Positions 1 through 35,156 of a stretch of 35,156 bases of DNA are shown in pieces. A program made the position numbers and the translations under genes. Positions within the stretch are counted from its first letter, which is position 1. Each line of letters begins with the position of its first letter. Below the pieces are notes generated by a model. That model did no database searches. It was not told where the DNA came from and saw only the letters and a program-made list of their open reading frames with translations. The stretch is from Silicimonas sp. (GTDB taxonomy: Bacteria > Pseudomonadota > Alphaproteobacteria > Rhodobacterales > Rhodobacteraceae), in contig JABDJX010000014.1 of assembly GCA_013003245.1 (NCBI GenBank), forward strand, positions 1 through 35,156, in the 5' to 3' direction.

Positions 1-436
1 CTTGTTCAATTTCGACCGGGATCATCAGGTTTTCGCGATACCCTGGGTCCCAATCGCCAAAGTCACACATCAATGCGCGGTCATTCAATGAACAGCGGTC
101 GTCCAATTCGACCACCCTCAGCCCCTCGGGCAGGACATCCGTCAGACTGACGCCGGTGATCGGTTGTTCTTGCGACGAGTTTCGCAAACGATATCGGATG
201 TTGGCCTGATCGCCCACGGTCTCGTCATCGCCGCGAATATCTTCGCGCAGCACGACTTCCGGAGCCCGCAGATCGCCCAGTTCGACCGGCTTGACCGAAA
301 TCCAGAAGATCGCGAGCAACGGCAACACAACAACCAAAGCCACGGCCGTGATGGTAGGAAACAGCAACCCCCAGGCCAACCGCGCTTCGCGTTTGGCCAA
401 TGGGCCGGTTCCGATAGGTGGATTTGCGTCCGCCAT
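1..436 (-). CDS. Sugar ABC transporter permease with extracytoplasmic DUF11-like insert (partial, runs off left edge)
   Basis: An ATG at 436 opens a frame that stays open for 145 codons to the window edge. A short cytoplasmic tail (residues 1-20) precedes one clear membrane helix (about 21-47, rich in L/V/A/I). Instead of the next permease helices, a soluble segment of about 98 residues follows. It contains I-R-Y-R-L-R-N, then G-V-S-L-T-D-V-L-P-E-G-L-R-V, two cysteines, and a D-W-D-P-G turn. That pattern resembles DUF11/CARDB-type beta-sandwich repeats. The gene lies 80 nt downstream of a sugar-binding protein gene on the same strand, the usual place for the first CUT1 permease, so the remaining helices and EAA loop probably lie beyond the edge. 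The ribosome binding site is weak. That this is a permease is inferred from position and the N-terminal helix; the insert-like segment is seen directly. Confidence 0.62.
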   Translation of the reverse strand, partial: MADANPPIGTGPLAKREARLAWGLLFPTITAVALVVVLPLLAIFWISVKPVELGDLRAPEVVLREDIRGDDETVGDQANIRYRLRNSSQEQPITGVSLTDVLPEGLRVVELDDRCSLNDRALMCDFGDWDPGYRENLMIPVEIEQ

Positions 437-516
437 AAGGATCACCCGATTTTGCGATGTGGTCAAAGAAATCGGGACGCGCGTAAATGACGTGCGCGTC
501 CCGCAAGATTTAGCGG

Positions 517-1869
517 TTACTTAACCGCAGCAATCGCTTCGTTCAGCGCTGCAACCGTTGCGGCTGCATCACGCTCGCCGTCGATGTACTCGCGCACGAA
601 GCGGTTGATCACCTGGCTGTTGATGATCTTCGAGGCCGCTGAAAGCTGGCCGTCGGCCACGCCCCAACGCTGTGCCACGTCCAGGCCACCCACGATCTCT
701 TTAATCATCGAAGCATCATAAAGGTCACCAAGTGGCGCTTTGCGATCAACACCAACGTCAAGCGTTGCCCAAAGGTCCGAGTACTCCGTTGGATTGGCAG
801 AGGTGCCACGGCGCACGGGAAATTTGCCCTCGGGCGCGATCGCAAGGGTCGCGCCGTATCCGTCACTCATCGAATACGCGACAAACTCCATCGCCGCATC
901 AGTGGAGGCATCTGACGTAATGCCAAAATACCGCACATCGCCCCAGGCGGCGCCATCCGGATTTGACGGCCCGGCAAAGTTGGTCACGATGCCGGTGGCT
1001 GCCGCCAGATCACGGCTCATGGGATCGTCGTTGATGGTCGGCGGGGCGCTGTCGCGCAGGCCAGCCAGTTCGTCCAAAATGAACGGCGACCAGATAATCA
1101 TCGCTGCGTTGCCGCTGAAGTAGAGCGTACGCGACTGATCCCAGTAAAGATCGCCCGGAGGCGAGGCTTCGGCGATGGCCTTGTAGAACTCCAGAACTTC
1201 GATCGTTGCTGCTTCGTCTAGGGCCTGCACACCATCTGGGCCTACGGGCGAGACACCGTTGGCAAGGAACACGTGTTCTAAAACCTGGCTCATGAAGTTT
1301 TCGTCGATCTTTGTGGCAGCGACGAAACCGTACATGTCTGGTGGGCTATGAAGCGCTTCGATCGCGGCTATGACGTTGGCGTAGCTGTTTGGTGGCTCAA
1401 GACCTTTTTCTTTGAAAAGGTCGGCACGGTAGACAAGCATCTGTGTCCAGCCATCGACCGGGACCGACGCAAAACCACCATCAACGGCGGCCATTTCCAA
1501 GGCACCCGGGGCGAAGGTTTCTTGGCCAAGCGCCTCGACCACATCCGTTGCGGCATCCGTGTCCAGAATGCCGGCTTCAGCCCATGGAGCGGCGTACTGC
1601 AAGGTATGATAAATCACATCTGGTAAATCGCCTGCTGCAAATGCTGCTGTGGCGCGCGTGCCAAGATCGTTTTCCGAGACAGGGATAACCTGAACGTTGT
1701 GTCCAGAGGCTTTGGCAAAGGCTTCTGCCATCGCTTCCTGACGCGCCAAACGCTCGGGCTGTTCCTCTGTCGTCCAAAACCGCAGATCCTCGGCTTGTGC
1801 GGCAAATGCGGAAAAGACCAGCGCCATTGCCGCTCCAGTTCGCAGGATTGCTCTTGATTTCAGTTTCAT
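517..1869 (-). CDS. Periplasmic sugar-binding protein of a CUT1 ABC transporter
   Basis: A 450-residue extracellular solute-binding protein of family 1 (COG1653 type). Residues 1-26 form a signal peptide (K-L-K-S-R start, hydrophobic core, A-Q-A cleavage site), so the mature protein starts near Glu-27 and acts in the periplasm. The mature sequence opens with the L-R-F-W-T beta strand typical of the fold, and the segment D-L-P-D-V-I-Y after a G-T-R-A-T-A-A-F-A-A-G stretch matches the ligand-binding lobe of family 1. A strong GGGAGGAAG ribosome binding site lies just before the ATG. It follows the LacI gene by 27 nt and precedes the partial permease, so the three form one operon. The substrate cannot be read from sequence; a disaccharide or alpha-glucoside is a guess from context only. 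Confidence 0.9.
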   Translation of the reverse strand: MKLKSRAILRTGAAMALVFSAFAAQAEDLRFWTTEEQPERLARQEAMAEAFAKASGHNVQVIPVSENDLGTRATAAFAAGDLPDVIYHTLQYAAPWAEAGILDTDAATDVVEALGQETFAPGALEMAAVDGGFASVPVDGWTQMLVYRADLFKEKGLEPPNSYANVIAAIEALHSPPDMYGFVAATKIDENFMSQVLEHVFLANGVSPVGPDGVQALDEAATIEVLEFYKAIAEASPPGDLYWDQSRTLYFSGNAAMIIWSPFILDELAGLRDSAPPTINDDPMSRDLAAATGIVTNFAGPSNPDGAAWGDVRYFGITSDASTDAAMEFVAYSMSDGYGATLAIAPEGKFPVRRGTSANPTEYSDLWATLDVGVDRKAPLGDLYDASMIKEIVGGLDVAQRWGVADGQLSAASKIINSQVINRFVREYIDGERDAAATVAALNEAIAAVK

Positions 1870-1896
1870 TTTCTTCCTCCCATTGAAGTCATTGAA

Positions 1897-2967
1897 TTAG
1901 CTTTGTGATGGTGGTGGGGGCCCGGTCGAGCCGCGTTTGACAAATGTTGCCGACGCCGTTTCACGCAATTGATCCAGCTCTTCTCCATGGATGCGGCGCA
2001 TCAGAATGTGAGACAGCCGCTCACCGGCAACCTTGTTATCAACCGAAAATGTCGTCAGTGGCGGCTGCGCGTGCGCGCCTTCAGGAATGCCGTCATACCC
2101 CACGATTGACAGGTCTTGACCGATCACGAGGCCAAGTTTCTTGGCCGCCTCATAGACTCCGAGAGCTGCGAAATCGACGGCACAGACAATTGCAGTGGGT
2201 GGGGTCTTGTTGTTCAGCAGGCCATTTGCCACAGCCGCCCCGTCGCGGATCGTTACCGCATCTTCTGCTACCAAATCCGGGTCAACCGGCAGGTCCGCGT
2301 CTTTCATCCCTTGCCGGAAGCCCTGTTCGCGAAGGGGGGCATAAGCGTATTGCGTGCCTCCATTGATGAACCCGATGCGCCTGTGGCCAAGTGCAGCAAG
2401 ATGCATCACTGCATTCCGCATCGCGTCTTCACCCAATATGTCAAACCAAGCACAATCAGTATCGTCCTCTTGCCGACCAAAAAGAACAAAAGGCACCTCT
2501 GCCTCGCGCAGCAGCCTGACACGTGGATCATTGCGCATCGCGCGTGGAAGAATGAACCCGTCCGCCTTTCCGTCCCGGAGGAGGGCGCGAAACGTTTCGA
2601 TCAGATCTTCGTTGTTTTCAGAAGCGGCAACGGTCATTGTCCAGCCTTCAGCGTGCGCGCCTGCCGACAAGCCTGCCAGAAACTCGGCCAGAAACGGACG
2701 CTGCGCATCATGATCAGAAAGCTGCAAGACAAGTCCAAGCGAACGTGTGCGACCGGTCTTGATAGCTTGCGCATGACTAAGCGGCCTGTAGCTAAGCTTT
2801 TCGGCCATGCGTTTGACACGCAGCTGGGTCGCTTCTGATATGTCGGGATACCCGTTCATCGCACGCGACACAGTAGACTTGGTCAGTCCAAGAGCGTCTG
2901 CCATATCGGAAATTGTCGCACGATTGCGGCGTTTTCCGTTGGCTATTGATGTGAGCGACTTGTTCAA
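1897..2967 (-). CDS. LacI-family transcriptional regulator (first sugar system)
   Basis: A LacI/GalR repressor. An N-terminal helix-turn-helix (about residues 15-40: T-I-S-D-M-A-D-A-L-G-L-T-K-S-T-V-S-R-A-M-N-G) and hinge are followed by a periplasmic-binding-protein-like effector domain with the L-G-L-V-L strand and a late I-V-G-Y-D-G. The start is chosen as TTG at 2967 because GGGGAG lies 7 nt upstream of it; this gives 356 residues. A GTG at 2982 would add five residues but has its best Shine-Dalgarno match only 2 nt away. The gene is the first of the operon that continues into the binding protein and permease. A perfect 18-bp palindrome just upstream (2997-3014) suggests autoregulation. 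The effector sugar is unknown. Confidence 0.9.
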   Translation of the reverse strand: MNKSLTSIANGKRRNRATISDMADALGLTKSTVSRAMNGYPDISEATQLRVKRMAEKLSYRPLSHAQAIKTGRTRSLGLVLQLSDHDAQRPFLAEFLAGLSAGAHAEGWTMTVAASENNEDLIETFRALLRDGKADGFILPRAMRNDPRVRLLREAEVPFVLFGRQEDDTDCAWFDILGEDAMRNAVMHLAALGHRRIGFINGGTQYAYAPLREQGFRQGMKDADLPVDPDLVAEDAVTIRDGAAVANGLLNNKTPPTAIVCAVDFAALGVYEAAKKLGLVIGQDLSIVGYDGIPEGAHAQPPLTTFSVDNKVAGERLSHILMRRIHGEELDQLRETASATFVKRGSTGPPPPSQS

Positions 2968-2996
2968 AAATGATCTCCCCACGACTCACCGTGGCA

Positions 2997-3014
2997 GCCG
3001 AAACCGGTTTCGGC
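2997..3014. promoter_or_regulatory. Perfect 18-bp palindrome, candidate LacI-family operator
   Basis: GCCGAAACCGGTTTCGGC is identical to its own reverse complement. Its AAACCGGTTT core, with a central CpG-containing CCGG, resembles operators bound by LacI/GalR proteins. It lies 29 nt upstream of the TTG start of the minus-strand LacI gene, where it could block transcription of that regulator and the transporter genes behind it. The assignment is inferred from symmetry and position. Confidence 0.7.
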
Positions 3015-3188
3015 AAGATGAATGTTTGAGGATTTTGGACCCGATGCGCGCAGGTTGGTCATTTCGCGTGTTTGGGATTTGCTTTGGCGCGCAGCTTGCC
3101 GGAGCAGTGCTCTGCCGCCCATAATTGCGGTCGCCTTTGATGCCGCTTACTTTACCTGTAAAAAATTTGATGGCTACTTTTTGGCGCG

Positions 3189-3204
3189 CGACAAATTATT
3201 GTCG
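3189..3204. promoter_or_regulatory. Inverted repeat CGACAA-N4-TTGTCG upstream of the second LacI gene
   Basis: Six-base arms CGACAA and TTGTCG flank ATTA. The site lies 55 nt before the GTG start of the plus-strand LacI gene. A TATAGT hexamer at 3224-3229 could serve as a -10 element with TTGTCG as a loose -35 (19-nt spacer), so the palindrome would overlap the promoter. The same arms recur at 5792-5806 inside the operon. An operator for the neighbouring regulator is plausible but unproven. Confidence 0.5.
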
Positions 3205-3259
3205 ACCTTTGCGTTCGAGCGCTTATAGTGGTGTTGAATTTGCGTAAAGGAGGTGCGGG

Positions 3260-4297
3260 GTGACGAAGCCGCGGATCAACACGATGGAAGAACTGTCGGT
3301 CGCGATTGGTGTATCGAGGCCAACGCTGTCTAGATTTTTCCAGAACCCGAACCTGGTAAAGGCGAACACAGTCGCGCGTATCGAAGAGGGGTTGGACAAG
3401 GTTGAATACGTCCCAAACTTCTTTGCCACACGCCTGAATCGCAAATCGACAGGCATAATCGGCGTGATTATTCCCTATTTTAACGATCTTTTCTTCACCA
3501 AGCTTCTTGAATCGATAGAGCGTGCAGCGATGCAGGCTGGCTTTTCGGTTTTAACCAAATGCTCGCACTCTGATCCAGGGATCGAGGGGATGGCCCTGGA
3601 AAGCTTTATGTCGATGAACGTCGATGGCGCGCTTGTTGTGCCATTGGGTAACCAAAGTAATGTTGGCGCCTACGAGCGTCTGCAATCGCGCATTCCATCT
3701 TTGCTTGTCGATTCGCGGCCCGACACCATGCTGGACTTGGATTATGTGGGCACAAACCACGTGCAAAGTGTTGGTCTTTCAATTGAATATCTGTGCCGCG
3801 TTGGGCCGCCTCCGGTGTTTCTGGCGATGCCGCGGGTGAATTTTAACGCGATGGGCCATGAGCGTGCCTATGCCGAGAAAATGCAGGAAATGGGCTTTGA
3901 GCCGCGTGTGATCGGGACCGAGGCCCTGAATGACGAATGGCACTATGAGGCGCATGGGCAGGCGGTTCTGGATCAGGCGTTTTCTCGTGGTGAGCTTTTG
4001 GATCAGTCAATATTGTGCGCCAACGATCGTGTGGCCATCGGTGCCCTGCGCGCGGCGTTCCAACACGGGCTGGAGCCAGGCGCGCAAAAACACGGTGGAC
4101 TGCGCATTATGGGACACGACGACTATCCGCTTTGCCCTTTCCTGGTTCCCAGCCTGACCACGGTAGAGCAGGACCTGGATGGCATTGGACATAAGGCAGT
4201 AAGCCTGCTTGCCAATAAAATACACGGGCCAAAATTTTCGGAAGAACAAATCGTAGAGCTCTTCGACGTTGTATTAAAAGTACGTGAATCCGCGTAG
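3260..4297 (+). CDS. LacI-family transcriptional regulator of the polyol operon
   Basis: A 345-residue LacI/GalR-type repressor. The DNA-binding segment at residues 8-30 (M-E-E-L-S-V-A-I-G-V-S-R-P-T-L-S-R-F-F) is followed by the hinge and a strand reading G-I-I-G-V-I-I-P-Y-F-N-D, the start of the sugar-binding domain; I-M-G-H-D-D-Y near the C terminus matches the family's later signature. The GTG start is fixed by a very strong AAAGGAGGT ribosome binding site at 3246-3254. The helix-turn-helix is less canonical than in the other two LacI proteins here (S-R-P-T-L-S-R rather than the usual T-x-x-T-V-S-R). It stands 105 nt ahead of the binding-protein gene of a sorbitol/mannitol operon and probably controls it. 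The inducer is inferred to be a polyol from context only. Confidence 0.88.
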   Translation: MTKPRINTMEELSVAIGVSRPTLSRFFQNPNLVKANTVARIEEGLDKVEYVPNFFATRLNRKSTGIIGVIIPYFNDLFFTKLLESIERAAMQAGFSVLTKCSHSDPGIEGMALESFMSMNVDGALVVPLGNQSNVGAYERLQSRIPSLLVDSRPDTMLDLDYVGTNHVQSVGLSIEYLCRVGPPPVFLAMPRVNFNAMGHERAYAEKMQEMGFEPRVIGTEALNDEWHYEAHGQAVLDQAFSRGELLDQSILCANDRVAIGALRAAFQHGLEPGAQKHGGLRIMGHDDYPLCPFLVPSLTTVEQDLDGIGHKAVSLLANKIHGPKFSEEQIVELFDVVLKVRESA

Positions 4298-4402
4298 TTG
4301 GCTAATTTTGCTGCGATGCGGCGTAAATTTGGGCAGAAATTTGTTGACGTAGCGACATTAATCGCGCAATTTGCACGCACGTAAAAAACTGGGAGGACAG
4401 CA
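4298..4402 (+). promoter_or_regulatory. Promoter/operator region before the polyol operon
   Basis: This 105-nt AT-rich gap has no gene. It contains a direct repeat AAATTTG at 4325-4331 and 4337-4343 (12 bp apart) and a third partial copy CAATTTG at 4367-4373. A TTGACG hexamer at 4344-4349 could be a -35 element, but no good -10 is visible. GGGAGGA just before the ATG at 4403 is the ribosome binding site. No clean LacI palindrome is visible here. Confidence 0.4.
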
Positions 4403-5719
4403 ATGTCTATCAAAAGAACACTACTGACCACTGCGGTCGGCTTTGGCCTTTCAGCGGGCATCGCGTTCGCAGACAGCCATGCAAAGACCATTACGATCGC
4501 AACCGTGAATAACGGCGACATGATCCGCATGCAGGGCTACACCGACACATTCACTGCAGACACTGGCATCAACGTCGAGTGGGTAACACTTGAAGAAAAC
4601 GTCCTGCGCCAGCGTGTGACAACGGACATCACCACCAAGGGTGGCCAGTTCGACATCATGACTATTGGCATGTACGAAACCCCGATCTGGGGTGCAAACG
4701 GCTGGTTGGTTCCACTGGATGATCTTTCGGCGGAATACGACGTAGACGACATCCTGCCGGCCATGCGCAACGGTCTTTCCAACGACGGCACGCTTTATGC
4801 AGCACCATTTTACGGCGAAAGCTCGATGGTTATGTATCGTACCGACCTGATGGAAGCGGCTGGTCTGGAAATGCCAGACGCACCGACATGGCAGTTCATC
4901 CGCGAAGCGGCGGCTGCAATGGACGATCCGGCAAACGACATCAACGGCATTTGCCTGCGCGGTAAGGCCGGTTGGGGTGAAGGCGGTGCCTTTATCACAG
5001 TCACCGGTAACTCTTTCGGTGCGCGCTGGTTTGACGAAGACTGGAATGCGCAGTTCGATCAGCCACAATGGGCCGACGCTCTTAATTTCTATGTCAGCCT
5101 GATGAACGACTACGGCCCTGAGGGTTATGCGACGAACGGTTTCAACGAGAACCTGTCGCTCTTCAACCAGGGCAAGTGCGGCATGTGGATTGACGCAACT
5201 GTTGCGGCATCTTTCGTAACCGGTGACGACTCGACCGTTGCTGACAGCGTGGGCTTTGCCCTTGCGCCAAACAGCGAAGGCGTTGAAAAGCGCGCTAACT
5301 GGCTTTGGGCATGGGCACTGGCAATTCCTGCCGGTACGCAGCAGGAAGCTGAAGCCAAGCAGTTCATCGAATGGGCAACGGGCAAAGGCTACATCGAGCA
5401 GGTTGCAGCCAAAGAAGGTTGGGCCAACGTTCCTCCGGGTGCGCGGACATCCCTGTACGAAACACCAGAGTATCAGGAAGTACCGTTTGCCAAGATGACG
5501 CTGGATTCGATCAATGCGGCTGATCCGAACAACCCAACGGTGGACCCGGTTCCGTATGTCGGCATTCAGTTTGTCGCAATCCCCGAGTTTGCGGGTATGG
5601 CGACCGAAGTGAGCCAGGAATTTTCGGCAGCCTATGCTGGTCAGCAGACCGTTGAAGAGGCCCTTGCAAAAGCGCAGGCAATCACCAACGAGACCATGGA
5701 AGCAGCAGGCTACAAATAA
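4403..5719 (+). CDS. smoE: Sorbitol/mannitol-type ABC transporter substrate-binding protein
   Basis: A 438-residue periplasmic solute-binding protein with a signal peptide at residues 1-23 (K-R-T core, hydrophobic stretch, A-F-A cleavage before D-S-H-A). The mature region starts with the K-T-I-T-I-A-T-V-N-N strand, and Q-F-D-I-M-T-I-G-M-Y-E-T-P-I-W and Y-G-E-S-S-M-V-M-Y-R-T-D-L match the polyol-binding SmoE/MtlE branch of the CUT1 binding proteins as I know it. It heads a run of seven genes containing two permeases, an ATPase, a sorbitol-type SDR and mannitol 2-dehydrogenase, the order described for the Rhodobacter sphaeroides smo operon. It is separated from the permeases by a 123-nt gap with a stem-loop, which would allow more binding protein than membrane components. 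The symbol rests on context and family resemblance. Confidence 0.88.
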   Translation: MSIKRTLLTTAVGFGLSAGIAFADSHAKTITIATVNNGDMIRMQGYTDTFTADTGINVEWVTLEENVLRQRVTTDITTKGGQFDIMTIGMYETPIWGANGWLVPLDDLSAEYDVDDILPAMRNGLSNDGTLYAAPFYGESSMVMYRTDLMEAAGLEMPDAPTWQFIREAAAAMDDPANDINGICLRGKAGWGEGGAFITVTGNSFGARWFDEDWNAQFDQPQWADALNFYVSLMNDYGPEGYATNGFNENLSLFNQGKCGMWIDATVAASFVTGDDSTVADSVGFALAPNSEGVEKRANWLWAWALAIPAGTQQEAEAKQFIEWATGKGYIEQVAAKEGWANVPPGARTSLYETPEYQEVPFAKMTLDSINAADPNNPTVDPVPYVGIQFVAIPEFAGMATEVSQEFSAAYAGQQTVEEALAKAQAITNETMEAAGYK

Positions 5720-5733
5720 GCCCGCGTTTTAAA

Positions 5734-5760
5734 TCAGGGGGCGGTGCGTCCGCCCTCTGA
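5734..5760 (+). terminator. Stem-loop behind smoE (attenuator or mRNA 3'-end stabiliser)
   Basis: TCAGGGGGCGG and CCGCCCTCTGA form an 11-bp stem with one G-U pair around a TGCGT loop, starting 14 nt after the smoE stop codon. No T-run follows, so a simple rho-independent terminator is unlikely. In ABC operons such hairpins commonly allow partial termination or protect the upstream message. A similar hairpin is found after the other binding-protein gene (13829-13857). Confidence 0.72.
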
Positions 5761-5791
5761 ACCCCACAACACTTGTCAATTTTACGATCGT

Positions 5792-5806
5792 CGACAACAG
5801 TTGTCG
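5792..5806. promoter_or_regulatory. Perfect inverted repeat CGACAAC-A-GTTGTCG inside the polyol operon
   Basis: Seven-base arms flank a single A in the gap between smoE and the first permease gene. The CGACAA/TTGTCG arms match those at 3189-3204 upstream of the LacI gene, with a spacer one base shorter. It may be an internal operator for the neighbouring LacI protein. A role at RNA level is less likely because the loop would be too tight without melting inner pairs. Confidence 0.5.
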
Positions 5807-5842
5807 TTAATGGCCACCTGTTCACGGGGGAGATGACTCAAG

Positions 5843-6709
5843 ATGGCAACCAAAGCTTCACGATCCGCTGCGCGTCTGATGATGGCACCTGCCGTAGTCC
5901 TGCTTTTGGGCTGGATGCTGGTCCCTCTCATAATGACGCTCTGGTTTTCGTTCCGCACCTACCTGCCGCTGCGCGGAGGGGATCAGGGTTGGACCGGATT
6001 TGACAACTACGTCCGATTTGTTTCCTCAAGCGCCTTCTGGCCTTCGGTGACGACCACCCTGATTATTGTGGGCGGTGTCCTGGCAATTACAATCGTTCTG
6101 GGCGTTATGCTCGCGATCCTGCTGGACCAGCCGATGTGGGGGCAGGGGGTTGTGCGTATCCTTGTCATTGCCCCGTTCTTCGTGATGCCCACCGTTTCCG
6201 CGCTGGTATGGAAGAACATCTTTATGGACCCGACCAACGGCCTTTTTGCGCATCTTTGGCGATTATTTGGCGCAACCCCGGTCAGTTGGCTTTCAGATGC
6301 GGCGATCCCGTCGATTATTCTGATCGTGTCCTGGCAGTGGTTGCCGTTCGCCACACTGATCCTGCTGACGGCGATCCAGTCGCTGGACAGCGAACAGCTT
6401 GAAGCCGCCGAGATGGACGGCGCCTCGCCACTGGCGCGGTTCGGCTTCATCACCCTGCCGCACCTTAGCCGCGCGATCACGATTGTGGTTCTCATTCAAA
6501 CGATCTTCCTGCTTGCGATCTTTGCCGAGATTTTCGTGACCACCGGCGGTGCCTTCGGCACCCGAACCCTGTCGTACCTGATCTTCCAGCGTGTGCTGGA
6601 AAGCCAGAACATCGGGCTTGGGTCAGCAGGCGGCGTTTATGCCATCATACTTGCCAATATCGTTGCGATCTTCCTGATGCGCATCGTCGGCAAGAACCTG
6701 GACAACTAG
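5843..6709 (+). CDS. smoF: Polyol ABC transporter permease (first)
   Basis: A 288-residue inner-membrane permease of the MalF/UgpA type. Hydrophobic segments at about 15-36, 70-95, 104-123, 155-178, 208-230 and 260-280 give six membrane helices. The cytoplasmic EAA loop that docks on the ATPase is clear at residues 187-206 (E-A-A-E-M-D-G-A, then F-x-x-I-T-L-P). A GGGGGAG ribosome binding site lies 10 nt before the ATG. It is followed after 14 nt by the second permease. Together they form the membrane channel for the polyol bound by the upstream binding protein. Confidence 0.9.
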   Translation: MATKASRSAARLMMAPAVVLLLGWMLVPLIMTLWFSFRTYLPLRGGDQGWTGFDNYVRFVSSSAFWPSVTTTLIIVGGVLAITIVLGVMLAILLDQPMWGQGVVRILVIAPFFVMPTVSALVWKNIFMDPTNGLFAHLWRLFGATPVSWLSDAAIPSIILIVSWQWLPFATLILLTAIQSLDSEQLEAAEMDGASPLARFGFITLPHLSRAITIVVLIQTIFLLAIFAEIFVTTGGAFGTRTLSYLIFQRVLESQNIGLGSAGGVYAIILANIVAIFLMRIVGKNLDN

Positions 6710-6723
6710 GGGGAGGACGGAAC

Positions 6724-7554
6724 ATGGCACGTGCAATTACAAACCAGCGCAAAACGATCAACACGGTCGCTGCCTGGACAATCGGTCTGCTGATCTTCTT
6801 TCCGATCCTGTGGACGATCCTGACCAGCTTCAAAACCGAAGCGCAGGCAATCGCCGACCCGCCGATCTTCCTGTTCTTTGACTGGACGACCGAAAACTAT
6901 GGCACGGTGATGGAGCGCTCGAACTATGCGCGCTTCTTGTGGAACTCGATCATCATCGCCGGTGGCTCGACCATCCTTGGCATCATCATCGCGGTGCCTG
7001 CGGCGTGGTCGATGGCCTTTGTGCCCTCAAGGCGCACCAAGGATATCCTGCTTTGGATGTTATCGACCAAGATGCTGCCGGCGGTGGGTGTGCTTTACCC
7101 GATCTATCTGCTTTTCATCAAACTTGGGCTTCTCGATAACGTCTATGGGCTGACCTTTGTGCTGATGCTGATCAACCTGCCGATCATTGTCTGGATGCTT
7201 TATACATATTTCCGCGAAATTCCGGGCGAGATCCTCGAAGCCGCGCGGATGGATGGGGCAACCTTGAAGTCAGAGATACTCTATGTGCTGACACCGATGG
7301 CGATACCGGGTATCGCGTCGACCCTGCTTTTGAACTTCATCCTTGCGTGGAACGAGGCGTTCTGGACGCTGAACCTGACAGCAGCCAAAGCGGCTCCTCT
7401 GACGGCCTTCATCGCCAGCTACTCAAGTCCTGAGGGTCTTTTCTACGCAAAACTAAGTGCTGCCTCGACTATGGCAATCGCGCCAATCCTGATCATGGGT
7501 TGGTTCTCACAGAAACAGCTCGTTCGGGGCCTAACATTCGGAGCGGTAAAATAA
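6724..7554 (+). CDS. smoG: Polyol ABC transporter permease (second)
   Basis: A 276-residue inner-membrane permease of the MalG type. The N-terminal helix (about 15-36) is followed by the characteristic [12 protein letters not shown] periplasmic entry segment of MalG-like proteins. The EAA loop lies at residues 172-191 (E-A-A-R-M-D-G-A, then V-L-T-P-M). A GGGGGAGGA ribosome binding site precedes the ATG. The stop codon overlaps the ATPase start by one base (TAATG), which implies translational coupling. Confidence 0.9.
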
Positions 7555-8558
7555 TGGGTCAGATTAGCCTTAACCAAGTCACCAAGAGCTTTGGCGATGT
7601 GCAAGTCATCCCGCCGCTTGATCTGGAAATCAACGAAGGGGAGTTTGTTGTCTTTGTCGGCCCGTCCGGCTGCGGCAAATCCACCTTGCTGCGCCTGATT
7701 GCCGGGCTTGAGGATACGACGTCCGGCCACATCAGCATCGATGGCAATGACGCCACAGCCCTGCCGCCTGCCAAGCGCGGCCTTGCGATGGTGTTCCAGT
7801 CCTATGCGCTTTATCCGCACATGTCGGTGCGCAAGAACATTGCCTTCCCGATGCGTATGGCGGGTCTGGATGAAGCAGCGCAAAAGGCCAAGATCGATGC
7901 TGCTGCCAAGGCGCTGAACCTGACGGATTACCTGGACCGCAAACCCGGTCAATTGTCCGGTGGTCAGCGCCAGCGTGTGGCGATTGGCCGTGCGATTGTG
8001 CGCGAACCTGCGGCGTTCCTTTTTGACGAGCCACTGTCGAACCTCGATGCGGCGCTGCGCGTCGGCATGCGGCTTGAGATCATGGACCTGCACAAAAAGC
8101 TCGATACAACGATGATCTACGTCACCCACGATCAGGTCGAAGCGATGACCATGGCCGACAAGATCGTGGTGCTGCAGGCCGGTGTGATCGAGCAGGTGGG
8201 CAGCCCGCTTGATCTTTATCACACGCCGCGCAACAAGTTTGTTGCTGGCTTTATCGGCTCGCCCAAGATGAACCTGATCGAGGGGCCGGAAGCGGCCAAG
8301 CATGATGCGACCACGATCGGCATTCGTCCCGAGCACATGACGGTTTCAAAGACCGAAGGTCTGTGGAAGGGCCGCGTTGGTGTGGCAGAGCATCTTGGGT
8401 CGGACACGTTTATCCACGTGCACGACACCGGTTTGGGCGACATGCTGACGGTGCGCATCACCGGCGATATCGAAGCAAAACATGGCGACGATATCTATCT
8501 GACGCCAATTGCGGATCAGGTGCACAGGTTCGACGCGGCGGGGCTGCGCATCGGATGA
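7554..8558 (+). CDS. smoK: Polyol ABC transporter ATP-binding protein
   Basis: A 334-residue MalK-like ATPase that energises the transporter at the cytoplasmic face. Visible motifs are Walker [10 protein letters not shown] (36-44), Q-loop F-Q-S-Y-A-L-Y-P-H (81-89), signature L-S-G-G-Q-R-Q-R (134-141), Walker B F-L-F-D-E-P (155-160) and the switch region T-H-D-Q. The C-terminal third, with G-I-R-P-E-H, is the TOBE/MalK-type regulatory domain. The start at 7554 is chosen because it overlaps the stop of the preceding permease by one base and begins the conserved M-G-Q-I-S-L strand; an 18-residue upstream extension in the same frame lies inside the permease gene and is unlikely. The end overlaps the next gene by four bases (ATGA). 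Confidence 0.93.
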
Positions 8559-9328
8559 CGCGACTGGGCGGGAAATCTGCCATGATCACGGGGGCTGCGC
8601 GCGGGATCGGGCGCGGCTTTGCCGAGGCGTATATTGCCGAAGGCGCTACGGTGGCGATTGCCGATGTCAATTTGGAGGCGGCGGAGGCGACGGCCAGAGA
8701 GTTGGGCAACGCCGCCTATGCGGTACAGATCGACGTCAGCGATCAGGCCAGTATCGATGCTGCCATTGCGACGGTCGTATCGCAAGCGGGCAAGCTTGAT
8801 ATCCTGATCAACAACGCGGCGCTATTTGATGCCGCCGAAACCGTCGATATCACCCGCGAGAGTTTCGACAAGCTTTACGCGGTGAACGTGGCGGGTACGC
8901 TTTTCACCATGCAGGCCGCGGCCAGACAGATGATCGCCCAAGGTCATGGCGGCAAAATCATCAATATGGCAAGCCAAGCCGGTCGTCGCGGTGAACCCCT
9001 TGTGCTTGTCTATTGCTCGACCAAGGCGGCGGTGATCTCGATGACGCAATCAGCCGGGCTCAACCTGATCAAGCATGGGATCAACGTGAATGCCATCGCC
9101 CCCGGAGTGGTTGACGGCGCGCATTGGGAACATGTGGATGCGATGTTTGCCAAGCTTGAGGGCAAACCGCTTGGTCAGAAAAAGGCCGAGGTTGAGGCGG
9201 GCGTGCCCGCAGGCCGGTTTGCTGTGCCTGCGGACCTGGCTGGGATGGCGGTGTTTCTGGCCTCGCCCGAATCCGATTATATCGTGTCTCAGACGTACAA
9301 CGTCGATGGCGGCCAGTGGATGAGTTGA
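8555..9328 (+). CDS. smoS: Sorbitol (L-iditol 2-) dehydrogenase, SDR family
   Basis: A 257-residue classical short-chain dehydrogenase. The NAD-binding T-G-A-A-R-G-I-G lies at 12-19, N-N-A-A at 86-89, catalytic Ser near 140, and the Y-C-S-T-K motif gives Tyr-153 and Lys-157. In the smo operon this position encodes the enzyme that oxidises sorbitol to fructose, and in family members also galactitol or related polyols. The protein is cytoplasmic and acts on polyols brought in by the upstream transporter. Its ATG overlaps the ATPase stop (ATGA) and its stop overlaps the next start (TGATG), so the genes are tightly coupled. A longer frame starting inside the ATPase gene is rejected. The exact polyol range cannot be read from sequence. 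Confidence 0.87.
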
Positions 9329-10791
9329 TGAAGCTAAGTTTGGAAACCCTTGACGCCTTGCCCGAGGACATTCGCAAACCGTCTTATGACCGGTCCGCCC
9401 TGTCGGCTGGCATTGTTCATATCGGGCTGGGCAATTTTCATCGTGGGCATCAGGCATGGTACCTGCATCGGCTGATGGATCAGGGCGAAGCGTTTGACTG
9501 GGCGATCCTTGGTGCGGGTGTGCGTCCGGGGGATGCGGCCCAACGCGAGCGGTTGCTGGCGCAGGATTGCCTGACAACGCTGATAGAGCTGGACCCGTCC
9601 GGCAAATCCGCCGAGGTAACCGGCTCGATGATCGGCTTTATCCCGGTGGCAGAAGACAACGCGCCGCTGATCGCGCATATGGCCGAGCCCGCGATCCGGA
9701 TCGTCGCGATGACCGTGACCGAGGGCGGATACTATGTTTCTACAGACGGGACGTTCGATGCGGACCACGCCGATATTCAGCACGACGCGGCGCATCCGGA
9801 CGCGCCAAAGACTGCCTTTGGTGCGATCGTTGCTGCCCTGAAACTTCGCCGAGAAAGCGGCGCAGGCCCGTTCACCTGTCAAAGCTGCGATAACCTGCAG
9901 GGCAACGGTGATATTCTGCGCCAAACCATTGTTGGGCTGGCTGCGATGTCGGACCCGGACCTTGCGCAGTGGATCGATGAGCACGCGACGTTCCCGAACT
10001 CGATGGTCGATTGCATCGTGCCCGCCACTGGCCCGTCCGAACTGGCTTTGGTGCGGACCTTCGGCATCGAAGACGCGGCTCCCGTGACGCACGAGAACTT
10101 TCGCCAATGGGTGATCGAGGACACGTTTTGCGCCGGACGCCCTGACTGGGACAAGGTGGGTGCTACCTTTACCGATGACGTCCACGCCTTTGAGGCGATG
10201 AAGCTGCGCTTGTTGAACGCCGGCCATCAGATCATCGCCACGCCGGGCGAATTGCTGTCGGTTGACACCATCGCCGGCACGATGGCGCATCCGCTTATTC
10301 GCGACATGTTCCGCAAGATCGAAATCGACGAGATCGTGCCCCACGTGGCGGCCGTGCCCGGAATGACGCCGCTGGATTATGTCGATCTGGTTGACCGCCG
10401 CTTTTCCAACCCGGAAATTCACGACACCACACGCCGCGTGGCGTTTGATGGCTCGTCGCGGCACACAGGGTTTTTACACCCAATTTTGCGCGACGCTTTA
10501 GCGGCTGGCACCCCAATTGAAGGTCTTGCACTTGTCGAGGCCCTTTGGGCGCGGATGTGCGAAGGCACGCGCGAAGATGGCAGCGAAATTTCAGCCAACG
10601 ATCCGTTTTGGGAGACTTTGACAGCAAAGGCCAAGGCCGCAAAAGAAACGCCGAAAACATGGATCGAACAGGATCAGTTCTACGGCGCGCTTGGTCAAAA
10701 CGCGCAGTTTGCGGCAAGTTTCGAGCGTTGGTTGCGCGTGGTATGGGATCAAGGTACCGAAGCGGCGATCCGCAGCTATCTGGAAGCTTGA
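9328..10791 (+). CDS. mtlK: Mannitol 2-dehydrogenase
   Basis: A 487-residue member of the polyol-specific long-chain dehydrogenase family, the usual length for mannitol 2-dehydrogenase. The N-terminal domain has the fingerprint G-L-G-N-F-H-R-G-H-Q (about 35-44) for NAD binding, and the second domain has the catalytic signature K-L-R-L-L-N-A-G-H with its Lys, Asn and His. The enzyme oxidises D-mannitol to D-fructose; family members also convert D-arabitol to D-xylulose. ATG at 9328 is chosen because it overlaps the preceding stop (TGATG); an ATG four codons upstream in the same frame is possible but less coupled. The protein acts in the cytoplasm next to the sorbitol-type enzyme, so both routes give fructose. 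Confidence 0.92.
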   Translation: MKLSLETLDALPEDIRKPSYDRSALSAGIVHIGLGNFHRGHQAWYLHRLMDQGEAFDWAILGAGVRPGDAAQRERLLAQDCLTTLIELDPSGKSAEVTGSMIGFIPVAEDNAPLIAHMAEPAIRIVAMTVTEGGYYVSTDGTFDADHADIQHDAAHPDAPKTAFGAIVAALKLRRESGAGPFTCQSCDNLQGNGDILRQTIVGLAAMSDPDLAQWIDEHATFPNSMVDCIVPATGPSELALVRTFGIEDAAPVTHENFRQWVIEDTFCAGRPDWDKVGATFTDDVHAFEAMKLRLLNAGHQIIATPGELLSVDTIAGTMAHPLIRDMFRKIEIDEIVPHVAAVPGMTPLDYVDLVDRRFSNPEIHDTTRRVAFDGSSRHTGFLHPILRDALAAGTPIEGLALVEALWARMCEGTREDGSEISANDPFWETLTAKAKAAKETPKTWIEQDQFYGALGQNAQFAASFERWLRVVWDQGTEAAIRSYLEA

Positions 10792-10799
10792 AACCACCC

Positions 10800-11444
10800 G
10801 TGGCCCGCATTGTCTTTGATCTTGACGGCACTCTGATCGACAGCGCGCCAGACATTGGCGGGATTGCCAATGGGTTGCTTGCAGACCGTGGGCTGCCGCC
10901 GATTACGTCTGAGCAGACGCGCGATTTCGTCGGCAAAGGCCCGGGTGTCTTCATCGAAAAGATGCGCACTGCACGCAACATTCCCCAAAGCGAGCAGACC
11001 ACTCTGCTGACCGCGTTCATGGCCAATTACGATGGTGCTGTGGGGCTGACACACCCTTACCCCGGAGTTGTGAATGCGTTGGAAAACCTGCGCACCAAAG
11101 GCCACCGTTTGGGGATTTGCACAAACAAGCCGATCAAGCCGACAATGGCCGTTTTGCGTCATCTGGATTTGGAACAGTATTTCGAGACCTTTGTTGGCGG
11201 GGACAGCCTTGCGGTGCACAAACCCGATCCGGCACCCTTAGAACAAGCTTTTGCAGCCCTCGGGGACGGAAAACAGATTTTCGTAGGCGACAGCGAGGTT
11301 GATGCGGCAACGGCCCTGGCCGCCGGGGTGACGTTTCTTTTGTTCACCGAAGGCTATCGCAAAAAGCCCATCGCAGAGCTGCCGCATGATCAGGCGTTTT
11401 CGCATTTCGACGGCTTTTGCGACCTTGTTGGCGGGATCACCTAG
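10800..11444 (+). CDS. HAD-family hydrolase (phosphoglycolate phosphatase-like)
   Basis: A haloacid-dehalogenase-superfamily phosphatase of about 214 residues. Motif I is F-D-L-D-G-T near the N terminus (Asp-7 and Asp-9), motif II is the G-I-C-T-N-K-P segment, and motifs III and IV are H-K-P-D-P and G-D-S-E-V-D. A helical cap domain lies between motifs I and II. The GTG at 10800 is used; a TTG at 10788 overlapping the mtlK stop would add four residues, but its only purine-rich upstream stretch is too close. As the last gene of the polyol operon it probably removes phosphate from a sugar phosphate or metabolic by-product; the substrate is not evident. Its stop codon shares CTAG with the stop of the convergent LacI gene. 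Confidence 0.83.
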   Translation: MARIVFDLDGTLIDSAPDIGGIANGLLADRGLPPITSEQTRDFVGKGPGVFIEKMRTARNIPQSEQTTLLTAFMANYDGAVGLTHPYPGVVNALENLRTKGHRLGICTNKPIKPTMAVLRHLDLEQYFETFVGGDSLAVHKPDPAPLEQAFAALGDGKQIFVGDSEVDAATALAAGVTFLLFTEGYRKKPIAELPHDQAFSHFDGFCDLVGGIT

Positions 11445-12472
11445 AGCGGCTCTGGCGCGATCAGCTTTTGCATCGGTGGCAGGTGCGGCGCGTCAATGGC
11501 GCGGATCAGCGCCTCGGCCAGATACAAACCCGTTTCGCCCACATCCTCGTAGCAGACCAGAATGTCCTTGCGAAACGCCTTAAGCAGCGGGATCGCTTCT
11601 TTTGCGGCGACGTCAATGTCCGCGCCGATCGTGCGGTCCAGCTTTTCGATGGCAAGCGTTGCGGCAAGTGCGACGGGGGCCGAGGCGCAGATGACGGCAT
11701 CAGTTTTGGGATGCGCGCGCAGGTACCGTGTTAAGGCGCCGGTCACAAGGTCAGCCGAACTGTCGCTGGTTGCATCCGGCAAAATGGCAGTATCCAGACC
11801 CAATTCCGAGGCCGTGCTGGTGGCACCCGCAACAAGGTGCTGCGCATAATTCTGATCCAGTGGCGGTGCGACGATGAGCACGTTCTTTCGACCTCTGCGA
11901 TGGAACGCGTCAACGCAGTGTTTGCCAAAAACAGCATTGTCGAAATCAAGGTAAGGCGCGTCGCTGCAGGTATTGGTGCGCCCATGCAGTGCGAAGGGAA
12001 AGTTCTGCTGCTTGAGGTAGGCGACCCTTGGATCGTCGGGCTGTATCCGATTCAGGATCACCCCGTCAGCCGAGCCGGTCTGAACGACGTATTTCACCGG
12101 ATCAAGGGGCGATTCGTCGGGAAAGTAGGGTGTCACGATCAGATGATAGGACGTTCCGCGCAGCGCGCTGGCAACCGCGTTGATCAATTTAGCGGTGTGA
12201 TTCATTACGTCGTGATCGGTGCACAGGATCAGCGCAATGACATTGGTTTTGCCAGTGCGCAGACGCAAGCCAGCCCGGTTCGGGCGATAGCCAAGTTCGT
12301 TGGCCAAAGCGCGCACACGTTTCTTGGTTTTTGCCCCAATATCAGGGGCATCGCTTAGGGCACGCGATACTGTGGGAACTGCCAGACCAAGCAGGCGTGC
12401 GATGGTTTTCAGGGTCGGGCGTTCGCGTTCGCCCGGCTCCAAAACTATCTCTGGCAAGTCAATGTCACTCAT
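11441..12472 (-). CDS. LacI-family transcriptional regulator (third sugar system)
   Basis: A 343-residue LacI/GalR protein with a short acidic N-terminal tail. The helix-turn-helix spans residues about 19-42 (T-L-K-T-I-A-R-L-L-G-L-A-V-P-T-V-S-R-A-L-S-D), then the hinge (Y-R-P-N-R-A-G-L-R-L-R-T-G-K-T-N) and the effector domain start at N-V-I-A-L-I-L. It is transcribed away from the binding-protein gene at 12587. The 114-nt gap between them holds a double operator-like repeat (12530-12563), so it most likely represses the divergent transport/catabolic operon until a sugar binds. Its last four bases overlap the end of the convergent HAD gene. Confidence 0.9.
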   Translation of the reverse strand: MSDIDLPEIVLEPGERERPTLKTIARLLGLAVPTVSRALSDAPDIGAKTKKRVRALANELGYRPNRAGLRLRTGKTNVIALILCTDHDVMNHTAKLINAVASALRGTSYHLIVTPYFPDESPLDPVKYVVQTGSADGVILNRIQPDDPRVAYLKQQNFPFALHGRTNTCSDAPYLDFDNAVFGKHCVDAFHRRGRKNVLIVAPPLDQNYAQHLVAGATSTASELGLDTAILPDATSDSSADLVTGALTRYLRAHPKTDAVICASAPVALAATLAIEKLDRTIGADIDVAAKEAIPLLKAFRKDILVCYEDVGETGLYLAEALIRAIDAPHLPPMQKLIAPEPL

Positions 12473-12529
12473 GCGTTAGCGCCAACATTATCGTATACGT
12501 AAATTTACATTAACACTTGCAGCAAAAAA

Positions 12530-12563
12530 CTAAAACGATTTAAGGTTTCCACAATCGTTTTAG
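12530..12563. promoter_or_regulatory. Paired operator-like repeat CTAAAACGATT / AATCGTTTTAG
   Basis: Two perfect 11-bp arms in inverted orientation are separated by 12 nt. Each arm sits on an imperfect LacI-type operator with central CG (TAAAACGATTTA at 12531-12542; CAATCGTTTTAG at 12552-12563). The CG centres at 12536 and 12556 lie 20 bp apart, about two helical turns, so two repressor dimers could bind the same face of the DNA. The site lies 24 nt upstream of the start codon of the binding-protein gene and so near the likely promoter. A GGGAGGA ribosome binding site follows at 12574-12580. Confidence 0.75.
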
Positions 12564-12586
12564 AAAAAGTCCAGGGAGGAAACATA

Positions 12587-13816
12587 ATGAAAACGATCAA
12601 GACGCTACTTTGCGGGTCGGCCCTTGTGGCGGCCGGTGCCGTTCAGGCTGCTGATCTGGAGGTCACGCATTGGTGGACATCGGGGGGTGAGGCCGCCGCA
12701 GTGGCCGAATTTGCCAAAGCCTTTAACGCCACCGAGCACAGCTGGGTCGACGGTGCGATCGCTGGCGGCGGGGGCACGGCGCGCCCGATCATGGTCAGCC
12801 GGATTATCGGTGGCGACCCAATGGGCGCCTTCCAGTTTAACCATGGTCGTCAAGCTGAAGAACTGATCGAGGCTGGGCTATTGCGCGACCTGACCGACAT
12901 TGCCGAGGCCGAGGGCTGGAAAGACATCGTCAATCCGCCGTCGCTGCTTGATGCCTGCACCGTCGATGGCCGGATCTATTGCGCGCCGGTCAACATTCAC
13001 TCGTGGCAGTGGCTGTGGCTTTCGAACAAAGTTTTTGAAGATGCTGGCCTTGATGTGCCGTCAAACTGGGATGAATTTGCGGCCGCCGGACCAAAACTGC
13101 GCGAAGCGGGTTATCAGCCCTTGGCTTTGGGAGGTCAGTCCTGGCAGTCGACGGGTTTGTTCAACGTGCTGATGGCCACTATCGCTGGCCCTGACGTACT
13201 GACAACGATCTACGGTGAAGCCGACGCTGACTTGGCGGCGGGCGACGAGATGAAAGCCGTATTCCAGGCTGCCGCCAATGCGCGTGACATGGCGCAGGGC
13301 TCTAACGTTCAGGACTGGAACCAGGCGACAAACCTTGTGATCATCGACAAAGCCGGCGGTCAGATCATGGGAGACTGGGCGCAGGGCGAGTTTGCCGTCG
13401 CCAACAAGGTCGCTGGAGAAGACTATACGTGTTTGCCCGGATTGGGCGTGCGCGACGTCATCTCGACAGGTGGTGACGCGTTCTACTTCCCTGTGAACGA
13501 CGATCCCGAAATCACGGCTGCACAGGACGTTTTGGCGGCAACGTTGCTTAAGCCTGAAACGCAGGTGAGCTTTAATTTGGCGAAGGGTTCTTTGCCGATC
13601 CGTGGCGATATTGATCTTTCTGCCGCAAACGACTGCATGAAGAAGGGCCTTGAGATTTTGGCCGCAGGAAACACCCTGCCTGACACCAACATGCTCAACA
13701 CGGAAGACACCAACAATCAGCTAAACGACCTGTTTGTTCAGTTCTTCCAGGATACCTCGATTTCGCCTGAGGATGCGCAAGCGCGCTTTGTCGATATCGT
13801 GAAAAACAAAGACTAA
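12587..13816 (+). CDS. Glucose/glycoside-type ABC transporter substrate-binding protein
   Basis: A 409-residue periplasmic binding protein with a signal peptide at residues 1-21 (A-V-Q-A cleavage). The mature start L-E-V-T-H-W-W-T-S-G-G-E-A and the following V-D-G-A-I-A-G-G-G-G-T-A-R match the GtsA-like glucose/mannose-binding branch of the CUT1 family as I recall it; the tryptophan-rich H-S-W-Q-W-L-W segment further along is also typical. It heads an operon of two permeases, an ATPase, a TIM-barrel isomerase-like enzyme and a Gfo/Idh/MocA oxidoreductase. Control by the divergent LacI gene is likely. A glucose-like sugar or a glycoside is the inferred substrate. Confidence 0.88.
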   Translation: MKTIKTLLCGSALVAAGAVQAADLEVTHWWTSGGEAAAVAEFAKAFNATEHSWVDGAIAGGGGTARPIMVSRIIGGDPMGAFQFNHGRQAEELIEAGLLRDLTDIAEAEGWKDIVNPPSLLDACTVDGRIYCAPVNIHSWQWLWLSNKVFEDAGLDVPSNWDEFAAAGPKLREAGYQPLALGGQSWQSTGLFNVLMATIAGPDVLTTIYGEADADLAAGDEMKAVFQAAANARDMAQGSNVQDWNQATNLVIIDKAGGQIMGDWAQGEFAVANKVAGEDYTCLPGLGVRDVISTGGDAFYFPVNDDPEITAAQDVLAATLLKPETQVSFNLAKGSLPIRGDIDLSAANDCMKKGLEILAAGNTLPDTNMLNTEDTNNQLNDLFVQFFQDTSISPEDAQARFVDIVKNKD

Positions 13817-13828
13817 GAGCCAATGGCC

Positions 13829-13857
13829 AAGGGGCGGTGCGAGACGTGCCGCCCCTT
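13829..13857 (+). terminator. Stem-loop behind the third-system binding-protein gene
   Basis: AAGGGGCGG and CCGCCCCTT pair as a 9-bp perfect stem around an 11-nt loop, 13 nt after the stop codon at 13816 and 31 nt before the next start. No terminal T-run follows. It shares the GGGGCGGTGCG core with the stem-loop at 5734-5760, and both occupy the same place in their operons, so partial termination or 3'-end protection of the binding-protein message is likely. Confidence 0.72.
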
Positions 13858-13887
13858 TGCACAGAGCCAGTTGAGGGAGGGGACCGC

Positions 13888-14781
13888 GTGGCATCTGCGA
13901 GCAAACCTATCGGGTTATTCCGGAACATGACCGCCAAGATCGCGGCGGTTCCGATGATCCTGACGGCACTTGTCGTCTTCGTCGGCGGCACGCTTTGGAC
14001 CGTGACCTATTCCTTCACCAACTCGAAACTTTTGCCGCGCACCAAGTTCGTGGGCTTCGATCAGTACGAGCGGCTTTGGGCGACCGAGCGCTGGATGGTG
14101 TCGATTGAGAACCTGATCATCTATGGCATCTGTTCGCTTGTCTTCAGCCTGATCATTGGCTTCCTTCTGGCTGCCTTGCTTGATCAGAAGGTGCGCTTTG
14201 AAAACACCTTCCGCACCATTATTCTCTATCCCTTTGCATTGTCTTTCATTGTCACGGGATTGATCTGGCAGTGGCTTTTGAACCCCGATTTCGGCATTCA
14301 AAGCGTGCTGCAAAACCTTGGATGGGAAAGCTTCAACTTCAATCCGCTCTATAACTCCGACATCGTGATTTACGGCGTGCTTTTTGCAGGTCTCTGGCAG
14401 GGCACGGGCTTTGTCATGGTGCTGATGCTGGCGGGGCTGCGCGGCATTGATCAAGAGATTTGGAAGGCCAGCCGAGTTGATGGCATTCCGGCATGGAAAA
14501 CGTATCTGTTCATCGTCATCCCGATGATGCGGCCCGTTTTCATCACCACGCTTGTCATCATCGCCTCGGGCATCGTGCGGCTTTACGATCTGATCGTGGC
14601 GCAAACCTCTGGCGGGCCGGGGATATCGTCTGAGGTGCCTGCAAAATACGTCTACGACTATATGTTTCAAGGACAAAACCTGGGTCAGGGCTTTGCCGCC
14701 TCGACCATGATGCTGCTGGCGGTGGCTATCGTGATCATCCCATGGGCCTATCTTGAATTTGGAGGGCGCAAGCATGGCTGA
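13888..14781 (+). CDS. Sugar ABC transporter permease (third system, first)
   Basis: A 297-residue MalF/UgpA-type inner-membrane permease. The GTG at 13888 is chosen because GAGGGAGGGG lies 5-6 nt upstream; an ATG 17 codons earlier falls inside the stem-loop region and is unlikely. The first helix lies at about 20-42, with further helices at about 78-102, 110-130, 160-185, 210-230 and 265-287. The EAA-like loop reads I-W-K-A-S-R-V-D-G-I with V-I-P-M-M following, an alternative of the canonical E-A-A-x-x-D-G-A. The end overlaps the next permease by eight bases. Confidence 0.9.
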   Translation: MASASKPIGLFRNMTAKIAAVPMILTALVVFVGGTLWTVTYSFTNSKLLPRTKFVGFDQYERLWATERWMVSIENLIIYGICSLVFSLIIGFLLAALLDQKVRFENTFRTIILYPFALSFIVTGLIWQWLLNPDFGIQSVLQNLGWESFNFNPLYNSDIVIYGVLFAGLWQGTGFVMVLMLAGLRGIDQEIWKASRVDGIPAWKTYLFIVIPMMRPVFITTLVIIASGIVRLYDLIVAQTSGGPGISSEVPAKYVYDYMFQGQNLGQGFAASTMMLLAVAIVIIPWAYLEFGGRKHG

Positions 14782-15715
14782 ACCCGGAACACTTGCCGCA
14801 GCAACCGCGGCCGTTACGCCAATTGTGGATCAATTGGCAGGTCCGCGCGGGCCAAAGCCAAAGAACGCGTTCTCGCGCCGCAACATATTCATTTACGGCA
14901 CGCTGATCATGGTGTCGCTTTACTATCTGCTGCCGCTTTACGTGATGATCATGACCTCGCTTAAGGGCATGCCGGAAATCCGGCTGGGCAATATCTTTGC
15001 GCCCCCTGTTGAGATCACCTTTGAGCCGTGGGTCAAGGCGTGGTCCGAGGCCTGCACCGGTCTGAACTGCGATGGTCTGAGCAGGGGGTTCTGGAACTCG
15101 GTGCGGATCACCATTCCGTCGGTCGTTGTGTCGATCGCGATTGCGAGCGTGAACGGATACGCGCTGGCGAACTGGCGGTTCAAAGGGGCCGATATGTTTT
15201 TCACCATCCTGATTTTCGGCGCCTTCATCCCTTATCAGGTGATGCTCTATCCGCTGGTGATCCTGCTGCGCGAAATGGGGATCTATGGCACCTTGACCGG
15301 ATTGATTCTGGTGCATTCGATCTTTGGCATGCCGATCCTGACGCTGCTCTTCCGCAACTATTTCACCTCGCTGCCCGAAGAGCTGTTCAAGGCGGCGCGC
15401 GTAGACGGGGCAGGGTTTTGGGGTATCTATTTCCGGATCATGGTGCCAATGTCGCTGCCAATCTTTGTCGTGGCGATGATCCTGCAAGTCACTGGTATCT
15501 GGAACGATTTCCTGTTTGGCGTGGTCTATACCAAGCCTGATCTTTACCCGATGACGGTGCAGTTGAACAACATCGTCAACTCGGTTCAGGGTGTCAAGGA
15601 ATACAACGTGAATATGGCCGCGACGTTGCTGACGGGGCTGGTGCCGCTGACGATTTACTTCGTCTCGGGGCGATTGTTTGTGCGCGGCATCGCCGCTGGC
15701 GCTGTGAAGGGATAA
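14774..15715 (+). CDS. Sugar ABC transporter permease (third system, second)
   Basis: A 313-residue MalG-type permease with a longer than usual cytoplasmic N-terminal tail (about 45 residues, Ala/Pro rich) before the first helix at about 46-68. The M-T-S-L-K-G-M-P-E-I segment follows it, as in MalG proteins. The EAA loop reads L-F-K-A-A-R-V-D-G-A-G-F-W with I-M-V-P-M after it. The ATG at 14774 is used because GGAGGG lies 7 nt upstream; another ATG seven codons earlier lies in the same frame. It overlaps the end of the first permease by eight bases, so the two are coupled. An inserted periplasmic piece with two cysteines (E-A-C-T-G-L-N-C) lies between helices 1 and 2. Confidence 0.9.
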   Translation: MAEPGTLAAATAAVTPIVDQLAGPRGPKPKNAFSRRNIFIYGTLIMVSLYYLLPLYVMIMTSLKGMPEIRLGNIFAPPVEITFEPWVKAWSEACTGLNCDGLSRGFWNSVRITIPSVVVSIAIASVNGYALANWRFKGADMFFTILIFGAFIPYQVMLYPLVILLREMGIYGTLTGLILVHSIFGMPILTLLFRNYFTSLPEELFKAARVDGAGFWGIYFRIMVPMSLPIFVVAMILQVTGIWNDFLFGVVYTKPDLYPMTVQLNNIVNSVQGVKEYNVNMAATLLTGLVPLTIYFVSGRLFVRGIAAGAVKG

Positions 15716-15719
15716 GGGC

Positions 15720-16802
15720 ATGAACGCGGAAAATGTATCGGTCTCGATCAAAGAGTTGGATTTGTATTTCGGATCGCTGGGCGTTCTGAAAAACCTGAAC
15801 CTTGATATTTACGATGGTGAGTTTCTGGTGCTGCTTGGTTCATCCGGTTGTGGCAAATCCACGCTGCTGAACTGTATTGCAGGACTGTTGGAGATCACCG
15901 ACGGACAGATTTTCATCAAGGGCCAGAACGTGACATGGGCCGAGCCATCAGAACGCGGCATCGGCATGGTGTTTCAATCCTACGCGCTTTATCCGCAGAT
16001 GACTGTGGAAGGGAATATGTCGTTCGGGTTGAAGAACGCGAAGGTGCCCAAGGCCCAGATCAAGGAACGCGTCGACCGCGCTGCAGAGGTTTTGCAGATC
16101 GAGCCGTTGATGAAACGCAAGCCTGCTGCTCTTTCAGGTGGCCAGCGTCAGCGGGTTGCCATAGGGCGTGCGCTGGTGCGCGATGTGGATGTGTTTCTCT
16201 TTGACGAGCCATTGTCTAACCTTGATGCCAAGCTGCGCGCTGATTTGCGGGTCGAGCTGAAGCAGCTGCACCACCGGCTGGAAAACACGATGATCTATGT
16301 CACCCACGATCAGGTCGAAGCAATGACACTGGCGGACCGGATCGCGATCATGAAGGACGGGATCATTCAGCAACTTGCCTCGCCGTCCGAAATTTACGCC
16401 AAGCCTGCAAATCTTTACGTGGCCGATTTTATCGGCTCGCCGTCGATGAACCTGCTCAAGGGGCGCGTTGAGGCGAACACTTTTGCCTTGGGCGATCTGT
16501 CAATCAACCTTGATGCCTATGACTTTACCCGCAAGCCCGAGGGCGAGACGTGGTTTGGCATTCGCCCCGAACATGTGGTCACGGGTGAGGCGGCGCATGG
16601 GTGCGATACGTCTTTGGATGTCGTGGTCGAGGTGGTGGATCCGCTGGGTTCGGACACTCTTGTTCTGACCCGACTGGCGGGTGAAAAATTCTGGCTGCGC
16701 CTTGATGGGCAGTCTTCAGTCACAGCCGGCGACAGGCTTCGCATCGGAATATCCGCAAAAGACGCCTCGCTTTTTGATGCAAACGATGAGACGCGCCTTT
16801 GA
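15720..16802 (+). CDS. Sugar ABC transporter ATP-binding protein (third system)
   Basis: A 360-residue MalK/UgpC-like ATPase. Walker A is G-S-S-G-C-G-K-S-T (40-48), the signature is L-S-G-G-Q-R-Q-R (138-145), Walker B is F-L-F-D-E-P (159-164) and the switch segment is T-H-D-Q. The C-terminal domain (about 240-360) has the F-I-G-S-P-S-M-N and I-R-P-E-H features of the MalK regulatory/TOBE region. It starts 4 nt after the second permease stop, with the GATAAGGG stretch serving as ribosome binding site, and completes a full transporter with the three upstream genes. Confidence 0.93.
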   Translation: MNAENVSVSIKELDLYFGSLGVLKNLNLDIYDGEFLVLLGSSGCGKSTLLNCIAGLLEITDGQIFIKGQNVTWAEPSERGIGMVFQSYALYPQMTVEGNMSFGLKNAKVPKAQIKERVDRAAEVLQIEPLMKRKPAALSGGQRQRVAIGRALVRDVDVFLFDEPLSNLDAKLRADLRVELKQLHHRLENTMIYVTHDQVEAMTLADRIAIMKDGIIQQLASPSEIYAKPANLYVADFIGSPSMNLLKGRVEANTFALGDLSINLDAYDFTRKPEGETWFGIRPEHVVTGEAAHGCDTSLDVVVEVVDPLGSDTLVLTRLAGEKFWLRLDGQSSVTAGDRLRIGISAKDASLFDANDETRL

Positions 16803-16826
16803 CGTCTCACTAACGAAAGAACCAAC

Positions 16827-17579
16827 GTGACAAAATTCTCTTACCAGCTTTACAGCTCCCGCAATTTCCCGCCTTTGTCGAACACTCTCAAAGAGTTGGC
16901 AGCACTTGGCTATGCCGAGGTAGAAGGCTACGGCGGCCTTTTCAGCGATGTGGAACAGGCCGAGAGCTTGCGCTCTGAACTTGACGCAAACGATTTGACC
17001 ATGCCCACTGCGCACATCGGTTTGGACATGGTCGAGGCTGACCCAAAAACCGTTGTGGGCATCGCAAAGGCCCTTGGCGTGGGCATGGTGTTTGGCCCCC
17101 ATATCGGCGAAGATCAACGCCCCTCGGACGCTGCGGGCTGGAGGGCCTTTGGCGCGCGGCTGGCCGAAGCGGCCAAGCCGTTGGAGGATGCAGGCATCCG
17201 CTTTGGCTGGCACAACCACGATTTTGAGTTCACCCACGGCTCGGCTGTGCATCCGATGGACTGGATCTTTGAGGGCGGCCCTGATCTGGCGTTTGAATTT
17301 GACCTTGCGTGGTGCATTCGCGCAGGCGTGGACCATATCGGCTTTATCGAACGGCATGCGGATCGGCTTTTGGCGGCGCACATCAAAGACATCGCGCCCG
17401 TAGGCGAGAAGGCCGACGAAGATGGCTGGGCGGATGTTGGCGACGGCGTGATCGACTGGCGCGCGACCTTTGATGCCCTGGCGAAGACCAAGTGCCAGCA
17501 CTTTGTTGCAGAACACGACAACCCAAGCGATGGCCATCGGTTTGCAAGCCGATCCATCGCCTTTATGAACTCACTTTAA
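16827..17579 (+). CDS. Xylose isomerase-like TIM-barrel enzyme (sugar phosphate isomerase/epimerase family)
   Basis: A 250-residue protein of the AP-endonuclease-2/xylose-isomerase-like TIM-barrel family. Metal-ligand segments are visible: W-H-N-H-D-F-E-F near the middle, E-F-D-L-A-W-C, H-I-K-D-I-A-P and V-A-E-H-D-N-P near the C terminus. Family members isomerise, epimerise or eliminate sugar derivatives using a divalent metal. The start is a GTG 24 nt after the ATPase stop; the ribosome binding site is weak. The pairing with a Gfo/Idh/MocA oxidoreductase directly behind it suggests the two act in sequence on the imported sugar. Which reaction it performs cannot be told from sequence alone. 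Confidence 0.82.
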   Translation: MTKFSYQLYSSRNFPPLSNTLKELAALGYAEVEGYGGLFSDVEQAESLRSELDANDLTMPTAHIGLDMVEADPKTVVGIAKALGVGMVFGPHIGEDQRPSDAAGWRAFGARLAEAAKPLEDAGIRFGWHNHDFEFTHGSAVHPMDWIFEGGPDLAFEFDLAWCIRAGVDHIGFIERHADRLLAAHIKDIAPVGEKADEDGWADVGDGVIDWRATFDALAKTKCQHFVAEHDNPSDGHRFASRSIAFMNSL

Positions 17580-17592
17580 GGACGACAGGCAT

Positions 17593-18711
17593 ATGAGCGA
17601 TCTGGGCATTGGCATCATCGGGTGCGGCAATATTTCAACGGCCTATCTGCGCCTGGCACCCTTGTTTAAGGGCATCGAGATGCGCGCGGTGGCGGACATC
17701 AACATGGATGCGGCCAAAGCGAGGGCCGAAGAGTTTGGCGTGCGGGCTGAGACTGTCGAGGGGCTGCTGGGCGCAGACGATATCGACATTGTCGTGAACC
17801 TGACCATACCGGCGGCGCACTTTGAGGTGTCGAGCCAAATTCTGGAGGCGGGCAAGCACGTCTATTCGGAAAAGCCGTTTGTTCTGACGCTGGAGGAAGG
17901 CTCGAAGATCAAGGCATTGGCCGATGCGAAAGGGCTGCGCGTGGGGTCGACGCCCGACACCTTCATGGGGGGCGCACACCAGCAGGCGCGGCAGATGATC
18001 GAAGATGGAACGATCGGCACGGTGACCAGTGGCACCGCCTTTGTGATGAGCCATGGGATGGAGGATTGGCACCCGAACCCGGATTTCTTCTTTCTGCCCG
18101 GCGCGGGGCCGATCCTGGATATCGGGCCCTATTACGTGACCAACCTGATCCAGTTGATCGGGCCGATCAAAAAGGTCGCGGCATTCACCGCGACACCGTC
18201 CAAGACGCGCACGATCCTGTCCGAGCCGCGCAAGGGCGAGGAAATTCCGGTAAAGACCCCGACGACGATTCACGGGATCATGGAGTTTGAAAACGGAGCC
18301 GTGATCACCCTTGCGGCCAGTTGGGACGTGTGGGGGCACGGGCACACACCGATGGAGCTTTATGGCACCAAGGCATCGCTTGACGTGCCGGATCCGAACT
18401 TTTTCGGTGGCGATCTGATGCTGACACCCGCCAATGAGGAGGCGCGTCTGGTGAGCCCGTGGGCGCATCCCTTTGGCGTGGAAAACGACAAGGGACGCGC
18501 GAATTATCGCACGGCTGGTCTGGCCGATATGGCGATGGCCATTCAGGAAGGTCGCGCGCACCGCTGTTCGATGGAGATGGCGTTGCATGCGGTTGAGGTG
18601 ATGGGCGCGTTTTTGAAGTCGGGCGAGACCGGGCAAGTGATGGAGATGACAACAACCTGCGCGCGGCCTGAGGCTTTGTCGCCGGAGGCTGCGGCGGCTT
18701 TGTTGCGCTGA
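17593..18711 (+). CDS. Gfo/Idh/MocA-family sugar oxidoreductase
   Basis: A 372-residue NAD(P)-dependent oxidoreductase. The Rossmann motif G-I-G-I-I-G-C-G-N-I-S lies at 5-15, and the family's E-K-P motif with the catalytic Lys at 93-95 (Y-S-E-K-P-F). A later D-I-G-P-Y-Y-V segment occupies the place where many members have D-x-G-x-H, so the usual His is replaced by Tyr; this variant occurs in part of the family. Enzymes of this type oxidise sugars, inositols or glycosides at a ring carbon, often C3. As the last gene of the third sugar operon, 13 nt behind the TIM-barrel gene, it is probably a catabolic dehydrogenase for the imported substrate. Confidence 0.87.
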   Translation: MSDLGIGIIGCGNISTAYLRLAPLFKGIEMRAVADINMDAAKARAEEFGVRAETVEGLLGADDIDIVVNLTIPAAHFEVSSQILEAGKHVYSEKPFVLTLEEGSKIKALADAKGLRVGSTPDTFMGGAHQQARQMIEDGTIGTVTSGTAFVMSHGMEDWHPNPDFFFLPGAGPILDIGPYYVTNLIQLIGPIKKVAAFTATPSKTRTILSEPRKGEEIPVKTPTTIHGIMEFENGAVITLAASWDVWGHGHTPMELYGTKASLDVPDPNFFGGDLMLTPANEEARLVSPWAHPFGVENDKGRANYRTAGLADMAMAIQEGRAHRCSMEMALHAVEVMGAFLKSGETGQVMEMTTTCARPEALSPEAAAALLR

Positions 18712-18723
18712 TTTCTGGTTTCT

Positions 18724-18816
18724 CGCCGCCTATCGGCGCCGACCAATGCGAGGGGCGCTGCCGCTCTCGGTGATTGCTTGCAATCACCTGACGCAAGGGC
18801 ATTGCATGCAATGCCC
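18724..18816. repeat. Cluster of palindromes between convergent genes
   Basis: The 159-nt gap between the Gfo/Idh/MocA gene and the convergent sulfotransferase-like gene holds three inverted repeats: CGCCG-N5-CGGCG at 18724-18738, GGTGATTGC-TT-GCAATCACC at 18769-18788, and the perfect 20-bp palindrome GGGCATTGCATGCAATGCCC at 18797-18816. The last two share the ATTGC/GCAAT core. A bidirectional terminator or a dispersed REP/BIME-like element would fit. Dispersed copies in the genome cannot be checked from this window. Confidence 0.65.
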
Positions 18817-18870
18817 GTAAGTCGCGCTCCCCGCCATATTTTTGGACCGATGAAATGCACGGGCTGCGCT

Positions 18871-19794
18871 TTATAGCAGCGTTGTGATCAGAGCCATCAG
18901 GTCATGCACGGTGATGTTCTGGGTATGGGCGTTTTGTGAGGGCCGGAAGTTGGCTGTGCGATAAGGGTTCTCCTGCCCGAAGCGCGCGAAAAGCGCGTCG
19001 TTGTCGGCCTCAAATGTCTCAATAATCCGCAGGCGGTCGGCGTCGTTTATTGAAAACGGCGGTCGGTCTGCGAACACCTCGTTTGCCTTGGCAAAAAGTT
19101 TGCGTTGTTGCGCCACGCCCATGTCCTGCACTTTTGCCAATCGCATCACTTCGGCCACCACACCCGGCACGCTGGAGTTTAGGGTTTTGTTGGGCGCGAT
19201 GCCTTCGATGCCAAAGCGCGCGACCATGTCGTCAAGCGGTGAGCCCGCCTCGAACGGGCGCAGTGCCACGTTATCGTTGCCAAAGACATCGGCCCAAGCG
19301 GTGATACAGGCCAGCGCATCAATCTCGGGCGCGATTTTGTGCGGCTCTTTGAGGAACCGCGTGATGGGCGCAGCAAAGCCGTTACCGACCTGCTTGGTCT
19401 TTTGATTGTGACAGGAAATCAGAAAGGTATCGGGGCGGCGAGGGTAGGCCAGGATCGTGACATTTTCCACTGGCAAGGCGGCTTTTAGCCTGGCGATGCG
19501 ATCCGCAGGACAGGCAAAGAACTCTTCGCTGGAAATAAAGGCGCGGGGCAGGCGCGATTTCTCCAAAGCCTGGCACAGTGCGTCAAGCTCGGTGGCAAAG
19601 TCGGGACGGCTGCCGTCGATTGGATTAACCTTGTCTTTCATCGCAAAGGCAAGCCTGTGATGCGCGGGATAAGCCCAGTTGCACTTGGGGTAGAGCAGCC
19701 CCCTGCGCCGCAACGCCGCTGCATTGTCAGCAAAGGCTGTCTGAATTGCGGTTGTACCGGTTTTGTGGGGTCCGATATGGAGAAAGAGATCCAT
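18871..19794 (-). CDS. Sulfotransferase-like protein
   Basis: About 307 residues. The N terminus reads M-D-L-F-L-H-I-G-P-H-K-T-G-T-T-A-I-Q, the beta strand and phosphate-binding loop by which sulfotransferase-like proteins hold the PAPS donor. I-S-S-E-E-F-F and V-T-I-L-A-Y-P-R-R-P-D near the middle match the conserved second strand and the 3'-phosphate-binding R/S region. The ATG at 19794 is chosen because the motif starts there; a 46-residue upstream extension in the same frame would overlap the divergent hemerythrin-like gene and lacks conserved features. The acceptor (polysaccharide, lipid or small molecule) is unknown. No other sulfation or capsule genes are nearby. Confidence 0.75.
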   Translation of the reverse strand: MDLFLHIGPHKTGTTAIQTAFADNAAALRRRGLLYPKCNWAYPAHHRLAFAMKDKVNPIDGSRPDFATELDALCQALEKSRLPRAFISSEEFFACPADRIARLKAALPVENVTILAYPRRPDTFLISCHNQKTKQVGNGFAAPITRFLKEPHKIAPEIDALACITAWADVFGNDNVALRPFEAGSPLDDMVARFGIEGIAPNKTLNSSVPGVVAEVMRLAKVQDMGVAQQRKLFAKANEVFADRPPFSINDADRLRIIETFEADNDALFARFGQENPYRTANFRPSQNAHTQNITVHDLMALITTLL

Positions 19795-19838
19795 AGGCGC
19801 TGTGCTACGCGCCAAGGCTGAGAATAAGGTTAACGCAT

Positions 19839-20432
19839 TTGAAACATAGTGAGTATGAAACAACCCAGTGGGCCCTGGAAAACCGTCAGGTTTTGCCGGA
19901 CGCCCTGCGCGTTCTGTTGCAGGACTATCCACGCGAGCTTTGGGAGGACGATCCGGGCTTTTCGCAGTTGATCCGCTTTTGGCTGGACCGGCATCTGATG
20001 TTTCGCCGGATCATGGAGGCTTTGCTGGAAACCACCGCGCATGTGAGGGACAAATCCCTTGATCCACAGAGTTTTGCCCACCAATTATCGCGGTACGGAT
20101 CGATGTTTGTGGGCGAGCTGCACGCGCATCATTCGGTTGAGGATGCGCACTACTTCCCGGTGATGAAGACTCTGGACAGCCGGATCACGGCCGGTTTTGA
20201 CATTCTGGACAAGGACCATCACACGATTGACGCGCGCCTTCAGGGGTTTGCCGAGATGGCCAACGGAGTGCTGCGCGGCATGCAGGCAGACGAGGCGGCG
20301 GCGATGGCGCAGCTTGGTCCGCTGGCCGATGAACTGAAAGTGCTTGAGCATTTTCTTGACCGGCATTTGACGGACGAGGAAGAACTCGTTGTGCCGGTAT
20401 TGCTGAAATATACGCCCGAAGGGCTGGTTTAG
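19839..20432 (+). CDS. Hemerythrin-like (HHE) domain protein
   Basis: A 197-residue four-helix-bundle protein of the hemerythrin HHE type. Putative iron ligands are spread as expected: His-52 (W-L-D-R-H), His-95 to His-98 with Glu-101 and His-104 (L-H-A-H-H-S-V-E-D-A-H), His-127/128 (D-K-D-H-H), and His-171, His-176 and Glu-180 (L-E-H-F-L-D-R-H-L-T-D-E-E). Such proteins bind a di-iron centre and sense or buffer oxygen, nitric oxide or peroxide. The start is TTG, supported by AAGGT 8 nt upstream; no in-frame ATG lies nearby. It is divergent from the sulfotransferase-like gene and convergent with phyR, sharing stop-codon bases with it. A stress-response role is inferred only from that neighbour. 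Confidence 0.83.
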   Translation: MKHSEYETTQWALENRQVLPDALRVLLQDYPRELWEDDPGFSQLIRFWLDRHLMFRRIMEALLETTAHVRDKSLDPQSFAHQLSRYGSMFVGELHAHHSVEDAHYFPVMKTLDSRITAGFDILDKDHHTIDARLQGFAEMANGVLRGMQADEAAAMAQLGPLADELKVLEHFLDRHLTDEEELVVPVLLKYTPEGLV

Positions 20433-21238
20433 GCCAGGGTCTCGACCGAGGCAAAAAACATCGCCTGACTGACAGCCGATCTTACCTGCGCAGGGGTATA
20501 GGGTTTGGTGATCAAAAAGGCAGGCTCGGGGCGTTGTCCCGTCAGGAATCGCTCGGGAAACCCGGTTATAAAGATCACCGGGATATCAGAGCGTCCGTTT
20601 CTCAGGATTTCCTCAACGGCATCGACACCGGAAGTATCGTCGGCCAGTTGGATATCAGACAGGATCAAATCTGGATCGGTCCTTTTGGCCAATAACACTG
20701 CCTCGGGGTGCGTGCGCGCTGTGCCTATCAAAGTGTGTCCCATGGCGGAGACGGTGCTTTCAATGTCCATCGCCGTGACAGCTTCGTCTTCGATGACAAG
20801 GACATTGCCTTTTGTCGAGTTCGCCACGTCTGCATGTGCGGTCCGCAGCAAGTCTTCGACCGTGTTGACATCCAGCGACATGATGCGCGCCACGGTGTCG
20901 GTCGGAAACTGTTCGATCGAAGACAAAAGCAAGGCTTCGCGCGACCCTTTGGTAAGCTTTGAAAGGTGCTTTTGCGCGCGCACCTCAAGCGACGTGTCGG
21001 GCGGTGCAATTTGATCGTCCGCGTTTTCCCAGATCAGGTGAAAGGCGTGAAAAAGCGCAGCCTTCGGCGCGCCGAAGCCGACGAGCAATTCAGGTTTAGA
21101 GACCAACAACTCCAGAGCATCCAGAGCGAATGCGTCCCCTGAGTTTTGGTTACCTGTCAGCGCGCGCGCATAACGCCGCAGATAGGGGAGTGCGTTATCC
21201 AGCGCGTCTGTGGTAGTGTTGGAAGGCATCACAGTCAT
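20429..21238 (-). CDS. phyR: PhyR general stress response anti-anti-sigma regulator
   Basis: A 269-residue two-domain protein. Residues about 14-140 form a degenerate sigma-factor-like domain (A-L-P-Y-L-R-R-Y-A-R-A-L-T-G with sigma2-like and sigma4-like parts). Residues about 145-262 are a receiver domain with acidic Glu-150/Asp-151, phosphoacceptor Asp-195 (L-I-L-S-D-I-Q-L-A-D), the F-I-T-G-F-P-E-R segment of the FATGUY receiver class, and Lys-245. When phosphorylated, PhyR binds NepR through the sigma-like domain and frees EcfG. The ATG at 21238 is preferred over 21262, whose upstream purines sit against the start codon. The gene is divergent from nepR-ecfG, the standard alphaproteobacterial arrangement. 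No PhyR-activating histidine kinase is present in the window. Confidence 0.95.
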   Translation of the reverse strand: MTVMPSNTTTDALDNALPYLRRYARALTGNQNSGDAFALDALELLVSKPELLVGFGAPKAALFHAFHLIWENADDQIAPPDTSLEVRAQKHLSKLTKGSREALLLSSIEQFPTDTVARIMSLDVNTVEDLLRTAHADVANSTKGNVLVIEDEAVTAMDIESTVSAMGHTLIGTARTHPEAVLLAKRTDPDLILSDIQLADDTSGVDAVEEILRNGRSDIPVIFITGFPERFLTGQRPEPAFLITKPYTPAQVRSAVSQAMFFASVETLA

Positions 21239-21255
21239 ATCTTTTGCTCTTTTGG

Positions 21256-21281
21256 GGAACATACCCCCTAGGTTGTGCGTT
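21256..21281 (+). promoter_or_regulatory. EcfG-type promoter for nepR-ecfG
   Basis: GGAAC at 21256-21260 and CGTT at 21278-21281 are separated by 17 nt, matching the GGAAC-N16/17-CGTT consensus known for EcfG sigma factors. The site lies 45 nt upstream of nepR and points toward it, giving positive autoregulation of the sigma factor and its anti-sigma. No matching site is seen on the minus strand for phyR. Confidence 0.85.
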
Positions 21282-21325
21282 GACTAGGTGATTACACGCA
21301 AATTACAGAACTGGCCAATGGTACT

Positions 21326-21499
21326 ATGATGACCCAAGAACGGCCCGACCCGGACATCTCGCGTGAGATCGATGAGAATCTGCGCAAAGTTTATGAAAAT
21401 GTTCTGAAGGAAGAGGTTCCTGACAGGTTTAAGGAATTGTTAAACCAATTGCGTGCTGAAAAAGTGCCGCCGTCTGACGTCTCGCAGGGGGGCCAATGA
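21326..21499 (+). CDS. nepR: NepR anti-sigma factor
   Basis: A 57-residue protein that binds the EcfG sigma factor and is sequestered by phosphorylated PhyR. The NepR core is clear: I-D-E-N-L-R-K-V-Y-E-N-V-L (residues 15-27), then V-P-D-R-F-K-E-L-L-N-Q-L-R (31-43), the two helices that contact sigma. Short flexible ends flank the core. Two adjacent ATG codons (21326 and 21329) could each start it; no strong ribosome binding site is visible for either. Its stop overlaps the ecfG start as ATGA, implying translational coupling and balanced anti-sigma/sigma synthesis. Confidence 0.95.
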   Translation: MMTQERPDPDISREIDENLRKVYENVLKEEVPDRFKELLNQLRAEKVPPSDVSQGGQ

Positions 21500-22056
21500 C
21501 GCAGCAGACTGATCCTCGCGACGCAATCATCGAACACCTGCCGGCCATGCGCGCCTTTGCCGTGTCCCTGGCACGCAGCAGCGCCTTGGCGGACGATATG
21601 GTTCAAGATACCATCGTAAAGGCCTGGACTAACTTCGAAAAATTTAATCCAGACACAAATCTGCGGGCGTGGCTTTTCACCATTTTGCGCAACACTTTTT
21701 ATTCGCACCGCCGCAAGGTCAAGCGTGAGGTGTCGGACGTGGATGGGATGTACGCCAAGAAGCTTGCCACCAAACCCAGTCATGACGGACGACTGCACTT
21801 GCGTGATTTCATGGCAGCGTTCGATCAATTGTCGCCCGAACAGCGCGAGGCTTTGATCCTTGTTGGTGCGTCTGGCTTCACCTATGACGAGGCGGCCGAG
21901 ATGTGTGGCGTGGCTTTGGGCACGATCAAAAGCCGGGTCAATCGGGGCCGTAAAACGCTTGCCGTTCTTTTGTCGTTGACCGAAGGCGAAGAGATGGAAT
22001 TGACCGACCCTGCAACTTTAGCGGTCATGACAGCGCCGGGTTCCTCTGCTGCCTAG
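21496..22056 (+). CDS. ecfG: EcfG-family RNA polymerase sigma factor
   Basis: A 186-residue ECF15-type sigma factor. Sigma region 2 spans about 10-80 (A-D-D-M-V-Q-D-T-I-V-K-A-W at region 2.2, N-L-R-A-W-L-F-T-I-L-R-N at 2.3-2.4), and region 4 spans about 105-160 (L-S-P-E-Q-R-E-A-L-I-L-V, then F-T-Y-D-E-A-A-E-M-C-G-V-A-L-G-T-I-K-S-R-V-N-R-G-R). It directs RNA polymerase to general stress promoters and probably its own. It lies directly behind nepR with a 4-nt overlap. Its C-terminal tail of about 20 residues is low in complexity. Its stop codon is shared (CTAG) with the convergent FAD-oxidase gene. Confidence 0.95.
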   Translation: MTQQTDPRDAIIEHLPAMRAFAVSLARSSALADDMVQDTIVKAWTNFEKFNPDTNLRAWLFTILRNTFYSHRRKVKREVSDVDGMYAKKLATKPSHDGRLHLRDFMAAFDQLSPEQREALILVGASGFTYDEAAEMCGVALGTIKSRVNRGRKTLAVLLSLTEGEEMELTDPATLAVMTAPGSSAA

Positions 22057-23453
22057 TCTGCGTTCAAATCAACAATTTTGCCCGGGTTCAGGATGTTTTG
22101 CGGGTCCAATGCCTGCTTGATGCTGCGCATAACGTCGATTGCACCGCCAATTTCGCGTTCCAGATACTTTTTCTTACCCTGACCAATCCCGTGCTCGCCT
22201 GAGATCGTGCCATCCAGTTTAATAGCCTCGTCGTTCAGCCATGCGAGATACTGTTGGGCGCGTTCCATTTCGTCTGCGTCATTTGGGTCAATCAGAAGGG
22301 TTGCGTGAAAATTGCCATCGCCCACGTGACCCAGAATTGGAGCGACCAACCCAAGTTCTTCGGCGCGCTTTTGCGCCCCGGTCACCGCTTCAGCCAAATG
22401 CGAGATCGGGACACAGACGTCTGAGGCCAAAGCGCTTTTGCTGGCGTCGAGCTGGCGCTGCGCCCAATAGGCGTCGTGGCGAGCCTGCCAAAGCTTGGTG
22501 CGATCCTCGGCCTTTGTTGTCCATTCAAAGCCAGAGCCGCCTGCGTCTTCGGCTATTTCTCCAAAGCTTTCAGACTGCTCGACGACCGAGGCATTGGAGC
22601 CGTGAAACTCAAGTAAAAGTAGCGGGGCTTCGGGCAGGTCCAATCCTGAGTATGCATTGATGGCCTTGACGCTGAGCGCGTCGAGCAACTCGATCCGGGC
22701 GACCGGAATGCCCATCTGAATGGTCGCGATCACCGCGTTGCAGGCGTCTTCAATCGACGCAAAGGTGCAGCGCGCAGAGGCCATCGCCTCGGGAACGCCC
22801 TGCAATTTGAGCGTCAGTTCGGTGATCACCCCAAGCGTGCCTTCCGAGCCGACCATCAGCCGGGTCAGATCGTAGCCTGCTGATGACTTCTTGGCGCGCC
22901 CGCCGGTGCGGATCACAGAGCCGTCCGCCAAAACGCACTCAAGGCTGAGGACGTTGTCTTTCATCGTGCCATAGCGCACGGCGTTGGTGCCGGAGGCTCG
23001 GGTGGCGGCCATGCCGCCAAGGCTGGCGTCAGCGCCGGGGTCGATGGGGAAGAAGAGACCGGTTGCGCGCAATTCCTCGTTGAGTTCCATGCGCGTGACA
23101 CCGGGCTGCACCACCACGCAAAGATCTTCGGGGTATACCGCAAGCACCTTGTTCATTTCGCGCACATCAATGGAAATACCGCCCATCGGCGCGTTCACAT
23201 GGCCCTCCAGCGAGGTGCCGGTGCCAAAGGGGATGACCGGCACGCCGTGATCGGACGCGATGCGCACTGTTTCGGACACATCTTGGGTGGAGTGCGCGAA
23301 GACAACGCAATCGGGCGGCTGGTTTTCGATGTTGGTCGTTGTGTGCGCGTGTTGCTCGCGGATCGACTGGCCGGTGTGAAACCGGTCGCCAAACCGCTGC
23401 TTGAGGATACCGAGTGCGGTCTCAAGACCTGTGGTGCTCTGCTGCTTTTCCAT
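22053..23453 (-). CDS. FAD-linked D-2-hydroxyacid dehydrogenase (D-lactate dehydrogenase/GlcD type)
   Basis: A 466-residue flavoprotein of the FAD-binding-4 plus FAD-oxidase-C family. The FAD-binding loop V-I-P-F-G-T-G-T-S-L-E-G-H lies at 73-85, D-P-G-A-D-A-S-L-G-G-M-A-A-T and V-G-S-E-G-T-L-G further on complete the PCMH fold, and the C-terminal substrate domain has G-H-V-G-D-G-N-F-H with its metal-binding His pair and the S-G-E-H-G-I-G signature. Family enzymes oxidise D-lactate, glycolate or other D-2-hydroxyacids and pass electrons to cytochrome or quinone. It starts 4 nt behind the GntR gene, so the two form an operon. Without glcE/glcF partners nearby, a single-subunit D-lactate dehydrogenase-like enzyme fits better than glycolate oxidase. 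Confidence 0.88.
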   Translation of the reverse strand: MEKQQSTTGLETALGILKQRFGDRFHTGQSIREQHAHTTTNIENQPPDCVVFAHSTQDVSETVRIASDHGVPVIPFGTGTSLEGHVNAPMGGISIDVREMNKVLAVYPEDLCVVVQPGVTRMELNEELRATGLFFPIDPGADASLGGMAATRASGTNAVRYGTMKDNVLSLECVLADGSVIRTGGRAKKSSAGYDLTRLMVGSEGTLGVITELTLKLQGVPEAMASARCTFASIEDACNAVIATIQMGIPVARIELLDALSVKAINAYSGLDLPEAPLLLLEFHGSNASVVEQSESFGEIAEDAGGSGFEWTTKAEDRTKLWQARHDAYWAQRQLDASKSALASDVCVPISHLAEAVTGAQKRAEELGLVAPILGHVGDGNFHATLLIDPNDADEMERAQQYLAWLNDEAIKLDGTISGEHGIGQGKKKYLEREIGGAIDVMRSIKQALDPQNILNPGKIVDLNAD

Positions 23454-23457
23454 GGAT

Positions 23458-24135
23458 TCAAACGCGACTCAGGCCAAGTTTTTCCAGCAAATCAACCAAC
23501 ATCCGCTTGGCGTGCAGACGATGCTGGTTATGCCGGTCGCGCGCCACGTCGGCGTCGCCGTTCAGGATCGCCTGATAGACGGCAAGGTGGTCTTCGTTCG
23601 ACTTGGTGGGAAGCGGGCGCGCAAAAAGCGTTGTGGTCCGGGCGCGGCGCACTTGGTCGTTCATCAGCTCAAAAATCGCAACAATGCGAGAGTTTCCACC
23701 AAGCCGCACAAGCTCGCGGTGAAAGTCATCATCCGCTTCAGCCCAGGCTTTAAGGTCTTTCTTTTCAATGCTCTCGGTCATTTTCTTAATCGCAGTAGCC
23801 ATGACGGACAGGTCATCTTCAGAGTACCCATATTGCGCCGCGCGCTCTGCGGCAAGGCTCTCAAGTTGGGTCAGAATGTCATAAATCTCGCGCATATCAC
23901 CGGCAGATACCGGCAGGATGCGCACCCCTTTACGCGGGCGCAGCTCCAAAAGGCCTTGTCCGTCCAGCATCAGGGCGGCTTCCCGCACCGGTGTGCGCGA
24001 CATGCCAAGGCGTTCTGCCAGTTCAGACTCCAGATGGTCCGAGCCTGCAGGCAGTTCGCCCGAGAAAATCAGGCTACGCAGTTCTTTCAGCGCACGTTGC
24101 GAGTTTGAAAGTGACTTTTGTTGGTCTGGCTTCAA
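23458..24135 (-). CDS. GntR-family (FCD/FadR-type) transcriptional regulator
   Basis: A regulator of about 225 residues. The winged helix occupies roughly 12-75, with E-S-E-L-A-E-R-L-G-M-S-R-T-P-V-R-E-A and L-E-L-R-P-R-K-G-V-R-I. The C-terminal all-helical FCD ligand domain contains D-D-D-F-H-R-E-L, N-S-R-I and the final H-R-L-H-A-K-R-M. No in-frame ATG exists near the conserved region; TTG at 24135, with a GGGGC upstream, gives the expected size. A much longer upstream frame runs into the divergent lactonase-like gene and is rejected. It probably controls itself, the following dehydrogenase and the divergent gene through the inverted repeat at 24152-24168, responding to an organic acid. Confidence 0.85.
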   Translation of the reverse strand: MKPDQQKSLSNSQRALKELRSLIFSGELPAGSDHLESELAERLGMSRTPVREAALMLDGQGLLELRPRKGVRILPVSAGDMREIYDILTQLESLAAERAAQYGYSEDDLSVMATAIKKMTESIEKKDLKAWAEADDDFHRELVRLGGNSRIVAIFELMNDQVRRARTTTLFARPLPTKSNEDHLAVYQAILNGDADVARDRHNQHRLHAKRMLVDLLEKLGLSRV

Positions 24136-24151
24136 GTCTGCCCCGATGCAT

Positions 24152-24168
24152 AATGTTGGGTATACATT
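24152..24168. promoter_or_regulatory. Inverted repeat AATGT-N7-ACATT, candidate GntR operator
   Basis: Perfect 5-bp arms flank TGGGTAT in the gap between the GntR gene (minus) and the lactonase-like gene (plus). The site starts 17 nt from the GntR start codon, well placed for autoregulation and control of the divergent gene. It is short, so the call rests mainly on position. Confidence 0.45.
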
Positions 24169-24228
24169 GTGGAAGATGACCTGAAGTGCGAAGTCTTTGC
24201 AAGTTCGGAAAGCAATGGGAGTGGAGCC

Positions 24229-25026
24229 ATGAGCGTTTGGGAGATCTTTGCGGTCAAGTACGCCGATCGGGATGCGCGGGTGCGGGGCGACAGCTTTATT
24301 TTCGATGATAACCACGATGCGCCGCACCCGATGGATTATTTCATGTGGCTTTTGCGGCGCGGCGACGAGATGATCCTTGTCGATACCGGCTATGATGCGG
24401 CAGAGGCTGCCAGCCGGGCTCGCCCCATCCGGCTTGATCCGGTAGACGCGCTGGCGCCTTTGGGTGTGCGGCCCGAAGATATCACCCAGTTGATCGTCAC
24501 GCACCTGCACTATGATCACGCAGGCGGTTTGCATCTTTTTCCAAACGCGACCTTGCATCTGCAGGCGGCCGAAATGGCCTATGCCACCGGGCCCTGCATG
24601 TGCCACGAGACGCTGAAGATGCCATTCACCGCCGGGCATGTGTGCGAGGCGATCAAGCGGCTTTATGCGGGCAAGGTGGTGTTTTACGATGGTGAGGCGC
24701 AGGTGGCCGAAGGCGTCACGGTGCACTGCATTGGTGGCCATTCACGCGGTTTGCAATGCGTCCGCGTTCAAACCGGGGCAGGGTGGATGGTGCTCGCGTC
24801 AGATGCGGCGCACTATTACGAGAACGTCTTTGCGCGCAAACCGTTTCCCATCGTGGTTGATCTGCAGAACATGCTCGATGGGTTTGACACGCTGGAGCGT
24901 CTGGCCAGCAACTGCAGCCTGATTGTGCCCGGTCACGACCCGCTGGTGCGCGACTTGTTCCCCGCAGGGCCTGCCCAGCACATCGTTCGGCTTGATCCGG
25001 GGCCGCAAAAGCCGTTTCCCTTCTAG
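24229..25026 (+). CDS. Metallo-beta-lactamase-fold hydrolase, N-acyl homoserine lactonase-like
   Basis: A 265-residue zinc hydrolase. The metal-binding motif T-H-L-H-Y-D-H-A-G-G supplies His-92, His-94, Asp-96 and His-97; His-171 (G-G-H-S-R-G), Asp-192 (A-S-D-A-A-H) and His-236 (V-P-G-H-D) complete the dinuclear site. The size and the H-S-R-G-L-Q context resemble the AHL-lactonase-like branch. The ATG at 24229 has GGAGTGGAG just upstream; a GTG at 24169 would add 20 residues without conserved content. It is divergent from a GntR regulator and a D-hydroxyacid dehydrogenase, so a metabolic lactonase that opens a lactone to a hydroxyacid is as likely as quorum quenching. Confidence 0.82.
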   Translation: MSVWEIFAVKYADRDARVRGDSFIFDDNHDAPHPMDYFMWLLRRGDEMILVDTGYDAAEAASRARPIRLDPVDALAPLGVRPEDITQLIVTHLHYDHAGGLHLFPNATLHLQAAEMAYATGPCMCHETLKMPFTAGHVCEAIKRLYAGKVVFYDGEAQVAEGVTVHCIGGHSRGLQCVRVQTGAGWMVLASDAAHYYENVFARKPFPIVVDLQNMLDGFDTLERLASNCSLIVPGHDPLVRDLFPAGPAQHIVRLDPGPQKPFPF

Positions 25027-25033
25027 GCCCCGC

Positions 25034-26167
25034 TCAAAGCCCTTCGGTGAACTCTTGTGCCAGCTGCTCGACAACCGCGCGCAACGCCTCGTGTGAACTC
25101 GCGCCGTTCTTCATGGCCGTGTGATAAGTTGCGGTCTGCCGGTCTGCGCTGGTGCCGCGCTCGATGATGTTGCGAAGATGCAAAAGCTCGTCAAGACATC
25201 CAAGTTCTTCCGCGTGCGGCGACACCATTTCGATCAGCTCTTCGATCAGATCAGCAAAGGGCATGATCTTGCCCACGCCAAAATCGATCAGCCCCTGGCT
25301 TGCGCCATAACGCACCGCGCGCCAGCGGTTCTCGGCCACAAGAAAACGGTCGTAGATCCGCCACCGCTGGTTTTTGCAGCGCAGCGAATAGAGCATGCGC
25401 ATCAGGCTTTGGATCATCGCGGCGATGGCCATCGTGTCGTCAAGCAGTGGCGAGACATCGCAAATCCGGGTCTCCAGCGTCGGAAACCGGTCAGAGGGGC
25501 GCAGATCCCACCAAATCTTGGTCGCATCCTCGATGACCTTCGTGTCGATGATCGACTGAATAGAGCGCCTGTATTCGCCGTAGCTTTGAAAATGCGGCGG
25601 CAGCCCGGTGCGCGGCAGGTTGTCAAACACTGTCAGCCGGTAAGAGCGCAGACCGGTTTCCTCGCCTTCCCAAAACGGGGACGACGTGGAAAGGGCCAGA
25701 AGATGCGGCAGGAAGTAGGAAAACTGGTTCATCAGATCGCAGCGCAGGTCATCGTCGCTGATCCCGACGTGCACGTGCATCCCCCCGATCAACATGCGCC
25801 GCGCAACACCGGCCAAGTCCTTTTCCAGGCTGCGATAGCGTTCGCGGTCGGTAAAATCCTGTTTTTGCCACATGGCAAAAGGATGGGTAGAGACAGCAAG
25901 CGGGGCCAGCCCGTAGCCATTAGCGATCTGGTGGATGGTTTTGCGCAAGGAGGCAAGATCAGCACGCGCATCGGCCACCGTTTCGCACACGCCGGTGCCA
26001 ACTTCGATCTGGCATTGCAGAAACTCCGGGCTGACCTGATCGCCCAGGGTCGAGGCGCAATCGGTCATCAACTGCTCGGGTGCGGCCACCAGATCAAGCG
26101 TTTCCTGATCGATCAGCAGGTATTCTTCTTCGATCCCCAGCGTAAAGCTGTGTTCAGACACATCCAC
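25034..26167 (-). CDS. ybdK: YbdK-type carboxylate-amine ligase (glutamate-cysteine ligase GCS2 family)
   Basis: A 377-residue enzyme of the GCS2 family. The N terminus has the [13 protein letters not shown] signature that binds metal and [11 protein letters not shown] lies in the middle, and [19 protein letters not shown] in the C-terminal half. These enzymes have weak glutamate-cysteine ligase activity; the physiological substrate is usually unknown. The start is GTG at 26167 with a strong GGAGGAGGG ribosome binding site 7-8 nt upstream. It ends only 7 nt from the stop of the convergent lactonase-like gene. Confidence 0.9.
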
Positions 26168-26320
26168 GGGCTAACCCTCCTCCGATCCCACGAGTGTGAT
26201 GATGCGGGCATGGCCGGGGATGTCAACTCGCACCATTTCGGGGGCGTTAACCATAATCAAACGCTTTGGTCGTAGCAGAGGACTGCCAGATCACCCGAAG
26301 GCTTTTCCCAATGGCTGCCA

Positions 26321-26333
26321 CACTGCTGCAGTG
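26321..26333. promoter_or_regulatory. Short palindrome CACTGC-T-GCAGTG before the DUF2314-like gene
   Basis: A perfect 13-bp inverted repeat about 48 nt upstream of the ATG at 26381. It is the only symmetrical element I see in the 213-nt gap between the divergent ybdK and DUF2314-like genes. No clear -35/-10 pair or EcfG site was found there. It may be an operator, but chance is possible. Confidence 0.3.
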
Positions 26334-26380
26334 ATGCCGCCACATTTCCCCCTCAGGTGTTAACGGCAGGAGGTGGCAAC

Positions 26381-26878
26381 ATGCACGCAAAAACCGTCGG
26401 ACGCCTAAGTGGAATAGTCGCACTTGCCGTTGCTTTTGTTGCGGTGAATTCAACCGCTCCCTTTGCAGTGTCACCCGCAGAAGCGACTGAAATCAGGCCA
26501 GTTTTTGATGCCTCGAAGGATCGGTCGCATGAAGCGGCGCAAGCCCATCTTGACAGGTTTTTCGACTTTGCCCTATCGCCTGCAGCGGCACACGCCAGCC
26601 CTCGGGTGCAAATCCTGGCTAACGGTGAAACGGTGTGGATCGAACCGACCCGCCGTTTTGATGGCCAGTTTTCCGGCCTGGTTATCGCTGACGGCGCAAA
26701 TTCGCGTGACGCGATCACATTTGAGCGCACGGACGTTCGGGACTGGACCTTTCTGGGCCGTGATCGCAAGATCTACGGTAGCTTTCAGACCCGCGCGCGC
26801 CTTGCGCACCTAAGCCGGCAAAACGCCGCCCCCATCCGTGCGGTGCTGGCGTCATCAACCACGCCCTCAAACTGGTAA
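26381..26878 (+). CDS. Secreted DUF2314-like protein
   Basis: A 165-residue protein with an N-terminal hydrophobic signal segment (residues about 8-30, A-E-A cleavage near 35) that should send it to the periplasm. The remainder resembles DUF2314: A-Q-A-H-L-D-R-F-F, then G-E-T-V-W-I-E-P, F-D-G-Q-F-S-G-L-V-I-A-D-G, I-T-F-E-R-T-D-V-R-D-W-T-F and K-I-Y-G-S-F-Q-T-R. The family's function is not established. The start is set by CAGGAGGTG 6 nt before the ATG; an earlier ATG eight codons upstream lacks such a site. It is followed by hairpins and tRNA-Gly. The tail after residue 140 is not conserved in any way I recognise. Confidence 0.75.
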   Translation: MHAKTVGRLSGIVALAVAFVAVNSTAPFAVSPAEATEIRPVFDASKDRSHEAAQAHLDRFFDFALSPAAAHASPRVQILANGETVWIEPTRRFDGQFSGLVIADGANSRDAITFERTDVRDWTFLGRDRKIYGSFQTRARLAHLSRQNAAPIRAVLASSTTPSNW

Positions 26879-26885
26879 CGACACC

Positions 26886-26936
26886 GGGGCAAAAACCAGC
26901 CCCAGGGGCATTTTCCCCCTTGCAGTATGTGCAAGG
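26886..26936 (+). terminator. Three adjacent hairpins between the DUF2314-like gene and tRNA-Gly
   Basis: GGGGC/GCCCC (26886-26903), AGGGG/CCCCT (26904-26920) and CCTTGCA/TGCAAGG (26918-26936) follow one another within 51 nt after the stop codon; the second and third share three bases and are mutually exclusive. They probably end the upstream message. The third could alternatively contribute to the tRNA promoter region, since TTGCAG and TATATC lie in it and just after it. Confidence 0.45.
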
Positions 26937-26966
26937 AGTTTATATCTCCTGCGCCACCGATAGGAC

Positions 26967-27041
26967 GCGGGCGTAGCTCAGGGGTAGAGCATAACCTTGC
27001 CAAGGTTAGGGTCGTGAGTTCGAATCTCATCGCCCGCTCCA
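26967..27041 (+). tRNA. tRNA-Gly (anticodon GCC)
   Basis: The full cloverleaf can be drawn. Acceptor arms GCGGGCG (26967-26973) and CGCCCGC (27031-27037) pair over 7 bp. The D arm is GCTC/GAGC, the anticodon stem TAACC/GGTTA encloses loop TTGCCAA with anticodon GCC at 26999-27001, and the T arm is GTGAG-TTCGAAT-CTCAT. Discriminator T and an encoded CCA end the gene at 27041. It reads GGC and GGU glycine codons. Confidence 0.98.
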
Positions 27042-27367
27042 ATTGGTCTTCTCACAGAAAGTCATATCCATCCCGACGCGTCGAAAGTGACAATGCGTGC
27101 GTGCATCCTATGGGGTGATGAGCTGTTAAGCGGCGACGTCATTTTATTCCGGGGTCCCGTACTGTGAATTGATCTGACTTTACCTTAGGACGGCGAATCC
27201 TTGGCTGCATTTATGATGCAGAGCAGCCCGACGTTTGTGAAAATGGCATAATATCAATCTCTTGCACGCTTCAGTTATTGGTAACGCACAGGTGGTATCC
27301 AACAAGAACGCCTCGGCTGCGAAGCGGGGTCTGTTGCTATGATTGTCTTGTGGAAAGTGAGATAGCT
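27042..27367. other. Intergenic stretch between tRNA-Gly and the chemoreceptor
   Basis: About 326 nt without a credible gene. It holds a short palindrome CGACGCGTCG just after the tRNA and a small hairpin TGCAT-TTATG-ATGCA at 27206-27220. The AT-rich segment around 27245-27260 (GGCATAATAT) could carry a -10 element for the chemoreceptor. I see no integrase, direct repeat of the tRNA 3' end, or other sign of an integrated element. Confidence 0.5.
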
Positions 27368-29848
27368 TTGAAACTGCCAAGCCTGAAAATCGCGACGAAA
27401 CTACCGTTGATTATCATCGGATTTGTGACTGTGACAATCATCGTGATGGCGGTTGCCAATGCGACGATGAACAACCGCATCATCAAAAGCAGTGCAACAG
27501 AAACCTTCCAAAGTCTGGCTGTGCAAAAATCCAAACGTGTCAGCGAATTTCTGAAGAACACGGAACGCGATTTGCGGCTTCAGGCCAACGCAGCAACGAC
27601 GAGCCAGGCAATCATCGCTCTTACTGATGGCTATACAGCGCTGGAAAACCGGGAGGAGGTTTTGCGCCGTGTGTTCATTACCGAAAACCAGTTCCCATTG
27701 GGGGAGCGACAAAAGCTTGCCAAGGCTGACACCGGCTCAAGCTATGGGTTTATCCACGCGATCTATCACCCGTATTTTGAAAATCTGCGGGCCGAGATGG
27801 GCTATTATGATATTTTCCTAATCGATGTTCAGGGAAATCTTGTCTACAGCGTTGTAAAAGAAAACGATTTTGCAACGAATTTGCTGAATGGTCCGTGGAA
27901 AGACTCGGGCCTTGCAGAGGCATTTCGCCAAGCGCTTGACATAGGGGCAGGCGATCCAAGTATTTTTGTGGACTTTCAGCGCTATGAGCCGAGTGCCTCT
28001 GTTCCCGCGGCCTTCATGTCACGTCCCGTCTACAACGAACAAGGCGTGCTTTTGGGTGTGCTTGCCTATCAAATGCCAAAATCGCGGTTAAGTTCTGCTG
28101 TTGGCGACCTGGAAGGCATGGGCACATCGGCCGATGGCTTTCTTGTTGGCATGGATGGCCTGATGCGCTCGGATTCGTTGCAAACGGATGTCGATGATAT
28201 TTTGATAACCGAGGTGAACTCCGATGGCGTGACATCGGCGATGAATGGTGAACGGGGCATATTTGAAGCGACCGGATTTCAGGGGCAACCCGTTATTGGG
28301 TATGCCAAGCCGATAGATTTTTTAGCCACGCGGTGGGTGCTTGTTGTCCAGGAGAACACCGCAGATGTCTTTGCAGGCGCGCGCAGTTCCATCCAGGCGA
28401 CGGCTTTGATTTCAGGTGTGATTTTTCTTGTGGTTACTGCGCTGTCCTTTTTTCTGGCGCGTGGTTTTTCACGACCCATTTCACTTTTGAATGATGCTGT
28501 AAGTGCAGTTGCCAAAGGCAACCTTAATATCAAAGTTCCCGGAACATCGCGGTTTGATGAGATTGGCGAGCTTGCCCGCTCGGCCGAGATATTCCGCGAA
28601 AATGCACTTAAGATGGAGGAATTGAGCCAGGAGCAAAAAACGGCAAATGCACAGATGATGGAACTGAGTGCGGAACGGGAAAAAGCAAACGAGCGTGAGC
28701 AGGCTTTGGCTCGGGAAAAGGAAGAAGCAGACCGCCTCGCGACCGAAGAACGCGAAACCATGATGCGCACGCTTGGTCAATCCTTCGGGGAGGTTGTTGC
28801 CAAGGCGCAGGCAGGACAGTTCTCGGCAAGAATTTCGGCGGAATTCGACGACAATACGCTGGTGGAACTTGCGAATAATATCAATAACCTCATGGAGACA
28901 GTCGACGATGGGTTGACGCGCACGGGCGTTGTTTTGTCGGCCATCGCCGACGGTGACCTGTCCAGACGGATGGAAGGCAATTTTCAAGGTGCTTTTTCCG
29001 ATCTGCAAGGCAATGTGAACGAAATGATTGGCGCTTTGACAGATCTTGTCAGTGAGATTTCTGAAAGCGGTGCAACGCTGTCGGGTTCCTCGAATGAACT
29101 GAAAGACACCGCAGACGTTTTGTCGCGGCAAGCTGAACAGAACGCAGCAGCGGTTGAGGAAACTTCAGCCGCGCTTGAGCAACTCAACGCAAGCATCTCG
29201 CAGGTAACCGGTAACATCCAGGAAGTCAGCAGTAACGCCAAATCAGCGCGAGAGATTGCCAATTCCAGCGAACAGATTGCAGCTGAGGCTGCAACGTCAA
29301 TGGACAGGATTGCCGAGGGATCAAAGGAAATCGCACGTGTCGTTGAAGTCATCAACGACATTGCATTCCAGATTAATCTTTTGGCGCTCAATGCAGGGGT
29401 TGAAGCAGCGCGTGCCGGTGAGGCTGGGCTGGGGTTCTCTGTTGTTGCTTCTGAGGTGCGACAGCTATCTCATCGAGCCAGTGACGCTGCAAAGGAAATT
29501 GCTGAAGTCATCATGAAAAGTGACGAGGCAGTCTCGAAAGGTGTGAGCAACGTTGCAAGCGCCAAAAACTCGCTGGAGGAAATAGCGAACAGCGTGGTGA
29601 AGATCTCGGAAAGCATTGAGGAGGTCACCCTTGCTGTTTCCGAGCAGTCGTCCGGGATTAAAGAAATCACATCTTCGGTGTCGCAGATTGACAATAATAC
29701 GCAAAGACAGGCGGCAGCTTTTGAAGAAGTAACAGCTTCCAGTCACGTTCTTGCTCAAAAATCGGGGGACCTATCCTCGGCAACTTCACGGTTTAAGCTG
29801 GGCGCTGGCCAAGCAAACCAAGCCAAACCAGTGCGACATGTGGCTTAG
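27368..29848 (+). CDS. Methyl-accepting chemotaxis protein with dCache-like sensor and tandem HAMP
   Basis: An 826-residue membrane chemoreceptor. A first helix (about 12-32) is followed by a large periplasmic sensor to about 343 with dCache-like features ([15 protein letters not shown] and a later G-Y-A-K-P-I repeat), a second helix (344-364), a HAMP domain (about 365-417), a Glu/Lys-rich coiled coil, a second HAMP-like unit ([10 protein letters not shown] and [11 protein letters not shown]), then the signalling domain with the hairpin tip ([24 protein letters not shown]). The TTG at 27368 is chosen because GTGAG lies 6 nt upstream and [11 protein letters not shown] is a normal start; a GTG at 27350 would add six residues. 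No che genes are nearby. The ligand is unknown. Confidence 0.92.
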
Positions 29849-29876
29849 GTTTTTGAAAACCGCGTTCAATGGGCTC

Positions 29877-32800
29877 TTACTCTAGTTCCACCAATAGGTC
29901 TTTGGCATCAATCTGCGCTCCCGGCGTCACGTGAACAGACTTCACGACAGCATCACGCTCTGCATGCATACCGGTTTCCATCTTCATGGCCTCAATCGTC
30001 AGGATTAAGTCGCCGGCTTTGACTGAAGCGCCTTCCTTGACGCCAATGGAAGCAACAACGCCTGGCATCGGCGCGCCGATGTGCCTGTCGTTGCTTGGAT
30101 CAGCCTTTGGCCGGCTTGCAGCAGCTGCAGCATTGCTCCGATCTGTGATGCGTACCGTGCGCGGTTGACCGTTAAGCTCAAAAAAGACCTTGGCCACACC
30201 CTCTTCAGTCGTCTCTGCAATCGCCTGACAGCGGATTTCAAGCGTTTTGCCAGGGTCAATTTCAACAGAAATTTCCTGACCTGGTTGCATGCCGTAAAAG
30301 AACGTCTTTGTTGGAAGTGTGCGCACTGGTCCGTAGGTGCCGTGGCGTTCCTGATAATCAAGAAATACCTTCGGATACATCAGATACCCCCCCAGATCCT
30401 CGTCATCTATGGTTGCCCCATCAAGAGTTTCGGACAACTCTGCTCGCGTCTTTTCAATGTCGACAGGATCGGCATGCAGGCCAGGCCGCTCCAGTTGCGG
30501 CTTCTCACCTTTGAGCATCTTTTTCTGCAAGGCCTTTGGCCAACCGCCGGGAGGTTGCCCCAAATTGCCGCGCATCATGTCGATCACGCTATCTGGGAAG
30601 GCAACATCAACTTCTGGGTCCTCGACTTCGGTCCGGGTCAGGCCTTGCGACACCATCATCAACGCCATATCGCCCACGACTTTTGAGGACGGCGTCACTT
30701 TGACGATGTCGCCGAACATCTGGTTCACCTCTGCATAGGTTTCAGCCACTTCATGCCAGCGTTCTTCCAGACCAAGTGAGCGTGCTTGCGCCTTAAGGTT
30801 GGTGAACTGTCCGCCCGGCATCTCGTGCAGATAAACCTCGGACGCTGGGGCCTGAAGCCCGGATTCGAAAGCTGCGTAATGACCGCGCACCGTTTCCCAA
30901 TAGTTGGACAACTCGCGCACCGCCTCGATGCTCAGGCCGGTGTCCCGGTCGGATCCGGCCAAGGCCTCAACAATTGTGCCCAACGTTGCCTGACTTGTAT
31001 TACCCGAGAGTGCATCCATCGCGCAATCGACAGCATCCACGCCGGCCTCGGACGCCGCAAGGATTGTTGCACAGGCAATGCCCGCCGTATCGTGCGTGTG
31101 AAAATGGATCGGAAGGCCAACATCCTCTTTCAGCGCCTTGATCAAGATGCGCGCCGCCGCCGGTTTCAACAGACCGGCCATGTCTTTCAATCCTAAAACA
31201 TGCGCACCCGCGGCCTTCAATTCCTGTCCCATGCCGACGTAATATTTCAGATCGTACTTCGCGCGCTCGGGGTTCTGGATGTCGCCCGTGTAACAGATCG
31301 TCCCTTCGCACACCTTGTTGTTGGCAATTACCGCGTCCATCGCGACGCGCATGTTTTCCACCCAGTTCAAACTGTCAAAAACGCGAAACACGTCCACACC
31401 CGACTCTGCGGCTTGGCGTACAAAAAATTGAACAACATTGTCAGGATAATTTGTGTACCCCACTCCATTGGCCCCGCGCAAAAGCATCTGGGTCATCAGG
31501 TTTGGCATCCGCGCACGCAGGTCGCGCAGGCGCTGCCAGGGACATTCCTGCAAGAACCGATAGGCCACATCAAAGGTGGCACCGCCCCAACATTCAACCG
31601 AGAAAAGCTGCGGCAGATTGGCGGCATAGGCAGGAGCCGCGTTGATCATATCAATCGAACGCATGCGCGTGGCCAACAGCGACTGGTGCCCGTCGCGCAT
31701 CGTGGTGTCGGTGATAAGCAATTGTTTTTGCTCTGACATCCAGGAGGCAACGGCTTCGGGCCCGAATTCCTCAAGAATGTTGCGCGTGCCTGGCACCGGG
31801 GTGTCGGTACGTTCTTTCGGAGCCACCGGGTCGCGCACTTCGGCAGAAGGTTTTGCGCGCCCGGCGGTTTCCGGGTGCCCGTTGATTGTAATGTCGGCGA
31901 TGTACGTCAGAATTTTTGTCGCCCGGTCGCGGCGCGGTTTGAAATCGAAAAGCTCTGGCGTCTCGTCGATGAACTTGGTGTGGTATTCGTAGTTCAGAAA
32001 CGTCGGGTGCTTCAGCAGATTCTCAACAAAAGCGATATTGGTCGACACGCCCCGGATGCGGAACTCGCGCAGCGCGCGGTCCATGCGGGCAATCGCGGCC
32101 TCTGGTGTGGGGGCCCATGCAGTGACTTTTTCCAACAGCGAGTCGTAATAGCGCGTGATCACGGCACCCGAATAGGCGGTGCCACCGTCAAGACGGATGC
32201 CCATGCCGGTTGCCCCACGATAGGCGGTGATGCGGCCATAATCGGGGATGAAATTATTGGTCGGGTCTTCGGTGGTCACACGACACTGGATGGCGTGGCC
32301 GTTCAACTGCACATCGTATTGCGAGGCGGTGCCGGTGGCTTCGACCAGCGATTTGCCCTCGGCGATTTTGATCTGTGCCTGCACGATGTCGATGCCGGTC
32401 ACCTCTTCGGTGACTGTGTGTTCGACCTGCACGCGTGGATTCACCTCGATAAAGTAAAACTCGCCGGTGTCCATATCCATCAGGAATTCGATGGTGCCTG
32501 CGCATTCATAGTTCACTTCTTCGGCGATACGCTTGCCAAGCCCACAGATTTTTTCCCGTTGTGCGCCAGACAGATACGGGGCAGGGGCGCGCTCTACGAC
32601 CTTTTGATTGCGGCGTTGAACCGAGCAATCGCGCTCCCAAAGATGATAGATCGAGCCTTGGTTGTCGCCCAGAATCTGCACTTCGACGTGGCGGGCGCGC
32701 ATGATCATCTTTTCAAGATACCCTTCGCCGTTGCCAAATGCGGCCTCGGCCTCGCGGCGGCCCTCAAGCACCTTTTCTTCCAACTCGTCTTCGGAATAGA

Positions 32801-33320
32801 TCGGGCGCATGCCACGGCCACCGCCGCCCCAAGAGGCCTTGAGCATCAGCGGATAGCCAACCTCGGCCGCTTGTTTGCGCACCAAATCCATGTCGTCGCC
32901 CAAAACGTCGGTCGCCGGAATGACGGGAACATCGGCCCTGATCGCCACCTGCCGCGCGCTGGCCTTGTCGCCCAAAGCGCGCATCGTGTCTGCTTTGGGC
33001 CCGATAAAGGTGATGCCGTTGTCCGCACAGGCATCGACGAAATCGGGGTTTTCAGAGAGTAGGCCATAGCCTGGGTGGATCGCATCGGCGCCACAGGCGC
33101 GGGCGACCCGGATGATCTCTTCAATCGAAAGGTATGCGGCAACCGGCCCCATGCGCTTGCCAATCTGATAGGCCTCGTCAGCCTTGAAGCGGTGCAGCGA
33201 CAGCTTGTCTTCTTCGGCATAGACCGCGACGGTTTTCTTGCCCAACTCATTGGCGGCGCGCATTACGCGGATAGCTATTTCGCCTCGGTTCGCGACCAGA
33301 ATTTTCTTGAAGTCCGCCAT
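29877..33320 (-). CDS. pyc: Pyruvate carboxylase
   Basis: A 1147-residue biotin enzyme of the standard single-chain length. It makes oxaloacetate from pyruvate, bicarbonate and ATP, the main anaplerotic step for growth on sugars and lactate. Residues about 5-455 are biotin carboxylase (I-L-V-A-N-R-G-E-I-A-I-R start, ATP-grasp G-G-G-G-R-G-M), about 540-810 the carboxyltransferase TIM barrel (D-T-T-M-R-D-G-H-Q-S, H-T-H-D-T-A-G with metal ligands), and the end is the biotinyl domain with E-A-M-K-M-E-T and biotin-bearing Lys-1113. It lies 117 nt downstream of the L-lactate dehydrogenase-type gene on the same strand and 28 nt from the convergent chemoreceptor stop. Confidence 0.97.
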   Translation of the reverse strand: MADFKKILVANRGEIAIRVMRAANELGKKTVAVYAEEDKLSLHRFKADEAYQIGKRMGPVAAYLSIEEIIRVARACGADAIHPGYGLLSENPDFVDACADNGITFIGPKADTMRALGDKASARQVAIRADVPVIPATDVLGDDMDLVRKQAAEVGYPLMLKASWGGGGRGMRPIYSEDELEEKVLEGRREAEAAFGNGEGYLEKMIMRARHVEVQILGDNQGSIYHLWERDCSVQRRNQKVVERAPAPYLSGAQREKICGLGKRIAEEVNYECAGTIEFLMDMDTGEFYFIEVNPRVQVEHTVTEEVTGIDIVQAQIKIAEGKSLVEATGTASQYDVQLNGHAIQCRVTTEDPTNNFIPDYGRITAYRGATGMGIRLDGGTAYSGAVITRYYDSLLEKVTAWAPTPEAAIARMDRALREFRIRGVSTNIAFVENLLKHPTFLNYEYHTKFIDETPELFDFKPRRDRATKILTYIADITINGHPETAGRAKPSAEVRDPVAPKERTDTPVPGTRNILEEFGPEAVASWMSEQKQLLITDTTMRDGHQSLLATRMRSIDMINAAPAYAANLPQLFSVECWGGATFDVAYRFLQECPWQRLRDLRARMPNLMTQMLLRGANGVGYTNYPDNVVQFFVRQAAESGVDVFRVFDSLNWVENMRVAMDAVIANNKVCEGTICYTGDIQNPERAKYDLKYYVGMGQELKAAGAHVLGLKDMAGLLKPAAARILIKALKEDVGLPIHFHTHDTAGIACATILAASEAGVDAVDCAMDALSGNTSQATLGTIVEALAGSDRDTGLSIEAVRELSNYWETVRGHYAAFESGLQAPASEVYLHEMPGGQFTNLKAQARSLGLEERWHEVAETYAEVNQMFGDIVKVTPSSKVVGDMALMMVSQGLTRTEVEDPEVDVAFPDSVIDMMRGNLGQPPGGWPKALQKKMLKGEKPQLERPGLHADPVDIEKTRAELSETLDGATIDDEDLGGYLMYPKVFLDYQERHGTYGPVRTLPTKTFFYGMQPGQEISVEIDPGKTLEIRCQAIAETTEEGVAKVFFELNGQPRTVRITDRSNAAAAASRPKADPSNDRHIGAPMPGVVASIGVKEGASVKAGDLILTIEAMKMETGMHAERDAVVKSVHVTPGAQIDAKDLLVELE

Positions 33321-33437
33321 CAGTCACTCTCCGATTGTGCACCTGCAGCATTGTGTTATCGCGCCAATGCTCTTGCGGCAAGCGCCAGCGGGAATTATCA
33401 ACGCGAACTCTGCGGTTTAGGCCGTGTCAGCGCAAGA

Positions 33438-34568
33438 TCAGACCAGCGCTGCCCTGAGCTGTGAGAGGTCTTTGGCGGCAATCTGGTTCATGTTCGATAT
33501 CATGTCTTCGCGCAGGATATGGACCAGATGATCAGGTCCCTTGTCCCCCAAAGCGCTGACCGCATAGTGAAACGCGCGCCCCAGCATCACGAAATCAGCC
33601 CCAAGGGCCAACGCGCGCATCACATCCAGCCCACCGGTCACGCCGCTGTCAAACACGATCGGTGTGTCCGGCACGGCCTCGCGGATCGCGGGCAGGCAGT
33701 CGATCGAAGCCGGCCCACCATCGAATTGACGGCCAGAATGGTTCGATACCCACACGCCATCTGCGCCTGCGTCGACCAATCGTTTGGCGTCCTTGGGCTT
33801 TTGAATGCCCTTCACCAGAAAAGGCCCATCCCATTCGGCGCGGATCTCATCGATCTCGGCCCAGCTGGGTTGTCCGCGGATGACGTGGCCGGCGTGATGA
33901 ACCGAACTGTTGGCTTTATCCCCGCCATAGTCCTCGCAGAACTTCAGGCTGGGAATGCCTTCGCGCAGGGTGCCCAGCGTCCATTCGGGGTGCAACGCCA
34001 TCGATACAAGCATGGCAAGGTTGACCTTGGGCGGGATGGTCAGATTGGCACGACGCTGGCGTTCGCGGCGGCTGTCGTTGGGCACATCAACGGTGACAAT
34101 CAGCGTGTGAAATCCGGCCGATTTGGCGCGGCTCATCATATCGGAGCGGATGCCTTTATCCGCAGGCGGGTAAAGCTGAAACCAGCCCTGATCGCCAATG
34201 TGCGGCGCAAGTGTCTCGGGCACCACGGTAGCGACGGTCGACATGCAATAGGGAATGCCCATGCGCGCGCAGGCGGCGGACAGAATTTTCTCGGCCCCCG
34301 GCCACATGATGCCCGACATGCCCACCGGCGCACAGCCCACGGGGATCGGATAGTCGCGCCCCATGAACGTGGTGGAAAGGTCAGGAATGACCTCGCCATG
34401 CAGTACTTCGGGCATGAACTGGATCTTGCGCAGCGCGGCCTGGTTGCGGGAGTGCTGATCCTCAACGCCGGTGGCGCTGTCGAGGTATTCGAACACGAAA
34501 TGCGGAATGCGACGCCTGGCGCGGGCGCGCAGGTCTGAAATGGCGGGATATTTTGTATCAAGGTCCAT
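33438..34568 (-). CDS. lldD: FMN-dependent alpha-hydroxyacid dehydrogenase (L-lactate dehydrogenase type)
   Basis: A 376-residue member of the alpha-hydroxyacid oxidase/dehydrogenase family, the expected length. It has P-V-G-C-A-P-V-G-M-S-G near the FMN phosphate, W-F-Q-L-Y-P-P-A-D, T-V-D-V-P, L-V-K-G-I and the signature S-N-H-S-G-R-Q-F-D-G-G-P-A-S with catalytic His and Arg; the second Gly of the common S-N-H-G-G-R-Q is Ser here. The end D-S-G-V-T-G-G-L-D-V and L-G-R-A-F is also conserved. It oxidises L-lactate or a related L-2-hydroxyacid to the 2-keto acid and passes electrons to the respiratory chain. Upstream of pyc, it would supply pyruvate for carboxylation. The substrate could also be glycolate or mandelate. 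Confidence 0.88.
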   Translation of the reverse strand: MDLDTKYPAISDLRARARRRIPHFVFEYLDSATGVEDQHSRNQAALRKIQFMPEVLHGEVIPDLSTTFMGRDYPIPVGCAPVGMSGIMWPGAEKILSAACARMGIPYCMSTVATVVPETLAPHIGDQGWFQLYPPADKGIRSDMMSRAKSAGFHTLIVTVDVPNDSRRERQRRANLTIPPKVNLAMLVSMALHPEWTLGTLREGIPSLKFCEDYGGDKANSSVHHAGHVIRGQPSWAEIDEIRAEWDGPFLVKGIQKPKDAKRLVDAGADGVWVSNHSGRQFDGGPASIDCLPAIREAVPDTPIVFDSGVTGGLDVMRALALGADFVMLGRAFHYAVSALGDKGPDHLVHILREDMISNMNQIAAKDLSQLRAALV

Positions 34569-34687
34569 GTCTGCATTTGCTCTGGAAACTGCTGGGTTTT
34601 CAAGGGGGAAGCGGCGTGTTGGCTGCGGCAGGAACAGAGCGCGAACATGTCTTTAACTCTTTGGCAATCCGCGATAGGCTGCGCGCC

Positions 34688-35156
34688 ATGAGCAGTACTC
34701 CCGCAGAAGACGACTTTCCTGATCGTATCCCGCTGTCGCAGCAGGCGATGGCCGTGCGTCCCAGCGGCGAAGCATCTCATTTGAATTGGTTGAATCCTCC
34801 TCAGTTGGAGGCGGCCACGACTCTTCAAGGTTCGTTGCTAGTGTTAGCAGGTGCGGGAACAGGCAAAACTCGAGTGCTGATTTCCCGTATCGCAGAGCTT
34901 CTGGCTCAGGGAAAAGCCCGGTCGGATCAAATATTGGCTGTAACTTTTACCAATAAAGCAGCGCGCGAGATGAAGACGCGCGTCGAGCAATACCCTGTTG
35001 ATGTAAGGGGCGGGCTGCCTTGGATGGGCACGTTCCACGCGATTTGCGTGAAGCTTTTGCGGCGGCATGCCGAGCTTGTTGGGCTGAAGACCAACTTTAC
35101 CATCCTTGATACCGACGACCAGATCCGGTTGATGAAGCAGTTGATCGTAGCGGCGG
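34688..35156 (+). CDS. uvrD: UvrD/PcrA-type ATP-dependent DNA helicase (partial, runs off right edge)
   Basis: An ATG at 34688 opens a frame of 156 codons to the window edge. After an N-terminal tail of about 33 residues, longer than usual for UvrD/PcrA, come the Q-motif L-N-P-P-Q-L-E-A-A (35-43), Walker A A-G-A-G-T-G-K-T (54-61), motif Ia V-T-F-T-N-K-A-A-R-E-M (85-95) and motif Ib G-T-F-H-A-I. These are the first motifs of superfamily 1A helicases used in nucleotide-excision and mismatch repair. The 119-nt gap to the divergent lldD gene holds no clear promoter that I can name. Rep-like proteins share these motifs, so UvrD/PcrA is the likely but not certain member. Confidence 0.88.
   Translation, partial: MSSTPAEDDFPDRIPLSQQAMAVRPSGEASHLNWLNPPQLEAATTLQGSLLVLAGAGTGKTRVLISRIAELLAQGKARSDQILAVTFTNKAAREMKTRVEQYPVDVRGGLPWMGTFHAICVKLLRRHAELVGLKTNFTILDTDDQIRLMKQLIVAA

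Follow-up and report, generated by a model that had tools for sequence, protein, structure and literature searches.

A permease gene cut by the end of a Silicimonas contig encodes a CUT1-type ABC transporter subunit whose first periplasmic loop holds what Pfam and structure prediction identify as a DUF11/CLIPPER domain. Alignments place this domain in the loop that carries P2 in E. coli MalF, and it appears to be unrelated to P2. On balance we favor a reading in which the protein is the F-type subunit of a mannosylglycerate or glucosylglycerate importer, and in which the CLIPPER domain would offer the binding protein a docking platform, much as P2 does in MalF.

Results

The window, by which we mean the whole stretch of 35,156 nucleotides that was analysed, is a complete contig (G000:C22), and the contig end cuts the permease gene. 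On the minus strand, a frame that begins at the ATG at 436..434 stays open to base 2, at the contig end, and yields 145 aa; the 145 codons at 1..436 are the 5' part of a gene for a CUT1-type permease (F subunit). Hydropathy places membrane helix 1, which is strongly hydrophobic, at residues ~28-46 (299..355, minus strand), and profile alignment to PDB entries 7cad and 3fh6 makes it the equivalent of SugA TM1 and MalF TM3. The predicted DUF11/CLIPPER-type periplasmic domain occupies residues ~49-145 of the fragment (2..292, minus strand) and extends to about residue 165 in intact relatives. Within it, the stretch at 65..94 (minus strand) runs from the codon of C115 (94..92) to that of C124 (67..65). 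The first-pass annotation had described a truncated gene with one helix and then 98 residues containing YRLRNS, VSLTDVLPEGLRV, a C...C pair and GDWDPG, and each of these elements is present.

A scan of genome contigs returned 207 places that encode relatives of the permease, and we analysed the best 80 of these 207. Full-length proteins of ~400-415 aa, mainly from Rhodobacterales, were obtained from 79 of the 80. The transport domain BPD_transp_1 (PF00528), which lies beyond the point where the window fragment stops, scores above its cut-off in all 79 (e.g. 59.4 vs 26.4 bits). In 72 of the 79 (best 80 of 207) the EAA loop (EAA-x3-G) reads EAADMDGASPFQ, with close variants in the remainder. Hydropathy gives six helices in the full-length relatives, five more than the fragment holds, and the inserted domain stands between helices 1 and 2, which agrees with its earlier placement after the first helix. 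The operon adds a binding protein, a second permease and a MalK-like ATPase with TOBE domains, the set of partners by which we recognize a CUT1 importer. With PF00528, the EAA loop, the six helices and these partners in hand, the initial assignment stands: the truncated gene in the window is a CUT1-type ABC permease subunit. MalF and SugA are also the best PDB matches of a full-length AlphaFold model. The membrane part of this model is weak (mean pLDDT 58.9) because the alignment holds close relatives only, and what we used from it is the domain and the agreement of the fold matches.

An intact copy of the permease, 414 aa long, is present on a second contig of the same assembly (G000:C97). 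The window fragment and this copy are 86% identical in protein over the shared 147 aa and 80% identical in DNA over their overlap. The two permease starts (window 1-436; G000:C97:10385-10825) lie at the ends of their two contigs, and one binding-protein copy only was found in the assembly. Either the operon has been duplicated or the bin contains two strains. Because the contig end cuts the gene and the contamination of the bin is estimated at 5.2%, one could suspect an assembly chimera, or a fragment of a membrane-anchored adhesin that is no permease. The 79 full-length relatives (best 80 of 207), the intact copy in the same assembly and the conserved operon rule this out, and we give such an artefact virtually no credence.

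For the inserted region, Pfam DUF11 (PF01345) is the best family in the window fragment, with E 0.0012 and 19.5 bits against a curated cut-off of 24.6, and in 74 of 79 homologous domain sequences (best 80 of 207), with a best E of 3.4e-8. Several members also score under the curated cut-off, and a distant homologue passes it (28.1 vs 24.6 bits). AlphaFold models the isolated 124-aa domain confidently as all-beta, with seven to eight strands (mean pLDDT 85.6, >90 over most of the domain), and the same domain reaches pLDDT ~86-90 within the full-length model. The predicted fold is a beta-sandwich of the Ig-like/CnaA-like kind. Its best PDB match in Foldseek is 9ifr (TM 0.64, E 4.4e-4), a fibrillar-adhesin DUF11 domain solved by crystallography; DUF11 has since been renamed CLIPPER (PMC12617251). 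When the isolated domain was searched as a sequence profile, the PDB gave no match, and the assignment therefore rests on Pfam and on the comparison of folds. Together, these results bear out the first-pass annotation, which had read a DUF11-like beta-sandwich from the sequence and had remarked that such domains are usual in surface and adhesin proteins; a survey of the family agrees with the remark (PMC12617251). By sequence and model, then, the insert in the first periplasmic loop is identified as a DUF11/CLIPPER domain, and homology indicates that it probably faces the periplasm.

Adhesin relatives are closest to the permease domain both in solved fold and in Pfam family, and they also differ from it. 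The profile of the permease domain finds weak matches, in places as tandem repeats, in ORFs of ~1000-3200 aa, which is what adhesin stalks would be expected to give. Unlike these tandem stalks, the permease carries a single copy within its loop. The adhesin domain of 9IFR contains a Lys-Asn isopeptide bond; such a bond, with a catalytic Asp, occurs in some DUF11 domains and is absent from others (PMC12617251). We searched for a conserved isopeptide Lys in the permease domain and found no alignment column with Lys in >20% of rows. A CLIPPER-type isopeptide bond is thus not expected here, and since some DUF11 domains are without it, this does not exclude membership of the family. Unlike 9IFR, the permease domain has a Cys pair (C115 and C124 in the window fragment) that is invariant in 79 of 79 relatives (best 80 of 207). 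In the AlphaFold model the two residues sit opposite one another in a predicted hairpin (strands 115-118 and 121-129), which suggests that they form a disulfide.

The position of the insert did not turn out as at first described. The first-pass annotation had it at a different site from MalF P2, and our alignments put it in exactly the MalF P2 loop. Pfam divides MalF into MalF_N_TM (14-61), MalF_P2 (100-260) and BPD_transp_1 (298-501). TM1 and TM2 of MalF form the extra N-terminal module, MalF_N_TM, and it is therefore MalF TM3 that equals helix 1 of the permease here. A PDB profile search sets query helix 1 (19-50) on positions 28-59 of the MalF chain in 3fh6, equal to MalF ~62-93, and aligns query residues 174-407 with MalF 259-508. 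The helix-1 segments score weakly on their own in this alignment, and helix 1 aligns with SugA TM1 as well. With hhalign, one continuous alignment joins query 14-402 to MalF 58-503. Helices 1 and 2 are separated by 150 residues here and their MalF counterparts, TM3 and TM4, by 193; in two ordinary CUT1 permeases, of which the window's own gene at 5843-6709 is one, the gap is 43-48. The profile and hhalign alignments, the Pfam layout and the helix gaps rule out a separate insertion site. Because the first two helices of MalF are an addition, the loop that holds the insert and the TM3-TM4 loop that holds P2 are, as aligned, the same loop.

Given a shared loop, a similar size class and an all-beta fold, the insert could be a diverged homologue of MalF P2 and not a separate recruitment. 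The profiles and the fold searches argue otherwise. MalF_P2 has no match in the 79 members (best 80 of 207), against 74 with DUF11, and MalF_N_TM has none either; hhalign gives the domain profile a probability of 0.1% against P2; and MalF is outside the best 50 fold matches of the isolated domain, among which the DUF11 crystal structure ranks first. We reject P2 homology on the present evidence, as a very unlikely account of the insert. With the P2 profile unmatched, an apparently unrelated beta-sandwich fills the P2 position.

Apart from this domain, the permease resembles two characterized subunits. Like E. coli MalF, it has a CUT1 core of six helices, the loop ahead of BPD_transp_1 carries an all-beta domain in the periplasm, and its partners are a separate binding protein, a G-type permease and a MalK-like ATPase. 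Unlike MalF, it lacks both the MalF_N_TM helices and MalF_P2, the latter's place being taken by the DUF11/CLIPPER domain, and it scores 75.7 bits on the NCBIfam MalF equivalog, whose cut-off is 392. The best PDB sequence match of the core is SugA of the mycobacterial trehalose importer LpqY-SugABC (7cad, E 1.8e-28), which is 305 aa long and, unlike the permease here, passes from TM1 to TM2 without a large domain.

The operon runs in the order LacI regulator, binding protein, inserted permease, second permease, GH63 hydrolase, ATPase. This order is kept in nearly all sufficiently long loci of relatives, and it is the same in distant alphaproteobacterial genomes. Besides the truncated permease, the window copy holds the binding protein (SBP_bac_1; 517..1869, minus strand) and the LacI-family regulator that heads the operon (1897..2982, minus strand). 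The contig G000:C97 includes four of these genes before it breaks off: the permease, second permease, hydrolase and ATPase. The second permease (L098 8367-9578 on G000:C97; L003 6244-7572) is ~400-440 aa long with ~10 predicted helices, ~four of them extra N-terminal helices ahead of a standard six-helix core, and both membrane subunits of the importer are enlarged. Neither the GH63 hydrolase nor the usual LacI gene is present in the operons of two relatives, L018 (5001-8543) and L037; upstream of the L018 operon there is an AraC-like regulator. These two may differ in substrate range or in regulation. In the window itself, a second, complete and ordinary CUT1 operon adjoins the first on the opposite strand (3260-8558), with a LacI regulator, a binding protein, two permeases that lack an insert and an ATPase.

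Inserted permease and binding-protein subfamily are found together. Among 395 sampled genomes of the order, 113 match the domain profile, three of these through long adhesin-like ORFs only; the remaining 110, which have the inserted permease, are exactly the 110 with the binding-protein subfamily. In the class-level sample the inserted permease occurs in 10 of 385 genomes, scattered over several families, and in the phylum sample every permease-type match lies within Alphaproteobacteria.

Mannosylglycerate and glucosylglycerate are compatible solutes of algae and cyanobacteria, and the GH63 enzyme and its neighbors suggest that one or both of them are what the importer carries. The hydrolase on G000:C97 aligns over its full length with the mannosylglycerate hydrolase of T. 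thermophilus (TTHA0978; E 1e-101) and with the glucosylglycerate hydrolase of M. hassiacum (MhGgH). It keeps the Asp of an SG-x-DN motif and the Glu of F-x-EY; these align with Asp182/Glu419 (PMC6608630), which we take to be the catalytic pair. Unlike TTHA0978 and MhGgH, the hydrolase here is encoded inside an alphaproteobacterial ABC-import operon. Its best NCBIfam model is glucosylglycerate hydrolase, under the cut-off (316 vs 550 bits). An MGH1-like GH63 gene is present in nearly all relative loci of sufficient length; it is not seen in the window copy because the contig ends first. In L103, a distant relative, genes at 10629-13992 flank the import operon and encode a D-mannose-isomerase-like protein, an MPGP-family phosphatase and a GpgS-like synthase (E 3.5e-102), which suggests that this organism both makes and recycles glucosylglycerate. 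On a Limimaricola plasmid, a glycerate kinase and an AGE-family epimerase stand beside the operon, the kinase being rare among relatives. Taken with the similarity of the hydrolase, these neighbors make mannosylglycerate or glucosylglycerate the likely cargo. The link to substrate is not universal, since L018 and L037 lack the hydrolase. We also considered an alpha-glucoside (AglEFGAK) system and set it aside; the MGH1-like hydrolase points elsewhere, and the literature gave little. No ABC importer for glucosylglycerate or mannosylglycerate was found in the literature searched.

Discussion

MalF P2 is the best-studied permease domain that holds a binding protein through the transport cycle. 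It reportedly interacts with MalE throughout that cycle, and it is said to communicate substrate availability to MalK (work cited in PMC3150292 and PMC3328499). Direct contact between the P2 region (residues 91-271) and MalE has been described (PMC3150292). As the insert has the position of the MalF docking domain, it probably assists the sugar-carrying protein in docking, and by analogy contact with the binding protein is its most likely role. We envision that a CLIPPER/DUF11 Ig-like domain was recruited into the first periplasmic loop independently of MalF P2. It would stand in the periplasm beside the translocation pore, remain in contact with the cognate binding protein, whose gene lies upstream, position that protein over the permease pair and pass its loaded state to the core. 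Both the contact and the signaling are proposed from the parallel with MalF. Typical CUT1 permeases function without such a domain, and the shared occurrence of domain and binding protein follows from operon inheritance and is by itself no proof of contact. The insert has also evolved faster than its surroundings (mean pairwise identity 54% vs 82-86% in the flanking membrane parts) and thus demonstrates no conserved docking face; its most conserved residues look like fold core and linker, with no obvious docking patch.

Alternatively, the domain could serve structure or assembly, by stabilizing the pair of permeases or packing against the second of them, and never touch the binding protein. 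With the ~four extra N-terminal helices of the partner permease, both subunits are embellished together, and the invariant Cys pair fits a rigid module. The partner's extra helices sit in the membrane, however, and may not reach the domain, and it is the equivalent loop of MalF that meets MalE (PMC3150292). We regard a purely structural role as unlikely. Still less probable, in our assessment, is that the domain itself binds a ligand (the glycoside, a glycan of the cell wall or a component of the outer membrane), either raising its concentration near the pore or tethering the importer to it. The weaker Foldseek neighbors do include carbohydrate- and chitin-binding modules (3ndy, 2rtt, 6qfs, 2cwr), and DUF11/CLIPPER domains are common in adhesins (PMC12617251). 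These domains are described as stalk modules and not as binding modules, however (PMC12617251); the alignment has no evident conserved aromatic platform; and ligand capture is already supplied by the binding protein. Docking of the binding protein remains the role that we prefer.

Taken singly, the type of transporter, the family of the domain and the position of the loop are all known, and it is their combination that seems new. We did not find it in the literature searched, a weak negative given that the search lay mostly outside subscription papers, and the main text of the CLIPPER survey makes no mention of permeases or transporters (PMC12617251). One could envision that alphaproteobacterial importers of glycosylglycerates took an adhesin stalk domain, CLIPPER, and by convergence rebuilt from it the docking platform of MalF P2, and so arrived at a second, unrelated way to retain the binding protein at the importer, alongside a second permease with ~four extra helices. 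We see the case for this scenario as evenly balanced.

Within the order, the inserted domain occurs in all 110 of the 395 sampled genomes with the binding protein of this operon, which points to a probable mannosylglycerate or glucosylglycerate importer in over a quarter of those sampled. The permease also places a CLIPPER/DUF11 domain, without the isopeptide Lys, outside the surface adhesins. At stake is the generality of P2-like platforms: with two unrelated domains in the same loop, the function of such domains could be tested by comparison.

Follow-up and report, generated by a model that had tools for sequence, protein, structure and literature searches.

A Silicimonas sugar-import cassette predicted to cleave beta-linked diglucosides by oxidation and elimination

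The stretch of Silicimonas sp. DNA analysed here (35,156 nucleotides; hereafter the window) encodes a six-gene sugar cassette that probably takes up beta-linked diglucosides, such as cellobiose, gentiobiose and similar plant or hemicellulose glucosides, and would split them by a hydrolase-free cytoplasmic route that relies on a hydratase and a second Gfo/Idh protein encoded elsewhere in the genome. This reading draws on sequence, predicted structure and gene association. The cassette is best read as a cytoplasmic, import-coupled and NAD-dependent variant of a known pathway of oxidation, elimination, hydration and reduction. Four steps are proposed. The Gfo/Idh protein of the cassette would use NAD+ to oxidise C3 of the non-reducing glucosyl unit. 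The adjoining TIM barrel, with a divalent metal, would take away H2 so that the other sugar leaves in a beta-elimination; if the TIM barrel acts like its homologue AtOGE, the product would be 2-hydroxy-3-keto-glucal. The hydratase, a homologue of AtHYD encoded on contig 73, would add water to form 3-keto-glucose, which the second Gfo/Idh protein would reduce to glucose; the cofactor could therefore be recycled.

The six genes form one close-packed run on the + strand in the list of open reading frames (ORFs), with one overlap and otherwise 4 to 24 bases between neighbouring genes, behind a LacI gene of opposite orientation. The run opens with the substrate-binding protein of an ABC importer (12587..13816; Pfam SBP_bac_1), followed by permease 1 (13837..14781) and permease 2 (14753..15715), both matching BPD_transp_1 and both with a true start perhaps slightly downstream. 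The importer is completed by an ATPase of the UgpC/MalK type (15720..16802; ABC_tran with OB_MalK and TOBE_2), which scores 440.7 bits against the NCBIfam UgpC subfamily model, above the cut-off of 432. Two enzyme genes close the run: the TIM barrel (16827..17579), whose AP_endonuc_2 match is xylose isomerase-like, and a Gfo/Idh/MocA oxidoreductase (17593..18711; GFO_IDH_MocA). The original prediction placed such an importer, isomerase-like protein and oxidoreductase at 12587-18711, with no kinase or glycosidase. The ORFs and Pfam matches bear out this order, the coordinates run exactly from the binding-protein start to the Gfo/Idh stop, and Pfam finds neither kinase nor glycosidase among the six genes. 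Scans of the window for tRNA genes and Rfam families returned one tRNA-Gly only.

The pairing of the last two genes is widely kept. A TIM barrel 42-60% identical to that of the window is followed by a Gfo/Idh gene of the cassette kind, at most 300 bases away and on the same strand, in 156 of the 160 loci fetched, which argues that the arrangement is more than chance; these loci are two sets of 80, three TIM barrel proteins are identical between the sets, and related loci are not independent.

The TIM barrel is predicted to be a cytoplasmic 3-keto-beta-glucoside beta-eliminase of the AtOGE type, on the grounds of phmmer matches, active-site residues and modelled fold. Its closest solved relative is AtOGE (8bvk; phmmer E=3.8e-37, the next match being 5.9e-8), the 3-keto-O-glucoside beta-eliminase of Agrobacterium (PMC10628242), with an identity of only 33%. 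All eight residues of the described AtOGE site have a match in the window (E33, H63, H129, H131, E157, D159, H185 and E229). The reported metal ligands of AtOGE are His132, Asp163, His189 and Glu233, with His134 as the catalytic residue (PMC10628242); their counterparts are H129, D159, H185 and E229, and H131. All eight are the same in the window as in 153 of 153 aligned relatives, with H189 in 152; the other seven of the 160 loci were dropped from the alignment as they had no usable ORF. A profile of the family built without AtOGE gives 213 bits to an AtOGE ortholog; two hydratases and YcjR score 12 to 14 bits with it.

The predicted structure agrees with this assignment. An AlphaFold2 model of the TIM barrel (mean pLDDT 96.8) has 8bvk as its top Foldseek match (E=1.1e-16); chains of AtOGE and the AL1 lyase occupy ranks 1-4, the uncharacterised 3obe ranks 5 and 6, and AL1 and the Bacteroides thetaiotaomicron lyase ranks 7 and 8. 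With VIA-align, 8tcr gives Z 27.6 (rmsd 2.1, 233 residues aligned) and 8bvk Z 25.8 (rmsd 1.9, 209 aligned); the uncharacterised 3obe and 3l23 score on a par with these lyases, closely followed by Art22 and IolE proteins at Z 25 to 24. AtOGE itself is reported to cleave 3'-keto-cellobiose with a kcat of 51 per s, and not 3'-keto-maltose (PMC10628242).

The Gfo/Idh protein is predicted from phmmer and from comparison with YcjS to be an NAD-dependent glucoside 3-dehydrogenase. Its best solved match is DgpA1 (9m3d; phmmer E=7.9e-20); the better-scoring solved matches further include sugar 3-ketoreductases (3rbv, E=2.3e-14). Of four oxidoreductases compared with it, the glucoside 3-dehydrogenase YcjS is closest (50.1 bits), and two proteins of the 3-keto-glucose reductase kind score 28.0 and 24.8 bits. 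Residues E93, K94 and P95 are kept in 154 of 155 relatives and D176 in all 155. A fold search with a confident model ranks 1,5-anhydrofructose reductase first and does not separate 3-dehydrogenase from reductase roles. The flavoenzyme GlycDH has no match above 150 bits in any of the 160 cassette loci, and the two OGE-operon loci read carry GlycDH and no Gfo/Idh protein of the cassette kind; the Gfo/Idh protein therefore fits the oxidation slot. In this genome the GlycDH match spans 53 residues only (E=7.6e-4).

The importer points to the substrate. By sequence, its binding protein is the ortholog of S. meliloti SMc04259, with 67% identity over 393 residues to an ORF of strain 4H41 (L038:2020-3255). 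For SMc04259 the reported Kd is 33 nM with cellobiose and 53 nM with gentiobiose, whereas glucose, mannose, xylose, maltose, lactose and lactulose elicited no response (PMC3454389). The transporter had been called GtsA-like, which is fair in that the best solved relatives of its binding protein are the ABC sugar-binding proteins 5xpj and 5dvf (E about 1e-68), but this protein reaches 57.9 bits against the NCBIfam GlcS model, far from the cut-off of 500.

Homologues of the two remaining enzymes lie on contig 73, whose composition agrees with that of the window contig (tetranucleotide r 0.973). A homologue of 2-hydroxy-3-keto-glucal hydratase (17528-18583; 8ro4, E=1.5e-177) shares 70% identity with the OGE-operon hydratase of locus L110. 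Directly after it stands the second Gfo/Idh gene (L114:9584-10744), 61% identical to the Gfo protein of the same operon and, by homology only, a putative 3-keto-glucose reductase. In 37 of 80 related loci the hydratase gene stands no more than about 10 kb from the TIM barrel gene. Of the 83 genomes that carry the TIM barrel, 76 also have the hydratase, against 61 of the 212 that lack it, a comparison uncorrected for phylogeny. A match was also present in 47 of 48 further genomes, which were picked for carrying the TIM barrel, have no control set lacking it and include at least two from the 295-genome sample described below. In S. meliloti a sugar kinase of the FGGY family and a xylose isomerase-like protein are encoded next to the hydratase; given these two neighbours and the 61 genomes without the TIM barrel, the hydratase may have other uses. 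A GH1 gene also adjoins the S. meliloti hydratase. The C3 oxidation and elimination put forward by the original prediction thus gain support from the nearest solved relative, fold and conserved site of the TIM barrel, from the nearest relatives of the Gfo/Idh protein by sequence, from the hydratase and reductase homologues, often found at the relatives' locus, and from the cellobiose- and gentiobiose-binding ortholog.

The main alternative is that the pair is self-contained, forming a split, NAD-recycling glycosidase in which the TIM barrel both eliminates and hydrates, and one Gfo/Idh protein both oxidises the glucoside and reduces 3-keto-glucose. The seven TIM-bearing genomes of 83 that lack a hydratase match at E<=1e-20 would fit this scheme, as would the report that a B. 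thetaiotaomicron lyase variant was chosen for its hydration deficiency (PMC13273386). However, the prevalence of the hydratase in the other 76 genomes and its proximity in 37 of 80 loci weigh against it, as does the reported release of 2-hydroxy-3-keto-glucal by AtOGE itself (PMC10628242), and we regard it as unlikely. A broader proposal, that the two proteins act as a redox-neutral glycosidase on one NAD pool and provide a main cytoplasmic route for beta-diglucosides in those bacteria of this family that lack beta-glucosidases, masked by the annotation 'sugar isomerase and oxidoreductase', is doubtful.

Far less probable is a route like that of E. coli Ycj, with C3 oxidation, C4 epimerisation by the TIM barrel and re-reduction, in which no bond is broken. 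Both have an ABC importer, a TIM barrel, a Gfo/Idh protein and a repressor in a comparable layout, and none of the other oxidoreductases compared comes as near to the Gfo/Idh protein of the cassette as YcjS, but a YcjQ-type dehydrogenase is absent among the six genes. Phmmer finds no match between the TIM barrel and YcjR, which scores 11.9 bits with the profile against 213 for the AtOGE ortholog, and a YcjR-type epimerase identity was rejected on these grounds. Equally improbable is an ordinary inositol or aldose pair, of the inosose dehydratase and inositol dehydrogenase types, acting on a monosaccharide or polyol. IolE and IolG are the best NCBIfam matches by E-value, and IolE structures are close in fold to the TIM barrel, but the scores (IolE 41 bits against a cut-off of 290; IolG 62 against 355) fall far short, and the binding-protein ortholog takes disaccharides, with no response to glucose, mannose or xylose (PMC3454389). 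Close orthology to inositol or simple aldose enzymes had been named as the outcome that would count against the prediction; both enzymes are far under the cut-offs for IolE, IolG and levoglucosan dehydrogenase. The NCBIfam models for inositol, levoglucosan and UDP-sugar dehydrogenases all fell well short of cut-off and were rejected. Least credible is that the Gfo/Idh protein alone is an NAD-dependent glycosidase like the sulfoquinovosidases, one of which shares its fold (8qc3; Z 33.0, rmsd 3.0, 338 residues), with the TIM barrel acting on a later intermediate: its sequence is nearer to DgpA1 and YcjS, and the adjoining TIM barrel has every described residue of the AtOGE active site.

The divergent gene ahead of the cassette encodes a LacI-family repressor (11441..12472, - strand; Pfam LacI and Peripla_BP_3) that is probably the local regulator of the operon, and a related divergent LacI gene is present in many relatives. 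A LacI-type operator-like site, AAAACGATTT (12532..12541), matches AAAWCGWTTT exactly, and a second, CAATCGTTTT (12552..12561), lies 20 bases further on with one mismatch; the repressor may act through these paired sites ahead of the binding protein. Allowing one mismatch at most, the motif precedes the binding-protein gene in 71 of 139 sequences (the window and 138 loci), against a mean of 4.1 and a maximum of 9 of 139 in 50 mononucleotide shuffles. Two stretches ahead of the contig 73 hydratase and Gfo genes were scanned as well and contain no such site.

Cleavage without a classical hydrolase, as originally suggested, is in keeping with the gene content of this cassette, but its relatives frequently carry hydrolases. 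The glycosidase search of this genome covered GH1, GH3 and a probe of S. meliloti GH2; it gave no match for GH1 or the GH2 probe, and one GH3, nearest to NagZ. Near the TIM barrel of relatives, GH2 occurs in 62 of 80 loci in one set and 33 of 80 in the other, and GH43 in 50 and 27 of 80, which makes hydrolysis a frequent component of such cassettes. A TIM barrel match (E<=1e-20) is present in 83 of 295 genomes, a sample of the window's family with one genome per genus, and 80 of the 83 are at least 44% identical; most of the best 80 named loci belong to Rhizobiaceae. If the preferred four-step pathway is correct, an S. meliloti transporter known to bind cellobiose feeds a non-hydrolytic pathway, beta-glucosidase genes alone are no guide to cellobiose use, and two enzymes annotated merely as isomerase and oxidoreductase gain a concrete function. 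The label of a less described pathway needs correction, the chemistry being already known (AtOGE in 2023, and later work); most likely, recently described oxidation-elimination chemistry occurs here in a different genetic arrangement.

Several known systems resemble the cassette. The E. coli ycj cluster likewise has an ABC importer, a TIM barrel, a D-glucoside 3-dehydrogenase and a repressor; unlike the cassette it includes two phosphorylases and a phosphoglucomutase, and its TIM barrel, annotated as a 4-epimerase, is not matched to that of the cassette by phmmer. In the levoglucosan and puerarin operons, oxidation is carried out by an NAD-type Gfo/Idh protein. These operons, from Bacillus smithii and strain PUE respectively, are reported to follow the same scheme of oxidation, elimination, hydration and reduction (PMC10628242). 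The cassette Gfo/Idh protein scores 61.8 bits against the NCBIfam levoglucosan dehydrogenase model (cut-off 650). The puerarin lyase is described as a two-subunit enzyme (PMC13273386), whereas the TIM barrel gene of the cassette stands alone. The 3-keto-beta-glucopyranoside-1,2-lyases of Bacteroides and Alistipes (8tct, 8tcd) share the fold and proposed reaction of the TIM barrel, at about 20% identity. Kastner et al. (2024, Angew. Chem.) reportedly described conserved glycoside-utilisation loci of this kind, and part of the cassette family may therefore already be in print.

The beta-diglucoside transporter locus of S. meliloti, SMc04259-SMc04251 (PMC3454389), keeps orthologs of the importer, TIM barrel, Gfo/Idh and LacI genes in unchanged order (L038); unlike the cassette, it also has a GH2 beta-mannosidase-like gene, an aldo-keto reductase and a TRAP-type binding protein. 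By count along the locus, its TIM barrel and Gfo/Idh genes are SMc04254 and SMc04253, and the available part of PMC3454389 gives them no function; a search of the open-access literature by tag found two papers for SMc04251, SMc04252, SMc04253, SMc04255, SMc04256 and SMc04259, and no publications on SMc04254, SMc04257, SMc04258 or SMc04260. The OGE pathway of Agrobacterium tumefaciens comprises GlycDH, AtOGE, AtHYD and a Gfo reductase (PMC10628242). Its eliminase and the cassette TIM barrel belong to one family and agree in all eight residues described for the active site; this genome shares with the pathway the hydratase and reductase homologues and the predicted four-step cleavage of beta-diglucosides. 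The cassette differs in having a Gfo/Idh protein in place of GlycDH, a predicted eliminase that, judged by eye, does not begin with the signal-peptide-like stretch seen in the AtOGE ortholog, an ABC importer at the head of the operon, and a hydratase and reductase unlinked to it on contig 73.

Positions 12587-18711 hold six tightly packed genes on the + strand, and ORF calling and Pfam bear out the predicted run. Importer genes for a substrate-binding protein, a pair of permeases and an ATPase come first, followed by those for a TIM barrel of the xylose isomerase-like kind and, last, for a Gfo/Idh/MocA oxidoreductase. A LacI-family gene (11441-12472; Pfam) is divergent from this run, and upstream of the binding-protein gene there are two LacI-type sites, AAAACGATTT (at 12532) and CAATCGTTTT (at 12552). 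With at most one mismatch, the site pattern (AAAWCGWTTT) occurs in 71 of 139 upstream sequences against a mean of 4.1 in mononucleotide shuffles, a comparison among mutually related sequences that carries no significance value.

The host genome comprises 302 contigs (3.43 Mb, 95.4% complete, 5.2% contamination), the window being contig 22. Elsewhere in the window, a separate sugar cassette at 3260-11444, with a LacI protein, an ABC importer, a short-chain dehydrogenase, a mannitol dehydrogenase family protein and a HAD hydrolase, looks like one for polyol uptake and use. On the - strand, 18871-19932 encodes a 353-residue protein for which Pfam gives no match at E-values up to 0.01; its stretch LHIGPHKTGTTAIQ is sulfotransferase-like by eye. 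A gene for a PhyR-type response regulator adjoins a sigma factor gene at 20429-22056, resembling the usual general stress response pair, and a tRNA-Gly (GCC) gene lies at 26967-27041 (+). On contig 86 of the same genome, three tandem Gfo/Idh-like genes followed by a PfkB-type sugar kinase (5501-9613) form an uncharacterised sugar cluster.

Homology, the active site, the fold, gene association and the substrate binding of an ortholog together give good support to the original prediction of C3 oxidation of a glycoside followed by elimination. Among all solved structures, the top match of the TIM barrel in a single-sequence search is 8bvk, the 3-keto-O-glucoside beta-eliminase AtOGE of Agrobacterium tumefaciens (E=3.8e-37); the remaining five matches, which include Bacteroides and Alistipes 3-keto-glucoside lyases, range from 5.9e-8 to 2.9e-4. 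Eight residues of AtOGE are named in its 2023 description (E39, H66, H132, H134, E161, D163, H189 and E233; PMC10628242), where His134 is given as catalytic. The window protein has the same residue at all eight positions (E33, H63, H129, H131, E157, D159, H185 and E229), H131 being the counterpart of His134, and these residues are kept in all 153 aligned relatives except for H189, kept in 152 (seven of the 160 cassette loci were left out for want of a usable ORF). In a Foldseek search with an AlphaFold2 model (mean pLDDT 96.8), ranks 1-4 went to AtOGE and AL1 lyase chains, ranks 5-6 to uncharacterised 3obe, ranks 7-8 to AL1 and to the lyase of B. thetaiotaomicron, and rank 15 to the hydratase AtHYD (8ro4). 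The six best VIA-align matches include 3obe, AL1, BT1, uncharacterised 3l23 and AtOGE; Art22 and IolE follow closely.

At 33% identity, the window protein is not an AtOGE ortholog; in a search of 12 genomes of Agrobacterium and Rhizobium type, six carry both an AtOGE ortholog (94-96% identity) and the cassette TIM barrel (36-37%). By eye, the AtOGE ortholog compared has a signal-peptide-like N-terminal stretch. The window protein begins six residues upstream of the conserved QLYSSRN motif and is without that stretch, so that, on this comparison of N termini, it should be a cytoplasmic enzyme.

For the oxidation step, the Gfo/Idh protein is a predicted glucoside 3-dehydrogenase, as suggested by sequence scores and a pattern of gene substitution. 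Among solved proteins, DgpA1 comes nearest to it (E=7.9e-20), and sugar 3-ketoreductases are also among the matches (3rbv, E=2.3e-14); Dgp proteins act in C3 oxidation of C-glycosides. Of four oxidoreductases compared with it, E. coli YcjS, which is annotated as a D-glucoside 3-dehydrogenase, gave 50.1 bits, two Gfo proteins that accompany hydratases gave 28.0 and 24.8 bits, and YcjQ gave no match. A fold search did not separate the possible roles: 1,5-anhydrofructose reductase, inositol dehydrogenase, glucose-fructose oxidoreductase and levoglucosan dehydrogenase ranked much alike. GlycDH, the flavoenzyme of the AtOGE pathway, is found in none of the 160 cassette loci (80 best named loci, mostly Rhizobiaceae, and 80 from family genomes), 157 of which have the cassette Gfo/Idh; both OGE-operon loci examined (L110 and L111) have GlycDH and lack this Gfo/Idh.

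A hydratase homolog lies on contig 73 of the same genome (17528-18583), 70% identical to the OGE-operon hydratase of L110; it matches 8ro4, titled 2-hydroxy-3-keto-glucal hydratase, at E=1.5e-177, a function termed preliminary in the AtOGE paper (PMC10628242). Directly after it stands a second Gfo/Idh gene (L114:9584-10744, in the contig 73 region), 61% identical to the operon Gfo of L110. Contamination is an unlikely source of contig 73, as its composition is like that of the window: GC is 0.558 and 0.567, and the two show a tetranucleotide correlation of 0.973, where 71 loci from relatives reach no more than 0.954.

The window's family was sampled with one genome per genus, 295 in all. At E<=1e-20 the TIM barrel is present in 83 of these genomes and the hydratase in 137; the hydratase occurs in 76 of the 83 TIM-barrel genomes versus 61 of the 212 others (Fisher p=3e-24, uncorrected for phylogeny). 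It lies within about 10 kb of the TIM barrel in 37 of 80 family loci (from 78 genomes; 66 loci span the full 20 kb), namely 18 of 49 with a TIM barrel at least 50% identical and 19 of 31 below. Orders among relatives include TIM barrel, Gfo/Idh, hydratase and second Gfo/Idh in line, and the last two placed beyond the divergent LacI gene. A hydratase match was present in 47 of 48 named TIM-bearing genomes searched (50 were chosen among the 80 named loci), one as two short fragments only. At one S. meliloti locus (L225, 3596-11696), genes for LacI, an FGGY sugar kinase and a xylose isomerase-like protein precede the hydratase and second Gfo/Idh, and a GH1 follows; these neighbours suggest that the module may also serve xylose-containing glycosides.

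The substrate is indicated by the S. meliloti 4H41 locus (L038), which has the gene order of the window cassette; the two binding proteins share 67% identity across 393 residues. Each gene of L038 has its counterpart in the series SMc04259 to SMc04251, with a GH2 and a DctP-type protein at the expected places: a FRET-biosensor paper puts the transporter at SMc04256-9, adjoining the putative beta-mannosidase SMc04255 (PMC3454389), and SMc04251 is reported as the TRAP binding protein SmoM (PMC10433430). The SMc04259 gene is gentiobiose-induced, and its product binds two beta-diglucosides, cellobiose with a Kd of 33 nM and gentiobiose with one of 53 nM, with no response reported there to glucose, mannose, xylose, maltose, lactose or lactulose (PMC3454389). 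AtOGE is described as cleaving 3'-keto-cellobiose, at a kcat of 51 per second, but not 3'-keto-maltose (PMC10628242); importer and eliminase therefore agree on beta-diglucosides, and we infer that the window's binding protein shares the specificity of SMc04259.

Cassettes of this kind are not hydrolase-free in general. A beta-mannosidase-like GH2 lies near the TIM barrel in 62 of the 80 best named and 33 of the 80 family loci; for a GH43 protein resembling beta-xylosidases the counts are 50 and 27. Like the window cassette, 49 of the 160 loci have neither. The S. meliloti GH1 matched nothing in the 160 loci. In 13 loci the gene directly before the TIM barrel encodes a D-lyxose isomerase (PF07385; 324.8 bits at L015:8230-8925 in one of them), which would fit mannose freed by the neighbouring GH2. 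On a simple reading, the cassettes would import hemicellulose fragments; GH2 and GH43 would trim off terminal mannosyl and xylosyl units, and terminal glucosyl units would fall to the eliminase. Glycosidase searches of the window's own genome (GH1, GH3 and a GH2 probe) gave no match for GH1 (controls positive in 7 of 14) or, in a search that had no positive control, for the S. meliloti GH2 probe. They gave a single GH3, which comes closest to NagZ and scores 195 bits where the cut-off is 207 bits.

The oxidation-elimination chemistry itself has been known since the AtOGE work. Compared with the AtOGE system, the window cassette has a predicted cytoplasmic eliminase and a predicted Gfo/Idh 3-dehydrogenase downstream of a disaccharide ABC importer, and where the OGE operons carry GlycDH it has the Gfo/Idh protein.
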